Shown: piece after piece, positions 1-55,289 of the stretch
How positions within the stretch are numbered: position 1 is the first letter of the stretch
Layout of the letters: the number at the start of each line of letters is the position of its first letter
Source: Sandaracinus sp.
GTDB lineage: Bacteria; Myxococcota_A; Polyangia; Polyangiales; Houyiibacteriaceae
Assembly: GCA_002699025.1 (NCBI GenBank)
Contig: PABA01000106.1
Location: forward strand, 1 to 55,289
Direction of reading: 5' to 3'
Length of the DNA: 55,289 bases
Notes under the pieces: generated by a model
The model's input: the letters and a program-made list of their open reading frames with translations, nothing else
What the model was told of the DNA's origin: nothing
Databases searched by the model: none
Translations under genes and position numbers: made by a program

Positions 1-31
1 GCCGACCCCAACCCCGAACCCCTGAAGATGA

Positions 32-223
32 CCGCCTAGATTTCGATGGCGTGGTGACCGCTTCGTACACCACTTGACTGGGCACTACCCCTGTCGCCCC
101 TACGCGGCCGACAGCAACGAGGTCTGTGAGCTCACCGTGCCCTCGGGCGTGCGCGAGGCCTATGTGGCGGTCAACGGCTACACGGCGACGAGCTACACGC
201 TCGAGGTGACCTACACCGATTGA
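32..223 (+). CDS. C-terminal fragment of a secreted PPC-domain protein (5' end missing or disrupted)
   Basis: The frame ending at the TGA at 221-223 reads as the end of a bacterial pre-peptidase C-terminal (PPC) beta-sandwich. It has the family's CRPY...NEVCEL cysteine pair and then AYVAVNGYTATSYTLEVTY. PPC domains sit at the C-terminus of secreted proteases and other exported enzymes and are often removed on maturation. In-frame stops at 23-25 and 29-31 cut the frame off upstream, while frame 3 stays open to about position 77. Either a frameshift lies in the first 80 bases or the window begins at a contig edge. The catalytic part is not present, so the enzyme type cannot be stated. A strong terminator follows. 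Confidence 0.45.
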   Translation, partial: PPRFRWRGDRFVHHLTGHYPCRPYAADSNEVCELTVPSGVREAYVAVNGYTATSYTLEVTYTD

Positions 224-276
224 CGGTGGATCCTCGTCGCCGCGCGAGCGGCGGCGCCCTCGTGGTGGGGGATGGT

Positions 277-314
277 AGAGGGCGGCCCGCACGGCGCGGG
301 CCGCCCTCTCTTTT
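277..314 (+). terminator. Rho-independent terminator after the PPC-domain gene
   Basis: A perfect 13-bp GC stem (278-290 with 296-308) closes a 5-nt loop and extends by an AG/CT pair. TCTCTTTT follows. It lies 54 nt after the stop at 223 and has the geometry of an intrinsic terminator on the plus strand. Confidence 0.8.
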
Positions 315-499
315 CGAGCTCGCCGTGCCGCGTTCCTCGCTTCGCGGAGGGACGATCTGGACCCGTCGCGCTCCACGCGCCGCCTGGCGCCAGCGCGCGA
401 CGCACTCCCGGCTGAGCGGACCGTTCGAGTCCCACGAGTCCCACGCGTCCCCACTGCGAGATCCTCCGGATCTCTCCCGAGCGACGGGCCAGAGGCTCG

Positions 500-2617
500 C
501 TAGGGGAAGAGCGCGTCGAGGGCGGCCAGGTCGTCTTCCGGCCCGGTGGACGGCGGCTGCGTCGGCAGGAGGAGCACGGCGCGGCCCGTGGCGACCCGGA
601 CGCGACCCATGCGCACCTCGCCGTGGGAGAGGCCCTTGCCGTGGAGGGTCTCGAGGGCGCTGCGGATCTGTTCGCGCGCCCGGTCGCGCTGCGCGTCCGT
701 GAGAGCGGCGCGCGTGAGCGGCTCGCCGGCCGGGTCCTCGAGGATCGCCCGCTCCGCTTCGGGCTCGAGGTCGAAGATCGCCTGCAGGAAGGGGCCGTCG
801 GCCTGCGCGTAGTGCTTGAGCCAGCTCGCGCGCTCGGCGTCGCAGGGCTCGATGCGCACCGCGCGCGCGAGGAGCGTGTCGTGGGCCCGGTACGCGCCGC
901 CCTCGAGGGGCTGCTCCATCGCGTAGCGGTCCGGGGCCGCCGGCACGGAGGAGGGGCGCGGCGCCGAAGAGGGGCGCGCGTCGGCGTCGGCCTCGGCCTC
1001 GCTCGGCTTCGCGCGTTGCTCCTCGACGAGGCGCTCGAGGGCGTTCTCGTCCGGGTCGGTCCAGTCGAGCTCGGCGAGGAGGCGCCGCACCTCGTCCACG
1101 CCCTGGGGCCGCTCCTCGAGGGGCTTGGCGAGGAGGCGCTCGAGGAGCGGGTCGAAGCGGGGGCCGAGGCGGGGGCGCCGCCGGGAGATCGGCTCGGCCG
1201 TCGCCTCGAGCTGCTGGGTCACGAAGTCCGGGCCGGGGAAGGGGAGGGCGCCGGTGAGGAGCTGGTAGAGGATGCAGCCGAAGGCGTAGAGGTCGGTGCC
1301 GGCCTCGGGGCGCTGGGAGCCGGTGATCTGCTCCGGGGCCATGTAGGCGAGGGTTCCGAGGAGGGCGCCGGTGAGGGTGGCGCCGAGATCCTGGAGGTGG
1401 GCGACGCCGAAGTCGCCGATCTTCACGTCGCCGGTGGCGCCGAAGAAGACGTTCGCCGGCTTGAGGTCGCGGTGGATGACGCCGCGGCGGTGCACGGCCT
1501 CGAGGCCCCGGAGGATGCTCGCGGCGACGTGCTGCACGACGGCGAGCGGGAGGGGGCCCTCGTGCTCCTCGAGGCGGTCGGCGAGCGTGCCGCCGGCCAT
1601 GTACTCCATGACGAGGAAGGGGCCGTCGGGGTTGAACTCGTGGACGTGGACGACGTTCGGGTGCTCGAGGCCGGCGGCGACCCGGGCCTCGCGGGCGAAG
1701 CGGGTGTAGGCGTCGCGGCCCGCGGCGCCCGTGCCGACGCTGAGCACCTTCACGGCGACCTCGCGGTCGTAGAAGCCGTCGTGGGCGAGGAGCACGCGGC
1801 CGGTGGCGCCGGCGCCGAGGGGGCGGACGACGCGGTAGCGGCCGGCGAGGAGCTGGGCGGCCTCTTCGCCGGCGGCGAGGCCGGCGAGGCCCTTTCGGTT
1901 GCCGAAGGTCTTCTCGAGGAAGTCCGGCACGCGGACCGGGAGCGCCGGGTCCTCCTCGCGGAGGCGGTCGAGGCAGGCGCCGGCGGCCTGGTCCATGCCG
2001 AGGGCGTCGAAGCAGGCCACGAGGAGCTCGAGGGCCGGGTGGCTGCGTTCCGGATCCTTCTCGGCGGTCTGGAGCGCCCGGGCGGCGTGGTCGAAGCGGC
2101 CGAAGTGGGCGAGGATGCGGCCGAGGCGAAGGGCGGCCTCGCCGTCGGTCGGGTCCTCCTTCACGCGGCGCTCGTAGAGCATGCCGGCCTCGCGGTAGCG
2201 GCCGGCGGACTCCTCGCAGCGGGCGGCCTCGAAGAGCTCGCCGGCGCGGGCGTAGAGCTGGGCGGCCTCCTGGACCTCGCCGGCGGCTTCGCGGAGGCGC
2301 GCGGCGTCGACGATGCGTCCCTTGCGCTCGGCGGCGGCGGCGGCCTCGAGGGCCTGGTCGGGGTGCTCGGGGAGGAGGCGCATGAGGCGGGCGAGGGCCT
2401 GGCGGTCCTCGCCGGCGAGGGCGTGGGCGTAGGCGAGGGCGTAGAGGTCGTTCTCCTCGGCGACGGCGATGGCGTTCGGCCAATCCCAGACGGCGGCGTA
2501 GAGCTCGGAGGCGCGGCGGGGCTCGCCGGCCTGGAGGCAGAGGTTCGCGGCCTCCGCGTAGCGGCCTGCTTTGCGGAGGGCGTCGACGCGGCCTTTCAGA
2601 TCGTCGTCGGGCTCCAT
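500..2617 (-). CDS. Ser/Thr protein kinase with N-terminal helical repeats and a degenerate C-terminal kinase-like domain
   Basis: This 705-residue cytoplasmic protein begins with about 245 residues of Ala/Glu/Arg-rich TPR-like helical repeats. A complete Hanks-type kinase domain follows at about 258-520: glycine loop LGAGATGRV, catalytic Lys290 in VAVKV, HRDLKPAN at 382-389, DFG at 402-404 and APE at 427-429. No membrane segment is present. After an acidic Ala/Pro-rich linker, residues 563-705 look like a second, decayed kinase N-lobe and catalytic loop: RYAMEQPLEGGAYRAHD, an internal LHGKGLSHGEVRMGR where HRDLKPxN is expected, and no DFG or C-lobe. The frame ends there. A small hairpin (458-474) lies 26 nt past the stop. 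Upstream is the dispersed repeat starting at 2667. The kinase call is firm. The pseudokinase reading is my inference from residue patterns. Confidence 0.93.
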   Translation of the reverse strand: MEPDDDLKGRVDALRKAGRYAEAANLCLQAGEPRRASELYAAVWDWPNAIAVAEENDLYALAYAHALAGEDRQALARLMRLLPEHPDQALEAAAAAERKGRIVDAARLREAAGEVQEAAQLYARAGELFEAARCEESAGRYREAGMLYERRVKEDPTDGEAALRLGRILAHFGRFDHAARALQTAEKDPERSHPALELLVACFDALGMDQAAGACLDRLREEDPALPVRVPDFLEKTFGNRKGLAGLAAGEEAAQLLAGRYRVVRPLGAGATGRVLLAHDGFYDREVAVKVLSVGTGAAGRDAYTRFAREARVAAGLEHPNVVHVHEFNPDGPFLVMEYMAGGTLADRLEEHEGPLPLAVVQHVAASILRGLEAVHRRGVIHRDLKPANVFFGATGDVKIGDFGVAHLQDLGATLTGALLGTLAYMAPEQITGSQRPEAGTDLYAFGCILYQLLTGALPFPGPDFVTQQLEATAEPISRRRPRLGPRFDPLLERLLAKPLEERPQGVDEVRRLLAELDWTDPDENALERLVEEQRAKPSEAEADADARPSSAPRPSSVPAAPDRYAMEQPLEGGAYRAHDTLLARAVRIEPCDAERASWLKHYAQADGPFLQAIFDLEPEAERAILEDPAGEPLTRAALTDAQRDRAREQIRSALETLHGKGLSHGEVRMGRVRVATGRAVLLLPTQPPSTGPEDDLAALDALFP

Positions 2618-2666
2618 GCCCCGACTCTAGACCGCGGGGATGGCGATGCCCATGCCCACGCCGAAG

Positions 2667-3123
2667 ACCCGTGCCGAAGACCCGTGCCCGTGCCCATGCC
2701 CTTGCCCGTGCCCGTCGGTCTCCATGGTCGTCGGGTCTGCCGAGTGGTCTCGTGTCGAGCTGAGCACGTCGGGCACGGGGGGAGGGGACGGGCCCCGCGG
2801 GACCCCGCTCCGGCTCGCACCCGCCTTGCGGCGGATGCTCCGCCTGCGCTCCGAAGCTCGCCCAGGACGTCGGCTGAAGCCGCCGCCCTGGACGACTTCT
2901 ATGGTCCCGCGGGGCCCGTCCCCTCCCCCCTCCGTGGTCCTCGTGGTCGGCGCGGAGAGTGAGTGGCTTGGGGGCTCGCCGCCTCGTCGAAAGCCGAAGA
3001 GGCGACGAGCCCTGGCTCCTCCTGCCCGTGGTCCTCTCGACCCCGTCCGGCTTCGCCGTCCGCGGCCTTCGCGGGTCCATGGAGATCCCGATGCGGGGAG
3101 CGCGCGTCGCTTCGCGTCGCCCG
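2667..3123. repeat. Dispersed structured repeat, copy 1
   Basis: This non-coding block recurs in the same orientation at 54652-55289 with high identity over most of its length. In order it holds CCCGTG/CCCATG hexamers (2681-2716), a conserved 60-nt segment, a perfect 28-bp inverted repeat (2777-2804 with 2903-2930) enclosing a 98-nt loop, a GAGTGAGTGGCTTGGGGGC segment, and a tail with a 7-bp stem (2983-2989 with 3003-3009). It starts about 50 bp upstream of the kinase start codon. Long open frames crossing it are GC-bias shadows. Copy 2 stands in the same relation to ppk1. Confidence 0.85.
2777..2930. other. Conserved hairpin core of dispersed repeat copy 1
   Basis: The 28-nt arms are exact reverse complements. 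Inside the loop, 2817-2825 pairs with 2830-2838 (eight of nine pairs, TTGC loop), and 2872-2881 forms a small GGCT-GA-AGCC hairpin. Copy 2 has hairpins at the same offsets with different sequences. That suggests selection on structure, in RNA or as extruded DNA. Confidence 0.7.
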
Positions 3124-3394
3124 CCCCCGCGACCGCCTCCGCCTCGCCGTCGACTTCGCGACGACGAGGCTGCGCAGCGCGTCCCGCGTCGGGGCGCGTT
3201 CGAGGTCGGCTCCGCCTCCCTCGCCCGCTCTCCCGGCGTGATGAGCGAGGGCGCGTCCGACCTCCGTCGGGCGTGGCGTCGCGTGGGTCCCCACGTCCCG
3301 ACTCGGGGCGCGGGACGAGGTCGGCTGACGCCTCCCCCGCCCGCTCTTCCGTCACTCGGGAGTTTCGCGTCGTCATGCGCTGCGCGCCGACGAC
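3124..3394. other. Non-coding GC-rich spacer with an imperfect internal duplication
   Basis: I see no gene here. Two similar segments, about 3185-3235 and 3298-3350, share GAGGTCGGCT followed by a CGCCTCC/CGCCCGCTCT tract, which suggests an old local duplication. Confidence 0.5.
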
Positions 3395-3556
3395 AGCTCG
3401 CGCCGCCGCTCCAGCTCGCGCGGTCGCTCCAGCTCGCGCCGCCGCTCCAGCTCGCGCGGTCGCTCCAGCTCGCGCCGCCGCTCCAGCTCGCGCCGCCGCT
3501 CCAGCTCGCGCCGCCGCTCCAGCTCGCGCGGTCGCTCCAGCTCGCGCCGCCGCTCC
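3395..3556. repeat. 18-bp tandem repeat array, nine units
   Basis: Nine consecutive 18-nt units start with AGCTCGCGC and alternate between a CGCCGCTCC and a GGTCGCTCC ending. A tenth, decayed unit follows to 3574. The array lies downstream of the amylase gene, whose stop is at 3736 on the minus strand. Confidence 0.95.
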
Positions 3557-3584
3557 CGCTCACGCCACCGGTCCAGCAGCTCGC

Positions 3585-3684
3585 GCTCGAGCTTCCGCGC
3601 TCACGCCCGAGCTTCAGCGCTCACGCTCGAGCTTCCGCGCTCGCGCTCGAGCTTCCGCGCTCACGCTCGAGCTTCCGCCCTCCA
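3585..3684. repeat. 20-bp tandem repeat array, five units
   Basis: Five 20-nt units begin with GCTCGAGCTTC (one has GCCCGAGCTTC) and have only one to three changes each. The array abuts the 18-bp array but has a different unit and period. Confidence 0.92.
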
Positions 3685-3735
3685 ACTCCCGCTCGCCCTC
3701 TTCCGCGCCTCCCGCCCGGGCCGCTTCGCTCGCCG

Positions 3736-5466
3736 CTACTCGACGACCCACACGAACGCGCTCTGCGGCGGCATGTCCACCACCAGCTCGCCGCCCTCCA
3801 CCCGCGCCTCGCCGCCCTCCCAGGCTCCGAGCGCTTCGCGGAAGCGCGCCCCCTCGAGGGCCGCACGGTCGCTCTCGCTGAGCCCGGGGTTCGTCGCGAC
3901 CGGCATGGGGAGGCCGCTCACCGCCTCCTCGCCGCCGTGGATCGCGACGACCACGTGGCTCTCGCCGACGCTGCGGAAGAAGACCCAGACGTCGGCGCCG
4001 CCGTTCGGGCGCCAGAGCTCGGCGTAGCCGCCGCGGCGGAGCGCCGGGAGCGCGCGGCGGAGGGCGATCAGCTCGCGCGTGAGCGCGAAGGTCTCGCCGG
4101 GGTCGCCGACGACGCCCTCCCTCCCGGCGCCGCCGCGCGCCTCGGGGTCGAAGGCCCACGCGGGCATGTCGCGGCGGTTCTCGGGCCACTCGCCGGTGAA
4201 GCCGAGCTCGTCGCCGTAGTAGAGCTGCGGGATGCCGGGGACGGTGAAGAGGGTCGCGAGCGCCAGGCGGTAGCCGGCGACGCGCTCGGCCTCGGGGCGG
4301 CCCTCGCTGGCCTGGAGGAAGCGGGGCACGTCGTGGTTGTCGAGGAGCTGGCTCTTCCGGCGCGCGGCCGCGATGCCGAAGCGGTCGACGTACTCCTGCA
4401 CGCGGCTCGCCACGCCGTTCAACGAGCCGCCGCGCGCGAAGGCGTCGAGCATCGCGCCGTGGAGCGGGAAGTCGAAGAGGCCGTCGAAGCCGGCCTCGAC
4501 GTAGGGCACGAAGGGATCGTAGCCGCTCCCGTCGAGGAGCTCGCCGACGAGCCAGAGATCGCGCTCGGCGCGCACGGTCGGGATCCAGCGCTCGGCGAAG
4601 TAGCTCGCGGGGACGTGCTTCACGGTGTCCATGCGGACGCCGTCGAAGGGGAAGCGGCGGACGAAGCGCGCGCTGTAGGCGTCGAGGTAGGCGGCGACCT
4701 CCTCGCGCTCCTGGGCCAGGTCGGGCAGGCCGGCGAGGGAGCAGCGGCGGGGGTCGTCCTGGCAGGAGGTGCGGCCGTCGTGGAACCAGCCGGGGCGCGT
4801 GCGCGTCAGGCGGGCGCCGTAGCCGACGTGGTTGACGACGAGGTCGGCGACGACGCGGATGCCGCGGCCGTGGAAGTCCTCGAGGAGCGCGTCGAGGGCC
4901 GCCGCGCCGCCGAGCCGCGGCTCGATGGCGCCGTCGTCCGGGTCGTCGAGATCGGCCCAGTAGCCGTGGTAGCCGCAGCCCTCGCCGATGCGGCCCACCT
5001 GCCGCTGCACGGGCGTGATCCAGACGGCGTCGACGCCGAGCTCCTCGAGGTACCCGGCGCGCGCCCGGAGGCCGGCGAAGTCGCCGCCGTGGTAGCGGCG
5101 CGGGTGCGCGGGGTCGAAGCACTCGTCCTCGCCGTCGTTCGCAGGATCGCCGTTCGCGAAGCGGTCGGTGAGCACGAAGTAGAGGGCGGCCGTGTCCTCC
5201 CAGCCGGGGGTGGAGGGGGGCGTCGTCGCGTCCTCGCCGGCGTCCTCGTCGGGCTCGGGCGGGGGATCGCCCCCGTCCTCGGCCGGGGCGCTCGGGGGCA
5301 CCGGGGGCAGCTCGAAGCCGGCCTCGTCGCCCGTGCAGCCGATGACGATCGCGAGGGCGAGCAGGCGGAGGCGGCGGGAGACGGCGAGGCGCCAGGCGGA
5401 TCGCGGCGACCGGACGTGAGGACGCCCGTCGGCTCTGCCGTACGGCTCTCGCTCGCGACACCCCAT
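3736..5466 (-). CDS. Secreted lipoprotein alpha-amylase (GH13)
   Basis: This 576-residue glycoside hydrolase family 13 enzyme should cleave alpha-1,4 glucan bonds outside the cytoplasm. All four GH13 signature regions are present: DLVVNH, GVRMDTVKH (nucleophile Asp), VGELLDG (acid/base Glu) and LLDNHD. A Glu/Asp/Pro-rich linker precedes the barrel, and a small beta-sandwich follows it, as in many amylases. The N-terminus carries LLALAIVIGC, a lipobox that predicts lipid anchoring at the Cys. The ATG at 5466 leaves an unusually long basic stretch of about 30 residues before it, but no closer ATG or GTG exists in frame. The gene stands alone, with repeat arrays downstream. Starch degradation fits the known habits of Sandaracinus-type bacteria. 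The exact substrate is not fixed by the sequence. Confidence 0.93.
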   Translation of the reverse strand: MGCREREPYGRADGRPHVRSPRSAWRLAVSRRLRLLALAIVIGCTGDEAGFELPPVPPSAPAEDGGDPPPEPDEDAGEDATTPPSTPGWEDTAALYFVLTDRFANGDPANDGEDECFDPAHPRRYHGGDFAGLRARAGYLEELGVDAVWITPVQRQVGRIGEGCGYHGYWADLDDPDDGAIEPRLGGAAALDALLEDFHGRGIRVVADLVVNHVGYGARLTRTRPGWFHDGRTSCQDDPRRCSLAGLPDLAQEREEVAAYLDAYSARFVRRFPFDGVRMDTVKHVPASYFAERWIPTVRAERDLWLVGELLDGSGYDPFVPYVEAGFDGLFDFPLHGAMLDAFARGGSLNGVASRVQEYVDRFGIAAARRKSQLLDNHDVPRFLQASEGRPEAERVAGYRLALATLFTVPGIPQLYYGDELGFTGEWPENRRDMPAWAFDPEARGGAGREGVVGDPGETFALTRELIALRRALPALRRGGYAELWRPNGGADVWVFFRSVGESHVVVAIHGGEEAVSGLPMPVATNPGLSESDRAALEGARFREALGAWEGGEARVEGGELVVDMPPQSAFVWVVE

Positions 5467-5577
5467 GTCGACCCCGAAAAGTGGAAGTGACTCTAGCGTG
5501 AGCGACGTGTTTCCGAAAGGTGTCCCGTGAGAAAGGTCGGGACCCCCGCTCGGCGACCGTCGGTCACGGAGTCTCCC

Positions 5578-6003
5578 TCAGCGCGCCGCGGGGTCCGGCT
5601 CGAGGATCTCGAGGCCCTCCCAGGGGGCCTGCCGGGCGGCGGCGAGGCGCGCGTCGAGGTCCGAGGCGTGGAGCTCGAGCTTGTGCCCGTCCGGATCGAG
5701 GAAGTAGAGGGACGCGCCCTCGGAGCGGTTCTCCTGGAACGGCTCCGCCTCCGCCGCGACCCGCTCGGCGAGAGCCTCGAAGTCCTCCGGCGCCACGTCG
5801 AAGGCCAGGTGCGTGTACTCGGGCAGCGGACCCTCGCGCGTCGCGTCGTCGACGACGAGCGCCACCCAGAGCGTGCCCGCACGCAGGTAGGCGCCGCGAG
5901 GCCAGCGCGCGGCGAGCCGCATCCCGAGCAGCCCCTCGTAGAACGCGAGGGACCGCTCGAGATCGGCGACCGCGAAGGTGACGTGGTTGACGCCGCGGAT
6001 CAT
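5578..6003 (-). CDS. FosA-type VOC metalloprotein (fosfomycin thiol transferase family)
   Basis: The 141-residue protein aligns almost end to end with FosA, the Mn-dependent glutathione transferase that inactivates fosfomycin. The metal ligands are at His7, His65 and Glu110. Thr9, Trp46, Ser94, Ser98, Tyr100 and Arg119, together with the K+-loop Glu95/Gly96, sit at FosA numbering. The QENRSEGASLYFLDPDGHKL segment is the family hallmark. The exception is residue 90, which is Gln (codon 5734-5736) where FosA has the substrate-contacting Lys90. The enzyme may therefore be a weak resistance protein or act on another epoxide or phosphonate. The gene starts 10 nt after the acyl-CoA ligase stop and is probably co-transcribed with it. 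Membership of the VOC superfamily is certain. FosA activity is inferred. Confidence 0.85.
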   Translation of the reverse strand: MIRGVNHVTFAVADLERSLAFYEGLLGMRLAARWPRGAYLRAGTLWVALVVDDATREGPLPEYTHLAFDVAPEDFEALAERVAAEAEPFQENRSEGASLYFLDPDGHKLELHASDLDARLAAARQAPWEGLEILEPDPAAR

Positions 6004-6013
6004 CGCGCGCCGC

Positions 6014-7540
6014 TCAACGGAGCTCGCGCTTGAGGATCTTCCCCGTCGGCCCCTTCGGGAGCGCGTCCATGAACTCGACCAGGCGCGGGTACTTGTAGGC
6101 GGCCACCTTCTCCTTGCAGTAGGCGATGATCTCCTCCTCGGTGGCCGACTGGCCCTCCTTGAAGGCGATGACCGCCTTCACCTCCTCGCCGTGGCTGTCG
6201 TGCGGCACGCCGACGACGGCGGCCTCGGCCACGGCCGGGTGCGCGTAGAGGACCTCCTCGATCTCGCGCGGGTACACGTTGTAGCCGCCCCGGATGATCA
6301 TGTCCTTCTTGCGGTCGACGATGAAGTAGTAGCCCTCGTCGTCGCGCGTCGCGATGTCGCCGCTGTGGAACCAGCCGTGGCGGATGATCTCGGCGTTCAC
6401 CTCGGGCCGCTTGTAGTAGCCCTTCATCACGTTGTGTCCCTTGATGCAGATCTCCCCGGGCACGCCGTTCTTCTCGATCACGTTCCCCTGGTCGTCCTCG
6501 AGGCGGAACTCGACGCCGTGGATCGGGATCCCGATCGAGCCGGGCTTCTTCGGCTGGTCGAGCACGTTGAAGCTCGCCACGGGCGAGGTCTCGCTCAGGC
6601 CGTAGCCCTCGAGGATGTTCACGCCGAAGGCCTCGTCGAAGGCCCTCATCACCTCCACGGGCATGGCCGAGCCGCCGCTGATGCAGAACTTGAGCGAGCC
6701 GGTGTCGAAGTCGCCGGCCTTCGGGTGGTGGAGCAGCGCGAAGTACATGGTCGGCACGCCCGCGAAGAGGTTCACGGCGTGCTTCTGGATCAGCGCGAGC
6801 GCCGCCTCGGGCTCGAAGCGCGGCACGAGCACGAGCTTGCCCCCGCCGCGGAGCGTCGCGTTCTGCATGCAGGTCTGCCCGAAGCTGTGGAAGAGGGGCA
6901 GGACGACGAGCGCGGTCTTCGGCTCCGGGTCCGGCAGGAGCCAGTTGGCGACGTAGTCCGCGTTGTAGAAGAGGTTGAAGTGCGTCAGCTCGGCGCCCTT
7001 GGGGCGGCCGGTCGTGCCGGAGGTGTAGAGGACGACGGCGGTGTCGTCGGGCATGGTCGGCGGCAGATCCGTCACCGGGTCCGAGGTGCCGATGAGCGCC
7101 GTCATGTTCTTGGCGCCATCGGGGGCGCCCAGGTCGCTCGGGTCCGCCTTGGCGACGATCAGGTGCTTGGCGCTGTCGGCGCGATCGAAGCCGGCCTTGG
7201 CCTGCTCGTAGAAGCCCTCCCAGATCACCAGCGCGACGGCGTCCGAGTCGTCGAGGTGGTAGGCGATCTCGTCGGGCGTGAGGAGCACGTTCAGGGGCAC
7301 CACGGGCGCGGCGGCGTAGTGGGCGCCGAAGTACGCGATGGTGAAGTGCGGCACGTTCGGGAGCATCAGCGCCACGTGCGAGCCGGGCTTGACGCCGAGC
7401 TTCTGGAGCCCGCCCGCGAAGCGCTGCACGTACTCGTGCAGCTGGCCGTAGCTGAGCGTGGTGTCGCCGAGGACGACGGCGGGGCTCTCGGGGGTCTTCT
7501 TGGCGGACTCGCGCAGGATCGTGGCGACGTTCAGCGTCAT
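6014..7540 (-). CDS. Long-chain acyl-CoA ligase (AMP-forming)
   Basis: This 508-residue ANL-superfamily enzyme activates a carboxylic acid with ATP and CoA. Visible motifs are LYTSGTTGRPKG (phosphate loop), EGYGLSETSP, the hinge region GDIATRDDEGYYFIVDRKKD, and the C-terminal catalytic Lys in PTGKILKREL. The start at 7540 (MTLNVATIL) has a GGAGAGGAG ribosome site just upstream. The frame runs 28 codons further, but that stretch reads as low-complexity non-coding sequence. The FosA-like gene follows 10 nt after the stop. The chain-length preference (fatty acid versus aryl acid) cannot be read from sequence. The overall likeness is to FadD/medium- to long-chain ligases. Confidence 0.92.
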   Translation of the reverse strand: MTLNVATILRESAKKTPESPAVVLGDTTLSYGQLHEYVQRFAGGLQKLGVKPGSHVALMLPNVPHFTIAYFGAHYAAAPVVPLNVLLTPDEIAYHLDDSDAVALVIWEGFYEQAKAGFDRADSAKHLIVAKADPSDLGAPDGAKNMTALIGTSDPVTDLPPTMPDDTAVVLYTSGTTGRPKGAELTHFNLFYNADYVANWLLPDPEPKTALVVLPLFHSFGQTCMQNATLRGGGKLVLVPRFEPEAALALIQKHAVNLFAGVPTMYFALLHHPKAGDFDTGSLKFCISGGSAMPVEVMRAFDEAFGVNILEGYGLSETSPVASFNVLDQPKKPGSIGIPIHGVEFRLEDDQGNVIEKNGVPGEICIKGHNVMKGYYKRPEVNAEIIRHGWFHSGDIATRDDEGYYFIVDRKKDMIIRGGYNVYPREIEEVLYAHPAVAEAAVVGVPHDSHGEEVKAVIAFKEGQSATEEEIIAYCKEKVAAYKYPRLVEFMDALPKGPTGKILKRELR

Positions 7541-7722
7541 CGGTGGGCTCCTCTCCCGGCGGGAGCGGCCCGGCGACGGACGACCCGCCACCCCGCGACA
7601 CCCCGCCAGCGACGCCGGGAGCATAGATCGAGCGGGCGGCGATGTGGGCGCCGGTGGGGCGCGGCCGGGCTCGGCCGGACCCGGCCCTTGTCATCGCGGG
7701 CCGCCCGGCGAACCATGGGCGG

Positions 7723-8658
7723 GTGCCGAGGAGGGTGTGGGGCGGGCGGGGGCTCGCCATCGGGGGGCTGGCGTTCGCGCTCATGACGGGCGGCGTCGCG
7801 CGCGCCCAGCCCTCGGCGACCCTCGAGCGCTTCCGGCCGGCCCCGACGCCTGAGGGCGCGTTCCACCTCGCCTCGCCGCGCGACCTCGGGCACCTCGGCT
7901 GGGGCGCGTCGCTCCACCTGAGCTACGCCAACGACCCGCTGGTGCTCGAGGGGGCGGGGGCGCAGGTGCATCGCGTCGTCGCCCACGCGGTGCGGGCCAC
8001 GGCGCAGGGGAGCCTGGGGCTCTGGGAGCGGCTGGTGGTCGCGGTGGCCCTGCCCGTCGAGCTCGCCCAGACCGGCGACGCGGAGCTCGGGCGCCTCGGC
8101 TCGGTGGAGGCGGACGGATCGGGCATGGGGGACATCGTGCTCCTCGCGCGGGGGCGCCTCCTCGGGGACGACGCCGCGCCCTTCGCGCTGGCCGCGCAGC
8201 TCGCCCTGAGTCTCCCGACGGCCGGCGACCAGCAGCTCCGCGGGGACGACTTCCTCGCCTTCCATGGGGAGCTCGTCGCGGAGCTCCGGCTCGAGCATGC
8301 GCGCCTCGGGGCGCAGATCGGGGCCCGCGTGCGCGAGGACGTCGGGGGCGAGCTCGGCGCGCGGGCGGACGACGAGCTCACCTTCGTCGCGGGCTTCGCG
8401 GCGCCGCTCTGGCGGGGGGCGCCCGGGCTCCTCGAGCTCCACGGGCAGGTGGCCGGCGCGACGGCCGTGGGCGACCTCTTCGGTGAGGCGGGCACGCCGG
8501 TGGAGGCGCTCGGCGGGCTTCGCCTCGAGTGGGCGCTCGCGAGCGGGCGCATGCGCCTCGACGCGGCGGCGGGCGCGGGTCTGAGCGGGGGCGTCGGGAG
8601 CCCGGACGCGCGGGCGGTGCTCGGCTTCGCCTACCTCGCGGAGGGGGCGGCGCGATGA
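7723..8658 (+). CDS. Outer-membrane beta-barrel protein, paralogue of the OmpA-family barrel at 12320
   Basis: An about 311-residue exported protein with a hydrophobic signal (LAIGGLAFALMTGGVARA) ending near the QPS cleavage region. The mature part alternates short amphipathic strands, as a porin-like barrel would. Its start (TLERF...TPEGAFHLASPRDLGHLGWGASLHL) matches the barrel domain of the protein at 12320 (TLNRF...TPEDDFHLSRPTDLGHLRWGAQLHL), but this paralogue stops after the barrel and has no calcium repeats or OmpA domain. The GTG at 7723 is my preferred start because it gives a normal signal peptide. An ATG at 7642 is in frame. The stop overlaps the start of the next gene (ATGA), so the two are translationally coupled. 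Confidence 0.78.
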   Translation: MPRRVWGGRGLAIGGLAFALMTGGVARAQPSATLERFRPAPTPEGAFHLASPRDLGHLGWGASLHLSYANDPLVLEGAGAQVHRVVAHAVRATAQGSLGLWERLVVAVALPVELAQTGDAELGRLGSVEADGSGMGDIVLLARGRLLGDDAAPFALAAQLALSLPTAGDQQLRGDDFLAFHGELVAELRLEHARLGAQIGARVREDVGGELGARADDELTFVAGFAAPLWRGAPGLLELHGQVAGATAVGDLFGEAGTPVEALGGLRLEWALASGRMRLDAAAGAGLSGGVGSPDARAVLGFAYLAEGAAR

Positions 8659-11600
8659 AGGGGCTCGGCGCGGTCCTGCTCGTCGCGCTCGCGCTCCTCG
8701 CGGCGGCGCCGGCGACGGCCCGGGCGATCTGCGGCGATGGCGTGCTCGAGGATGGCGAGGGCTGCGACGACGGGGGGCGGGAAGCGGGCGACGGCTGCGA
8801 CGCGGACTGCGCCGTCGAGCTGGGCTTCGCCTGCGACGAGGGCGTGCGCCTCGGGCGCATCACGGCGGAGGACTACCCGGGGAGCAGCCCACCGGCGAGC
8901 TGGGACGTGGCCGCGGACGGGCTGAGCGCCGTGCAGACGGTGAACGGGAACGCGAGCGTCGGGCTCTTCGGCGCGGACGCGATGGCCCGGACCTGGGTCT
9001 TCGACGTGACCGTGGAGACGACGGACGACGACGACTGGTTCGGCTTCGTGCTCGGCTTCGCGCCCGGCGACACGACGAACGACGCGGCGGACTTCCTGCT
9101 CCTCGACTGGAAGCAGGCGACCCAAGCCGGCTGGTCGGCGGGGCTCGTGCTCAGCCGGGTGCGGGGCGTGCCGGATCAGTCGACGGGTGCGCCGGGGACG
9201 GACCTCTGGAACCACAACGGCGCCGTGAGCGTGATCGCGCGGGCGGACGGGCTCGGCGACGTGGGCTGGGTCGACCTCCGCACCTACCGCTTCGAGATCG
9301 CCTACACGCCCTCGCGGCTCGTCGTGCGCGTCGATGGCGCGGTCGAGATCGATCTCGCGCCCCCGAGCGGCGAGAGCTGGCCCGCGGGGGAGATCGGCTT
9401 CTACGGCTTCTCGCAGGCGGACGTGCGCTACGCGATCGATCCGCCCCCGCCGACGCCCTGCGGGCCGGACGGGGACGGGGACGGGATCTTCGACGCGCGC
9501 GACGCCGACGACGACGGCGACGGGGTGCCGGATCGGCTCGAGGTGATGGGCTTCGCCGGGGACCCGGACGCGGACGGGGACGACGACGGCGTGCCCGACT
9601 GGGAGGACCCGGACGTGGTCGCCTGCGCGGACGCGGGCGGGCGCTGCGCGACGCTCCCGGCCGCGATCGATCCGGACGGCGACGGGCTCCCCAGTCACCG
9701 GGATCGGGACGCGGACGGAGACGGCGTGCCGGATGGGCTCGAGGCGGGCCACGGGGCGCCGCTCGGGGCGGACGGCGCGCTGGCGGACGGGAGCGATGGC
9801 GACGGGGACGGGCTCGCGGACGCGGTGGACCGGGCGCCGGGCGATCCGGGCGACGCGGGCGCGGCCTTCGTGCTCGCGGACGCGGACGGGGCCGGCGCGC
9901 CCGACCTCTTCGCCCTCGACGCAGACGGCGACGGGCTCGGCGAGGCCATCGAGGCGCACGACGACGACGGCGACGGGGTGGCCGAGCGGGGGCCGGTCGG
10001 CGCCGACCACGACGGCGACGGCCTGGACGACGCCTTCGACGCGGACTGCGCGGGGGCGCCGGCGCCCTGCGCGGCGGACGGCGTGCCCGTGCGCGCGCCC
10101 TACGACGCGGCCCGCGACGCGGACGGGGACGGCGAGCCCGACTGGCGCCAGCGCTGCGGCGACGGCTACGTGACCGGCGCCGAGGGCTGCGACGACGGCA
10201 ACGCGATCGACGGCGACGCCTGCACGAACGCTTGCCTGCTCGGCGCGGGCGAGGCGTGCGGAACGGACGAGGCCTGCGCGACCGGGATCTGCGACGACGG
10301 CGCGGGCCGCTGCGAGCCCTGCGAGGACGGCGGGCCGGGGGTCGATCCGGGCTGCGACGACGCGCGCCCGGCCTGCGTCGCGGAGGCGGCGGGGAACGTC
10401 TGCCGGCCCTGCGTGGACGACGCGGCCGACGCCGCCATCGACACGGGCTGCGACCTCGTCGCGCCGAGCTGCGGGCCGGGCTTCGTCTGCGCCGCCTGCC
10501 ACGACACGGCGGCGAGCGGGGGGGACGATGGCTGCGGCGCGGGCGCCCCGATCTGCGACCCGAGCGGGCCCGCCTGCGTGGGCTGCGTGGAGGACGCGGA
10601 CTGCGCGGAGGGGGTCTGCGCGGCGGGCGCCTGCCTCGCCTGCGTGGACGACGAAGCCGGCGCGGCGCCCGACCGGGGCTGTGAGGACGCGGCGCCCCTC
10701 TGCGTGGGCGCGGGGGCCGCGGCGGCCTGCGTGGCCTGCGTGGACGACGGGCCCGGGCCGGATCTCGGCTGCGCGGGCGCGACGGCGATCTGCGACGAGG
10801 CGCCGCCGGCGCCGACCTGCGCGCCCTGCGTCGACAGCGATCCGGGCGCGGGCGTCGACCAGGGCTGCGTGGCCGACGCGCCCTTCTGCGACGCCTCCGA
10901 CGGGCGGCGCTGCGTGGCCTGCCTGAGCGACGCGGACTGCGGCGACGGGGAGGTCTGCGACGGGGCCGGCGCCTGCACCCGCGGCTGCCGGGAGGACGCG
11001 GACTGCCCGCCCGGGGCGCCGCGCTGCGATCGGGCGGCGAGCGCCTGCGTCCCCTGCCTGGACGACGGGGACTGCCCGGGGCGGACGCGCTGCGACGCGA
11101 TGCAGCGCTGCGTCTTCCCGGACCTCGACGGGGACGGCGTGCCCGACGACGTGGACCTGGACGACGACGGCGACGGCGTGCCGGACGTCGACGAGGAGGG
11201 GGTCGACCGCTCGGGCGACGGCGACGGCGACGGCGTGCCGGCCTTCCTGGACCCGGACGAGAGCGGCTGCGAGGACGCGGACGGGGACGGGACCTGCGAG
11301 GCGCCCGTCGACGACGCGGACGGGGACGGCGAGCCGGCGCATCGGGATCTCGACGCGGACGGGGACGGCGTGGCGGACCTGGTCGAGGCCGGCGGCGAGG
11401 ACGCGGACGGGGACGGGCGCGTGGACGAGGGGCGCGACGCGGACGGGGACGGGCTCGCGGACGCCTACGCGGAGGCGCCGCTGCCGCAGCCGGACACGGA
11501 CGGCGACGGCCGGCCCGATCGGGCGGACCCGGACGACGACGGGGACGGGGTCGAGACGCGCTTCGAGCCGGGCGATACGGATGGGGACGGGCAGCCCGAT

Positions 11601-11849
11601 CGGCTGGACGCGGACGACGACGGGGACGGGCGGCCCACGGCGGAGGAGGGGGCCGACCCGGACGGCGACGGCGACCCGCTCGACGCGGTGGACGGAGACG
11701 GGGACGGGGTGCCGGACTACCTCGATCCGGATCCGGCGGCGCCGCTCGGCTACGCCGGGGGCGCGTGCGCGGCGGGCGGCGGCGGCGGCGTGCCCTGGCT
11801 CGCGCTGGCGCTCGGGCTGGTGGCGCTCGCTCGGCGGCGTCGGCGCTGA
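8655..11849 (+). CDS. Surface protein: thrombospondin C-terminal-like lectin domain, TSP3 repeats, Cys-rich stalk, MYXO-CTERM tail
   Basis: This is a 1064-residue exported protein. A signal peptide (1-24) is followed by a myxobacterial Cys-rich repeat (CGDGVLEDGEGCDDG). Residues about 70-262 closely resemble the thrombospondin C-terminal L-lectin-like domain: DDDDWFGFVLGF, LLLDWKQATQAGW, VGWVDLRTYRF, RLVVRVDG, EIGFYGFSQADVRY. Next come DxDxDG calcium-binding type 3 repeats (about 270-500), a Cys-rich region of CxxC/DDxxC modules (about 500-820), more type 3 repeats (about 820-1030), and a MYXO-CTERM tail (GGACAAG, hydrophobic helix, RRRRR). MYXO-CTERM proteins are processed and displayed on the outer surface. 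Translation is coupled to the barrel gene upstream. The architecture recalls TraA (lectin head, Cys-rich stalk, MYXO-CTERM). The role is inferred as adhesion or recognition. Confidence 0.9.
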   Translation: MKGLGAVLLVALALLAAAPATARAICGDGVLEDGEGCDDGGREAGDGCDADCAVELGFACDEGVRLGRITAEDYPGSSPPASWDVAADGLSAVQTVNGNASVGLFGADAMARTWVFDVTVETTDDDDWFGFVLGFAPGDTTNDAADFLLLDWKQATQAGWSAGLVLSRVRGVPDQSTGAPGTDLWNHNGAVSVIARADGLGDVGWVDLRTYRFEIAYTPSRLVVRVDGAVEIDLAPPSGESWPAGEIGFYGFSQADVRYAIDPPPPTPCGPDGDGDGIFDARDADDDGDGVPDRLEVMGFAGDPDADGDDDGVPDWEDPDVVACADAGGRCATLPAAIDPDGDGLPSHRDRDADGDGVPDGLEAGHGAPLGADGALADGSDGDGDGLADAVDRAPGDPGDAGAAFVLADADGAGAPDLFALDADGDGLGEAIEAHDDDGDGVAERGPVGADHDGDGLDDAFDADCAGAPAPCAADGVPVRAPYDAARDADGDGEPDWRQRCGDGYVTGAEGCDDGNAIDGDACTNACLLGAGEACGTDEACATGICDDGAGRCEPCEDGGPGVDPGCDDARPACVAEAAGNVCRPCVDDAADAAIDTGCDLVAPSCGPGFVCAACHDTAASGGDDGCGAGAPICDPSGPACVGCVEDADCAEGVCAAGACLACVDDEAGAAPDRGCEDAAPLCVGAGAAAACVACVDDGPGPDLGCAGATAICDEAPPAPTCAPCVDSDPGAGVDQGCVADAPFCDASDGRRCVACLSDADCGDGEVCDGAGACTRGCREDADCPPGAPRCDRAASACVPCLDDGDCPGRTRCDAMQRCVFPDLDGDGVPDDVDLDDDGDGVPDVDEEGVDRSGDGDGDGVPAFLDPDESGCEDADGDGTCEAPVDDADGDGEPAHRDLDADGDGVADLVEAGGEDADGDGRVDEGRDADGDGLADAYAEAPLPQPDTDGDGRPDRADPDDDGDGVETRFEPGDTDGDGQPDRLDADDDGDGRPTAEEGADPDGDGDPLDAVDGDGDGVPDYLDPDPAAPLGYAGGACAAGGGGGVPWLALALGLVALARRRRR

Positions 11850-11940
11850 GAGCGGCGGAGAGGCGCCGCGGGTCGCGCTGGCGTTCGGGCTGCTGGCGCT
11901 CGCTCTGCGGCGTCGGCGCTCGGAGCGGCGGAGAGGCGCC
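11801..11940. repeat. 67-bp tandem duplication of the MYXO-CTERM helix coding sequence
   Basis: Positions 11801-11867, which encode the terminal hydrophobic helix and Arg cluster and include the stop, recur at 11874-11940 with five mismatches in 67 and a 73-nt period. In the second copy the stop codon of the first is altered, and the sequence still encodes LAFGLLALALRRRRS in one frame. Confidence 0.9.
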
Positions 11941-11958
11941 CGTGGGTCGCGCGCGGGG

Positions 11959-12033
11959 GCTCGGGCTGCGGGTGCTCGGCCTGCGGATGCTCGGCCTGCG
12001 GATGCTCGGGCTGTGGATGCTCGGGCTGTGGGC
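11959..12033. repeat. 15-bp tandem repeat array, five units
   Basis: Five units of GCTCGG(G/C)CTG(C/T)GG plus two variable bases run directly after the duplicated MYXO-CTERM segment. I see no gene in 11850-12319. Confidence 0.92.
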
Positions 12034-12319
12034 GCTCGCTCGACGAGCTGAGCGCCGAGCGTGGGACGCGAGCTCGCCTCGGCCGCTCGTGTTCGAGGGG
12101 CTCCATCTTGGCTCGGACCGGCCTCCGAGGACGGGCTGAAGCCCGCGTTCGACGCGTGGGCGCCTCCCCACGGGGCGTGGGCTCCTCCCCACGGCGTGCC
12201 GTTTTTGGACGGTGAAACCCGGGGAGAACGCATGGCACGAAATTCCCATTCCGGCCCGCCCGGTGATGGTGCAGGATTGCAGTCGTACCACCCCGCTTCG
12301 GGGGGCTGGAGGTGTGGAG
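12034..12319. other. Upstream region of the OmpA-family gene with two small tandem hairpins
   Basis: No coding sequence is seen. Two near-identical 16-nt hairpins (12156-12171 and 12177-12192, GTGGG/CCCAC stems) lie 21 nt apart. A GGAGG ribosome site sits at about 12308-12312, just before the ATG at 12320. A CCCCG-CTT-CGGGG hairpin lies immediately before that site. No convincing -35/-10 pair was found. Confidence 0.45.
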
Positions 12320-14173
<1,854 letters not shown>

Positions 14174-14190
14174 GTCGGGAGACGTACGAC

Positions 14191-17100
14191 ATGAGCTACC
14201 CCAAGCATCTTCGGTGGGTCGCGGCGGCCTCGATCCTCGCCGCCCTCGGGCTCGGAGGCGCGACGGCGCGCGCGCAGGACGCGGACGCGGACGGCGTCCT
14301 CGACCCGCGCGACGAGTGCCCCGGCACGCCCATGGGCACCAGCGTCGACATCACGGGCTGCGACGACTTCTGCGAGGTCGTCGTCTCCGGCGACGACGTC
14401 TTCTTGCGGACGCGCCTCGTGGAGATGGGCCTCCGCGCCGGCGCGTCCTTCGGCTCGGATGGGGGCGCCCCGGCTGGCTGGAGCCCGCGCCCGGATCCGC
14501 GGAACTTCGGCCAGGACCCGCGTAGCCTCGGCTTCGTGGCCGATCCCGACCGCACGGGCTGGGCCACGGACGCCTTCGACGGCGACTACTTCCTCCCCGG
14601 CCAGCCGGAGGAGAGCTGGGGCCTCGAGTTCGGCGGCAGCGTCTACATCAACTCGACGAACAGCGAGGACCGGAACGACATCCCGGGCGCCTGGGTGCCC
14701 GGCTCGGCCCAATGCGTGCCGCGTGATCTCTGCGGGCGTCGAGGCGGCGCGCGGGCGACCTGGGAGGGCGCCGTCGCCGGCGTCGAGGTCGAGAAGAGCT
14801 ACGAGATCCTCCACGAGGGGCTCTTCATCCTCGTCGAGACGACGCTGACCAACGCCAGCGGCGCCGACATCAGCGACCTCTACTACATGCGGAGCGTCGA
14901 CCCGGACAACAACGTCTCCATCAACGGCGGCGACTTCTCGACGACCAACGAGGTGCTCAGCCAGCCCGACATGATGAGCGACGACGCGGTCGTCTCGGCG
15001 ACCCAGCCGGCGGCCGGCTCGGCCACGGAGAGCTTCATCGCCCTCGGCTCGCGCAACTCGAGCGCGCGCGTGACCTACGGCGGCTTCGCCAACCGCGACC
15101 CGAGCGCCGTCTTCGAGGGCACGGGCGGGCTCTCCTCCTCGGGCTCGAACACGGCGGACGAGGCGATCTCCCTCGCCTTCCGCTTCGATCTGGCCGACGG
15201 GGAGAGCGTCCGCTTCGGCTTCGTCTACACGCTCGACGTCTCGGCGCTGGACAAGGCCCTCGAGTGCTCGGCGCTCGACTCGGACGGTGACGGCATCCTC
15301 GATCGGGACGATCCGGACGACGACAACGACGGCATCCCGGACGTGGACGAGCTCGGTGGCGTCGACGTGTCCGGCGACAGCGACCTCGACAACGTGCCCG
15401 ACTGGGCCGACGCGGACAGCCCGGGCTTCGTGGACGCGGACGGCAACGGCGTCGACGACCGCTACGACCTCGACGGCGACGGGGTGCCGAACCACCTCGA
15501 CCTCGACCACGACGGCGACGGCTTCTCGGATCTGGCGGAGAGCGGCAACGGCGCGCTCGACACGGACGGCGACGGCCAGCCGGACGACCTGACCGACACG
15601 GACCTCGACGGGATGATCGACGCCTTCGACGTGGCGCCGGCGGACCCGCTCGATGGGGGCTCGACGAGCATGCCCGGCGACGCGGACATGGACGGGCTCG
15701 AGGACTACCGCGACCGGGACTCGGACGCGGACGGCATCACGGACGCGCGCGAGGGCGCCTACGAGGACGTCGACGGGGATGGCCTCGTGGACGGCTTCGT
15801 GGACGGGAACGGCGATGGCCTGGACGACCGCGGCGCTTCCGAGCGCGTGGACACGAACACGGACGGCACGCCGGACTACCTGGACTCGGACACGGACGGC
15901 GACGGTGTGAACGACGCCGTGGAGGGCAGCGACGGTGACGGGGACGGCGTGGCCGACCTCGTGGCCAGCGGCGCCGACACGGACGGGGACGGCCTGGACG
16001 ACGCCTTCGACCCGGACTGCACGGCCATGCTCTGCATGGGCGTCGCGGGCGTCGCCCCGGCGCTGCCGGACACGGACTCGAACGGTGTGCCCAACTGGCG
16101 GGACCCGGACGACGACGGGGACGGGCTCCCGACGCTCCAGGAGCGCACGGAGCCGGACGTCGACATGGACGGCCCCGCCTACCTGGACGACGACGACGAC
16201 GACGACGGCGTGCCGACGAGCGCCGAGTGCACGACCGGCAACGTCCCGACCTGCGAGGACAGCGACGGGAACGGCACGGCCGACTACGTGCAGACGGACT
16301 CGGACGGCGACGGGCTCCTCGACGGCGTCGAGTGCCCGACCCAGCCCTGCCGGAACACGGACGCGCCGGCGGACGACCTGGAGGACTTCCGCGACGACGA
16401 CGACGACGGCGACGGGATCCCGACCGCCGACGAGGTCGCCGACCAGGGCACCTACGGGACGCCCGACGCCGACGGCGTGGACGCCTGGCTGGACGACGAC
16501 TCGGACGGCGACGGGGCGAGCGACGCGGCCGAGGCCGGGCTCGACCTCGACGGCGACATGATCCCCGACTACCTCGACCCGGACTCGGCGCCGACGGATA
16601 CGGACGGCGACGGTGTGCCCGACACGGTGGAGTGCGGCGGCGATCCGGTCGACGGCTGCCCGGACACGGACGGCGACGGGGACGACGACTTCGAGGATCC
16701 GGACGACGACGGGGACGGCGTGCCGACCGAGGACGAGTGCAGCACGCCGCTCGCCTGCGAGGACACGGACGAGGACGGCCTGCCCGACTTCCGCGACGTG
16801 GACGACGACGGGGACGGCCTGCCCACCGAGGAGGAGCCCGCGACGGATGTCGACGGGGACATGCGCCCGGACTGGCGCGACGCGGACGACGACGGAGACG
16901 GAATCCCGACGCTCGTCGAGGCCTGGGACGACGACGCGGACGGCGTGGGCGCGACGCCGAGCGGCGCGGACACGGACGGGGACGGGCTGGACGACACCTT
17001 CGACCCGGACTGCGCGGCCGCGGCGGATTGCGGCGGCGTCATCGGCCAGAGCGCGCCGGAGCCCGACACGGACGAGGACGGCTTCGCGGACCACGTGGAC

Positions 17101-18456
17101 GTGGACGCGGACGGCGACGGGGTGCTCGACGCGATCGAGTGCGGCGACGAGGAGAGCTGCGCGAACACCGAGATGATGGGCGCGCCGGACTACCTCGACG
17201 ACGACGCGGATGGCGACGGCGTGCCCGACGCGACGGAGGCGCACGACGCCGACGGGGACGGCGCCGCGGACGTGGTGGCCGCGATGGTCGACACGGACGG
17301 GGACGGGCTGGACGACGCCTTCGACCCGGACTGCGTGGACGCCGCCTGCGGCGGGGTCGTGGGCGTGGAGGCGCCGACGCCGGACCGGGACGAGGACGAC
17401 GCGCCGGACTTCCAGGACGCGGACGACGACGGGGACGCGATCGACACGGCCCAGGAGGTCGCGGACGCGGCCGAGTTCGGGAACCCGGACGACGACGGCG
17501 TGCCCGCCTACCTCGACGACGACTCGGACGGGGACGGCGCGAGCGACCTGCTCGAGACCGGCATGCTCGATCTCGACGACGACGGCGTGCCCGACTACCT
17601 CGACCCGGACTCGCGGCCGACGGACTCGGACGGGGACGGGCTGGCCGATCCCTTCGAGTGCGAGGACCTCTCGATGCCCGAGAGCTGCCGCGACACGGAC
17701 GGGGACGGTGACCCGGACTTCATGGACGCGGACGACGACGGCGACGGCGTGCCGACGGAGGACGAGCGCCCGATGGGCGACCGGGACACGGACGGGGACG
17801 GCGAGCCGGACCACCTGGACGCGGACGACGACGGCGACGGGCTGTCGACGGCGGACGAGCTCGGGCCGGGAGGCGCGGAGCTTCCGCGGGACACGGACGG
17901 GGACGGCGACGCGGACTACCTGGACGCGGACGACGACGGGGACGGCGTGCCGACGGCGGACGAGCTGGACGGCGGGGCGACCCGCGACACGGACGGGGAC
18001 GCGACGCCTGACCACCTCGACGTCGACGACGACGGAGATGGGCTGGCGACGGCGGACGAGCTCGGCGCCGGAGACACGGACGGCGACGGGAACCCGGACT
18101 ACCTGGACCCGGACGACGACGGCGATGGGCTGAGCACGGCGGATGAGATCGCCGATGGCGAGGCGCATGGGGACGACGTGGACGGGGACGGGGACCCGAA
18201 CTGGCGGGACACGGACTCGGACGGGGACGGCCTCGACGACGCCGACGAGGGGCGCGACGCCGACGTGGACGAGGACGGCGTGCCCGCCTACCTGGACCCG
18301 GACGAGGGCGGCGAGGAGCCGATGATGCCGACGCCGACCGAGGGCGGCTTCTCGGGCGGCGCGCTCTGCGCGACCAGCCCGGCGGGGCAGGGCAGCTCGG
18401 CGCCCTGGCTCGCGCTCCTCGGGGCCGCGGTCCTCCTGCGACGCCGCCGGCGTTGA
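14191..18456 (+). CDS. Giant acidic TSP3-repeat surface protein with MYXO-CTERM tail
   Basis: A 1421-residue exported protein. The signal peptide runs to ARAQD. An N-terminal domain of about 340 residues follows, of a kind seen in secreted myxobacterial proteins (VFLRTRLVEMGLRAGASFGSD, then SLGFVADPDRTGW and DYFLPGQPEESW), which I cannot name. About 1000 residues of DxDxDGxxD type 3 calcium-binding repeats run from about 360 to 1373. Within them a longer unit, DTDGDGLDDAFDPDC...C-GGV-G, recurs three times. The MYXO-CTERM tail (GGALCATS, helix, RRRRR) ends it. The gene begins 17 nt after the OmpA-family gene with its own GGGAG ribosome site and is probably in the same operon. It is very acidic and should be a calcium-stiffened stalk or mesh on the cell surface. 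Confidence 0.9.
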   Translation: MSYPKHLRWVAAASILAALGLGGATARAQDADADGVLDPRDECPGTPMGTSVDITGCDDFCEVVVSGDDVFLRTRLVEMGLRAGASFGSDGGAPAGWSPRPDPRNFGQDPRSLGFVADPDRTGWATDAFDGDYFLPGQPEESWGLEFGGSVYINSTNSEDRNDIPGAWVPGSAQCVPRDLCGRRGGARATWEGAVAGVEVEKSYEILHEGLFILVETTLTNASGADISDLYYMRSVDPDNNVSINGGDFSTTNEVLSQPDMMSDDAVVSATQPAAGSATESFIALGSRNSSARVTYGGFANRDPSAVFEGTGGLSSSGSNTADEAISLAFRFDLADGESVRFGFVYTLDVSALDKALECSALDSDGDGILDRDDPDDDNDGIPDVDELGGVDVSGDSDLDNVPDWADADSPGFVDADGNGVDDRYDLDGDGVPNHLDLDHDGDGFSDLAESGNGALDTDGDGQPDDLTDTDLDGMIDAFDVAPADPLDGGSTSMPGDADMDGLEDYRDRDSDADGITDAREGAYEDVDGDGLVDGFVDGNGDGLDDRGASERVDTNTDGTPDYLDSDTDGDGVNDAVEGSDGDGDGVADLVASGADTDGDGLDDAFDPDCTAMLCMGVAGVAPALPDTDSNGVPNWRDPDDDGDGLPTLQERTEPDVDMDGPAYLDDDDDDDGVPTSAECTTGNVPTCEDSDGNGTADYVQTDSDGDGLLDGVECPTQPCRNTDAPADDLEDFRDDDDDGDGIPTADEVADQGTYGTPDADGVDAWLDDDSDGDGASDAAEAGLDLDGDMIPDYLDPDSAPTDTDGDGVPDTVECGGDPVDGCPDTDGDGDDDFEDPDDDGDGVPTEDECSTPLACEDTDEDGLPDFRDVDDDGDGLPTEEEPATDVDGDMRPDWRDADDDGDGIPTLVEAWDDDADGVGATPSGADTDGDGLDDTFDPDCAAAADCGGVIGQSAPEPDTDEDGFADHVDVDADGDGVLDAIECGDEESCANTEMMGAPDYLDDDADGDGVPDATEAHDADGDGAADVVAAMVDTDGDGLDDAFDPDCVDAACGGVVGVEAPTPDRDEDDAPDFQDADDDGDAIDTAQEVADAAEFGNPDDDGVPAYLDDDSDGDGASDLLETGMLDLDDDGVPDYLDPDSRPTDSDGDGLADPFECEDLSMPESCRDTDGDGDPDFMDADDDGDGVPTEDERPMGDRDTDGDGEPDHLDADDDGDGLSTADELGPGGAELPRDTDGDGDADYLDADDDGDGVPTADELDGGATRDTDGDATPDHLDVDDDGDGLATADELGAGDTDGDGNPDYLDPDDDGDGLSTADEIADGEAHGDDVDGDGDPNWRDTDSDGDGLDDADEGRDADVDEDGVPAYLDPDEGGEEPMMPTPTEGGFSGGALCATSPAGQGSSAPWLALLGAAVLLRRRRR

Positions 18457-18462
18457 GCTCGG

Positions 18463-18496
18463 GCCGCGCCTCTCGCCTCCGGGCGAGAGGCGCGGC
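18463..18496 (+). terminator. Strong terminator-like hairpin after the TSP3 giant gene
   Basis: A perfect 15-bp GC stem (18463-18477 with 18482-18496) with a TCCG loop lies 6 nt after the stop. It is followed by AGGCTGTCCTCTT rather than a clean T-run, so termination is likely but not certain. Confidence 0.65.
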
Positions 18497-18527
18497 AGGC
18501 TGTCCTCTTCCGCTCGTGCCGCCCGAG

Positions 18528-18816
18528 CTGTCGCTCGGGCTCGCGCTGTCACTCGGGCTCGCGCTGTCGCTCGGGCCCCGCGCCGCCCCTCGGCTTCGCG
18601 CTGTCGCTCGTGCTGGAGCTGTCGCTCGTGCTGGAGCTGTCGCTCGTGCTGGAGCTGTCGCTCGCGCTGGTGCTGTCGCTCGTGCTCGGGCTGCCGCTCT
18701 TGCTGGTGCTGTCGCTCGCGCTGGAGCTGTCGCTCGTGCTGGAGCTGTCGCTCGTGCTGGAGCTGTCGCTCGTGCTGGAGCTGTCGCTCGTGCTGGAGCT
18801 GTCGCTCGCGCTCCGC
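18528..18816. repeat. 18-bp tandem repeat array, about fifteen units
   Basis: Units resembling CTGTCGCTCGTGCTGGAG run from 18601 to 18816 (twelve units), with three more diverged units from 18528 to 18581 and one decayed unit between. In one frame they read as Leu repeats and in the other strand as Ser/Thr/Asp repeats. Neither has a plausible start or a domain, so I treat the array as non-coding. It fills most of the 446-bp gap at 18457-18902. Confidence 0.9.
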
Positions 18817-18902
18817 TCTCGCCCTTGCCCGAGGAGGGCCGCGCTCGCTCCCCCGAGCCCCCCGCCTTTGCGACCTCTCCGCGGCCGTGCTTCCTTGCGC
18901 TC

Positions 18903-19322
18903 GTGACGCTCAGCGCGCTCCCGGGGCTCGGCGAGGAGATCGAGCTCGTCATCGAGGTCTCGCGCTTCTCCTTCGTGAAGCGCCGCCCGGACGGGCGCGT
19001 CCACTTCGTCTCTCCCGTGCCGACGCTCTTCAACTACGGGAGCGTGCCGAACACCCGCGCGGCCGACGGGGATCCGCTCGACGTCCTCCTCCTCGGTCCC
19101 CGGCTCCGGCGCGGCGCCCGCCGACGCGCGCACGTCCTCGGCGTCGTCGACTTCCTCGACGGCGGCGCGCCCGATCCGAAGATCGTCGCCGGCGCCCCGG
19201 GGGCGCGCCTCGGGACCTGGGAGCGCGCCCAGGTGACGACCTTTTTCCAGGTCTACGCCCGCGCCAAGCGCGTCCTCGATCCCGCCGGCGGCGGCGCCCT
19301 GTACCGCGGCTGGCTCGCCTGA
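18903..19322 (+). CDS. Short inorganic pyrophosphatase-like protein
   Basis: A 139-residue soluble protein similar to family I inorganic pyrophosphatases, which hydrolyse PPi to phosphate. The metal-binding core is visible: FNYGSVP with Tyr45, ADGDPLDV with Asp55/57/60, then FLDGG (Asp86) and PDPKIV (Asp91, Lys93). The protein is shorter than the usual 170-180 residues. Positions matching Glu31 and Arg43 of the E. coli enzyme appear to be Arg and a non-Arg residue, so activity may be altered. A GTG start is chosen because no ATG precedes the conserved region. No clear ribosome site is seen. It sits between two MYXO-CTERM genes and behind a minisatellite, so it may not belong to their operon. 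Confidence 0.75.
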   Translation: MTLSALPGLGEEIELVIEVSRFSFVKRRPDGRVHFVSPVPTLFNYGSVPNTRAADGDPLDVLLLGPRLRRGARRRAHVLGVVDFLDGGAPDPKIVAGAPGARLGTWERAQVTTFFQVYARAKRVLDPAGGGALYRGWLA

Positions 19323-19399
19323 GCTCGGCGCGGCCGGCCCGCCCTGGGCGCCGCGTGACCTTTCCGCGCGAGCGTGGCTCGCGCTACCTTCCCCCTCCG

Positions 19400-20872
19400 A
19401 TGGCTTGGTTGCGGTTCTTCACGGGGGCGGCGCTCTCGCTCGGCCTCCTGCTCGCCTCGGGCCCGGCCCGCGCGCAGTGCGTCGACACGGACGGAGACGG
19501 CTGCGAGGAGTGCCCGCCCGCGCGCGATCCCGCCGACGACGGCCCGGACGCGGACATGGACGGCCTCTGCGACGCCGGCGAGATCGCGGCGGGCACCGAT
19601 CCGATGGACGCCGACACGGACGACGACGGCGTGCGCGATGGCGACGAGCCTGCCTGGAGCGAGGACACGGACATGGACGGCGCCCCGAACGCCGCCGATC
19701 CGGACGCGGACGACGACGGCCTCTTCGACGGAACGGAGCTCGGCGTCGAGACGCCCGACGACGCGACGGATGGGGCCGCCGGCTTCTTCGTCGCCGACGC
19801 GGACCCGACCACGACGACGGACCCGCTCGTGGCGGACACGGACATGGGCGGCGTGCCCGATGGCTTCGAGGATCGGAACGGCGACGGAGCGGTCGACGAA
19901 GGAGAGGGCGATCCGAACGACGCCGCCGACGACGACCCGGCCGCGGACGCGGACATGGACGGGCTGCCCGATCTCCTCGAGGGCTTCGCCGATCCGGATG
20001 GCGACGACCTCCCGAACGCCCTCGACCCGGACTCGGACGGCGACGGCATCGCGGACGCCGAAGAGGAGGGCGACGGGGATCCGGCGACGGCCCCCGTGGA
20101 CACGGACGGCGACGGGGTGCCCGACTGGCTCGACGAGGACTCGGACGGCGATGGCGTGCCCGACGCGGAGGAGGCCGGCGACGGCGACCTGGAGACGCCG
20201 GCGCGGGATTCGGACGAGGACGGCGTGGCGGATTTCCGCGAGGAGGACTCGGACGGCGACGGGCTGAGCGACGCCGAGGAGGCCGGCGCGGATCCGAGCG
20301 CGCCCCGGGACACGGACGGGGACGGCCTGCCGGACTTCGCCGATCCGGACGCGGACGGGGACGGGATCGCGGACGTCGACGAGGCGGGGGCGGACACGGA
20401 CGGCGACGGCACGCCCGACCACCTGGACGAGGACGCGGACGGGGACGGGGTCTTCGATCGGGAGGAGGCCGGCGACGACGACCTCGCGCCCCCGCCCGTC
20501 TCGAGCGACCGTGACGGGCTGCCGGACTTCCGCGATCCGGACTCGGACGCCGACGGCGTGCCGGACGCCACGGACAACTGCCGCATCGTGCCCAACCGCG
20601 ATCAGCTCGACCTCGACGGGAACGGCGCGGGCGATGTCTGCGACGGCGACCTGGACGGCGACGGGTGGGCGGACGAGGACGACAACTGCCCCTTCGTGCC
20701 GAACGCCGACCAGGCCGACGAGGACGGCGACGGCCAGGGGGATGCCTGCACCGGCGAGCCCGAGGAGCCCGGCGTCAGCGGCGGCTCGGCGGACTGCGCC
20801 GCGGGGGGCTCCCCGGGCTCGGGCGCCGCGCTGCTGGCCTTGGTGGCGCTCGCGCTGCGCCGGCGTCGCTGA
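19400..20872 (+). CDS. TSP3-repeat surface protein with MYXO-CTERM tail
   Basis: A 490-residue exported protein: signal peptide to ARAQC, then DxDxDG type 3 repeats almost throughout. The last repeats (about 390-455) match the animal thrombospondin consensus closely, with DNCxxVPNxDQxDxDGxGxGDxCDxD and a second DNCPFVPNADQADEDGDGQG unit. The tail is GGSADCAAGGS, a hydrophobic helix and RRRR. It has no N-terminal domain and so is a pure calcium-binding stalk. A weak GC hairpin (20873-20901) follows. Its role is probably structural, alongside the other two MYXO-CTERM proteins of the cluster. Confidence 0.9.
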   Translation: MAWLRFFTGAALSLGLLLASGPARAQCVDTDGDGCEECPPARDPADDGPDADMDGLCDAGEIAAGTDPMDADTDDDGVRDGDEPAWSEDTDMDGAPNAADPDADDDGLFDGTELGVETPDDATDGAAGFFVADADPTTTTDPLVADTDMGGVPDGFEDRNGDGAVDEGEGDPNDAADDDPAADADMDGLPDLLEGFADPDGDDLPNALDPDSDGDGIADAEEEGDGDPATAPVDTDGDGVPDWLDEDSDGDGVPDAEEAGDGDLETPARDSDEDGVADFREEDSDGDGLSDAEEAGADPSAPRDTDGDGLPDFADPDADGDGIADVDEAGADTDGDGTPDHLDEDADGDGVFDREEAGDDDLAPPPVSSDRDGLPDFRDPDSDADGVPDATDNCRIVPNRDQLDLDGNGAGDVCDGDLDGDGWADEDDNCPFVPNADQADEDGDGQGDACTGEPEEPGVSGGSADCAAGGSPGSGAALLALVALALRRRR

Positions 20873-20901
20873 GGCCCGGCCCAGCTCACGGCGGCCGGGT
20901 C
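20873..20901 (+). terminator. Candidate terminator hairpin
   Basis: A 9-bp stem (20873-20881 with 20893-20901, one G-T pair) lies directly after the stop of the TSP3 gene. No T-run follows, so this is tentative. Confidence 0.35.
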
Positions 20902-20917
20902 GTGCTGGGCAGGTCGC

Positions 20918-20977
20918 GGTGGCTCAGCTCGCGGTGGCTCAGCTCGCGGTGGCTCAGCTCGCGGTGGCTCAGCTCGC
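20918..20977. repeat. 15-bp tandem repeat array, four units
   Basis: Four exact units of GGTGGCTCAGCTCGC lie between convergent genes (20872 and 21131), followed by decayed GGGTCACGG-containing copies to about 21030. Confidence 0.93.
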
Positions 20978-21130
20978 GGTGGGCCGGGTCACGGCGAGCC
21001 AGTGGCGGGCCGGGTCACGGTGGCCCAGCTCGCGGCGACTCCGCGAGAGTGGCCATCGCTTTGGTTCCTGGGTGATCCTGCGACGAGGGCGCGCTGCACG
21101 ACCTCGAGGTTCACCTTCGCGGCGGGGCAG

Positions 21131-21766
21131 TCAGCGGCCCGCGGCGAGCCGCGCCTCGGCGGCGGCGCGGACCTCCGCCGGCGCCTTGCCGGGGGCGCCC
21201 GCGTCGAAGGGGGGCGCCGGGTCGTACTCGATGCCGAGCTGGATCGCCTGCGCCGTGGCCTCGTCCGCGAGCCGCGCGGCGAGCCCGAGCGCCAGGTCGA
21301 TCCCGGCCGAGACGCCGGCGCCCGTGAGGATCTTGCCGTGCTCGACCACGCGCTCCTCGCGCGGCGTCGCGCCATACTCCGCGAGCGCATCGAGGTAGGC
21401 CCAGTGGGTCGTCGCCGGCGCCCCCTCGAGCAAGCCCGCGGCGCCGAGGAGGAGCGCCCCCGTGCAGACGCTCGCCGTGAAGCGCGTCGTCTCGTGGAGC
21501 GTGCGCAGGTGCGCGAGGAAGGCCTCGTCCTCCCGGAGGGGGCGCACGCCGAAGCCGCCGGGCACGAGCAGCACGTCCGTGCGCTCCACGTCCTCCCAGG
21601 CGACGTGCGGCTGGATCACGAGCGCGCCGTCGTCGCGCACCGGCGTCGGCAGCCCCGGCGCCGCGAAGCGCACGCGCGCCTCCGGGACGCGCCGGAGCAC
21701 CTCGTAGGGGCCGAGCGCGTCGAGGGCCGTGATCCGGTCGAAGACGAGCAGCGTGATGTCGAGCAT
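21131..21766 (-). CDS. DJ-1/PfpI family protein, isonitrile hydratase-like
   Basis: This 211-residue cytoplasmic protein has the DJ-1/PfpI fold. The nucleophile is Cys101 in TASVCTGALLL, the same position as in Pseudomonas isonitrile hydratase (InhA). The family features DALGPYEVL near residues 16-24, LVPGGFG, ATTHWAYLDAL and a C-terminal IEYDPAPPFDAG also match. Isonitrile hydratases convert R-NC to N-substituted formamides, but many homologues have unknown substrates. The gene is divergent from a WYL-type regulator starting 54 nt away, which suggests that the regulator controls it. Family assignment is firm. The reaction is probable only. Confidence 0.87.
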   Translation of the reverse strand: MLDITLLVFDRITALDALGPYEVLRRVPEARVRFAAPGLPTPVRDDGALVIQPHVAWEDVERTDVLLVPGGFGVRPLREDEAFLAHLRTLHETTRFTASVCTGALLLGAAGLLEGAPATTHWAYLDALAEYGATPREERVVEHGKILTGAGVSAGIDLALGLAARLADEATAQAIQLGIEYDPAPPFDAGAPGKAPAEVRAAAEARLAAGR

Positions 21767-21793
21767 GGGCGCCAGGGTAGGCCATGGACGCCG

Positions 21794-21811
21794 ATGTCAG
21801 CCTCATGTCAG
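21794..21811. promoter_or_regulatory. Direct repeat in the divergent promoter, candidate operator
   Basis: ATGTCAG occurs at 21794-21800 and again at 21805-21811, one helical turn apart, in the 54-nt gap between the isonitrile hydratase-like gene and its neighbouring regulator. Read on the other strand it is a CTGACAT pair. This is a reasonable site for autoregulation by the WYL protein, inferred from position only. Confidence 0.4.
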
Positions 21812-21820
21812 GTTTGTCGC

Positions 21821-22483
21821 GTGGCTCGCTCCGCCGACCGCGCCCGGACCCGCACCGAGCGCCTCTTCGCCATCGCCGAGCTCCTCCGCGCCCGCCGCTC
21901 CGGCATCACCGCCGCCGAGATCGCCGAGCGCTTCGGCGTCACCCTCCGCACCGCCTACCGGGACCTCGCCAGCCTCAAGGAGGCCGACCTCCCGCTCCGC
22001 GCCGACCGGGGCCGGGGCGGTGGCTACGCCCTCGACCGCCGCTACTCGCTCCCGCCGGTGAACTTCACGGCCCGCGAGGCCGCCGTGCTCGTCGCCGCCG
22101 CCGAGTGGCTCGTCCACATGCGCGTGATGCCCTTCGCCGGCACGCTCGCCAGCGCCCTCGACAAGGTGCGCGCGGCCCTCGGCGCGAGCGGCCAGCGCGC
22201 CCTCGGCCAGCAGCTCGACGCCCTCGACTTCGTCGGCGTGCCCGCCCACGCCTCCCGGCCCGAGGTGCGCGAGGCCATCGAGCAGGCCTTCTTCGAGCGG
22301 CGCCGCGTCGCGCTGGTCTACCTCGCCAAGGAGCGCACCCACTCCTACCGGCTCGAGGGGACCATCCGCCGCGTCGTCATGGACCGGGGCGAGACTCGGC
22401 TCGCCCTGCGCGACGCCGAGGGGAAGGAGCGCGTGCTGCGCCTCCACCGCATCCTCGAGGCGCGCGTCGAGCCGCCCTCCTGA
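21821..22483 (+). CDS. YafY-like HTH/WYL-type transcriptional regulator
   Basis: A 220-residue DNA-binding protein. An N-terminal HTH_11-type winged helix (TERLFAIAELLRARRSGITA, then AAEIAERFGVTLRTAYRDLASL) is followed by GGGYALDRRYSLPPVNFTAREA, typical of the YafY/WYL regulators. A C-terminal sensor part has a reduced WYL region (RVALVYLAKE...YRLEGTIRRVV). The GTG at 21821 is preferred because it leaves a usable intergenic region. An in-frame ATG at 21794 would overlap the candidate operator. Such regulators bind small ligands or nucleic acid and usually control the adjacent divergent gene, here the isonitrile hydratase-like enzyme. Confidence 0.85.
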   Translation: MARSADRARTRTERLFAIAELLRARRSGITAAEIAERFGVTLRTAYRDLASLKEADLPLRADRGRGGGYALDRRYSLPPVNFTAREAAVLVAAAEWLVHMRVMPFAGTLASALDKVRAALGASGQRALGQQLDALDFVGVPAHASRPEVREAIEQAFFERRRVALVYLAKERTHSYRLEGTIRRVVMDRGETRLALRDAEGKERVLRLHRILEARVEPPS

Positions 22484-22490
22484 GCCCCGC

Positions 22491-24146
22491 TCAGTCGCAG
22501 GAGCCGGTGCCCGTGTTCCCGCTCGCCGTCACGTCGCCGCCCACGTCCACCCGCGCGACCAGCGCGTCCACCGCGCACATGGGGAGCGCCACGTTGCCCT
22601 CCACCCGGAGGTCGCGCCCCACGCGGCTCAGCGCCGCGAGCGGATCGAGGTCCCTCAGCGCCGCGTTCGCCACCAGCTCGAGGTCGTTGCCGACCACCCC
22701 GATCCCCTCGAGCCCGCCGAGGCCCGCGAGCAGCGGGTTCCCCTCGATGGAGAGGTCCTGCGTGCGCGTCACCGAGCCCAGCCCGCCGAGGTCGGTCATG
22801 GACGGATTGAAGGCGACGCGGATGCGCCAGGCGGTGGTCACGGGTGGGAGCTCGGCGAGGTCCTCGAGCAGGTCGTTGCTCTCCACCAGCAGCTCGCCGA
22901 AGGAGCTCACGGCGCCGAGGCCGGCGACGCTGCGGAGCGCCGGGAGGCGCCGGAGCTGGAGGCTCCGGACCGTGCCCGCGAGCGAGCCGAGGCCGCTCAG
23001 ATCGACGACGGCGAGGTCGTCCAGGATCAGGTCGCCGAGCACCTGCGCGAGGTCGGCGAAGGGGGCCAGGTCGCTCACGCGCGGGAGCCGAGCGAGCGTG
23101 AGGTTGCCCGAGATGGACTCGAGGCCCGCGAGCGCGCCGAGGTCGTCCAGCTCGGGCGCGTCCTCGAGGAGCACGAAGTCGAGCGCGCTCGCCGCCGGCA
23201 GGCCGTCCAGCGAGGTCAGCGCGGGCGCGTCGCTCACCTGCAGCCCGCCGTAGCTCGCCAGCGCGGAGAGGCCCGCGAGCGAGGCCAGCGCGTCGACCTG
23301 CGAGAAGGTGAGGGCGCCGCCCACGCGCTCGAGCGCGCTCAGCCCCTCCAGCGAGGCGAGCTCGGGGGCTCGGTCGACCGTGAGCCGCCCCTCCACCTCC
23401 TCGATCGCCGCCAGCGCGCCGAGGTCCGAGAGCGCCCAGTCGCGGATCAGGTTCAGGTCGCCGCCGACGCTCGCGAGGTCGTCGAGCCCGTCGAGGGAGG
23501 TGAGCGCGAGGTGGCCCGCGACGAGCACGTCGCCCTCGACGTTCGTCAGCCCGGCGAGGCCCGCCAGGTCCGCGAGGGCGCCGTTCTCCTCGACGCGGAG
23601 CGCCGCGAGGGTGGTCACGGGGCCGAGCCCGGCGAGCGTCTCGAGGTCGCGCATGCTCGTGATGGAGAGCGTCCCGCCGATGCGCGCGAGCGCCCCGAGC
23701 CCCTCGAGGTCCCCGAGCTCCTCGTCGTCCTCGAGGGCGAGGTCGCCGCCGACCCGGGTGAGCCCGGCGAGGTGCGTCAGCGTCGTGATCTCGGCGTCGC
23801 GGATCGCCAGATCGCCGCCCACCTCCTCGAGCGTGGAGAGGGCGCCGAGGTCCGGGCCCGGGAGCCCGTCGACGGTGAGCGAGCCACCGATCGTCCGGCA
23901 GCCGTAGAGCGCCTCGAGCTCGGCGCGCGTGCGCACGACGTAGTCGCCCTCGCAGTCGCGGAGCGGCGGCGGCCCCGCGTCGACGTCGACGCGCGCGTCC
24001 GCGCCCCCGTCGCGGAGCTCGGTCCCGCCGTCGTCCGCGACCTCGGCGTCCGGCGCGCCCCCGTCCGTGCCCGAAGGGCCGGAGCCGCCGCCTCCGCAGG
24101 CCGGGAGCGTCAGGAGCGAGGCGAAGAGCGAGAGGGCGAGGCGCAT
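22491..24146 (-). CDS. Lipoprotein with receptor L-domain-like leucine-rich repeats
   Basis: A 551-residue lipoprotein. The signal MRLALSLFASLLTLPAC has a lipobox Cys17, followed by Gly/Ser and an Asp/Gly/Ala-rich linker with the DGGA/DAG motifs common in myxobacterial lipoproteins. From about residue 67 it consists of about 20-residue repeats of the form L-xx-L-x-GL-xx-L-xx-VGGDLxI, with NxxLxxLxGL turns. This is the beta-helical pattern of the receptor L domain (as in insulin/EGF receptors) and related LRR proteins. A disulphide near the C-terminus (CAVDAL...GSCD) may cap the solenoid. It is probably surface-exposed and binds ligand, but the partner is unknown. It faces the regulator gene tail to tail with 7 nt between the stops. 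Confidence 0.85.
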   Translation of the reverse strand: MRLALSLFASLLTLPACGGGGSGPSGTDGGAPDAEVADDGGTELRDGGADARVDVDAGPPPLRDCEGDYVVRTRAELEALYGCRTIGGSLTVDGLPGPDLGALSTLEEVGGDLAIRDAEITTLTHLAGLTRVGGDLALEDDEELGDLEGLGALARIGGTLSITSMRDLETLAGLGPVTTLAALRVEENGALADLAGLAGLTNVEGDVLVAGHLALTSLDGLDDLASVGGDLNLIRDWALSDLGALAAIEEVEGRLTVDRAPELASLEGLSALERVGGALTFSQVDALASLAGLSALASYGGLQVSDAPALTSLDGLPAASALDFVLLEDAPELDDLGALAGLESISGNLTLARLPRVSDLAPFADLAQVLGDLILDDLAVVDLSGLGSLAGTVRSLQLRRLPALRSVAGLGAVSSFGELLVESNDLLEDLAELPPVTTAWRIRVAFNPSMTDLGGLGSVTRTQDLSIEGNPLLAGLGGLEGIGVVGNDLELVANAALRDLDPLAALSRVGRDLRVEGNVALPMCAVDALVARVDVGGDVTASGNTGTGSCD

Positions 24147-24196
24147 CGCCCGCCAGGATACCGGCTCCGCGCCGGGCGCGCGCCTCGGCGGCCCGC

Positions 24197-25615
24197 TCAG
24201 CGCTGGATGGACTTGATCTCGAAGTACTCCTCGAGGCCCCACGGCCCGAACTCGCGGCCGTTGCCGCTCTGCTTGTAGCCGCCGAAGGGCGCGCGCGGGT
24301 TGAAGGCGCCGCCGTTCACGTCCACCTGGCCGGCGCGGATGCGGCGCGCCACCCGCTCGGCGCGGGCGTCGTCCCCGGACCAGACGGCCCCGGCGAGGCC
24401 GTAGGGCGAGTCGTTCGCGAGGCGGATGGCGTCCTCCTCGTCTTCGTAGCCGAGGATGCAGAGCACCGGCCCGAAGATCTCCTCGCGCGCGATGGTCATC
24501 TCGGGGCGCACCTTCGCGAAGACCGTGGGCTTCACGAAGAAGCCCTTCCCGAGGCCCTCGGGCGCGTCGGGCCCGCCGGTGACGAGCTCGGCGCCCTCCT
24601 CGAGGCCCTGCCGGATGTAGGCCCGCACCCGGTCGCGCTGGGTGGCGCTCACCATGGGCCCGAGGCGCGTCTTCGGCTCGCTCGGGTCGCCGACGGTGAA
24701 GCGCTCGGCGGCCTCCTTCGCGAGGCGCGCGGCCTCCTCCTCGAGCGCCTTCGGGACGAGCAGGCGCGTCCACGCCGAGCAGGTCTGGCCGCCGTTCAGG
24801 TAGCAGTCGTTCACGCTCGCCTTCACCGCCTTCGGCAGCTCCGCGTCGTCGAGGACCACGCTCGCGCTCTTGCCGCCGAGCTCGACCGTGACCCGCTTGA
24901 TGGTCTCGGCGGCCAGGGCGCTCACGCGGCGGCCGGCGCGGGTGGAGCCGGTGAAGGAGACCATGTCGACCTTCGGGTGCGTGACGAGCGCCTCGCCCAC
25001 CGTCGGCCCGTCGCCGCTCACCAGGTTGAAGACGCCCGGCGGCAGGCCGAGCCCATCGATCACGTCCGCGAGGACGAAGGCGCTCAGCGGCGCCACCTCG
25101 CTCGGTTTCAGGACCACGGTGCAGCCGGCGGCGAGGGCCGGCGCGACCTTCCCCGCGATCTGATGGAGCGGGTAGTTCCACGGCGTGATGGCGGCGACCA
25201 CGCCGACCGGCTCCTTCACCACGAGGGAGGTCCCGTGCTCCTCTTCGAGCGGGAGCTCCTCGATGAGCCGCGCGTAGTAGAGGAAGGTCTCGGCGGGCAT
25301 GCCGCCCTGGATCGGCCGGGCGAGCTTCTGGGGCATGCCCACCTCGCGGCTGACGAGGTCGCCGATCTCGTTCCGTCGCTCTGCCAGCGCCTCGCCGATG
25401 CGCCGGAGGTAGCTCGCCCGGTCCTCGACCGAGGTCGCCGCCCAGAGCGGGAAGGCGGCGGCCGCGGCTTCGACGGCGCGCTCGGCGTCGGGGGGCGCCC
25501 CCGCGGGGACGTGGCCGAGCACCTCCTCCGTCGCCGCGTCGATCACCTCGAAGCGGCCCTCGCCCTCACTCGCGACCCATTCGCCGCGCACGTAGATCCG
25601 ATCGCGCTCGTGCAT
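24197..25615 (-). CDS. NAD(P)-dependent aldehyde dehydrogenase
   Basis: This 472-residue aldehyde dehydrogenase oxidises an aldehyde to the acid. Catalytic Cys279 lies in NGGQTCSAW, the general base Glu245 in TVELGGKS, and Asn147 in [10 protein letters not shown]. The EEIFGPVL and [14 protein letters not shown] motifs are intact. The likeness is to the broad-range group 9-type dehydrogenases. The start at 25615 (MHERDRIYV) is chosen because the 32 upstream codons in the open frame merely translate the 16-bp repeat array that begins 6 nt upstream. The next gene on this strand ends at 25748, with only the array between. The aldehyde substrate is unknown. Confidence 0.93.
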
Positions 25616-25620
25616 GCCGG

Positions 25621-25716
25621 GGTGATAGCACGCCGCGGTGATGGCAAGCCGCGGTGATGGCACGGCGCGGTGATGGCAAGCCGCGGTGATGGCACGGCGC
25701 GTTGATGGCACGGCGC
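25621..25716. repeat. 16-bp tandem repeat array, six units, at the aldehyde dehydrogenase 5' end
   Basis: Six units of GGTGATGGCA(A/C)G(C/G)CGC type with an alternating two-base change lie between the dehydrogenase start and the upstream histidine kinase stop. The first and last units are diverged. The array occupies the space where a promoter and leader would be expected. Confidence 0.93.
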
Positions 25717-25747
25717 CGCAGTCGCCACCGGGTCCCCGCGCCGTCGA

Positions 25748-27598
25748 TCAACGACCCACGAGCTCCCCCAGCGTCGTCAGCAGCTCCTTCATCCCGAAGG
25801 GCTTGCGGAGCAGCCGGTACTGCTCGGGGGGAAGCCCGCACTCGGCGACGTCGAGATCCGTGTAGCCGGTCGTGAAGACGACGCGCAGCGCCGGCCGCTC
25901 TCCCGCGGCCCACTTGGCGAACGCGATGCCGTCCTCCCCGGGCATGACGATGTCCGTGACGAGCAGGTGGATCTGCTCGCCCGCGTTCAAGAGCCGGCGC
26001 GCGGCGGAGGGGAAGCTCGCCGGCACGACCTCGTACCCCGCGCGCTCGAGGGGTCGCATGAGGGCGCGCCGGAGGGAGTCCTGGTCTTCGAGCAGGAGCA
26101 GGCGAAGGGCGCCGGGGGTGTTCGGCCGGAGGGCCGAGTAGCTCGTCTGGCGGCGTGACGAGTGGCCTCGGGCGGCTCGGTCGGAGAGCTGCGGGAAGCG
26201 GACGAAGAAGGTCGTGCCCCGGTCGAGCTCGGTCTCGAACGCGATCGTCCCCCCGAGCTCTTCGACCAGGCGCTTGACCGTGGCCAGGCCGAGGCCCGTC
26301 CCGGCCGTCCCCTTCGTCGTGTAGAAAGGCTCGAAGACGCGCGGCTGGACGTCCTCGGGGATGCCGTGGCCGGTGTCGCTCACGCTGAGCTCCACCTGCC
26401 GCTGCCCCTGCTCCCCTTCGACGCTCCGGGTGCCGATGGTCACCGTGCCGCCCTGGGGCATGGCGTCGCGGGCGTTCACGACGAAGTTCACGAGCACCTG
26501 CTCGATGAGCGAGGGGTCCACGTAGGCCCAGAGGGGCTCGGCGGTGGGCACGACGACGATCTCCACGTGGCTCTCGACCAGGCGCCGGAGCGTGCGGATG
26601 AGCCCGTGGACCAGCTCCTCGACGCGGACGGCGCGGGGCTCCGCCTCGGCGGGACGGGACATGACGAGGAGCCGGCGCACGAGCGAGCTGGCCCGATCGA
26701 CCACGCCCGAGAGGGCGTCCACGCACTCGCGCTGCTCCGCGTCGCCTTCCGTGAGCTCCGAGAGCATGTGGAGCTCCATGGTCATCGCCGTCAGCAGGTT
26801 GTTGAAGTCGTGGGCGACGCCTCCGGCGAGCTGACCCAGCGCGTCGAGCTGGCTGGTGTGGAGCAGCTGTTCGTTCGTCTCGAGGGTGCGCGTCACGTCG
26901 CGCATGACGGCGACGTAGTGGCTGGGCGTCGAGCCCGGCGTCCGGTAGAGCGGCGTGAGGGAGACGTCGTTCCAGAAGGCGGTGCCGTCCTTGCGGTAGT
27001 TGCGGAGCGTGACCCGCGTGGCCTTGCCGTTCTGGAGCGCGTCGACCATCCGCCGGATGCCCGGCTGGTCCGTCTCGTCGCCCTGGAGGAACGCGAGGGA
27101 GCTGCCGAGGGCGTCTTCCGGCGCGTAGCCGGTCACGTGCTCGAAGCCGCTGTTGGCCCAGATCGCCGGCCAGCCGCGGGCGCGGGCATCGGACACCACG
27201 ACCCCCTCCCGGGTCGCGTCGAGCGCGGCGCCGATGAGGTCGTGGAACTCGCGCTCGCGCTCGCGGGCCGTCTCGTCCACCACCCACAGGGCGGCGCAGC
27301 GCTCGCCCTCTCGTGAGCGCATGGGAGCGAGGACGGTCACGAGGGTGCGGCTCTCCCCGTCGAGCTCGGTCTCCGTCCGCTGCACGACCTCCTTCCCCTC
27401 GAACGCCTGGCGGAGCGCCCTTCGGAGCGACTTCGAGAAAGGCAGCTCGTCGAGGTGCTCTCCGGCCCGCGGGACCCGGCCGAAGTACCGCGCCAGGAGC
27501 TCCTCGCCCTCTTCGCTCAGGGCGTGGAGGCACCTCGTCGCGTCGATGAGGGCCCCGAGGCGCACGGAGGGGGTCGGGGAGGTGGAGTGGTTTGGCAC
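25748..27598 (-). CDS. Hybrid histidine kinase with a LOV-like PAS domain lacking the photoactive cysteine
   Basis: A 616-residue cytoplasmic sensor. An N-terminal PAS-like segment (about 10-112) is followed by a clear LOV-type PAS domain (about 120-237): NSGFEHVTGY, FLQGDETDQ, LRNYRKDGTAFWN, HYVAVMRDVT. LOV photoreceptors bind flavin and form an adduct with Cys in GRNCRFLQ. Here that stretch is GSSLAFLQ, with Leu168 for Cys, and the flipping Gln is Met232. A HisKA box with His263 (GGVAHDFNNLL), an HATPase domain (VNARDAM, DTGHGIP, GTGLGLATVKR) and a C-terminal receiver (phospho-Asp about 549 in VTDIVMPGEDG, Lys in LLRKPFG) complete it. A GTG start at 27598 is preferred because AGGAAAG precedes it by about 8 nt. 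No partner regulator is adjacent. Confidence 0.92.
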   Translation of the reverse strand: MPNHSTSPTPSVRLGALIDATRCLHALSEEGEELLARYFGRVPRAGEHLDELPFSKSLRRALRQAFEGKEVVQRTETELDGESRTLVTVLAPMRSREGERCAALWVVDETAREREREFHDLIGAALDATREGVVVSDARARGWPAIWANSGFEHVTGYAPEDALGSSLAFLQGDETDQPGIRRMVDALQNGKATRVTLRNYRKDGTAFWNDVSLTPLYRTPGSTPSHYVAVMRDVTRTLETNEQLLHTSQLDALGQLAGGVAHDFNNLLTAMTMELHMLSELTEGDAEQRECVDALSGVVDRASSLVRRLLVMSRPAEAEPRAVRVEELVHGLIRTLRRLVESHVEIVVVPTAEPLWAYVDPSLIEQVLVNFVVNARDAMPQGGTVTIGTRSVEGEQGQRQVELSVSDTGHGIPEDVQPRVFEPFYTTKGTAGTGLGLATVKRLVEELGGTIAFETELDRGTTFFVRFPQLSDRAARGHSSRRQTSYSALRPNTPGALRLLLLEDQDSLRRALMRPLERAGYEVVPASFPSAARRLLNAGEQIHLLVTDIVMPGEDGIAFAKWAAGERPALRVVFTTGYTDLDVAECGLPPEQYRLLRKPFGMKELLTTLGELVGR

Positions 27599-27696
27599 AG
27601 CCGCATCTTTCCTGCTGTGGTGAAACGCGCGCAACACCAGTTCGGGGGAGGCATGGCGCTCGGCGAGGCGCCCGTGAGGCGCTCCGGGGCGGCGAT

Positions 27697-27722
27697 ACGG
27701 GGCGTCGACACGGGGCGTCGAC
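27697..27722. repeat. 13-bp direct repeat upstream of the histidine kinase
   Basis: ACGGGGCGTCGAC occurs twice in tandem and is followed by a partial third copy. It lies about 100 nt upstream of the kinase start. It could be an operator or a minor minisatellite. Confidence 0.6.
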
Positions 27723-27759
27723 ACGGGGCACGCTCGCCGAGCCTCGGCGACGGAAAGTG

Positions 27760-27791
27760 AAGGCCGCGCCCCGGGTGGGGAGCGCGGCCTT
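27760..27791 (-). terminator. Terminator-like hairpin at the end of the phaR-phasin-reductase transcript
   Basis: A perfect 10-bp stem (27760-27769 with 27782-27791, AAGGCCGCGC arm) lies 75 nt past the reductase stop. On the minus strand it is followed by CACTTTCC. A second 8-bp hairpin (27734-27750) lies just beyond. Confidence 0.55.
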
Positions 27792-27865
27792 CGGTGGGGT
27801 TGTGTTGGGGTGCCCGGCGCGGGGCGCCGAGCGTCCGGCCCGGGGTGAGAGCCGGAGGAAGGGAG

Positions 27866-28615
27866 TCAGCCCATGGCTCCGCCGCCGTCGACGTCGATCG
27901 TGCGCCCCGAGAAGTAGTCGCACTCGCAGACGAACTTCACGGCCTGCCAGATGTCCTCGGGCGTGCCGATGCGGCCGAGCGGGATGGAGGCGACGAGCGC
28001 GTCCCGGGCGCTCTGCTTCATGCCCTCGGTCATCGGGGTCTCGATCATGCCGGGGGCGACGGCGCCCACGCGGATGCCGTAGGGCGCGAGCTCGCGCATC
28101 CAGGTCGTCGTGTTCGCGGCGAGGGCGGCCTTGGCGGCGACGTAGTTCGTCTGCCCGCGGCTGCCGTGCCGGGCGATGCTCGAGATGTTCACGATCACGC
28201 CGGGCTTCGTCTCGCTCTCGATCATCTGCCCGGCGACCTCGCGCACCATCAGCGTCGCGCCGACCAGGTTCACGTCGAGCACCGAGGTGAGCTGCTCGAG
28301 CGGCATCTTCTTCAGCTCGCCGGTGCGGCGGCTCTTCTTCACCAGGAGCCCGTCCCGGATGATGCCCGCGTTGTTGATGAGGCCGTTCAGGCCGCCCATG
28401 GCCTCGGCGGCCCAGCCCACGAACGCCTGGCAGTCCTCCTCGGAGGACACGTCGAGCCGGCGGGTGTGGATGCCCTCCGGCAGCGCCGCGAGGCCCTCCT
28501 CGTTCACGTCGCCCACGGCCACCTCCGCGCCGGCCTCGTGCAGCCGCTTCGCGAAGTGCGCGCCCATGCCGGACGCGCCGCCCGTGACGATGATCTTCAG
28601 CTCCTCGAGTCTCAT
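27866..28615 (-). CDS. Short-chain dehydrogenase/reductase, possible 3-oxoacyl-CoA reductase of the PHA pathway
   Basis: A 249-residue classical SDR with the cofactor motif TGGASGMG (11-18), NNAG (81-84), the catalytic Ser145/146, Tyr158 and Lys162, and the usual C-terminal SGRTIDVDGG. An insert (VKKSRRTGELKKMP) after NNAGIIRDGL is typical of a subgroup of FabG-like enzymes. Its position 88 nt after a phasin-like gene and two genes from phaR suggests that it supplies (R)-3-hydroxyacyl-CoA for polymer synthesis, as PhaB does. No beta-ketothiolase is present in the window, so the precursor route is incomplete here. The cofactor (NADPH or NADH) is not clear: Asp36 at the end of beta-2 favours NAD(H). 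Confidence 0.87.
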   Translation of the reverse strand: MRLEELKIIVTGGASGMGAHFAKRLHEAGAEVAVGDVNEEGLAALPEGIHTRRLDVSSEEDCQAFVGWAAEAMGGLNGLINNAGIIRDGLLVKKSRRTGELKKMPLEQLTSVLDVNLVGATLMVREVAGQMIESETKPGVIVNISSIARHGSRGQTNYVAAKAALAANTTTWMRELAPYGIRVGAVAPGMIETPMTEGMKQSARDALVASIPLGRIGTPEDIWQAVKFVCECDYFSGRTIDVDGGGAMG

Positions 28616-28703
28616 CTCGCCTCCTCGTGCGGCCCCGTCCGCGCGGTGCGTCGCGCGCCGGGGCGGGTCCTCGCCGACCCCGAGGCCGGCGAGGAGGGGA
28701 TGC

Positions 28704-28982
28704 TCAGGCGCTCGGCGTGGCGGCGCTGACGGTCTCGAGGGCGATGCGGCGCCACTCGGCCTGCAGCTCGAGGCTGGCCTTCATGCTCTGCTTGGTGAGC
28801 TTGGCCATCTCGTCGACGGCGGCGGTCATGCGCTCCACGCCGTCCTTCTCGAGCTTCGCGAGCTGCTCCATCACCTCGCTCGCCTGCTTCACCTGCGCCT
28901 GCACGGCGTCGTTCCAGGCGGCGAAGGGGTTGGCCTGCGCGCCGAAGAGGTTGTGCATCTGCGAAAACGGTCCGGTCGTCAT
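28704..28982 (-). CDS. Phasin-like PHA granule-associated protein
   Basis: A small 92-residue protein with no signal peptide or Cys. It is a long amphipathic helix (VKQASEVMEQLAKLEKDGVE, MTAAVDEMAKLTKQSMKASL) after a short hydrophobic N-terminus (NLFGAQANPFAAW). This is the look of a phasin or another small granule-coating protein. The ribosome site AGGAG is 7 nt from the ATG. It has its own promoter (29039-29066) with a PhaR-type dyad upstream and lies directly behind phaR. The assignment rests on shape and context, since phasins are poorly conserved. Confidence 0.75.
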   Translation of the reverse strand: MTTGPFSQMHNLFGAQANPFAAWNDAVQAQVKQASEVMEQLAKLEKDGVERMTAAVDEMAKLTKQSMKASLELQAEWRRIALETVSAATPSA

Positions 28983-29038
28983 GTCGGTCTCCTGCTTTTC
29001 CTTGCGAGGCAGGGGTCATGGCGCCTCGCGACGGGCCG

Positions 29039-29066
29039 AAGATAAGCCGCCCCCCGGACCTGTCAA
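29039..29066 (-). promoter_or_regulatory. Sigma-70-type promoter of the phasin-like gene
   Basis: On the minus strand TTGACA (29066-29061) is followed after 16 nt by TATCTT (29044-29039). The predicted transcript start is about 50 nt before the ATG at 28982. The dyad at 29075-29089 ends 8 bp before the -35 box. Confidence 0.75.
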
Positions 29067-29074
29067 TCGAAAAA

Positions 29075-29089
29075 TGTTGCGCCGCACAA
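29075..29089. promoter_or_regulatory. Candidate PhaR operator at the phasin promoter
   Basis: TGTTGCGCCGCACAA is a near-palindrome. Its reverse complement matches the dyad at 29719-29733 in 13 of 15 positions, and it sits at the same 8-bp distance from a TTGACA box. PhaR repressors of other bacteria bind TGC/GCA-rich dyads at phaP and phaR promoters. Confidence 0.68.
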
Positions 29090-29091
29090 AA

Positions 29092-29661
29092 TCAGTCGTC
29101 GCCGTTCGTGGCCGGGCCCTTGCCCAGGGCCTCCTTCAGCGCCTCGAGCTCGGCCCGGAGCGCGGCCACGTCGCCGGCGCTCGCGGCCTCCTCCGGCGGC
29201 GGCTCGGGCGCGGCTCGGGGAGCCGGCTCGACGCCGGGCGGCTGCATGCCCGGCATGTTCCAGGGCCCGAAGCCGCTCATCATCCGGGCGAGCGCGTTGG
29301 TGGCCTGAAAGGGCGCGCCGGCGAAGGGGACGAAGGGGCTGAGCTGCGAGGCGCCGCGCTTCGCCGTCTGGTACACCTCGAGGGCCCAGGACATGTATTT
29401 TCCGAGGAATTCCGCGAGATCCTCCTCCTGCATGCGGATGAGCTGGGCGAGGAGGGGCGCCGGCAGGAGCTTCCCCGCGCCGCGGCTCTCGAGGATGATC
29501 TGGGCGAGCGTCTGCTGGGTCAGATCGTCGCCGCTCTTGGCGTCCACGACCCGCACGTCGAAGCCCTCGCGGACCCGCTCGGCGAGCTCGTCGAGCGTGA
29601 TGTAGCGGCTCTGGTCCGTGTCGTAGAGGCGCCGGTTGCTGTACTTCTTGACGACGATCAC
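29092..29661 (-). CDS. phaR: PhaR-type polyhydroxyalkanoate synthesis repressor
   Basis: A 189-residue protein with the PHA/PHB accumulation regulator DNA-binding domain at the very N-terminus: IVVKKYSNRRLYDTDQSRYI, then TLDELAERVREG and VVDAKSGDDLTQQTLAQIIL. A regulatory region follows (LLAQLIRMQEEDLAEFLGKYMSW). The C-terminus is Pro/Glu-rich with a short coiled coil. In known systems PhaR binds nascent polymer granules and is thereby released from the phasin promoter. The GTG at 29661 gives the family's usual start. A longer frame from 29748 would run through the dyad operator and is not credible. The gene is divergent from the PHA-envelope operon and is followed by the phasin-like and reductase genes. 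Confidence 0.92.
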   Translation of the reverse strand: MIVVKKYSNRRLYDTDQSRYITLDELAERVREGFDVRVVDAKSGDDLTQQTLAQIILESRGAGKLLPAPLLAQLIRMQEEDLAEFLGKYMSWALEVYQTAKRGASQLSPFVPFAGAPFQATNALARMMSGFGPWNMPGMQPPGVEPAPRAAPEPPPEEAASAGDVAALRAELEALKEALGKGPATNGDD

Positions 29662-29718
29662 CTGGTCCCCGTAGCGCAGGGCGAAGGGCGAGGGCAAGGC
29701 GGGCGGTGCGCTTTGTTG

Positions 29719-29733
29719 TTGTGCGGCGCACAA
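29719..29733. promoter_or_regulatory. Candidate PhaR operator between phaR and the PHA operon
   Basis: TTGTGCGGCGCACAA is a perfect 7-1-7 palindrome. It lies 58 bp upstream of the phaR GTG and 8 bp before the -35 box of the rightward promoter, so one site could control both directions. Confidence 0.72.
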
Positions 29734-29741
29734 AATCGCGC

Positions 29742-29770
29742 TTGACACCCCGCGGGCTGCCCGCTAGACC
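29742..29770 (+). promoter_or_regulatory. Promoter of the rightward PHA/envelope operon
   Basis: TTGACA (29742-29747), a 17-nt spacer and TAGACC (29765-29770). The -35 box is perfect and the -10 box partial. Transcription should begin near 29777, leaving a leader of about 128 nt before the first gene at 29905. Confidence 0.68.
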
Positions 29771-29807
29771 ATCGGCCGGCCGGGATGCGGCGATGCAGCA
29801 GGGTTTC

Positions 29808-29822
29808 TGTTGCGACGCAGCA
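29808..29822. promoter_or_regulatory. Third, weaker PhaR-type dyad in the operon leader
   Basis: TGTTGCGACGCAGCA matches the phasin operator in 12 of 15 positions and is itself nearly palindromic. It lies about 30-45 nt into the predicted leader, where a bound repressor could act as a roadblock or help looping. Confidence 0.4.
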
Positions 29823-29904
29823 CCCGGCCCGCCGGGGCCAGGCTCCGGTCCGGGGTGAACGAGAACGACCCGCGGGGTGGGCCCGGCGGGACGGGGGTTG
29901 CCGA

Positions 29905-30891
29905 ATGCGGGGTTTCCAGAGCGGAGTGAGCGCAGCCGTGCTGCTGGTCGGCCTGATGGGCTGTGTGGTCGGCGGCTGCGCGGCCAGCGGCGGAGCGGAG
30001 TGCAGCGTGGGCGCCGACTGCGCCTCGGGCGTCTGCCAGTCCAACGGCCGCTGCCTCCCGCTCGCGGAGGACGGAGGCCTGCCTCCGGCCGACGGGGCGC
30101 CGAGCGGGGACGCCGCCTCGGAAGACGCCGCGACACCCGACGCCGGCCCGGCGAGCGACGCCGGCGCACGCGACGCGGGGGGCGCGGGCTGCGTGCCGAA
30201 CGGGGACGGCGTGATCCGCCGCGAGGAGGTGCCGCTCATGGCCGGCCTCCGGGCGACCTTCCGGGTGGCGACGGACGTCACGGTCGACATGGCGGGCGAG
30301 GTGCTCCCCGACGGGCGGCGCCGCTGGGACCTCTCCGGACCGCTCGAGGGGGATCGCGACGTGCTCGTCGACCTTCGCGACCCGGCCGGCGCCTGGTACG
30401 CCGAGGACTTCCCGGAGGCGACCTACGTCACCGAGCTGAGCGCGACGGAGGAGCTGCTCGGCGTCTTCCAGGTCGGCGGCTCGGCCCTGCGCCTGCTCGG
30501 CGTGGTCTCCCCGGACGACGGCTTCACGCGGACGCGGCTCGAGAACGACCCGGCGGTCGACGTGCTCGCCTTCCCCTTGGAGGTGGGCGAGCGCTGGACC
30601 AGCGAGCCGAGCGTCAGCGGCCTCGCCCTCGGCGCCATCACCGCCTACTCCGAGGACTACGTCTCGGAGGTCGACGCGGCCGGCGAGCTCGTCACCCCCT
30701 TCGGCACCACCTTCGAGGTGCTCCGCGTGCGCACGGAGCTCGAGCGCACGGTGGGCCTGCTGACGACGACGGTCCGCACCTTCGCCTTCGTGAGCGAGTG
30801 CTTCGGCACGGTCGCCACGGTCACCAGCGAGGACGACGAGGACCAGGTCGAGTTCTCGCGCGCCGCCGAGGTCCGGAGGCTCGCCCCATGA
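29905..30891 (+). CDS. Lipoprotein of unknown function, first gene of the PHA/envelope operon
   Basis: A 328-residue lipoprotein: signal MRGFQSGVSAAVLLVGLMGC with a lipobox Cys20 or Cys25. A short Cys-rich segment follows (CSVGADCASGVCQSNGRC), then an Asp/Ala/Gly linker with DAG motifs, then an all-beta domain of about 230 residues. That domain starts GCVPNGDGVIRREEVP and ends with CFGTVATV and AAEVRRLAP. It is a paralogue of the lipoprotein at 33568, sharing the CVPNxDGxIxxEE start and the ECFGxVAxxT end. I do not recognise the domain. An EF-hand-like NGDGVIRREE sequence opens it. The ATG at 29905 is followed by a normal signal peptide. The stop overlaps the next start (ATGA). Confidence 0.85.
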   Translation: MRGFQSGVSAAVLLVGLMGCVVGGCAASGGAECSVGADCASGVCQSNGRCLPLAEDGGLPPADGAPSGDAASEDAATPDAGPASDAGARDAGGAGCVPNGDGVIRREEVPLMAGLRATFRVATDVTVDMAGEVLPDGRRRWDLSGPLEGDRDVLVDLRDPAGAWYAEDFPEATYVTELSATEELLGVFQVGGSALRLLGVVSPDDGFTRTRLENDPAVDVLAFPLEVGERWTSEPSVSGLALGAITAYSEDYVSEVDAAGELVTPFGTTFEVLRVRTELERTVGLLTTTVRTFAFVSECFGTVATVTSEDDEDQVEFSRAAEVRRLAP

Positions 30892-31943
30892 ACCGCCGCG
30901 TCCCCATCGCGGCGCCGCTCGCGCTCGCGTGTCTCCTCGGCGGCTGCCTGAGCTGGCATGCGGGCGCGCCCGCCGAGCCGCCGGAGGAGGGCGCCTTCGC
31001 CACGCTCCGCGGCACGCGCGTGCACTTCGTGGACGAGGGCGAGCCGGGCCAGCCGGCGGTCGTGCTCGTGCACGGCTTCGCCAGCAGCGTGGGGGTCTGG
31101 GCGGGGCTCCGGCCGGCGCTCCGGGAGGCCGGCTACCGCGTGCTCGCCCTCGACCTGAAGGGCTTCGGACACACGGGCCGGCCGGCGCCGGAGGGCGAGC
31201 GGGACTACTCGCCGGCGGAGCAGGCGCGCATCGTGCGCGCGCTGATGGACGCGCGCGGCGTGCACCGGGCGGCCGTGGTCGCGCACTCCTACGGCTCGAG
31301 CGTCGCGCTCCGCCTGGCCCTCGACGCGCCGGAGCGGGTCAGCCACATCGCCCTCTACGACGCCTGGGTCTACGCGGACCAGCTGCCCACGTCCTTCCAC
31401 TGGGCGCGCGCGGGGGGCGTCGGCGAGCTGATCTTCGCGGCCTTCTACCAGGAGCGCTCCGAGGACAAGATCGCCAACGCCTTCTACGACCCGGAGGTCA
31501 TCCCCCAGGCGCTCGTCGACACGGTCGAGGAGCAGGTCTCGCGACCCGGCACGCGGGCGGCCGCCCTCGCCGCCGTGCGCGCCATGCGCTACGAGGCGCA
31601 GGAGGCGCGCTACGGGGAGGTCGAGGCGCCGACGCTGCTCCTCTGGGGGCGCGAGGACTCGGTCACGACCCTCGACTTCGGCGAGCGGCTCTACACCGAG
31701 CTGCCGAACGCCGAGCTGAAGGTCTACCCGCGCTGCGGTCACTTCCCGATGATCGAGGCGCGCCGGCCGAGCACCCGCGATCTGCTCGCCTTCCTCGCGG
31801 CCCATGGCCGGCAGCCGGCGCCCGCCTCGCCCACCGCCGCCGAGCGCGCGCCGTCCCTCCCGCCCGAGGGCGCGCCGGGCGCCGCCGACGGGGCCGTCGA
31901 CGCCGCCGACGCCGACGCCGCTGCCGAGGAGCCCGACGCATGA
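30888..31943 (+). CDS. Lipoprotein alpha/beta hydrolase
   Basis: A 351-residue lipoprotein (lipobox LLGGC, Cys20) with a complete alpha/beta hydrolase domain: VLVHGFASS oxyanion region, nucleophile Ser in VVAHSYGSS, acidic residue in LLWGREDSVT, and His in CGHFPMIE. The last 45 residues are Ala/Asp/Glu-rich and disordered. The nearest relatives in pattern are esterases/lipases of the haloalkane-dehalogenase-like group. Anchored outside the cytoplasm and encoded in a PHA operon, it may cleave esters such as extracellular hydroxyalkanoate oligomers, which is inference. Starts and stops overlap by 4 nt with both neighbours. Confidence 0.88.
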   Translation: MNRRVPIAAPLALACLLGGCLSWHAGAPAEPPEEGAFATLRGTRVHFVDEGEPGQPAVVLVHGFASSVGVWAGLRPALREAGYRVLALDLKGFGHTGRPAPEGERDYSPAEQARIVRALMDARGVHRAAVVAHSYGSSVALRLALDAPERVSHIALYDAWVYADQLPTSFHWARAGGVGELIFAAFYQERSEDKIANAFYDPEVIPQALVDTVEEQVSRPGTRAAALAAVRAMRYEAQEARYGEVEAPTLLLWGREDSVTTLDFGERLYTELPNAELKVYPRCGHFPMIEARRPSTRDLLAFLAAHGRQPAPASPTAAERAPSLPPEGAPGAADGAVDAADADAAAEEPDA

Positions 31944-33559
31944 GCCGCGCGCTGCCCATCGCGGCCCTGTCGTTCGCGGCCCTCTCGCTCGCGGCCCTCG
32001 CCGCGCCGCCCCGCGCCGCCGCCTCCGGCTTCACGGACATCGGCCAGGACATCGAGTCCGAGGGCGAGACCGTCGTGCGCCTCCACGGCGCGCTCCGCAC
32101 CCGCTTCGAGCTCCTCTACAACCTCGACCTCGACCGCGGCCTGAGCCCCGACGGCGCGCCCCTCTTCCCGGTCCCCCTCTCGGACCCGAGCGCGCAGCTC
32201 CTCACGCACGCCGACATGCGCCTGCGCACGGACCTCGCCCTCTACGTCCCCTCGGCGTCGATGGCGATCAAGCTCCGCATCGACACGCTCGACAACCTCA
32301 GCCTCGGCAGCCAGCCGGACGGCGTCCCCTCGGTCGCCGTGAGCCAGCGCCCCGCCGAGACGCCCTTCGTGATCCGCCGCGCCTACGGGGAGGTGCTCAC
32401 CCCCTTCGGCCTGCTCGCGGTCGGGCGCATGGGCAACGAGTGGGGCCTCGGCATGCTCGCGAACGGGGGCGACTGCGCCGACTGCGACTCGGGGGACGCC
32501 GCCGATCGGATCCTCTTCTCGACGCCCGTGCTCGGCCACGTCTGGGCCTTCGCCTTCGATCTCACGGCCACCGGCCCCTACGTGCCGCGGAACGCGCCGA
32601 ACCGCGGGATCGACCTCGACCCCTGGGACGACGTGCGCACCTTCACGGCCGCCGTGCTCGACTTCCACACGGACGTCGCCCGGCGGCGCCGCGCGCGGGC
32701 AGGGCGCATCAGCTTCGAGTACGGCGCCTACGTCTCGCACCGCTGGCAGAACGGCGACGTGCCCGCGCACTACCTCCCGGCGGCCCAGCCCGTGGGCATC
32801 ACGCGCGCGCAGAGCGTCGGGCGCGACTTCCGGGCCACGGCCGTGGACGCCTGGGCGCGGCTCACCCTCCCGGCCGGGCGCGTGGAGCTCGAGGCGGCCT
32901 ACCTCACGGCGCGCATCGGCCAGCCGAGCCTGATCCCCGGCGTGGAGCTGGACGACGCGCTCACGTCGCGGCAGGTCGGCGCCGCCCTCGAGACCGAGTT
33001 CGGGCCGGACCACGCCCTCGGGACGGGGCGCTGGGCGGCGGGCCTCGACGCGGGCTTCGCGAGCGGCGACCCGGCGCCGGGCTTCGGCGCGCTCCTCGGC
33101 GCGAACGACCGGGGCCCGAACGCGCCGCCGGCGCAGCCCGGCGACCTCGATGGTCCGCAGGCGGCGCCGCCCTTCGACACCACCGTCGACAACTTCCGCT
33201 TCCACCCGGACTACCGCATCGACCGGATCCTCTTCCGCGAGATCGTCGGCACGGTCACGGACGCCATCTACCTCCGCCCCCACGCCCGCGTCACCCTCGC
33301 CCAGGTCGGCCCCGGGCGCCTCGACGCCTCGCTCGCCGTCATCGCGAGCTGGGCCGCCGAGCCCTCGTCGACGCCGAACGGCGAGCGCACGCTCGGCCTC
33401 GAGCTCGACCCGACGCTCGCCTACGTCACCCGCGACGGCTTCCTCTTCGCCGCCGAGTACGCCTTCTTCCTGCCCGGCGCCGCCTTCGACAACGCGGCCG
33501 CCGGCCTCTCCGCCAAGCCGGCCCAGCTCATGCGCTTCCGGCTGGGGTTCATGTACTGA
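31940..33559 (+). CDS. Outer-membrane beta-barrel protein (TIGR04551-like)
   Basis: A 539-residue exported protein with a signal peptide ending near AAASG. It consists of amphipathic beta-strands ending in an aromatic C-terminal strand (MRFRLGFMY), which is a typical outer-membrane insertion signal. The segment HGALRTRFELLYNLDLDRGL, the following PDGAPLFPVPL, and RIDTLDNLSLGSQPDG are what I recall of the myxobacterial TIGR04551 family, whose function is unknown. CADCDSG in a loop might form a disulphide. In this operon it could be a channel for hydrophobic acids or oligomers used for PHA synthesis, but nothing in the sequence proves a substrate. Translation is coupled to the hydrolase gene. 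Confidence 0.85.
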   Translation: MSRALPIAALSFAALSLAALAAPPRAAASGFTDIGQDIESEGETVVRLHGALRTRFELLYNLDLDRGLSPDGAPLFPVPLSDPSAQLLTHADMRLRTDLALYVPSASMAIKLRIDTLDNLSLGSQPDGVPSVAVSQRPAETPFVIRRAYGEVLTPFGLLAVGRMGNEWGLGMLANGGDCADCDSGDAADRILFSTPVLGHVWAFAFDLTATGPYVPRNAPNRGIDLDPWDDVRTFTAAVLDFHTDVARRRRARAGRISFEYGAYVSHRWQNGDVPAHYLPAAQPVGITRAQSVGRDFRATAVDAWARLTLPAGRVELEAAYLTARIGQPSLIPGVELDDALTSRQVGAALETEFGPDHALGTGRWAAGLDAGFASGDPAPGFGALLGANDRGPNAPPAQPGDLDGPQAAPPFDTTVDNFRFHPDYRIDRILFREIVGTVTDAIYLRPHARVTLAQVGPGRLDASLAVIASWAAEPSSTPNGERTLGLELDPTLAYVTRDGFLFAAEYAFFLPGAAFDNAAAGLSAKPAQLMRFRLGFMY

Positions 33560-33567
33560 GGATCGAG

Positions 33568-34545
33568 ATGGACCACGTCCCGTGCCCATGCCCGTGCCCA
33601 TGCCCGTGCCCGCAGAGCGGGGAGGCGGCCGGGCGTGTCTCGAGCTCCCCTTGGGCGCCCGGGGGCGTCTCGCCTTCGAAGGACGGTCTCGCTGCCCCCT
33701 CGAAGCTTCCGGCTGGGGCATGGGGCTTCGTCGCCGCGTTGCTGCTCCTCGCGGCCTGCTCCGAGAACCAGACCTTCCCCATGCGCGAGCCCTACCGCCC
33801 CGGCGACCCGGGCCCGCTCGACTGCGTGCCCAACCTCGACGGGCGCATCGACTCCGAGGAGCTCGCCCCCGCGCTCGGCGTCCCCGTCTCCCTCCTCGTG
33901 AACCCGGTCGGCACCACCCGCGAGGTCGACCTCGTCGGCCAGGTGATCGACGAGCGCCGCGTCTGGGACCAGGGCGCCGACTACGCCGACGACCAGCTCG
34001 CGCGCATCGAGGCGAGCGAGCTCGAGGGCTGGTGGTTCGCCGACCGCTTCCCCGGCGCCGAGTTCGTCGCGCCCCTCGACCCGGCCGGCCAGAGCGTCGG
34101 CGTCTACGTGCACGACGAGGCCGCCCTCTTCCTCCTCGGCGTCGCCTCCGCCAGCGAGGACCCGCCCGAGGGTCGGACGCTCCTCGTCTACGACGACCCG
34201 ATCGCCCTCTACCGCTTCCCCATGGAGCCGGGCGCGAGCCACGTGAGCGCGAGCGACATCCGCGACGGCGTCCTCCGCGGCCTCCCCTACGCCGGCCGCG
34301 ACGTCTACGAGGTCCAGGTCGTCAGCGCCGGGCGCCTCGAGCTCCCCGACCTCAGCTTCACGCAGGCGATGCGCGTCGACGTCCGCACGACCGTCTCGCC
34401 CGCCGCCGGCGCCCCCGTGGTGCAGCGCCAGTCGAGCTTCCTCTTCGAGTGCTTCGGCGAGGTCGCCCGCGCCACGGCCCCCATGGGCACCGACACCTTG
34501 GATTTCACGACCGCCGCCGAGCTGCGGCGTTTCTCTCTGGAGTGA
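33568..34545 (+). CDS. Lipoprotein of unknown function, paralogue of the operon's first gene, with a repeat-derived N-terminus
   Basis: A 325-residue protein. Its domain (about residues 88-325) matches the lipoprotein at 29905: DCVPNLDGRIDSEELAP at the start, FLFECFGEVARATAP and AAELRRFSLE at the end. A lipobox follows a hydrophobic run (WGFVAALLLLAAC), but about 50 residues precede it. These include PCPCPCPCPCP encoded by CCCGTG/CCCATG hexamers and a Ser/Pro/Gly stretch. No in-frame ATG or GTG lies between, and a good ribosome site (AGGATCGAG) precedes the ATG at 33568. The N-region thus seems to have been enlarged by repeat DNA. Whether export still works is open. It lies 8 nt after the barrel gene and 4 nt before the PhaE-like gene. 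Confidence 0.82.
   Translation: MDHVPCPCPCPCPCPQSGEAAGRVSSSPWAPGGVSPSKDGLAAPSKLPAGAWGFVAALLLLAACSENQTFPMREPYRPGDPGPLDCVPNLDGRIDSEELAPALGVPVSLLVNPVGTTREVDLVGQVIDERRVWDQGADYADDQLARIEASELEGWWFADRFPGAEFVAPLDPAGQSVGVYVHDEAALFLLGVASASEDPPEGRTLLVYDDPIALYRFPMEPGASHVSASDIRDGVLRGLPYAGRDVYEVQVVSAGRLELPDLSFTQAMRVDVRTTVSPAAGAPVVQRQSSFLFECFGEVARATAPMGTDTLDFTTAAELRRFSLE
33579..33608. repeat. CCCGTG/CCCATG hexamer repeat inside a lipoprotein gene
   Basis: Five alternating hexamers, in frame, encode Pro-Cys repeats. The same hexamer family opens both copies of the dispersed repeat (2681-2716 and from 54652). The length is a multiple of three, so copy changes would not shift the frame. Confidence 0.85.
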
Positions 34546-34549
34546 GCCG

Positions 34550-34863
34550 ATGTTCGAAGAAGGATGGAAAGTCTGGAAGAGGGGCTACGACGCCTGGGAG
34601 GCCCAGGCGAACCAGGTCTTCGAGGCCTGGCTGAAGAGCCCGCTGATGCTGACCCCCGCCGGCGCGATGATGAGCGCCTGGCTGAAGGCGCGCGCCCAGC
34701 GCGAGAAGGCCATGGGCGTCTGGTGGTCCTCGATGGGCCTGCCGACCCGCGCGGATCAGGACCGCACGCTCCACGCGCTGAACGACCTGCAGAGCCGCCT
34801 CATCGACCTCGAGGATCAGCTCCACGATCTGCGCGCCGAGCAGCCGCCGAAGGGGGGCCGCTG

Positions 34864-34864
<1 letters not shown>
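34550..34864 (+). CDS. Small PhaE-like subunit of the class III PHA synthase
   Basis: A 104-residue soluble protein. It is Trp-rich at the start ([20 protein letters not shown]), followed by a hydrophobic middle ([16 protein letters not shown]) and a C-terminal coiled coil ([32 protein letters not shown]). The coiled coil resembles the end of PhaE, where LPTRxDxD precedes a coiled coil that contacts PhaC. PhaE proteins are usually over 300 residues, so this would be a minimal form. It is separated from phaC by the acyl-CoA ligase gene, and its stop overlaps the ligase start. The ribosome site GGAGTGA is 4-5 nt from the ATG. The assignment is by motif and context. Confidence 0.72.
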
Positions 34865-36588
<1,724 letters not shown>

Positions 36589-36607
36589 GGCGGATGCGGA
36601 CGGAACG

Positions 36608-37663
36608 ATGCTGAAGGCCCTCTCGAACCTCACGCGCCTCGTGCAGCGCCCGAAGCCCGCCGTGGGCCGGACGCCGCACGACGTGGTGCACCGCGAGAAC
36701 AAGTGGCGCCTGCTCCGCTTCCGCGGGCCGGCCCCGCGCCGCTACCGCACGCCCATCCTCATGGTGCCCTCGCTGATCAACCGCTGGTACGTGCTCGACC
36801 TGATGCCCGGGAAGAGCTTCATCGAGTGGCTGGTCGACCAGGGGCACGACGTCTACTGCATCGACTGGGGCAACCCCGGGCGCGAGGACCGCTACCTGCG
36901 CTTCGACGACATCGTCGGGCGCTACCTCGGGCGCGCGCTCCGGCGCACCTGCGAGGCGAGCGGCGTGGAGAAGGCGCACGTGCTCGGCTACTGCATGGGC
37001 GGCACGCTCGCGGCGATCCACGCGGCCGCGCACCCCGAGCGGGTGGCCAGCCTGACCGGGCTCGCGGCGCCCGTGGCCTTCGACGACGACGGGATCCTCG
37101 CCCGCTGGACGAAGTCGAAGAGCTTCGACGTGGGCGCGCTCGTCGACGCCTTCGGCAACGTGCCCTGGCCCCTGCTCCAGGCGAGCTTCCAGTGGCTGAG
37201 GCCGACGCTGAACCTCTCCAAGGCCGTCTTCCTCGTGGACCGCGCCGTGCTCGACCGCGCCTGGAACGACGAGTTCCTGGACGGATTCCTCGCCAAGGAG
37301 CGCTGGGCCAACGACAACGTCTCGCTCCCGGGCGAGATGTACCGGCGCTACATCGAGGACCTCTACCAGCAGAACCGGCTGGTGAAGGGGACCTTCCGGC
37401 TCGACGGGCGGCCGGCGCGGCTCGAGGCGATCACCTGCCCGGTGCACGTGCTGAGCTTCCAGCACGACTACATCGTGCCGGAGGAGAGCGCGTCGCCGCT
37501 GGCGGAGAAGGTGAGCTCGAAGGACGTGACGCACCTGCGCCTGCCCGGGGGGCACGTGGGGGCGGTCGTGAGCGGGAGCGCGCGGAAGCGGCTCTGGCCG
37601 CTCCTCAGCTCCTGGTGGGCGGAGCGCGATGGAGGGCGCCCCCTCGAGGTCGCGGCCGAGTGA
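36608..37663 (+). CDS. phaC: Class III polyhydroxyalkanoate synthase, catalytic subunit
   Basis: A 351-residue PHA synthase that polymerises (R)-3-hydroxyacyl-CoA. The lipase-like box is GYCMGG with nucleophile Cys129. Asp287 in FQHDYIVP and His316 in PGGHVGAVVSG complete the triad. PSLINRWYVLDLMPGKSFIE and VYCIDWGNPGREDRYL are hallmark segments. The length matches class III PhaC (about 355 residues), which needs a PhaE partner, and the small PhaE-like protein two genes upstream fits that. The gene begins 19 nt after the ligase stop and its own stop overlaps the GTG of the next gene. The protein is cytoplasmic and granule-bound. Confidence 0.95.
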   Translation: MLKALSNLTRLVQRPKPAVGRTPHDVVHRENKWRLLRFRGPAPRRYRTPILMVPSLINRWYVLDLMPGKSFIEWLVDQGHDVYCIDWGNPGREDRYLRFDDIVGRYLGRALRRTCEASGVEKAHVLGYCMGGTLAAIHAAAHPERVASLTGLAAPVAFDDDGILARWTKSKSFDVGALVDAFGNVPWPLLQASFQWLRPTLNLSKAVFLVDRAVLDRAWNDEFLDGFLAKERWANDNVSLPGEMYRRYIEDLYQQNRLVKGTFRLDGRPARLEAITCPVHVLSFQHDYIVPEESASPLAEKVSSKDVTHLRLPGGHVGAVVSGSARKRLWPLLSSWWAERDGGRPLEVAAE

Positions 37664-38664
37664 GCGCGGCGCTCCGGCTCGCGGCGCCCGTCGCGTTCGC
37701 GCTCGGCTGCACGGGCGGCGGCGGGATCGTGGCCGTCGATGGGGGCGCCGGAGGCGACGCCCGGATCGCTCCGGATGGGGCCGTCGCGGACGCGGCGCTC
37801 GCGGTCGACGCGGAGCTCGCTGTCGACGCCGCGCCAGGAGACGACGCCGGATCCACGAACGACGCCGGGCTCGCGCTCGACGCGGCCGCGCCCACCGACG
37901 CCGGCGAGGCGCTCTCCCGCTGCTCCGAGGACGAGGGGCGCGTCGTCTGCCCGCGCAACACGACGCGGCTCGTCGCCGCCGGGATCGGCCGGGACGTCCA
38001 CTGGCAGCTCCCGCTCGGCGCCGCGCCGGAGGCCGGCTGGCCGTCCGTCATCCTCTTCCAGGGCAGCCTCTTCGCGGCGGGCTTCGCCTGGGTCGGCGCC
38101 CCCGGCGCTCCCTTCGGCGCCGAGCACCAGGCCGCGCTGATCCGCGCGCTCCTCGACGCGGGCTTCGCCGTGCTCACGCCCGAGGTCCGAGGGGAGGGCA
38201 GCACCTACTGGGACACGAACGTGGCCCCCTGGAACGTCGCCTGGGATAGCTCCCCGGACCACGCCTTGATGCGCGACCTCTTCGCGGAGATGGAGGCCGG
38301 CCGCTTCGGTCCGCTCGACCTCGGCCGGCTCTACGCGACGGGCATCTCGAGCGGCGGCTACATGACGAGCCGCATGGCCGTGAGCTACCGCGGCCGCTTC
38401 CGCGCCCTCGCCATCCAGAGCGGGAGCTACGCGACCTGCGCGGGGGCGGCCTGCGTCGTGCCGGCGCTCCCCGAGGACCACCCGCCGACCCTCTTCCTCC
38501 ATGGGGCCCTCGACGCCATCGTCCCGGAGGCCACCATGCGCCCCTACGCGCGCGCCCTGGACGAGCTCGGCGTGCCGAACGAGGTGCGCGTCGACCCCGC
38601 CGTCGACCACGCCTGGCTCCCGGAGGCGCCGGCGCGCGTGACCGCCTTCTTCCGCGCCCACTGA
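37660..38664 (+). CDS. Secreted lipoprotein esterase, PHB depolymerase/LpqC-like
   Basis: A 334-residue lipoprotein (lipobox FALGC, about residue 17) with a Gly/Asp/Ala linker to about residue 85, then an alpha/beta hydrolase domain. That domain has ILFQGSLF, the lipase box GISSGGYMTSRM, LFLHGALDAIVPE (acidic residue) and VDHAWLPE (His). The pattern is that of extracellular poly(3-hydroxybutyrate) depolymerases and related feruloyl-esterase-like proteins. A Cys pair (TCAGAACVVP) probably forms a disulphide. The GTG start overlaps the phaC stop (GTGA), so it is the last gene of the PHA operon. An exported depolymerase-like enzyme beside a synthase implies scavenging of outside polyester rather than mobilising the cell's own granules. 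Confidence 0.87.
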   Translation: MSAALRLAAPVAFALGCTGGGGIVAVDGGAGGDARIAPDGAVADAALAVDAELAVDAAPGDDAGSTNDAGLALDAAAPTDAGEALSRCSEDEGRVVCPRNTTRLVAAGIGRDVHWQLPLGAAPEAGWPSVILFQGSLFAAGFAWVGAPGAPFGAEHQAALIRALLDAGFAVLTPEVRGEGSTYWDTNVAPWNVAWDSSPDHALMRDLFAEMEAGRFGPLDLGRLYATGISSGGYMTSRMAVSYRGRFRALAIQSGSYATCAGAACVVPALPEDHPPTLFLHGALDAIVPEATMRPYARALDELGVPNEVRVDPAVDHAWLPEAPARVTAFFRAH

Positions 38665-38747
38665 GATCCGGGAGCTCGGCGCCGCGTGCGTCGAGGGGGC
38701 CGAGCGCGGCCGCGCTGGCGAGCTCCGGGCTTCCCGCCAGGAGCGGC

Positions 38748-41102
38748 CTACCCCCGCATGGTCCGCAGGCGCCCCGCGAGGGCCTCCACGTTCTGGAGGT
38801 AGCGGAGCTGCCAGCTCGGCAGGGCGACCTCCTCGAGCGTCGGGTGGTCGGCGAGGCCGGCGACGTCGAGGCCTTCGTGGGCCCAGCGCACGGCGAGCCG
38901 GCGGAGCCCCTGCATCTCGCGGAGCGCGCTCACGTCGCGGAGGTGCCCCACCTCGAGCTCTTCGAGCTTCGGCAGCGTCGGGAGCTGCGCCGGGTCGAGG
39001 CGCCCGCCGAGGGCCAATCGCCGGAGCGAGGCCGCGCCCGCGAGCGCTCCGAGGTCGAGCGGCGTCCGGTGGTGCAGCGCGAGCGTCTCGAGCGCCGGCA
39101 GGCTCGAGAGGGCCTCGAGCGCCTCGGGCCCGAAGCCCCGGAGGTGCCGCAGCGCGATCGCCTGGGCGCCCCGGAGCGCGCCGAGGGCCGCCGGCGCGTC
39201 GAGGCGCACCTCCGCCAGGTCGAGGAGCTCGACCTTCTCCCAGCCCGCGCCGTCACCGAGCACCTCGTGCGGCTGCTCGGCGTCGATCCGCACGGCGCGA
39301 AGGGCCGGCCCGGGGACGAGCGGCGCGTCGGGCGAGGCCCGCTCCGAGCTCCGGATGTCGAGCTCTTCGAGGCGCAGGAAGCGCGGCAGCGCCTCGTCGC
39401 CCCGGAGCGGCGCGGCGTCGCGCACGTGCAGCACGCGCAGCTTCTCGAAGGCGGCGAGCGGCGCGATGTCGACGGCCGTGCAGCGCTTGGAGGTCGAGCG
39501 GCCGTCGACGCGGAGGGTCTCGAGCGAGCCCCGGAGCGCCGCCGCTGGCGTCCCCGCCGGGGCCGCCGCGAGCAGCGCCCGGAGCGCGTGCTGCCGCCAG
39601 GGCGCGATGATGTCTCCGTGGGCGAAGAGGCCGTTCGGCACGATGGTGTCCGAGGCCCGGAGGGGCGCGGTGGGGACGCGGCCGAAGGGGAGCGGCAGCG
39701 TCCGCTCGCCGCAACGGATGCCGGGGCCGGGGCCGCGCTCGGTCCCCTCGAGGAGCGCGTCGAAGACCTCCGGGTCGCCCAGCGCCTCGGCGAGCGCGAC
39801 GGCGTGATCGATCTGATCGAAGTCGCGGGTGAAGAGCAGGCGCTTGAGGCGCGCCACGCGCCGGCCGAGCGCGCCGCGGCGCACGGTCGGGCGCGGGCGC
39901 ACGTCCTTGGGCCGGGGAGGGCGGCTGAGGGGCGGCTGCGCGGCGGCGAGCAAGGGTTCGGCGACCTTGTCGCGCTCGAGCCGGGTCCCCCGCACGACGA
40001 GGCGCCGGAGCTTCGGCGGGGCGCCGAGCGAGCGGAGGTCGCGGATGGGCGTCCCCTCGAGCAGCAGCTCCTCGAGGCGCGGGTGGTCGCGCAGGGCGCG
40101 GAGGTCCCGCACGCGCGAGTGGCTGAGGTCGACCCGGGCGAGCTTCGGGCAGGGCCCGAGACCGTCGAGCGAGCGGAGCCGGCTGCCGCGGAGGACGAGC
40201 TCCTCGAGCTGCGGGAGACCGTGGCCGAGCGGGCGGAGGTCGCCGCCGCCGTACCAGAGGAGGTTGAGGTGCCGGAGGGCGGGGAGCGCGTCGAAGGCGT
40301 CGAGGTCCTCGCCGACGGCGGCTCCGTGGAGCGCGCAGAGGGTGAGGGCCGGGTGGTTCGCGAGGGCGCGGACGCCGGTGGGGCCCCGCTGGGGCACGCG
40401 CAGCACGCGGAGGGCGGGCGCCCGGGCGACGAAGTCGAAGCGGCGGAGGTCCGTCCAGGCGACGTCGAGGCCGATCTCCTGGAGGGCGGGGGCGTCGTCG
40501 AGGGCGGCGAGGCCCGTGACGTCCTTCGCGCGGACGTGGAGGTGGGTCAGGTGCCGCGCCGTGAAGGGGTCGAGGTGGAGCCGCTCGGCGCCCTGGACCA
40601 CGAGCGTCTCGAGGTGCGGCGCGTCGACGGGGAGGGTGGTGCGCTCGGCCCGGAGCTGCTGCGCCTCGAGCTCGCGGAGCGCGCCGAGCCCGGCGAGGGA
40701 AGGCCAGCGTTCGACGACGTCGAGGGGGCCTAGGCGCAGGCGCTCGAGCCGGGTGAAGCGCGCGAGGCCCGCGAGGTCCATGGGCGCCGTCGGTGCGCTG
40801 CGCGCGTCGCCGAGGCTCGCGTCCACGGCCAGGGTGGTCACGCCGGCCGTGTGGGCGCGGGCGCGGTCGACCGGGAGCGCGTGCAGGAGCAGGAGCGCGG
40901 CGCGCTGGCGCGCGGGGCGGAGGGCGCGCTCGTCGGGCCAGGCCGGAGGGGCGAGCGCGAAGGTGCCGCTCTCCGGATCCCAGCGGGCCTCGTCGAGGAG
41001 CGCCTCGGCGCGCCCGGCGCGGGCGGCTTCCCGGGCCGCGTCGCGGGCGGCGTCGAGGTCGTCGTCGAGGAGGGCGGTGCGGAGCACGTCCACGCGGCGC
41101 AA
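38748..41102 (-). CDS. Cytoplasmic leucine-rich-repeat protein with two LRR arrays
   Basis: A 784-residue protein without signal peptide or membrane segment. A helical N-terminus of about 95 residues is followed by a first LRR array (about 110-380; LRxLxVP, LEELxLxGSxLRSLxGL units). A basic linker follows (RPPRPKDVRPRPTVRRGALG), then a small helical segment (VALAEALGDPEVFDALLEG) and a second LRR array (about 500-775). Similar proteins are common in myxobacteria and are presumed to mediate protein binding, with unknown partners. It faces the PHA operon tail to tail. An imperfect GC hairpin fills the 83-nt gap. Divergent from the membrane-protein pair at 41192. Confidence 0.85.
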   Translation of the reverse strand: MRRVDVLRTALLDDDLDAARDAAREAARAGRAEALLDEARWDPESGTFALAPPAWPDERALRPARQRAALLLLHALPVDRARAHTAGVTTLAVDASLGDARSAPTAPMDLAGLARFTRLERLRLGPLDVVERWPSLAGLGALRELEAQQLRAERTTLPVDAPHLETLVVQGAERLHLDPFTARHLTHLHVRAKDVTGLAALDDAPALQEIGLDVAWTDLRRFDFVARAPALRVLRVPQRGPTGVRALANHPALTLCALHGAAVGEDLDAFDALPALRHLNLLWYGGGDLRPLGHGLPQLEELVLRGSRLRSLDGLGPCPKLARVDLSHSRVRDLRALRDHPRLEELLLEGTPIRDLRSLGAPPKLRRLVVRGTRLERDKVAEPLLAAAQPPLSRPPRPKDVRPRPTVRRGALGRRVARLKRLLFTRDFDQIDHAVALAEALGDPEVFDALLEGTERGPGPGIRCGERTLPLPFGRVPTAPLRASDTIVPNGLFAHGDIIAPWRQHALRALLAAAPAGTPAAALRGSLETLRVDGRSTSKRCTAVDIAPLAAFEKLRVLHVRDAAPLRGDEALPRFLRLEELDIRSSERASPDAPLVPGPALRAVRIDAEQPHEVLGDGAGWEKVELLDLAEVRLDAPAALGALRGAQAIALRHLRGFGPEALEALSSLPALETLALHHRTPLDLGALAGAASLRRLALGGRLDPAQLPTLPKLEELEVGHLRDVSALREMQGLRRLAVRWAHEGLDVAGLADHPTLEEVALPSWQLRYLQNVEALAGRLRTMRG

Positions 41103-41191
41103 CCTAGTACCGGCGCGGCCCCGCAGCGAGTCGCCGAGCGGGGACGGAAGGCATCGGGAATGCGCTCCCGCCTCCGGGCGTATCCTCTCCC

Positions 41192-42127
41192 GTGGCGAGC
41201 CCCCACCCGCTGACCGGCACCCCCCTCGCGCGCTGGCGGCCCGCGACCCTCCGACGCTTCACGCTGGCGCTGGTGTCCCTGGTCGGGGCCGCCGCCGCCG
41301 TGCCCGTCGTCCTGGCGTTCATGGGTGGGGCCTACCCGCGCGTGCATCCCACGAAGCCGGCCGTGCTCGTCGCCCTCTGCACCGCCTTCTGGACCTGGTT
41401 CATGGGCGCCGTCGCCCTGCGCTTCCGCCAGGGGAGCGCCGTGCTCTGGCTCGCGCCCCTCTTCGGGGTGGCCAACGCCGGGACCTGCGCCGGCCTGATC
41501 GTCATCGCCGAGCGCGGCGAGATCGGCGAGGCCATCGCGATGATGATCGCGGCCATGACCTTCGGGCTGCCCTTCGGGGCCGCCGTCGGGCTCGGCTACG
41601 GCCTCTTCCTCGGCGTGCTCCTCGGCACCTACCGGAGCGTGCGGGCGAAGGACCCGACCGACGGGGGGCTCCGCCTGGTCGCGGTGGCGGCGGTCTGGAC
41701 GGCGGCTGCGTCCGAGCTCGTGAGGGCCCTGGCGGCCCGGGGGATCGATCCGAGCGTGGCCGAGGTCGCGCCCCTCGTGGACGGCTTCGTCCACGCGCTC
41801 CGCGCCCTGGCGACCGTGCTCACCCTCGGCGCGCTGGTCCTCCACGCGCGCGCGGCGCGCTTCCTCGCGCGGGTGGGCGCGGGCCGGCTCGAGAGCCACG
41901 TGCTCCAGCGCCCGGACGAGCTCCCGGCCAGCGCCGCGCTCCCGCCCCTCGCCGAGGGTGCGCCGGTGGCGGTGCTCGCGCGGCGTCATGCGGAGCGGGG
42001 GGGCCCTTTCCGCGCCGGCGAAGCCCGCGAGGCCCTCGCCCTGGTCCCGAGCTTCGCCGAGCTCCGCCGCCGCCTCGGCCTCGTCGCCCTGAGCTGCCTG
42101 ATCGTCGGGGGCCTCTGGTGGGCCTGA
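41192..42127 (+). CDS. Multi-pass membrane protein of unknown function, tandem paralogue 1
   Basis: A 311-residue inner-membrane protein with about six hydrophobic segments (for example LALVSLVGAAAAVPVVLAFM, AAVGLGYGLFLGVLLG, LVALSCLIVGGLWWA) and a cytoplasmic-looking region at about 225-295. No family is recognised. A GTG start is used. The N-terminus (GTPLARWRPATLRRFTLALV) resembles that of the next gene, whose start lies inside this gene's 3' end, so the two arose by duplication and are co-translated. Confidence 0.75.
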   Translation: MASPHPLTGTPLARWRPATLRRFTLALVSLVGAAAAVPVVLAFMGGAYPRVHPTKPAVLVALCTAFWTWFMGAVALRFRQGSAVLWLAPLFGVANAGTCAGLIVIAERGEIGEAIAMMIAAMTFGLPFGAAVGLGYGLFLGVLLGTYRSVRAKDPTDGGLRLVAVAAVWTAAASELVRALAARGIDPSVAEVAPLVDGFVHALRALATVLTLGALVLHARAARFLARVGAGRLESHVLQRPDELPASAALPPLAEGAPVAVLARRHAERGGPFRAGEAREALALVPSFAELRRRLGLVALSCLIVGGLWWA

Positions 42128-43092
42128 GCGCCGAGGCGCCCGCCCCGAGCGCGACGGCGTTCGACGAGGACGAGGGGCCCGACCGGCTCGCGGGGACCCC
42201 CCTGGCGGCGCCCCGCCGGGTCGGCCTGAGCCGGGCCACGCACGCCGTGCTCGTGCTCGGCGCGTCGCTCCTCGCGGCGCCCGTGATCCTCGCGCTCGGC
42301 GCCTTCGTGGGGGAGGCCGGCTACCTGCGGATCGGGCCGAGCCTCGCGATCCCGCTCCTCACGGCCTTCTGGGCCCACCGGACCCTCCGGCGGGCGCAGC
42401 GCGCGCCACGGGTCCGCTCGGTCGTCTCCTGGGCCATGCTCGGGGCCTGCCTCGAAGCCGCCTCGGTCGCGGCGCTCTTCGCGCTCACCGATCCCGACCT
42501 CGCCTCGCCGCTCGTGGCCGCCGTCTTCGCGGGCCTCTTCGGCGGCCTCCTTCTCGCGCCCGTCGCGCTCCCCATCGGCGCGGTCTTCGGCGGGCTCTTC
42601 GTCGCCGTGCTCGCCTGGGAGCGGCGCCTCGGCCGGCGCCCGCCGCGCGACGCGACGGCCCGCTGGCTGGCCGTGACCGGCGCCTGGTGCACCGTCGTGG
42701 CCGGCCTCGGCGCGGCCCTCGTGGGGCTGGCCACGGCGTGGGCGCCGCACGAGTACGCGCGCGGGCCGCGGCCGGAGGTGGTCGTGGGCCTGCAGCTCAT
42801 GCTGCTGCTCCTCCTCGCGGTCGCCGCGACGCTGAGCGCCCTCTCGCTCGCCCGGGGGCGCGCGGCCGCTCGCCTCGTCGAGGAGATCGCGGCGGGCCGG
42901 CACGCGGGACTCCGGCTCCGGCGTCGGGGGGAGAGCTGGGGCGTCGTCGCCGAGGACGGCGCGGGTCCGTTCCGGGCCGCCGAGCGCGACCTCGGCGCCG
43001 TGCCGCGGCGGCATCGACGTCGTCGCTGGGCGCTGGCGCTCTTCGCGATGCAGCTCGGGCTCTTCATCGCCGTGCTGGAGCTCGGCGCCTGA
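42118..43092 (+). CDS. Multi-pass membrane protein of unknown function, tandem paralogue 2
   Basis: A 324-residue membrane protein with about six to seven hydrophobic segments (AVLVLGASLLAAPVILALGA, LASPLVAAVFAGLFGGLLLA, LQLMLLLLLAVAATLSAL, and a final helix ending the protein). A basic soluble stretch (LRLRRRGESWGVVAEDGAG) precedes the last helix. The GTG at 42118 overlaps the upstream gene by 10 nt. No motif gives a function. Confidence 0.72.
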   Translation: MGLSAEAPAPSATAFDEDEGPDRLAGTPLAAPRRVGLSRATHAVLVLGASLLAAPVILALGAFVGEAGYLRIGPSLAIPLLTAFWAHRTLRRAQRAPRVRSVVSWAMLGACLEAASVAALFALTDPDLASPLVAAVFAGLFGGLLLAPVALPIGAVFGGLFVAVLAWERRLGRRPPRDATARWLAVTGAWCTVVAGLGAALVGLATAWAPHEYARGPRPEVVVGLQLMLLLLLAVAATLSALSLARGRAAARLVEEIAAGRHAGLRLRRRGESWGVVAEDGAGPFRAAERDLGAVPRRHRRRRWALALFAMQLGLFIAVLELGA

Positions 43093-43189
43093 GGGCTCGC
43101 TTCGCCACGACGGCGTGAGCGGAGGCGCCCGCAGGCGCGCGAGAGCCGGAGGCCCGGGGGAACGTGCGCGTGCCGTTCGGAGGGAGGGC

Positions 43190-43921
43190 TCAGTAGAGCG
43201 CGAAGAGGAACGCGCTCACGAAGACCGCCACGTAGACGCCGAGCACGAGGAGCACGTCGCCTGCGCTCAGCCGGTCGCCCTCGAGCCACGGTGCCTTCGC
43301 CAGGTCCGCGTCCACGTCCTCCGCGATGGCGCGCTTCCGCTCGTCGGCGGGCACGGCCACGCCCTCGGCCACCACCAGGCTGAGCTTGCAGCTCGGGCAG
43401 GAGCAGGCGCCGGGGGCGACCGGCGGCATGATCGGCGTCTCGCAGCGGGGGCAGCGGAGGTCGCGCCCGCGCACCCGTCGCGTGGCCCGCTCGGCCGCCC
43501 GCCCGAGGCGCATCGTCGCCATCCAGGAGGCCGTCCAGCCGATGGGGAGCACCCCGAGGGCCAGCCCCGCGAGCGCGCCCCAGACGTAGTCGAGCGTCTC
43601 CGGCGCCGGCTCGCTCAGCACCCACGCCGTCGCCCCGAGCCCGGCCCCGAGCAGCGCGAGCGCGAGGAACACCCAGCGCGGCAGCTCGGGCGCGGCGTAG
43701 CGGCGCTCCACCGCCTCGTCGATGGCGCGCTGCAGCTCCCCGTCCGCGTCGAAGGGGAGCTTCTTGCCCATGTCGAAGTCCTCCCGCAGGCGTCGCGGGA
43801 CCTTCATGGTCGTCTCGCAGAGCGGGCAGACGAGCTCGCGCTGGCCCTCGTCGTGGACCAGCAAGGTTCCGCCGCAGGCGCGGCAGGGGAAGGCGTTCAG
43901 CTGGCGGCTCGGGCGCTCCAT
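43190..43921 (-). CDS. Double zinc-ribbon membrane protein
   Basis: A 243-residue protein. An N-terminal zinc ribbon (Cys13, Cys16, Cys32, Cys35) is followed by a charged segment, two transmembrane helices (WVFLALALLGAGLGATAWVL, VWGALAGLALGVLPIGW), a second zinc ribbon (CPRCETPI...CSCPSC) and a C-terminal helix (VLLVLGVYVAVFVSAFLFAL). Such proteins are often partners of membrane assemblies, but nothing here fixes a role. It is convergent with the membrane pair and has no partner on its own strand within 200 bp. Confidence 0.8.
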   Translation of the reverse strand: MERPSRQLNAFPCRACGGTLLVHDEGQRELVCPLCETTMKVPRRLREDFDMGKKLPFDADGELQRAIDEAVERRYAAPELPRWVFLALALLGAGLGATAWVLSEPAPETLDYVWGALAGLALGVLPIGWTASWMATMRLGRAAERATRRVRGRDLRCPRCETPIMPPVAPGACSCPSCKLSLVVAEGVAVPADERKRAIAEDVDADLAKAPWLEGDRLSAGDVLLVLGVYVAVFVSAFLFALY

Positions 43922-44136
43922 GGCGTCGTGCGGGAGCCTATCCCGGATTCGTCATCCGTCGACGCGCCCTCGCCCGATCCTCCGGGCTCGCGGTGGATTC
44001 TCGCATCGGCGGCGCGCGGCCCGCGTGGCCTGGGTCCGCGCGAACCCGCCGCGAACCCGACGCCTCGCACGCTCATCGCGCGGCGGTGATTCCTCTGCGC
44101 CGTCGCGCTCGCGAGGCGTCCGCTCGGCGTGAGCGC

Positions 44137-46680
44137 TCAGCGCCGCTTGCGCCGCCGGAAGCCCGGCTCGGCCGTGAGCGGATCGTCGGGCCAGCTGTGC
44201 TTCGGGTAGCGCCGCTTCAGCTGCTTTCGAAGGTCCGGATAGTGCCGCTCCCAGAAGCCCGCGAGATCCGTCGTCACCTGCACCGCCCGGAAGTTCGGCG
44301 CGAGCAGGTGGAGCACGAGCGGCACCCGCCCGCCCGCGACCCGCGGCCCGTCGGCGAGGGTGAAGAAGTCCTGGAGCCGCGACTCGATCCACGGGTCCCG
44401 ATCCGCCTCGTAGGTCACGGGCACGCGCTTGCGCCCGGGCAGGCTCACGTGCTCCGGCGCGAACTCGTGCAGTCGTGCGAAGGCCGAGGGATCGAGCCGC
44501 CCCGCGAGGGCGTCCACGAGCGACGCCCCTTTCAGGTCCGCGAAGCTCCGGCGCCCCACGCAGAGATCCTCGAGCGCCGCCCGCACGGCCTCGTCGTCCA
44601 CCGCGCCGAGCTCGAGCCCGTGCGCGTTCGCGAACTCCACCCGCCGCCGGAAGCCCTCGAGCGCGTCCAGGTCGAAGTGCTTCTCGAGCCCGGCGTCGAG
44701 CGCCGCCGCCGCCAGCACCTTCGCCACCTCCGGCCCGGCCACCTCGCGGCTCACGCTCTCGTCGAGCACGAGCCCCTCCCAGCGGAGCCCGCTCACCTCC
44801 TCGACCTGCGCCGTCTTCGCGTCGAAGCGGAGCTCGCGCACGTCCTCGATCCGCTCCTCGAAGAGCTCGAGCAGCCAGTCGGGCTCGATGCGGCTCGCGG
44901 CTCGGATCACCACGCGCCCCCGCCCCGCCTGCCCCCGCGCGTCCGTCACCTCGCCGGCGACCATCCACTCGGCCTCGCGCACGACGCTCGTCTCCGCGAG
45001 CTCCCCGGCGCCGCCCCCGGCGAAGACGACCTGCGCCGAGCGCGGCCGGCGCCGCTTGCCCACCCGGTCCGGGAAGGCGCGCAACGTCGCGCGCAGGAGC
45101 GCGTCCTCCTCGTCCATCAGGCTCGCCTTCGGCTCGCGCCCCACGCGGAGGGCACGCCGCAGCTGCTCGGCCCCCCGGCGCACGGCGCGCACGGTGTTCG
45201 CGTCCAGCCCCCGGGCGCGGAGCTGCCGATGCCCGAGCCCTTCCGCCTCGGCGACCTCGAGCGCCTCGAGGCGGGCGATCCAATCCGAGCTCCCCACGGC
45301 CGCGTCGACCCCGCCGCCGTCGAAGCGGGTGCGCGCACCGAGCCGGGGATCGCGCTCCGCCGCCAGCGCCGCCAGCGCGCAGCCCCGCGCGCCGACCTCG
45401 GCGTCCGCGGCGGCGAGGGCCAGCCGGGCCAGCCGGGGGTGCGTCGGGAGCCGCAGCATGCGCCGGCCCGTCTCCGTGATCGCCCCGCCCTCGAGCGCCC
45501 CCAGGCGCTCGAGGAGCTCGCTCGCCTGCGCGAGCGCGGCCTCCGGTGGCGCCTCGAAGAAGGGGAAGCGCGTCGGGTCGTGGCCCTGGCTGCGCAGGAG
45601 CAGCACCAGCTCGGCGAGGTCGGCGCGCGCGATCTCGGGCGTCTCGTGCGCCGGCCGGCGGCGGAAGTCGTGCTCCGTGTAGAGCCGCAGGCAGCGACCG
45701 GGGCGCACGCGGCCCGCCCGGCCCGCGCGCTGGGTGGCCGAGGCCTGGCTCACGCGCACCGTGTCGAGCGAGGGCAGGCCCGTCCACGGCGAGAAGGTCG
45801 CCTGCCGCGCCAGGCCCGAGTCGACGACGGCGACCACGGCCTCGAGGGTCACCGAGCTCTCGGCGACGTTCGTGCTCAGCACCACCTTCGGGCGCGGACC
45901 GCGGCGCACGGCCCGATCCTGGGCGTCCGGGGGGAGGTCCCCGTGGAGCACGGCGACGTCGACGCCGGCGGCGTCGCAGGGGCCCTCGATGGCGTCGCGG
46001 GCGCGGCGGATCTCGCGCGCCCCGGGGAGGAAGACGAGCACGTCGCCGTCGAGCCCGTCCTTCAGGAGGCGCCGCACGGCCGCGCCGACCCGTCGCTCGA
46101 GCGGGCGGTCGTCCTCCGTCTCGGCGTGCTCCACCGTCACCGGGTGGGTCCGGCCCGGCACCTCGCGGATCGGCGCGTCCAGGAAGGCCGCGACCGGCGC
46201 CGCGTCGAGCGTCGCGCTCATGGCGAGCAGGTGGGGCCCCGCGCCCTCGCGCTGCCGCGCCCGCACCATCGCGAGCGCGAGGTCCGTGTGGAGGTGCCGT
46301 TCGTGGAGCTCGTCGAAGACGACCGCGCCCAGGCCCCCGAGCGTCGGGTCCTCGCTCAGCCGGCGCACGAAGACGCCCTCGGTCACGAAGCGGAGCCGGG
46401 TCTTCGGGCCCGTGCGGTCGTCGAAGCGCACGGTGTAGCCGACGCGCTCACCGACCTTCTCGCCGAGCTCGGAGGCCACCCGCCGCGCCGCCATGCGCGC
46501 CGCCAGCCGCCGCGGCTCGAGCACGACGATGTCTCCCTCGACGCGCCCCTCCTCGAGGAGCGCCCGGGGCACGCGCGTCGTCTTGCCGGCGCCCGGCTCG
46601 GCGACGATCACGGCGTTGCCCGCCTCGCGCACGTCGGCGAGGAGCGTCGGCAGGTGCGCGTCGATGGGGAGGCGCGTCAC
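44137..46680 (-). CDS. hrpB: ATP-dependent helicase HrpB
   Basis: An 847-residue DEAH-box helicase. Motif I is EPGAGKTTRVP, the DEAH box reads DELHERH, motif III is SATLD, motif VI QRAGRAGR, and PGAREIRRA lies in the second RecA lobe. The long C-terminal region, with RVPVTYEADRDPWIESRLQD and GRVPLVLHLLAPNFRAVQVT, followed by DLAGFWERHYPDLRKQLKRR, is diagnostic for HrpB. HrpB is a putative RNA helicase whose physiological substrate is unclear. The GTG at 46680 (VTRLPIDAHLP) has AAGG about 9 nt upstream and matches the usual start. An ATG at 46707 is also in frame. The length is close to the E. coli protein. Confidence 0.95.
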   Translation of the reverse strand: MTRLPIDAHLPTLLADVREAGNAVIVAEPGAGKTTRVPRALLEEGRVEGDIVVLEPRRLAARMAARRVASELGEKVGERVGYTVRFDDRTGPKTRLRFVTEGVFVRRLSEDPTLGGLGAVVFDELHERHLHTDLALAMVRARQREGAGPHLLAMSATLDAAPVAAFLDAPIREVPGRTHPVTVEHAETEDDRPLERRVGAAVRRLLKDGLDGDVLVFLPGAREIRRARDAIEGPCDAAGVDVAVLHGDLPPDAQDRAVRRGPRPKVVLSTNVAESSVTLEAVVAVVDSGLARQATFSPWTGLPSLDTVRVSQASATQRAGRAGRVRPGRCLRLYTEHDFRRRPAHETPEIARADLAELVLLLRSQGHDPTRFPFFEAPPEAALAQASELLERLGALEGGAITETGRRMLRLPTHPRLARLALAAADAEVGARGCALAALAAERDPRLGARTRFDGGGVDAAVGSSDWIARLEALEVAEAEGLGHRQLRARGLDANTVRAVRRGAEQLRRALRVGREPKASLMDEEDALLRATLRAFPDRVGKRRRPRSAQVVFAGGGAGELAETSVVREAEWMVAGEVTDARGQAGRGRVVIRAASRIEPDWLLELFEERIEDVRELRFDAKTAQVEEVSGLRWEGLVLDESVSREVAGPEVAKVLAAAALDAGLEKHFDLDALEGFRRRVEFANAHGLELGAVDDEAVRAALEDLCVGRRSFADLKGASLVDALAGRLDPSAFARLHEFAPEHVSLPGRKRVPVTYEADRDPWIESRLQDFFTLADGPRVAGGRVPLVLHLLAPNFRAVQVTTDLAGFWERHYPDLRKQLKRRYPKHSWPDDPLTAEPGFRRRKRR

Positions 46681-46698
46681 GGGCCGCGACCTTAGTGC

Positions 46699-46837
46699 GG
46701 GATCCATCCGGGTAGAAAGGGACCTGGCTCGCGACGCGGCGCTGCGCCTCCTCGCCGATGCACCGCATCGACTCGTCGGCGCGCCTTGCCCTGAAACGCC
46801 GGTCCTGCGCCATCTCCCCTTCTACCCGTCGGATCCC
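46699..46837. repeat. Imperfect long inverted repeat between hrpB and the membrane-protein gene
   Basis: Arms of 23-24 nt (46699-46722 and 46815-46837) pair with only a few mismatches and share GGGTAGAA/TTCTACCC and GGATCC. They enclose about 92 nt without a gene. It could be a bulky terminator for the gene ending at 46906 or a small decayed element. Confidence 0.65.
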
Positions 46838-46905
46838 TGCACTCGCAGGACGGCGGGGGCCTCCGGCGCTGCGACGGAGAGGCTCCTCCTCGCCCGCGCG
46901 CCCGT

Positions 46906-48291
46906 TCAGGTCGGGAGCCCGGCCCGCTCCCGGAGCGCGCCGCCGACGTCGCGCACGAGCTTGAGGTAGGCGATCAACGCCCAGAGCGCGCCCACGAGGA
47001 AGACCAGGCCGAGCGCGAGGGCCGCCACGCCGAGCTCGGCGGCGCCCGCCTTGAACACCAGGCCGAGGATCGCCAGCACGGGGAGCGCGACTTTCAGCCC
47101 CCCGGTCCGCTCGGCGAGGTCGTGCCGCTCGATGTGTCCGGCGACCTCGCCGAAGGAGACGAGGAGCGCGAGGAGCGCGAAGAGCCCGAGCGCCTGCCCG
47201 GCGCCCTGCACCCAGGGGAGCTGGTCCTGGAGGTCGAAGAGGTGGCGAAGCCGCCCCGAGCCGAACGCGCGCACGATGAGGACGGTCGCGCCGACGTTCA
47301 CCAGGAAGGTGATGACGAGGAGCGTGCCGCCGAGCTGCGCTGCCCCCTTGCCGGGGGCGAGCTCCGGGAGCTGGCGCGCGTAGCGGAGCGCGCCGGTGAG
47401 GATGACGAGCTGCACCAGCATCGTCCCGACGGCGACCAGGACCATGATCCCCTTCACGAGCTCGATGTTGCGCGAGGCGCCGGCGAGGACGCCGAGCAGG
47501 CCACCGAGGACGCTGACGAGGAGCTGGATGACGATGCCGCGGTGGTAGAGCGCGAGGGCACGCCCCGGCGCCGCCCAGGCGGGGTCGGCGAGCTCCGCGT
47601 TCGTCTCCGCCGGCGCCGGGCCCTCCGCGGGCAGGCTCTCCCGATGGGCCCGGAGCACCAGGAGGAGCAGCACGTCGGCGGCGACGAAGAGCCCCCAGTA
47701 CACGACCGAAGGCACGCTCGGCCCGTCGAGGAAGCGCAGCAGCGGCAGGAGGAGCCGCGCGCCGGTCGCGCCGAGCGCGCCCCAGAAGAGGCCGTCGGGC
47801 ACGGGCGCCCCCTGCGCGGAGGCGGCGCGCTGCACGAGCAGGAGCGCCAGGCCGATCCCCACGCCGCGCGCGAGCTGTCCGGTCGACCCGACGACGTCGA
47901 GGAAGGTGGTGTAGTCGCCGACGGGATCGGCGAAGAGGTCCATCAGGTGCGCGCCGGCGAGGCTCGATGCGTGGTTCACCGTGAAGAGAAGGTCGACGGC
48001 GAGGTCGAGGCTCACGAGCGCCACGGCTCCCTTCGCCAGGCCGCCGAGCGCCGCCGGGAGCGCGCGCCCGTACGCCCGCAGGCCGCCGAGCGCGATGAAG
48101 CCGCCCGCGAGGATCACCAGCCGGCAGAGCATCGAGATCCAGCTGCCCACCTCCCAGAGCTCGAAGGCCGCCATCACCTCGTGCACGGCGATGCTCGCGA
48201 CGCCGCCCCCGAGCTGGAACGCGACGCCCCGCACCCAGCGGCCGAGCCCCTCGCGCGCCGCCGGCCCGTGCACTCCCCCGTCGATCAGCAT
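46906..48291 (-). CDS. Large polytopic membrane protein of unknown function
   Basis: A 461-residue inner-membrane protein with about ten to twelve hydrophobic segments, for example GIMVLVAVGTMLVQLVILTG, LGLFALLALLVSFGEVAG and LGVAALALGLVFLVGALWAL. The two halves look loosely similar, each opening with a short amphipathic N-region and a run of four to five helices, so it may be an internal duplication. No charged transport motif is recognised. The C-terminus (KLVRDVGGALRERAGLPT) is cytoplasmic-like. It lies between hrpB and ettA on the same strand with separate flanks. Confidence 0.8.
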   Translation of the reverse strand: MLIDGGVHGPAAREGLGRWVRGVAFQLGGGVASIAVHEVMAAFELWEVGSWISMLCRLVILAGGFIALGGLRAYGRALPAALGGLAKGAVALVSLDLAVDLLFTVNHASSLAGAHLMDLFADPVGDYTTFLDVVGSTGQLARGVGIGLALLLVQRAASAQGAPVPDGLFWGALGATGARLLLPLLRFLDGPSVPSVVYWGLFVAADVLLLLVLRAHRESLPAEGPAPAETNAELADPAWAAPGRALALYHRGIVIQLLVSVLGGLLGVLAGASRNIELVKGIMVLVAVGTMLVQLVILTGALRYARQLPELAPGKGAAQLGGTLLVITFLVNVGATVLIVRAFGSGRLRHLFDLQDQLPWVQGAGQALGLFALLALLVSFGEVAGHIERHDLAERTGGLKVALPVLAILGLVFKAGAAELGVAALALGLVFLVGALWALIAYLKLVRDVGGALRERAGLPT

Positions 48292-48413
48292 GGGCCCAGT
48301 CTACGCGCTAGCCGCGACCGGCTCCCCTCGAACGCGCGCGCGCCCGCCCGCCGCGCGATGGCGACGGGGGGCGCGCTCCGGCGGCCCGGGCGGACCTCGG
48401 CCCTTGCGCAGCT

Positions 48414-50090
48414 TCAGCCCTTGCGCAGCTTCCGGTACTTGATGCGCCGCGGGATCTCCGCGTCGTCGCCGAGCCGCGCCTTCTTGTCCGCCGCGTAGTC
48501 CGAGTAGGTCCCCTCGAAGAAGACCACCCGGCTGTCCCCCTCGAAGCCGAGGATGTGCGTGCAGATGCGGTCCAGGTACCAGCGATCATGGCTGATGATC
48601 AGCACGCAGCCGGGGAACTCGAGGAGCGCCGACTCGAGCGAGCGGAGCGTCTCCACGTCGAGGTCGTTCGTCGGCTCGTCGAGGAGCAGCACGTTGCCGC
48701 CCTCCTTCATGAGCTTCGCCAGGTGCACCCGGTTGCGCTCGCCGCCCGAGAGCTTGCCCACGGGCTTCTGCTGGCTCGAGCCCTTGAAGTTGAACCAGCC
48801 GCAGTAGGCCCGGCTCGACACCATGCGGTCGCCCACGTCGACCTCGTCGGCGCCGCCGCTGATCTCTTGGAAGACCGTCTTGTCGTCCTCGAGGTGGTCC
48901 CGGTGCTGGTCCACGTAGGCGAGCTTCACGGTCTCGCCGACCTCGACCTCGCCCTCGTCCGGCGTCTCCTGCCCGACGATCATCCGGAAGAGGGTCGTCT
49001 TGCCGGCGCCGTTCGGGCCGACGATGCCGACGATGGCCCCCGGCGGCACCCGGAAGCTCAGGTCCTCGAAGAGGAGCTTGTCGCCGAAGGCCTTCGTCAG
49101 GTGGTCCACCTCGATGACCTTGTTGCCGAGCCGCGGCCCCGGCGGGATGCGCACCTCGTTCGGGTCCGCCTTCTTCTTGCCCCGCTCCTGCACGAGCTGC
49201 TCGAAGGCCTGCACGCGGGCCTTGCTCTTGGCCTGCCGCGCCTTCGGGCTCGCCCGCACCCAGTCGAGCTCTTCCTTGATCTTGCGCTGCCGCGAGGACT
49301 CCTGGCGCTCCTCCTGGGCGAGCCGCTCCTGCTTGGCCTCGAGCCACTCGGAGTAGTTGCCCTTGAAGGGGATCGCCTGCCCGCGGTCGAGCTCGAGGAT
49401 CCACTCGACGACCTCGTCGAGGAAGTAGCGGTCGTGCGTGACCAGCACGACGCAGCCCGGGTAGTCCTGCAGGTGCCCCTGGAGCCAGGCGACGCTCTCG
49501 GCGTCGAGGTGGTTCGTCGGCTCGTCGAGGAGGAGCAGCTCGGGCTTCTCGAGCAGGAGCTTGCAGAGCGCGACGCGGCGCTTCTCGCCGCCCGAGAGGT
49601 GCTTCGGGTCCGCGTCCGCCGGCGGGAGGCGCAGCGCGTCCATGGCGAGCTCGAGCGTGTGGTCGAGGTTCCAGCCGTCCTTGGCGTCGATCTCGTCCTG
49701 GAGCGCGCCCTGCTTCTCGAGGAGCTTCGTCATCTCCTCGTCGCTCATGGGCTCGCCGAGCTTCATGCTCAGCTCCTCGAACTCCGTGATCACGTCGCGG
49801 ATCGGCTTGACCGCCTCCTCGACGGCCTCCTTGACGGTCTTCGCGTCGCCGAGGTCGGGCTCCTGGGGCAGGTAGCCCACCTTGACGCCCGGCCGCAGCC
49901 AGCTCTCGCCCGTGTAGTCCGTGTCGACCCCGGCCATGATGCGCAGGATCGTCGACTTGCCCGTGCCGTTGACGCCGATGACGCCGATCTTCGCCTTGGG
50001 CAGGAAGGACAGATAGAGGTCCTCGACCACCTTGTTGTCCGGCGGGTGGACCTTCGTGACGCCCTTCATCGAGAAGATGTAGTCGGCCAT
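48414..50090 (-). CDS. ettA: ABC-F protein EttA (energy-dependent translational throttle)
   Basis: A 558-residue ABC-F ATPase with two nucleotide-binding domains and no membrane part. Walker A motifs are GVNGTGKST and GPNGAGKTT, the signatures LSGGEKRRVAL and LSGGERNRVHLAK, and the Walker B regions LLLLDEPTNHLDAES and LLLDEPTNDLDVE. The MADYIFSMKGVTKVHPP start, the arm segment between the signature and Walker B of the first domain, and the inter-domain linker (KEELDWVRASPKARQAKSKAR) identify EttA. EttA binds the ribosomal E site and gates translation by ATP/ADP ratio. The ATG at 50090 gives the standard N-terminus. Divergent from a histidine kinase 85 nt away. Confidence 0.96.
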   Translation of the reverse strand: MADYIFSMKGVTKVHPPDNKVVEDLYLSFLPKAKIGVIGVNGTGKSTILRIMAGVDTDYTGESWLRPGVKVGYLPQEPDLGDAKTVKEAVEEAVKPIRDVITEFEELSMKLGEPMSDEEMTKLLEKQGALQDEIDAKDGWNLDHTLELAMDALRLPPADADPKHLSGGEKRRVALCKLLLEKPELLLLDEPTNHLDAESVAWLQGHLQDYPGCVVLVTHDRYFLDEVVEWILELDRGQAIPFKGNYSEWLEAKQERLAQEERQESSRQRKIKEELDWVRASPKARQAKSKARVQAFEQLVQERGKKKADPNEVRIPPGPRLGNKVIEVDHLTKAFGDKLLFEDLSFRVPPGAIVGIVGPNGAGKTTLFRMIVGQETPDEGEVEVGETVKLAYVDQHRDHLEDDKTVFQEISGGADEVDVGDRMVSSRAYCGWFNFKGSSQQKPVGKLSGGERNRVHLAKLMKEGGNVLLLDEPTNDLDVETLRSLESALLEFPGCVLIISHDRWYLDRICTHILGFEGDSRVVFFEGTYSDYAADKKARLGDDAEIPRRIKYRKLRKG

Positions 50091-50175
50091 GGCGCGCTGT
50101 GTGCCACACGGGGCGCCCTTTGGGTAGGCCGCGCGCGGAGGTCCTTTCATCTCGCGGCCCGTGCCCCCATGCTGA

Positions 50176-52065
50176 ATGCGCATGACCGACCTCTCCCTCG
50201 GTCCCCTCGCCGCGCTCGCGCGCACGAGCACGCACGCCGTGCTGGTGGAGGACGACCAGCGGCGCGTCCTCTTCGCGAACGAGGCCTTCGGGGAGGCCTT
50301 CGGCGTCGACGTGGTGGGGTTCGTGGGGGCGGACTGCGCGGCCGCGATGCGGGAGAGCGCCCCGCTCTTCGAGGAACCGGAGGCGTTCGTGGCGCGCATC
50401 GAGGCGCTCCTCGAGGCGAAGGCGCTCGTCGTCGGGGACGTGGTGCGGCTGCGGGACGGGCGGGTGATGGAGCGCGACTACGTGCCCATCTGGGTCGGCG
50501 ACGCCTTCCGGGGCAACCTCTGGCAGTACCGCGACGTGACGGCCCGGCAGCGCGCCGTCGAGGAGCGGGAGCGGGAGGCGTCGGCGGCGCGGGCGGCGAA
50601 CGCGGCCAAGACGCAGTTCCTCGCGATGATGAGCCACGACCTGCGGACGCCGCTGAACGCGATCCTGGGCACGGCCCAGCTCCTGGCGGAGGGCGGCGTG
50701 GAGGCGGAGCGGGCGCCCGCGCTCGGCGCGCGCATCGAGCGGAACGCCATGGCGCTGGTGACGCTCATCGACGACCTGCTCGAGATCTCGCGCATCGAGA
50801 GCGGCGTGGTCGAGGTGGAGCCGGCGCCCTTCGACCCCTGGAGCCTGCTGGAGGAGCTGGTCGAGCAGGTGCGGGACCCCGCCGAGCAGAAGGGCCTCGC
50901 GCTGACGCTCGAGATCGACGAGGCCGTGCCGCCGCGCCTGCTCGGCGACGCGCGCCGGCTGCGGCAGGTGCTCGCGAACCTGGCGAGCAACGCGGTGAAG
51001 TACACGCCGCGCGGCGGCGTGCGGATCCGGGCGGGGCGGGACGCGGAGGGGGAGGGCGGGCGCGGGCGCTTTCCGCTCCGGGTGGAGGTGCGCGACACCG
51101 GGCCCGGCATCGAGCCGGCGCACCTGCCGCACGTCTTCGAGCCCTTCTACCGGGCGGGTCGCGAGGGGGAAGGGACGGGGCTCGGGCTGAGCATCGCGAC
51201 CCGCATCGCGGAGGCCATGGGCGCCTCCCTCGAGGCCGAGAGCGTCCCCGGGGAGGGCTCCGTGTTCCGCCTGCGGGTCGATCTGCCGTTGGCCTCGGTG
51301 AGCACGGAGCTGCGCCGCGACGGGCTCCCGCTGGCGCGGCGTCCGCTGCGCGGCCGCGTGCTGGTGGCGGACGACCACGCCGAGAGCCGGGAGACGCTCG
51401 CCGGTCGCCTCGCCGGCATGGGGCTCGAGGTGCGCACGGCCTCCGATGGGGACGAGGCGTTTCAGCAGGCGTCGTCGCGCCTCTTCGAGCTGCTCGTGCT
51501 CGACCTGGCCATGCCCGGGCGCTCCGGGGACGAGGTCGTGCGTGCCTTGCGCGCGGGGGAGGGGGACGCGGCGCGCACGCCGGCGCTCTGCGTGACGGCG
51601 CATGCGATCGAGGGGGTCGCCGACCGCTGCCGGGAGGCGGGCTTCGACGAGGTCCTCTTCAAGCCCGTGCCCGCCGAGGCCATGGCGCGGGCCGTGCGGC
51701 GGGCCCTGCGTCGCAACGTGGTGGTCGTCGACGACGACGAGGACATGCGGGCGCTCCTCGTGGCGCTGCTCGAGGACGACGGCCGCCGCGTGCTCGAGGC
51801 GGCGACGGGCGAGGAGGCGCTCGGGTGGGTCGAGCGGGAGCCGGTGCACCTGGTCCTCGCGGACCTCGGCATGCCCGGCATGGACGGCTGGGCGCTGGGC
51901 CGGAGGCTCGCGAGCCGCGAGGATCCGCCGCCGCTCGTGGCGCTCACGGGCACCGCAGACGCCGCGACGCGCGCGCAGCTGAAGGCCGAGGGCTGGGCGG
52001 GCGTGCTGGCCAAGCCGCTGCGCGCCGACGCGCTCCGGGCGGCGGTCGAGCGCCACGCCCGCTGA
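50176..52065 (+). CDS. Hybrid sensor histidine kinase with two receiver domains
   Basis: A 629-residue cytoplasmic protein. Order: PAS domain (about 8-122), HisKA with His154 (FLAMMSHDLRTPLNAIL), HATPase (about 255-370; NAVKYTPRG, DTGPGI, GTGLGLSIATR), receiver 1 (about 393-510; phospho-Asp443 in VLDLAMPG, Lys in LFKPVP) and receiver 2 (about 514-629; Asp563 in LADLGMPGMDGW, Lys in LAKPLR). Both receivers keep the acidic pair, the phospho-Asp and the Lys, so both may be phosphorylated. There is no Hpt domain and no DNA-binding output, so it probably signals through a separate phosphotransfer protein. It starts 85 nt from divergent ettA. The input signal is unknown. Confidence 0.93.
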   Translation: MRMTDLSLGPLAALARTSTHAVLVEDDQRRVLFANEAFGEAFGVDVVGFVGADCAAAMRESAPLFEEPEAFVARIEALLEAKALVVGDVVRLRDGRVMERDYVPIWVGDAFRGNLWQYRDVTARQRAVEEREREASAARAANAAKTQFLAMMSHDLRTPLNAILGTAQLLAEGGVEAERAPALGARIERNAMALVTLIDDLLEISRIESGVVEVEPAPFDPWSLLEELVEQVRDPAEQKGLALTLEIDEAVPPRLLGDARRLRQVLANLASNAVKYTPRGGVRIRAGRDAEGEGGRGRFPLRVEVRDTGPGIEPAHLPHVFEPFYRAGREGEGTGLGLSIATRIAEAMGASLEAESVPGEGSVFRLRVDLPLASVSTELRRDGLPLARRPLRGRVLVADDHAESRETLAGRLAGMGLEVRTASDGDEAFQQASSRLFELLVLDLAMPGRSGDEVVRALRAGEGDAARTPALCVTAHAIEGVADRCREAGFDEVLFKPVPAEAMARAVRRALRRNVVVVDDDEDMRALLVALLEDDGRRVLEAATGEEALGWVEREPVHLVLADLGMPGMDGWALGRRLASREDPPPLVALTGTADAATRAQLKAEGWAGVLAKPLRADALRAAVERHAR

Positions 52066-52310
52066 GGACGGGCACCGCGAGGGGGCCCGGCGTCCCGGTG
52101 GGCTCGGCGGGTGGCCTCGGTCGGACTCGGCGCCCTGCGGCCGCGCGCGGAGTGCGTCGCGCGTGGGCCCTGGGCGGAGCGTGGAGCGCGGCGAGTCCGA
52201 TCGGCCGTCCGCGGGCCGGGGATTGGCACTGCGGTCTCGAGCGTGTGGGGACGGGGCGAGACGCGCTCGTCCCGCCCTCGGGTCGTCTGGCGCCGAAGCG
52301 CGACGCGCCT

Positions 52311-54602
52311 TCAGACGGGCTTCTCTTCGTCCGGCTTCTCGACGGGGGCGACGACCGTGGTGGCCGTCTTCGTGCCCTTCGTCGGGCGGTGGCGCACCGG
52401 GCGCACGATGAAGGGGCGCTCGGCGCGGACACGGGCCTGGGCCTCGGCCTCGGCGGCGCTCGCCAGGTCGAGGAAGCGGAGCTGGCTGCGCACCTGCTCG
52501 TCGAGGTTCTCCGGCGTCGGCACCTTCTCGTAGTGCCCGTCGGCGCGGAGCTCGCGGGCCTTCACGTTGTCCTCGAGGGCGATGCCGAGGACCTCGTGGA
52601 TGACGCGCTTGCGGAGGCCGTCGTCCTCGATGGGGAACATCACCTCGACGCGGCGGTGGAAGTTCCGCGGCATCCAGTCGGCGCTGGCGCCGAAGACGAG
52701 CTGCCGGCCGCCGGCCTCGAAGTAGTAGATGCGGTGGTGCTCGAGGAAGCGGTCGACGATGGAGCGGACGCGGATGTTCTCGCTGATGCCCGGCAGCCCG
52801 GCCCGGAGGCAGCAGATGCCGCGGACGATGAGGTCGATCTGCACGCCCGCCTGGGAGGCCCGGTAGAGCGCCTGGATGACGTCCGGGTCCTGGAGCGAGT
52901 TCATCTTGGCGATGATGCGCGCGGGCTTGCCGGCGCGGGCGTAGGCGGCCTCGCGCTCGATCATGCCGAGCGTGGTCTCGTGGAGGCCGAGGGGCGCGGC
53001 GATGAGCTTGCGCCACTCGCGGGGCGGCGTGCAGCTCGTGAGGAGGTTGAAGAGGGCGGTGGCGTCGTGGCCGAAGTCCGGGCGCGCCGTGAAGAGGCTG
53101 AGGTCCGTGTAGAGCTTGGCCGTCTTCGGGTTGTAGTTGCCCGTGCCGAGGTGGACGTAGCGGCGGAGGCGCCCGTCGCCCTCGCGGCGGACGACCAGGC
53201 TGACCTTGCAGTGGGTCTTGAGGCCGACGAGGCCGTAGACCACGTGGACGCCCGACTCCTCGAGGCGGCGCGCCCAGTGGATGTTGTTCTCCTCGTCGAA
53301 GCGGGCCTTGATCTCGACGAGCGCGGCGACCTGCTTGCCGTTCTCGGCGGCGCGGGTGAGGGCCTTGACGATCGGGCTGTCGCCACTGGTGCGGTAGAGG
53401 GTCTGCTTGATCGCGAGGACGTCGGGGTCGACGGCGGCGCGCTCGAGCATGGCGACGACCGGGTCGAAGCTCTCGTAGGGGTGGTGGAGGAGGACGTCGC
53501 GCTCGCGGATGACCTCGAAGACGTCCTCCTCGCCGAGGAAGGCCGGCGGCTCGGCGGGGGTGAAGGGGACGTCGTGGAGGTCGGCGCGGTGCCGGAGGCC
53601 CTGGGCGAGGTCACCGAGGTCCGGCATGGAGAGGGGGGCGTCGACCTGGAAGACGAACTGGGAGTCGACGCGGAGCGCCTCCTGGAGGACGGCGACGGCG
53701 CCGGGGGCGCAGCTCGAGCTGACCTCGAGGGCGACGGCGTTGCCGCGATCGCGGCGGCGGACCTCCTCGCGGATGACCTCGAGGAGATCCTCGGCCTCCT
53801 CCTCGTCGATGGAGAGGTCGTGGTTCCGGATGACGCGGAAGGGCCAGGCGCCGCGCTGGTGGAAGCCGCGGAAGAGCTCGCCGGCGTTCTCGGCGATGAC
53901 GTCGTCGAGGAGGACGTAGTTGGCGACGGCGCCGGCGTCGTCCTTGACGGGGATGAGGCGCGGGAGGACGGCCGGGACCTGGACGACGGCGAAGGCGGGC
54001 TCGCCCTCCTCCTCGCCGGCGAGCATGACGACCAGATGGAGCCGCTTGTTGGGGACGTGCGGGAAGGGGTGGCCCGGGTCCAGGGCGAGGGGGGTCAGGA
54101 TCGGATAGACCTGCTCCTGGAAGTAGCGGCGGAGGCGCTTCTGCTCCTGGGCGTCGAGCTCGCGCGGCTTGCGGAGGACGACGCCCTCGTCCTCGAGGGC
54201 CGGGAGGAGCTGGCCGAGGAAGGTCTCGGACATCTCGTCGACCATGCGCTCGACGCGCTTGGCGATGGCGGAGAGCTGCTCGGCGGGCGTCATGCCGTCG
54301 GCCGGGGTGTCGGAGACGCCCTCGCTGCGCTGTTCGAGGAGGCCGGCGACGCGGACCATCTGGAACTCGTCCAGGTTGGACTGGACGATGGTGAGGAACT
54401 TGAGGCGCTCGAGGAGGGGGACCGAAGGGTCGCGGGCCTCGTCGAGGACGCGCTGGTTGAACTCGAGCCAGGAGAGCTCGCGGTTGATGAAGAGCTCGGG
54501 GCGGTCGAGGTCGACGGGGAGGGCGCCGGCGGCCGGGGCCTGCTGCGTGTCGGCGGTCGTCTCGTCGTCCGTGGTCCGCTCTTCGGGCGTGGCGCCGTCC
54601 AT
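52311..54602 (-). CDS. ppk1: Polyphosphate kinase 1
   Basis: A 763-residue PPK1, which reversibly makes polyphosphate from ATP. The N-terminal domain has FINRELSWLEFNQRVLDEAR. The catalytic region has HHPYESFDPVV, the autophosphorylated His in LKTHCKVSLVVRR, VHLGTGNYNPKTAKLYTDLS, GICCLRAG, and the second essential His in FLEHHRIYYFE. A 25-residue acidic, disordered N-terminus precedes the fold. The extended C-terminal tail (RPVRHRPTKGTKTATTVVAP) is not part of the core. On this strand TTGACG lies 32 nt upstream of the ATG, without a good -10 box. Copy 2 of the dispersed repeat begins 50 bp upstream. Convergent with the hybrid kinase. The 245-bp gap between them holds no gene that I can see. 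Confidence 0.96.
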   Translation of the reverse strand: MDGATPEERTTDDETTADTQQAPAAGALPVDLDRPELFINRELSWLEFNQRVLDEARDPSVPLLERLKFLTIVQSNLDEFQMVRVAGLLEQRSEGVSDTPADGMTPAEQLSAIAKRVERMVDEMSETFLGQLLPALEDEGVVLRKPRELDAQEQKRLRRYFQEQVYPILTPLALDPGHPFPHVPNKRLHLVVMLAGEEEGEPAFAVVQVPAVLPRLIPVKDDAGAVANYVLLDDVIAENAGELFRGFHQRGAWPFRVIRNHDLSIDEEEAEDLLEVIREEVRRRDRGNAVALEVSSSCAPGAVAVLQEALRVDSQFVFQVDAPLSMPDLGDLAQGLRHRADLHDVPFTPAEPPAFLGEEDVFEVIRERDVLLHHPYESFDPVVAMLERAAVDPDVLAIKQTLYRTSGDSPIVKALTRAAENGKQVAALVEIKARFDEENNIHWARRLEESGVHVVYGLVGLKTHCKVSLVVRREGDGRLRRYVHLGTGNYNPKTAKLYTDLSLFTARPDFGHDATALFNLLTSCTPPREWRKLIAAPLGLHETTLGMIEREAAYARAGKPARIIAKMNSLQDPDVIQALYRASQAGVQIDLIVRGICCLRAGLPGISENIRVRSIVDRFLEHHRIYYFEAGGRQLVFGASADWMPRNFHRRVEVMFPIEDDGLRKRVIHEVLGIALEDNVKARELRADGHYEKVPTPENLDEQVRSQLRFLDLASAAEAEAQARVRAERPFIVRPVRHRPTKGTKTATTVVAPVEKPDEEKPV

Positions 54603-54651
54603 GGAAACCGTTGTGGCGCCGGTGACGCCACCCCGTCAAGCGACACCCACA

Positions 54652-55289
54652 ACCCGTGCCGAAGACCCGTGCCCGTGCCGAAGACCCGTGCCCCTGCCCT
54701 TGCCCGTGCCCCTGCTCGCCGGTCTCCAGGGGCGTCGGGTCTGCCGAGTGGTCTGCGTGTCGAGCTGAGTACGTCGGGCACGGGGGGAGGGGACGGGCCC
54801 CGCGGGACCCCGCTCCGGCTCACCGTCAGCGTGCGCTGACGGTTCCGCCTCCGCTCCGAAGCTCGCCCAGGACGTCGGCTTCGCCGCCGCCCTGGACGAC
54901 TTCTATGGTCCCGCGGGGCCCGTCCCCTCCCCCCTCCGTGGTCCAAGTGGCCGGCGCGGAGAGTGAGTGGCTTGGGGGCGATGGAGGTGCCGTGAACCGA
55001 CGCCACGCGACGATACGGGCCCGTCGAAGCCGCTGACGGCGTTGCGCTCCCTCGACGTAGCGCTGCTACTCCTTCGGTCGTGCGCCTTGCCAGCGACTCC
55101 GACGACCTCCGTCTCGTTCGCGCGTCGTCGGCCCCCGGCACCTCGCCGCCTCGTCGATAGCCGAAGAGACGACGAGCCCTGGCCCCTCCTCCCCGTGATC
55201 CTCTCGGCCCCGTCCGGCTTCGCCGTCCGCGGCCTTCGCGTGTCCGAGGAGATCCCGATGCGGGGAGCGCGCGCCGCTTCGCGTCGCCC
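54652..55289. repeat. Dispersed structured repeat, copy 2 (continues past the window end)
   Basis: Same orientation and order of parts as copy 1 (2667-3123): CCCGTG-type hexamers, the conserved 60-nt segment, the perfect 28-bp inverted repeat (54782-54809 with 54907-54934), the GAGTGAGTGGC segment and the terminal stem (55150-55156 with 55170-55176). An extra segment of about 165 nt (about 54979-55143) is present that copy 1 lacks. The inner hairpin (54822-54830 with 54835-54843, GTGC loop) lies at the same offset as in copy 1 but with unrelated sequence. The match still holds at the last base of the window. Confidence 0.85.

What the first reader, a model, noticed from the sequence alone, without database searches (positions are those of the whole stretch)
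2667..3123. Dispersed non-coding repeat parked directly 5' of two leftward genes
About 450 bp recurs in the same orientation at 54652-55289. Both copies start about 50 bp upstream of a minus-strand gene (the Ser/Thr kinase and ppk1), with the CCCGTG hexamer end towards the start codon. Two copies in 55 kb, both at gene 5' ends, suggest an abundant genomic element that could carry promoters or leader RNA. It encodes no transposase and has no obvious terminal target duplication.
Basis: seen in the sequence. Interest (0 to 1): 0.75.

Follow-up and report, generated by a model that had tools for sequence, protein, structure and literature searches.

The report
Dispersed folding repeat between genes
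A non-coding DNA element of about one kilobase, present some 28 times between the genes of this bacterium, keeps a folded hairpin shape in every copy and ends in a fixed-length G-rich repeat; it looks like an unusual mobile element rather than a switch for the genes beside it.

Summary
The 457 bp are one end of a composite element of about 1.1 kb (window 2660-3735) that fills a whole intergenic gap. About 28 copies of its core lie in this genome. No relative, GTDB contig, phage, plasmid or viral contig searched carries the core.

Across 28 copies the hexamer end faces a start codon 14 times and a stop codon 14 times.

Two features are unexpected. First, a 156-nt domain (2777-2930) folds into a three-way junction. 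Its pairing is kept copy by copy: 99.5% of cells paired, 10 pairs with changes on both sides (0/500 shuffles). Wobble pairs favour one strand, the one ending in GGGCAN. Second, that end is a 33-bp array, (GGGCAN)5GGG. Roughly 190 arrays of exactly five units occur genome-wide, almost never in genes, with the G-strand pointing at the nearest gene edge. This resembles the GGGNATC quadruplex repeats of Xanthomonas and Nostoc (PMC4692102), with opposite polarity.

Best reading: a lineage-specific, non-autonomous mobile repeat whose working form is a folded single strand. The mover is unknown and no empty site could be tested.

The parts
2660..3735 (-). Composite repeat element, copy 1; fills the gap between the alpha-amylase stop (3736) and the kinase start (2617)
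   Evidence: 80% identity over 1067 bp to L009 and further copies; gene calls; flanking genes by Pfam
2681..2713 (-). (GGGCAN)5GGG array, the 3' end of the element on the minus strand
2777..2930 (-). Three-way-junction domain: 27-bp stem enclosing two hairpins
   Evidence: single-strand fold z -12 on minus, -10 on plus
2775..3174 (-). Constant-length core, 400-402 nt in seven copies
2973..3011 (-). Second covarying hairpin (C-G/T-A and G-C/C-G pairs swapped between copies)
   Evidence: pairs 203/242, 212/232, 219/225 of alignment A2
3394..3682 (.). Right-hand tandem arrays: 18-bp unit x10.2 and 20-bp unit x5.2, built of hexamers (SAGCNN on the minus strand); unit sequence differs from copy to copy
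   Evidence: other copies
54653..55289 (-). Copy 2, cut by the contig end
54685..54711 (-). GGGCAN array of copy 2 (4 units + GGG)
54782..54934 (-). Three-way-junction domain of copy 2; its inner hairpin is a quite different sequence but still pairs
54980..55141 (.). About 163-bp extra palindromic module absent from copy 1, present at the same site in L019, L022 and L029
33579..33611 (-). Stand-alone (GGGCAN)5GGG array 19 bp after the stop codon of the plus-strand gene 31940-33559

Best explanation
It is a lineage-specific, non-coding and non-autonomous mobile repeat. Its working form is a folded single strand (RNA or single-stranded DNA) of the strand that is minus in the window. That strand reads: variable 5' hexamer array (SAGCNN)n, a palindromic middle, a 156-nt three-way-junction domain, and a 3' end made of a fixed-length (GGGCAN)5GGG array. 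Copies have been placed into intergenic gaps without regard to gene direction and have mostly survived where they do not sit between divergent promoters. Shown: dispersal to unrelated gene pairs, the fold being kept in individual copies, the strand preference in the junction domain, the fixed array length and the array's orientation at gap edges. Inferred: that copies move by a transposition-like process, that the fold and terminal array are what the moving machinery recognises, and that the machinery is encoded elsewhere in the genome.
For: About 28 core copies flanked by different genes, half in each orientation relative to the facing gene. Core length 400-402 nt in seven copies at 80-93% identity. 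In the junction domain, 14 copies: 99.5% of cells paired, 10 pairs changed on both sides; 0/500 shuffles and no slid structure come near. Private changes in stems: 14 of 19 belong to compensated pairs, 2 give G-U, 3 break a pair; unpaired columns differ twice as much. Non-Watson-Crick cells: 49 are A-C on the plus strand (G-U on minus) against 4 G-T. Fixed array: run lengths 2:11, 3:10, 4:15, 5:33, 6:2, 7:1 in intergenic DNA, one run of two or more units in genes; genome-wide counts imply about 190 arrays of exactly five units. 28 fixed positions nearly invariant while N varies freely. All 18 arrays of the unbiased sample lie nearer the gene their G-strand points at.
Against: No empty site was found, because gene order around the copies is not conserved in relatives. 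No target duplication and no clear terminal inverted repeat; only one inspected full copy (L016) has inverted arrays at both ends. No REP-type transposase in the genome, and the four reverse transcriptases found are not linked to copies. The region right of the core shows neither covariation nor strand bias. By pair position the wobble bias is modest (about 9 against 3); the cell counts are not independent. Compensated changes can also arise by template switching (PMC8794818).
Confidence: 0.45

Rival explanations
1. Host-used bidirectional transcription barrier: the GC-rich hairpins and the C-rich arrays just after stop codons stop or insulate transcription between neighbouring genes, and each copy is kept for that.
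For: 48 of 77 arrays face a stop codon, median 25 nt away. Depleted between divergent genes: 1 of 18 against 28-29% expected, p 0.034. The fold is kept in individual copies.
Against: In co-directional gaps arrays face stops and starts about equally (16 against 14). No U-tract terminators. The core is absent from all 56 relatives, so no host need for it is conserved.
Confidence: 0.25
2. No function and no selection: palindromes and tandem repeats that homogenise themselves by template switching and slippage, spread by recombination.
For: Template switching creates compensated hairpin changes (PMC8794818). Loops differ as TTCA/GAA, near inversions. Local tandem duplications of body plus array are common.
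Against: Slippage predicts a graded length distribution, but runs stop sharply at five units. Template switching predicts no strand bias in wobble pairs. It does not explain dispersal to 28 sites.
Confidence: 0.18
3. Promoter or leader RNA of the downstream gene.
For: Both window copies end about 50 bp from a start codon. The strand that folds best is the sense strand of those two genes.
Against: Half of the copies face a stop codon. Spacing to start codons runs from 13 to 310 bp. No promoter-like site. No Rfam match.
Confidence: 0.07

Closest known systems
GGGNATC / GGGGA(C/T)T quadruplex-forming repeats of Xanthomonas and Nostoc (Rehm et al. 2015, PMC4692102)
   Same: G-tract tandem repeats dispersed over the genome, with a preferred number of units, avoiding genes and divergent gaps, and much closer to one neighbouring gene than the other (28 against 160 nt there; medians 25 or 74 against 225 here).
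   Different: Unit is 6 nt (GGGCAN), not 7; preferred number is five, not four. Polarity is opposite: here the 3' end of the G-strand points at the near gene, there the near gene is on the 5' side. CA is as fixed as GGG here. Some copies end a 1-kb folded element; I saw none described in the parts of the paper I read.
Bacterial MITEs (Correia/NEMIS, ERIC, RUP; reviewed in PMC2229807)
   Same: Non-coding, dispersed, mostly intergenic, transcripts predicted to fold into long stem-loops, variants with and without an internal module.
   Different: About 1.1 kb rather than 100-200 bp; GC-rich; no TA ends, target duplication or ordinary terminal inverted repeats seen.
REP/BIME palindromes moved by REP-associated transposases (PMC3733652)
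   Same: Extragenic palindromic repeats; mosaic make-up and single-strand recognition are from general knowledge.
   Different: No Y1 transposase in this genome; the unit is far longer and carries hexamer arrays.
Template-switch-made RNA hairpins (PMC8794818)
   Same: Compensated double changes in hairpins.
   Different: That is a mutational process, not an element; by inference it predicts no strand bias, which is seen here in one domain.

Membership tests
MITE | No protein encoded | tested here: met
   Gene calls leave the element non-coding; all but one of 79 arrays lie outside genes
MITE | Terminal inverted repeats | tested here: inconclusive
   Inverted GGGCAN arrays at both ends in L016 only; single array in most copies
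MITE | Target site duplication | tested here: inconclusive
   None seen by eye at W1, L009, L016; both ends are repeat arrays, so the ends cannot be fixed
MITE | Small size (about 100-200 bp), A+T-rich, TA at ends | tested here: not met
   About 1.1 kb and GC-rich
MITE | Related autonomous element or transposase | not tested
   Only Y1 transposases and reverse transcriptases were sought
REP/RAYT system | Y1 (RAYT) transposase in the genome | tested here: not met
   PF01797: 0 matches; the controls ring in 5 of 14 genomes
Quadruplex-forming tandem repeats (Rehm type) | Four or more G-tracts in a tandem unit with a preferred copy number | tested here: met
   Six GGG tracts, sharp peak at five units
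Quadruplex-forming tandem repeats (Rehm type) | Avoids genes and divergent gaps, close to one neighbour | tested here: met
   polarity opposite to the published case
Quadruplex-forming tandem repeats (Rehm type) | Heptamer GGGNATC or GGGGA(C/T)T unit | tested here: not met
   Unit is the hexamer GGGCAN
Quadruplex-forming tandem repeats (Rehm type) | Forms a quadruplex in vitro | not testable with these tools
   Needs CD spectroscopy
Known structured RNA families (Rfam 15) | Match to a covariance model at gathering score | tested here: not met
   No match in the window or five other copies, none at E up to 5 in 2500-3800
Riboswitch or leader RNA | Consistently upstream of and sense to its gene | tested here: not met
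   14 start-facing against 14 stop-facing copies

The most novel reading that the evidence does not exclude
A bacterial retroposon-like or single-strand element: a structured transcript whose junction domain and 33-nt (GGGCAN)5GGG tail are recognised by a protein reading in steps of six nucleotides, and which is copied into gaps from RNA or single-stranded DNA. The same terminal array, without the body, marks the edges of many other intergenic gaps in the genome.
Probability: 0.15. Interest if true: 0.8.

Novelty: new variant of a known kind. Interest (0 to 1): 0.5.

Why it matters
This element has enough copies, each with a long structured body and a mover not yet known, to test whether selection or template switching keeps hairpins paired. 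The 33-bp array is a second and independent puzzle. It reproduces, in another lineage and with another unit and opposite polarity, the unexplained one-sided placement reported for quadruplex repeats in Xanthomonas and Nostoc. That suggests a general rule about G-rich repeats at the edges of intergenic gaps, which could be tested directly by deletion and RNA-seq.

Tried and rejected
Chance or local duplication: rejected, about 28 core copies genome-wide. 'Always at gene 5' ends': rejected. Insertion next to terminator hairpins: stems of 6 or more pairs occur about as often before stop-facing arrays as at control stops (29% against 24%); the excess of longer stems next to the array is small (6/48 against about 5%), so dropped. 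REP-type transposase as mover: none in the genome. 5'-truncated copies as a sign of target-primed reverse transcription: L024 and L037 lack the middle, but both keep the 5' array and join at a GAGCCGGAGCGGG homology, so internal deletion is simpler. Relatives by covariance model: 1 of 57 genomes, the own one. GTDB contigs and viral contigs by pattern: nothing. Phages: no match; plasmids: one 48-bp hexamer match. Empty-site test: the CPXCG gene beside the DnaK-related gene of L016 is not next to its homologues in relatives, and only 24 adjacent gene pairs were conserved with 1.18 Mb of G007, none next to an array. Strand bias in the region right of the core: none (5 against 6 sites). Conserved body behind the arrays: apart from the CCTGC just before the array no strong common motif.

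Full report
WHAT WAS CHECKED. The two window copies are real: 2667-3123 matches 54672-54979 (90%) and 55142-55289 (93%) in the same orientation. The 457 bp are one end of a larger element. Window 2660-3694 aligns to locus L009 at 80% over 1067 bp. The copy fills the gap between the stop of an alpha-amylase gene at 3736 and the start of a kinase gene at 2617. The window is the whole of contig C117, so copy 2 is cut by the contig end; many other copies also sit at contig ends, as expected of a repeat that breaks an assembly.

ANATOMY, read on the minus strand. (i) A long hexamer array of the form SAGCNN, different in each copy: 18-bp and 20-bp units at 3394-3682 in the window, other units in L009, L012, L014, L016 and L022. 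(ii) A palindromic stretch holding an imperfect repeat of about 105 bp (by inspection). (iii) A core of constant length, 400-402 nt in seven copies, containing a 156-nt three-way junction and a second covarying hairpin. (iv) A linker and the terminal array, consensus GGGCACGGGCANGGGCANGGGCACGGGCACGGGT. About 163 bp of extra palindromic module sit at one fixed place in four of the copies.

THE FOLD. For the junction domain, 14 copies, 60 pairs: 99.5% of cells are standard pairs, 10 pairs have changes on both sides and 32 cells do, and none of 500 shuffles reaches these values. Structures slid by one to three columns have at most one such pair. Of 19 private substitutions in paired columns, 14 belong to compensated pairs, 2 make G-U and 3 break a pair; unpaired columns differ more than twice as much between copies (0.18 against 0.08). 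So the copies do not look like decaying corpses of one master. The structure was predicted from the same alignment, which favours it somewhat, but a single copy alone folds almost the same way with z -12.

WHICH STRAND. In pairs shared by the folds of both strands, plus the single mismatches inside them, departures from Watson-Crick are A-C on the plus strand in 49 cells and G-T in 4. A-C on plus is G-U on minus. The minus strand also folds better, -139 against -122 kcal/mol. Counted by pair position the bias is about 9 to 3, so it is suggestive rather than decisive, and it is absent right of the core. A symmetrical cruciform, or template switching alone, should give no bias (inference). Template switching is known to produce compensated hairpin changes (PMC8794818), and it may well contribute here.

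PLACEMENT. This removes the 5'-leader reading. The terminal array also exists without the body: 79 merged arrays examined, one inside a predicted gene, 52 of 55 nearer to the gene their G-strand points at. In an unbiased 1.03-Mb sample this holds for 18 of 18 (p 7.6e-6), and 1 of 18 is in a divergent gap against 28-29% expected (p 0.034). Distance to stops has a median of 25 nt and to starts 74 nt. Genome G007, another genus of the same family, shows the same placement in several of its arrays.

THE ARRAY IS NOT AN ORDINARY MICROSATELLITE. Run lengths in intergenic DNA peak at five units and almost stop there (2:11, 3:10, 4:15, 5:33, 6:2, 7:1). Whole-genome pattern counts (784 for three units, 215 for five, 14 for six) imply about 190 arrays of exactly five. 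The 28 fixed positions are nearly invariant while the free base takes all four letters. The related genome G010 has long, graded runs instead (465, 210, 131), as slippage would give. With six GGG tracts spaced by three bases it fits the quadruplex motif, but the equal constancy of CA says that more than G-tracts is being kept (inference).

WHAT IT IS LIKE. The array is the same kind of thing as the GGGNATC and GGGGA(C/T)T repeats of Xanthomonas and Nostoc: a preferred unit number, avoidance of genes and divergent gaps, and one near neighbour (PMC4692102). It differs in unit, number and polarity. The long element works like a MITE but fails on size and composition, and its ends and target duplications could not be judged (PMC2229807). 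REP-type movement is unlikely with no Y1 transposase in the genome. Rfam has no match.

DISTRIBUTION. The core was found in no relative by BLAST or covariance model and in no GTDB or viral contig by exact pattern; the strict array with flanks was in no GTDB contig. Phages gave no match and plasmids only a hexamer match. The tools note that the own or very near genomes may be left out of those collections.

EXPLANATION. I take it as a non-autonomous mobile repeat whose working form is a folded single strand. Dispersal, the kept fold, the strand bias in one domain and the array rules are shown. Transposition itself, the nature of the intermediate and the mover are inferred. An empty site could not be tested for lack of conserved gene order. 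The strongest rival is a bidirectional transcription barrier; RNA-seq would separate the two.

Noticed in passing
window 33579-33611: A third, stand-alone (GGGCAN)5GGG array lies 19 bp after a stop codon, without the long body.
   Followed up: yes
G000 C187:78107-78352, C170:61720-61882, L019:2269-2533, L041:5981-6092, L110:3925-4147: Locus-specific 'body plus array' units of about 65-130 bp are tandemly duplicated two to four times, the body being different at each locus.
   Followed up: partly
G010 (same family), e.g. G010:C214:774-926, G010:C376:38307-38381: The same hexamer forms long graded runs, some inside predicted genes, as an ordinary microsatellite would.
   Followed up: partly
G039 (same order): The reversed control pattern GGGNAC...GGG is abundant (171 and 107 hits) where GGGCAN is absent, so another G-rich hexamer array is used in that genome.
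   Followed up: no
L106-L109 (G000 C10, C162, C202, C115): Four reverse-transcriptase genes in the own genome, one resembling a group II intron type by eye; none is next to a copy in the stretches read.
   Followed up: partly
G000 contig ends (e.g. C215, C234, C91, C177, C220, C73, C118, C225): About 20 contig ends fall inside this element, so it is a notable cause of the assembly's fragmentation and copy counts are lower bounds.
   Followed up: partly
L025:4270-4320: A large palindrome (GCGCTACGCCTGAAGGGG...CCCCTTCAGGCGTAGCGC) stands between a stop codon and the array.
   Followed up: no

Follow-up and report, generated by a model that had tools for sequence, protein, structure and literature searches.

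Dispersed behind unrelated genes of one Sandaracinus sp. genome is a lineage-specific element whose minus strand is predicted to be transcribed as a folded 3′ RNA, a reading to which we give an even chance. This explanation is based on the copy number of the element, compensatory changes among its copies, a minus-strand asymmetry in wobble pairing, and the position behind genes; selection for a single-stranded fold of the minus strand is the best reading of the variation. The window analyzed here, a stretch of 55,289 nucleotides, corresponds to contig C117 of a draft genome (9.24 Mb, 238 contigs, 96% complete), which is the only genome of its genus, and it holds two copies of the element.

Extent and distribution of the element

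The 154-bp palindrome singled out by the first-pass annotation (2777-2930 and 54782-54934) is the core within a larger intergenic repeat of ~0.7 kb. In copy 1, similarity spans about 2660 to about 3700, well past the coordinates given in that annotation, and takes up the whole gap between the two flanking genes (Table 1). On the minus strand, GCTC-type tandem repeats come first, followed by the ~106-bp tandem units, hairpin A and then hairpin B, an optional insert of 163 bp, the core, and finally a GTGCCC tract. A DNA search of the draft assembly placed the core, alone or with its flanks, at >30 sites in the genome, with about a dozen complete cores; the true copy number is uncertain, since many contigs end inside the element. 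Decayed, shorter mosaics of it occur elsewhere in the genome. The element is built of multicopy, extragenic, mosaic, palindromic modules and is BIME-like in the broad sense. A protein-coding repeat was ruled out, since the copies often differ by 1-nt indels with no reading frame kept.

Several further repeats were seen in the same surroundings. Truncated second copies of the left part of the element lie directly behind a first copy at two loci, L149 (C233) and L160 (C146), forming tandem mosaics, and at L114:1-625 (C86) there are about five repeats of the ~106-bp unit, in which the GGC-N3/4-GCC loops are hypervariable. GTGCCC/GGGCAC hexamer tracts occur in the window at 2668-2713, 33579-33611, and 54653-54715 and at L117, L125, L136, L140, and other loci; they are intergenic here and in several relatives of the family, whether or not the element is present, and in one relative (G032) some are arranged as inverted pairs about 100 to 150 bp apart. 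Long tandem tracts in GCTCNN phase (6/18 bp) are found in intergenic gene flanks, both in the window (3394-3682 and 18525-18822) and at L141, L145, and L152.

Table 1. Features of the two copies and their neighbors, in window positions (a dot marks features listed with no strand)
Feature	Position	Strand	Evidence or remark
Core, copy 1: outer stem, branch, two inner hairpins	2774..2939	-	alignment A1, pair counts, model R1 (170 bits)
Outer stem left arm, copy 1 (exact 28-bp inverted repeat)	2777..2804	.	pair 26/149 flips C-G/G-C among copies
Outer stem right arm, copy 1	2903..2930	.	alignment, pair counts
Helix 5, copy 1, hypervariable 9-bp hairpin, minus-strand loop GCAA	2817..2838	-	
Helix 2 (second inner hairpin), conserved stem; minus-strand loop CTTCA-type vs CGA-type	2853..2899	-	
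Hairpin B, copy 1, adjoins core; covarying (C-G/U-A, G-C/C-G)	2972..3012	-	
Hairpin A, stem nearly invariant, minus-strand G.U; 1-nt indels in loop	3141..3170	-	
~106-bp tandem units, about 2 here, about five in C86	3186..3390	-	without strand preference
Tandem repeats of 18 and 20 bp in GCTCNN hexamer phase, from element to end of amylase-like gene	3394..3682	.	
GTGCCC hexamer tract, opposite side of element	2668..2713	.	
Core, copy 2	54779..54943	-	model R1 (165.8 bits)
Outer stem left arm, copy 2	54782..54809	.	
Outer stem right arm, copy 2	54907..54934	.	
Helix 5, copy 2, other arms (ACCGTCAGC/GCTGACGGT), minus-strand loop GCAC	54822..54843	-	
Optional insert, ~163 bp, separating core from hairpin B	54980..55141	.	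also C214, C109; end in C157
Hairpin B, copy 2	55138..55178	-	
Gene upstream of copy 1 (PF00128, alpha-amylase domain), 3′ end toward element	3736..5466	-	
Gene downstream of copy 1 (protein kinase domain)	500..2617	-	
Gene downstream of copy 2 (polyphosphate kinase)	52311..54602	-	

Among 33 genomes of the family (32 besides its own), model R1 matched only the genome of origin; a DNA search of the same 33 genomes returned mostly matches to the GTGCCC tract. DNA matches in a sample of 96 genomes from the order were only short and weak, and the element was not found in plasmid, phage, and viral contig collections. Comparison with Rfam gave no family at the gathering score or at an E value of ≤1, and no tRNA or tmRNA was found. 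When 84,980 genomes were searched for exact matches to an arm 18-mer, 15 loci were returned; their similarity is limited to the self-complementary arm, and they have no flanks in common. Literature searches for intergenic repeats of myxobacteria or of Sandaracinus turned up no relevant work.

Paired changes and strand asymmetry

As the first-pass annotation had reported, both window copies keep the 28-bp inverted repeat exactly (100% identity), and in both an inner hairpin begins precisely 12 nt past the left arm, with arms that differ between the copies: GCACCCGCC-TTGC-GGCGGATGC in copy 1 and ACCGTCAGC-GTGC-GCTGACGGT in copy 2. The 9-bp stem described for copy 1 is present but is not perfect on the plus strand, where 2820/2835 is C:A; on the minus strand this pair is a U.G wobble. 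A second small hairpin, said to replace its pairs between copies (GGCT versus GGC), does not do so: the stem CGGC/GCCG is common to both, the loop alone differs (TGAA versus TTC on the plus strand), and the stem columns of alignment A1 (58-60 with 67-69) are invariant. The core of copy 1 has a predicted folding energy of -140.6 kcal/mol, compared to -88.3 ± 4.4 kcal/mol in dinucleotide shuffles (z = -12).

From the two window copies, it had been proposed that pair replacement at constant geometry reflects a selected structure, and that genomic copies be collected and examined for covariation. That proposal gains support from the many more copies in A1, an alignment of 22 copies of the core with 63 pairs and 1,031 cells, and the covariation is significant. 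Standard pairs make up 97.8% of the cells, 10 pairs are altered on both sides, and none of 500 shuffles matched the observed pairing, the count of double-changed pairs, or the covariation score. Helix 5, the variable inner hairpin, exists in six arm haplotypes among 21 copies with 100% pairing and zero broken pairs, and six of its nine pairs are altered on both sides; its variants can be joined in a minimum spanning tree by 8 double changes and 2 single ones. Pair 26/149 of the outer stem is G-C in 8 copies, C-G in 6, and G.U in 1. Hairpin B, adjoining the core, covaries independently (C-G/U-A at 22/42 and G-C/C-G at 29/35).

Under a tree-preserving null, a simulation written for this analysis, six pairs had E values of <0.05, five of them in helix 5 and the sixth being 26/149; 18 pairs outside the structure scored equally high under this null, the top ones inside the helix 5 hairpin. 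Covariation is significant beyond phylogeny, with the caveat that helix 5 variants are inherited as haplotype blocks and so represent few independent events (at least 8 double changes). RNAalifold applied to the whole right part of the element yielded little, owing to incomplete alignment rows.

Nucleotide diversity (π) is distributed unevenly over the core: it reaches 0.27 in the helix 5 arms, close to the 0.30 to 0.39 of loops, and is 0.04 to 0.06 in the outer stem, helix 2, and the junction, so that unpaired junction bases are conserved while helix 5 drifts. This pattern fits a peripheral stem that is free in sequence but obliged to pair, set inside a sequence-constrained core.

The element shows a strand-specific tolerance of G.U pairs. 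Among the non-Watson-Crick cells of the core read on the minus strand, 59 are G.U and 9 are A.C, the latter confined to a helix that shifts register in one subtype; hairpin B has no A.C cells on this strand. Nearly every non-Watson-Crick pair is of the type that is G.U on the minus strand and C:A on the plus strand. A strand-neutral stem finder run on all copies counted 89 G.U versus 35 A.C pairs, and control chunks of the window were balanced; in copy 1, the A.C cases fall in the tandem region. Folding energies agree in direction: in each of the 15 near-complete copies it is the minus strand that folds better, by a mean of 18 kcal/mol, and shuffles of copy 1 give a strand difference of 4.9 ± 3.9 kcal/mol. 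Mutation bias in the form of strand-biased deamination was considered but is not supported as the source of the asymmetry, because minus-strand C>T and G>A rates are alike (27 columns/2,239 C cells versus 36 columns/2,633 G cells in the right region); unpaired core columns likewise have no excess of C>T. Since nearly all wobbles are G.U on the minus strand and no matching mutation bias exists, selection appears to act on a single-stranded minus-strand molecule. In the same reading direction, 19 of 21 helix 5 hairpins carry GNNA loops, a share that is only suggestive, the copies being related.

Genomic context and competing explanations

In 16 of 18 cases, the right-hand gene has its 3′ end facing the element (P = 0.0007 against a simple null of one half, with genes from a simple codon-usage gene caller), and the orientation of the left-hand gene is split 14 to 15. 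With the 3′ ends of right-hand genes pointing at the element, the strand that folds is sense with respect to the upstream gene. Most right-hand genes are supported by Pfam and have unrelated functions; the idea of a regulon was dropped, as Pfam revealed no function common to the neighbors. The core lies ~0.6 to 1.2 kb behind the upstream stop codon, a large distance for a terminator or stability element, and this counts against our best explanation. Between 2600 and 3760, no intrinsic terminator (a G+C-rich stem followed by a U run) was found, and a promoter search that covers high-GC bacteria poorly found no sigma-70-like promoter. Elsewhere in the window (9465-20872), several large open reading frames are internally repetitive, and thrombospondin type 3 and OmpA domains occur in some of them; one of the window's frames, 14191-18456, has no Pfam match.

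The selected minus-strand molecule is most likely RNA. Single-stranded DNA (ssDNA) is the less likely form, given that an element lying in sense orientation behind genes could be carried on their transcripts and that RNA accepts G.U as a genuine base pair. The minus strand would most likely be transcribed as part of a read-through 3′ untranslated region or an intercistronic RNA, which is predicted to fold into a fixed architecture, with hairpins A and B followed by the 28-bp outer stem closing a branch composed of the conserved hairpin and the hypervariable tetraloop hairpin. Such a domain could act in cis on the upstream message in a BIME-like manner, protecting its 3′ end, or insulate it from the next gene, and may have spread as a nonautonomous repeat; alternatively, it might function as a selfish repeat. 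More tentatively, the element may represent an undescribed class: a large, branched, strand-specific RNA domain that, within a single lineage, has spread to positions 3′ of dozens of genes unrelated to one another and is predicted to act in cis on their messages, its hypervariable hairpin renewing its sequence and keeping its pairing.

The main rival explanation, which we consider unlikely, is that the arms are matched to each other by template switching or gene conversion: point mutations in one arm would be carried over to its partner as the DNA replicates, pairs would change jointly without selection, and RNA would have no role. Template switching can create and maintain paired arms and is documented to give compensatory and multibase paired changes as well as inverted loops (PMC8794818), so that the first-pass annotation, in calling pair replacement the mark of selection, was borne out by the covariation but put the case too strongly. 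The helix 5 changes do arrive as blocks, and the second inner hairpin has a loop that resembles a near inversion. However, this process predicts no preference between G.U and A.C, and the minus strand has almost only G.U without a mutation bias; the G.U pairs 107/122 and 48/79 persist uncorrected, and the junction is conserved in its unpaired bases despite the drift of helix 5. The same wobble asymmetry bears on the other half of the original proposal, a conserved RNA or cruciform: it favors RNA, or ssDNA of one strand, and disfavors the cruciform. A DNA cruciform or a protein-binding palindrome serving as an architectural site would be in keeping with the intergenic position and with a very strong G+C-rich 28-bp inverted repeat containing G runs, but a symmetric double-stranded site predicts no strand-specific wobbles, and we hold this to be very improbable.

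Somewhat less probable than template switching, but ahead of the cruciform, is mobile DNA of the REPIN or MITE type, with the 28-bp arms as terminal repeats and a minus-strand ssDNA intermediate bound by a transposase. REPINs are dispersed extragenic hairpins with compensatory changes for which folding as ssDNA or mRNA has been proposed (PMC3116915), and folding of one strand is compatible with ssDNA, which tolerates G.T. Against this, a search for the Y1 transposase of RAYTs (Y1_Tnp, PF01797) gave no match in the 96% complete genome and succeeded in five control genomes; similarity continues past both arms, which are thus not the ends; and neither a target duplication nor a clean boundary was seen. 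Four reverse transcriptase matches are present (L199 to L202, on C10, C162, C202, and C115), but their contigs carry no core copy found by R1.

Relation to known repeats and structured RNAs

Dispersed bacterial palindromes have mostly been treated as DNA. Here, a family of copies within one genome varies enough to decide the strand, and the variation indicates that one strand folds. Should transcripts confirm this, the family would provide a natural set of >30 variants with which to test the effects of structured 3′ flanks on mRNA. It would also be well suited to telling selection and template switching apart as origins of paired changes.

Several known systems share part of this description. 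Like REP and BIME sequences, the element has many extragenic palindromic copies and is a mosaic with deletions and tandem modules; REP units measure about 20 to 60 bp (PMC3116915), whereas here a 166-nt branched core sits in ~0.7 kb, with a strand preference and no RAYT found. Roles reported for BIMEs, in work cited in PMC2267715, include mRNA stabilization and transcription attenuation. ERIC and other stem-loop repeats are likewise intergenic, limited to a species, and predicted to fold as RNA (PMC2267715), but the present element is longer and multidomain. With the large structured noncoding RNAs of Rfam it shares covarying helices, a branch, and a GNNA tetraloop (19 of 21 copies); it differs from them in matching no Rfam family and in having dozens of copies behind genes. 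REPINs also have inverted pairs that give a long hairpin and compensatory changes among the copies of one genome (PMC3116915), but here there is no Y1 transposase, and conserved sequence runs beyond the arms on both sides, so the inverted pair is not the whole replicating unit. We favor the view that the element is similar to REPIN/REP sequences but is not a member of that group.

Follow-up and report, generated by a model that had tools for sequence, protein, structure and literature searches.

The window analysed here, a stretch of 55,289 nucleotides from Sandaracinus sp., carries a phaR gene flanked by two promoters of the same design, one serving a phasin-like gene and the other a PHA synthase operon. 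In both, a TGCRNYGCA-type dyad stands directly upstream of a TTGACA box. The best overall explanation, and one that we consider likely, is that these dyads are PhaR operators and that the repression of both units is lifted when PhaR is titrated by polymer granules. The features of the locus are listed in the table.

Table. Features of the phaR locus, in window coordinates
Feature	Position	Strand	Remarks
phaB-like short-chain reductase	27866..28615	-	PF13561; reductase families below equivalog cut-offs
Phasin-like gene, 92 aa	28704..28982	-	relatives keep it between phaR and phaB
Predicted phasin promoter	TTGACA 29066-29061, 16-nt spacer, TATCTT 29044-29039	-	consensus match
Dyad, phasin promoter	TTGTGCGGCGCAACA 29089-29075	-	centre ~-51 from predicted transcription start
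phaR	29092..29661	-	start GTG 29661 by conservation; PF07879 E 2.6e-27; open frame reaches 29748
Likely phaR -10, TACGGG	29668..29673	-	conserved GCGCTA(C/G) context; inferred from relatives
Dyad, rightward promoter	TTGTGCGGCGCACAA 29719-29733	+	centre ~-51 from predicted start; read from sequence
Predicted rightward promoter	TTGACA 29742-29747, 17-nt spacer, TAGACC 29765-29770	+	consensus match
Second operon dyad	TGTTGCGACGCAGCA 29808-29822	+	5' leader, about +32 to +46
Lipoprotein 1	29905..30891	+	no Pfam family; model weakly YmcC/GfcB-like
Alpha/beta hydrolase, lipoprotein-like signal	30888..31943	+	
Outer-membrane beta-barrel	31940..33559	+	TIGR04551 family, porin-like fold
Lipoprotein 2	33568..34545	+	related to lipoprotein 1; true start perhaps further in
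Short PhaE-like subunit	34550..34864	+	PF09712 above Pfam cut-off; TIGR01834 below cut-off
AMP-forming acyl-CoA ligase	34864..36588	+	PF00501
Class III-like PHA synthase PhaC	36608..37663	+	PF07167 above Pfam cut-off; TIGR01836 E 3.5e-85, below cut-off; PHA synthase nucleophile box GYCMGG read directly

Direct reading of both strands gave the same distance of 8 nt between dyad and TTGACA at the two promoters, as the original prediction had stated, and the 58 bp that it counted from the edge of the rightward dyad to the start of phaR proved correct for the GTG codon, a start backed by the relatives. Both dyads named in that prediction are present; the phasin-side palindrome is nevertheless imperfect (TTGTGC/GCAACA), and the third site, in the leader of the rightward operon, had been missed. 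The palindromic core TGC-RNY-GCA is found at all three sites. No second dyad was detected around or after the predicted start at the phasin promoter, whereas the operon promoter has the one in its leader. At each promoter the dyad centre lies beside the -35 box, over the region contacted by the polymerase alpha subunit.

The identical spacing had also been judged unlikely to arise by chance, and this judgement is borne out by the counts. The design pattern matched twice in the window and in none of 60 first-order Markov simulations of it, and the proposed genome search for the dyad plus 8 nt plus TTGACA returned two matches in the 9.24-Mb genome, both at this locus, as against none for the reversed pattern. 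The consensus TKNTGCRNYGCANMA occurs at eight sites genome-wide (three here, four at contig C77 and one elsewhere), its reversed control giving no match in the same 9.24 Mb, and the exact 12-mer TTGTGCGGCGCA exists in four copies, two here and two at C77. Allowing one arm mismatch yielded 56 sites against 42 for the reversed control; this looser motif is mostly noise, and the RNY centre was therefore demanded in later scans. The four dyads of C77 lie with a gene pair (L071, 1777-4091) coding for a KAS-III-like protein and an alpha/beta hydrolase, where a promoter with TAGATC has its -35 region overlapped by twin dyads 20 bp apart. Similar twin dyads stand before an apparently related gene within the phaR cluster of two relatives (L054, at 11128, and L056, at 11409). 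The KAS-III-like gene product may supply acetoacetyl-CoA to PhaB.

Orthologs of phaR were identified in the order, and the comparison covers 17 of their loci; these come from several families but, with close relatives among them, are not entirely independent. They contain 39 dyads of the form TKKTGC-N3-GCAMMA, as against 0-3 for each of the other spacers between 0 and 12, and the centre of the dyad is mostly RNY, in agreement with the published motif. When TTGAC was searched up to 65 nt downstream in these loci, it was found 7-10 nt after the dyad in 21 of 22 cases, mostly at 8 or 9, for an expectation of 0.045 per distance. Among the dyad-bearing relatives sampled, the layout is mostly kept and the letters of the dyad vary inside the consensus; in the genomes of 57 relatives the design was matched 22 times, and its reversed form once. 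Another TGCRNYGCA is present within 200 bp after the -35 box at 10 of 24 such promoters, that of the window operon included, for about 0.07 expected per promoter. By our count, 11 of the 17 relatives have the design at the promoter on the synthase side, and 11 have it on the side of the phasin or phaB, which indicates that PhaR sites before the synthase operon are conserved with or without intervening surface genes.

Over the phylum, 60 of 282 Myxococcota genomes contain the design. It is present in 47 of the 70 genomes with a strong phaR match (E-value 1e-20, a threshold of our own choice), the other 23 being devoid of the strict form, and in only 13 of the 212 without such a match (Fisher p 2.5e-24). 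The outcome is similar at a phaR threshold of about 1e-30, with 38/51 against 22/231. Across GTDB species genomes, the strict design was detected in at least 119 stretches; the matches listed comprise many from Rhodocyclaceae, Burkholderiales, Desulfobacterota and Alphaproteobacteria, and among those listed outside the order, 40 of the 72 ORFs downstream of design sites belong to Phasin_2. This proportion points to a common PhaR-phasin promoter layout.

The original prediction placed three units under PhaR. The comparison supports this for the phasin and the rightward operon, which have the dyads in common, but the case is weaker for phaR itself. The gene is linked to phasin, reductase and synthase genes, and the N-terminal DNA-binding domain of its product matches PF07879 at 95.1 bits (cut-off 25). 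The C-terminal domain (PF05233, 20.2 bits for a cut-off of 27) and the equivalog TIGR01848 (100 bits for a cut-off of 109.45) remain below threshold, which makes granule sensing by this protein uncertain. A sequence search of the PDB did not find a solved PhaR relative. The same genome encodes, elsewhere (C218:47103-47432), another protein that carries the DNA-binding domain of PhaR and is of a kind widespread in the phylum.

In several relatives the start codon of phaR is preceded at 6-12 nt by the motif GCGCTA(C/G) (29661-29680 of the window, minus strand), so close that the phaR mRNA may be leaderless. Such a -10-like box just before the GTG would set the rightward dyad near -65 for phaR. 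In several relatives, L054 and L056 among them, a second dyad covers the phaR -35, a copy that is missing from the window. Because of this conserved box and this missing copy, autocontrol of phaR through the rightward dyad is rated, on the sequence, as less certain than control of the two other units. That control by PhaR is confined to the rightward operon and the phasin, without autoregulation of phaR through this dyad, is accordingly a serious possibility, which we place somewhat short of an even chance: PhaR systems are widely autoregulated, and the distance to the phaR promoter could be bridged by RNA polymerase or by loops.

In the repression model that we favor, PhaR would occupy both 15-bp dyads and hinder RNA polymerase when little polymer is present, and its binding would keep the phasin-phaB unit and the lipoprotein-to-phaC operon low. 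The formation of granules would titrate PhaR, and both units would rise in concert. The leader dyad would probably reinforce this control, as do the downstream sites of R. eutropha phaP1. We infer that PhaR binds in Sandaracinus, that granules titrate it and where transcription starts; the sign of control is likewise presumed, since PhaR also activates elsewhere (PMC12849132). Repression appears likelier than activation by analogy, because published cases with such a placement are repressed and because -35 boxes so close to consensus hardly suggest dependence on an activator. Activation by PhaR bound to these same dyads, touching the alpha subunit from -51, seems unlikely. It would agree with a distance of 7-10 nt to the -35 held across the order, as for polymerase contacts, with the activation of R. 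eutropha phaP3 by PhaR from sites upstream of the promoter (PMC12849132) and with some Bradyrhizobium genes that are probably activated as well. However, PhaR represses phaP1 in both R. eutropha and Bradyrhizobium from sites just upstream of the -35 box, this box is near-consensus here and often accompanied by TATAAT in the wider sample, and the leader dyads fit repression.

PhaR is very likely the regulator acting on the dyads, to judge from their letters and neighborhood. The consensus is TGCRNYGCASMA in Bradyrhizobium (PMC6201568) and YTKNTGCRNYGCANMAR in Ralstonia (PMC12849132), and the Herbaspirillum motif is TG[N]TGC[N]3GCAA (PMC3206438); the window dyads fit these published consensuses with their TGCRNYGCA core, the phasin-side TTGTGCGGCGCAACA fitting TGCRNYGCASMA when read on the plus strand. 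What comparison shows is the existence of the site, its spacing and conservation, and its association with phaR. Another regulator, merely encoded in the same genomes, could be imagined as the owner of the dyads in view of the 13 design-bearing genomes that have no strong match to phaR, although some of these hits are expected by chance. This reading is very improbable and was rejected: the dyads are identical in motif to footprinted PhaR sites and physically linked to phaR, and no PhaR-type dyads were found at the phaR-paralog loci of relatives or at the paralog locus of this genome (L072). Coincidence, or recent duplication of one promoter, to which the 12-mer TTGTGCGGCGCA common to the phasin and rightward dyads might point, can be dismissed almost entirely, in view of the reversed controls, the fixed spacer, the co-occurrence of the design with phaR, the different letters between and around the elements at the two promoters, and the conservation of the layout in most sampled dyad-bearing relatives, whose dyad letters vary.

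The unit called the surface-gene operon in the original prediction does contain surface genes, but the label is incomplete: since PhaE, an acyl-CoA ligase and PhaC are encoded in the same operon, it is a PHA synthase operon. Its genes overlap or stand closely spaced. The order lipoprotein-hydrolase-barrel-lipoprotein-phaE-ligase-phaC recurs beside phaR in relatives, some of these clusters being cut by contig ends; in other relatives it is phaE that faces phaR first, and L063 and L068 have their surface genes on the opposite side. A structure model of the TIGR04551 barrel, of mean pLDDT only 66, suggests an outer-membrane barrel of the porin or AlgE type, and a literature search on this family returned nothing. 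Within the surface module (29905-34545), related lipoproteins flank the lipoprotein hydrolase and the barrel, and a second such set lies beside phaR in L058, L063 and L068. Downstream of phaC comes a gene for a secreted hydrolase-like protein (37666-38664, Peptidase_S9/dienelactone hydrolase-like), perhaps also a member of the operon. On the other side, phaB probably follows the phasin-like gene as one unit; the 92-aa protein has no match among the Pfam phasin families.

We tentatively propose that in these myxobacteria PhaR controls a single transcript from which the PHA synthase is made along with two related lipoproteins, a lipoprotein hydrolase and a porin-like barrel; this would tie the state of the granules to the cell surface. 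If this is true, polymer synthesis would be switched together with steps at the outer membrane in which a related compound is taken up, exported or degraded. Carbon storage and the cell surface may thus be linked. The rule derived here, a TGCRNYGCA dyad followed after 7-10 nt by TTGAC, offers a finder of PhaR targets for unstudied genomes.

Among the closest published likenesses is R. eutropha phaP1, with its PhaR sites BS1 and BS2 and repressed by PhaR, in which a footprinted palindromic TGCRNYGCA lies directly upstream of the sigma-70 -35 box, with more sites downstream (PMC12849132, PMC3206438). The window differs in that the primary downstream site at the transcription start is absent or shifted to about +39, and in that the design is also used at a PHA synthase operon. 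In B. diazoefficiens, PhaR represses phaP1, which has the footprinted sites TGCGACGCACAA and TGCGTCGCACAA, one of them 6 bp upstream of the -35 box, in a comparable position, and the other 6 bp downstream of it, where the window has none (PMC6201568). In the PhaR (AniA) regulon of S. meliloti a similar palindrome, with a YGCRNYGCR core and arms rich in AT, flanks the -35 of phaP1 and phaP2, but the synthase gene phbC is neither bound nor regulated by PhaR there (PMC12542648), unlike the Sandaracinus arrangement, in which the granule regulator would govern a PHA synthase along with conserved genes of the outer membrane. PhbF, the PhaR homologue of H. seropedicae, binds its motif at the phaP1, phbF and synthase-gene promoters, although an outer-membrane module is not reported in the PhbF-regulated operons (PMC3206438). 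The promoter architecture is thus already known, and the Sandaracinus sites are new members of it; what is new is the extension to Myxococcota of a layout footprinted in Beta- and Alphaproteobacteria, and its use at a synthase operon with outer-membrane genes.
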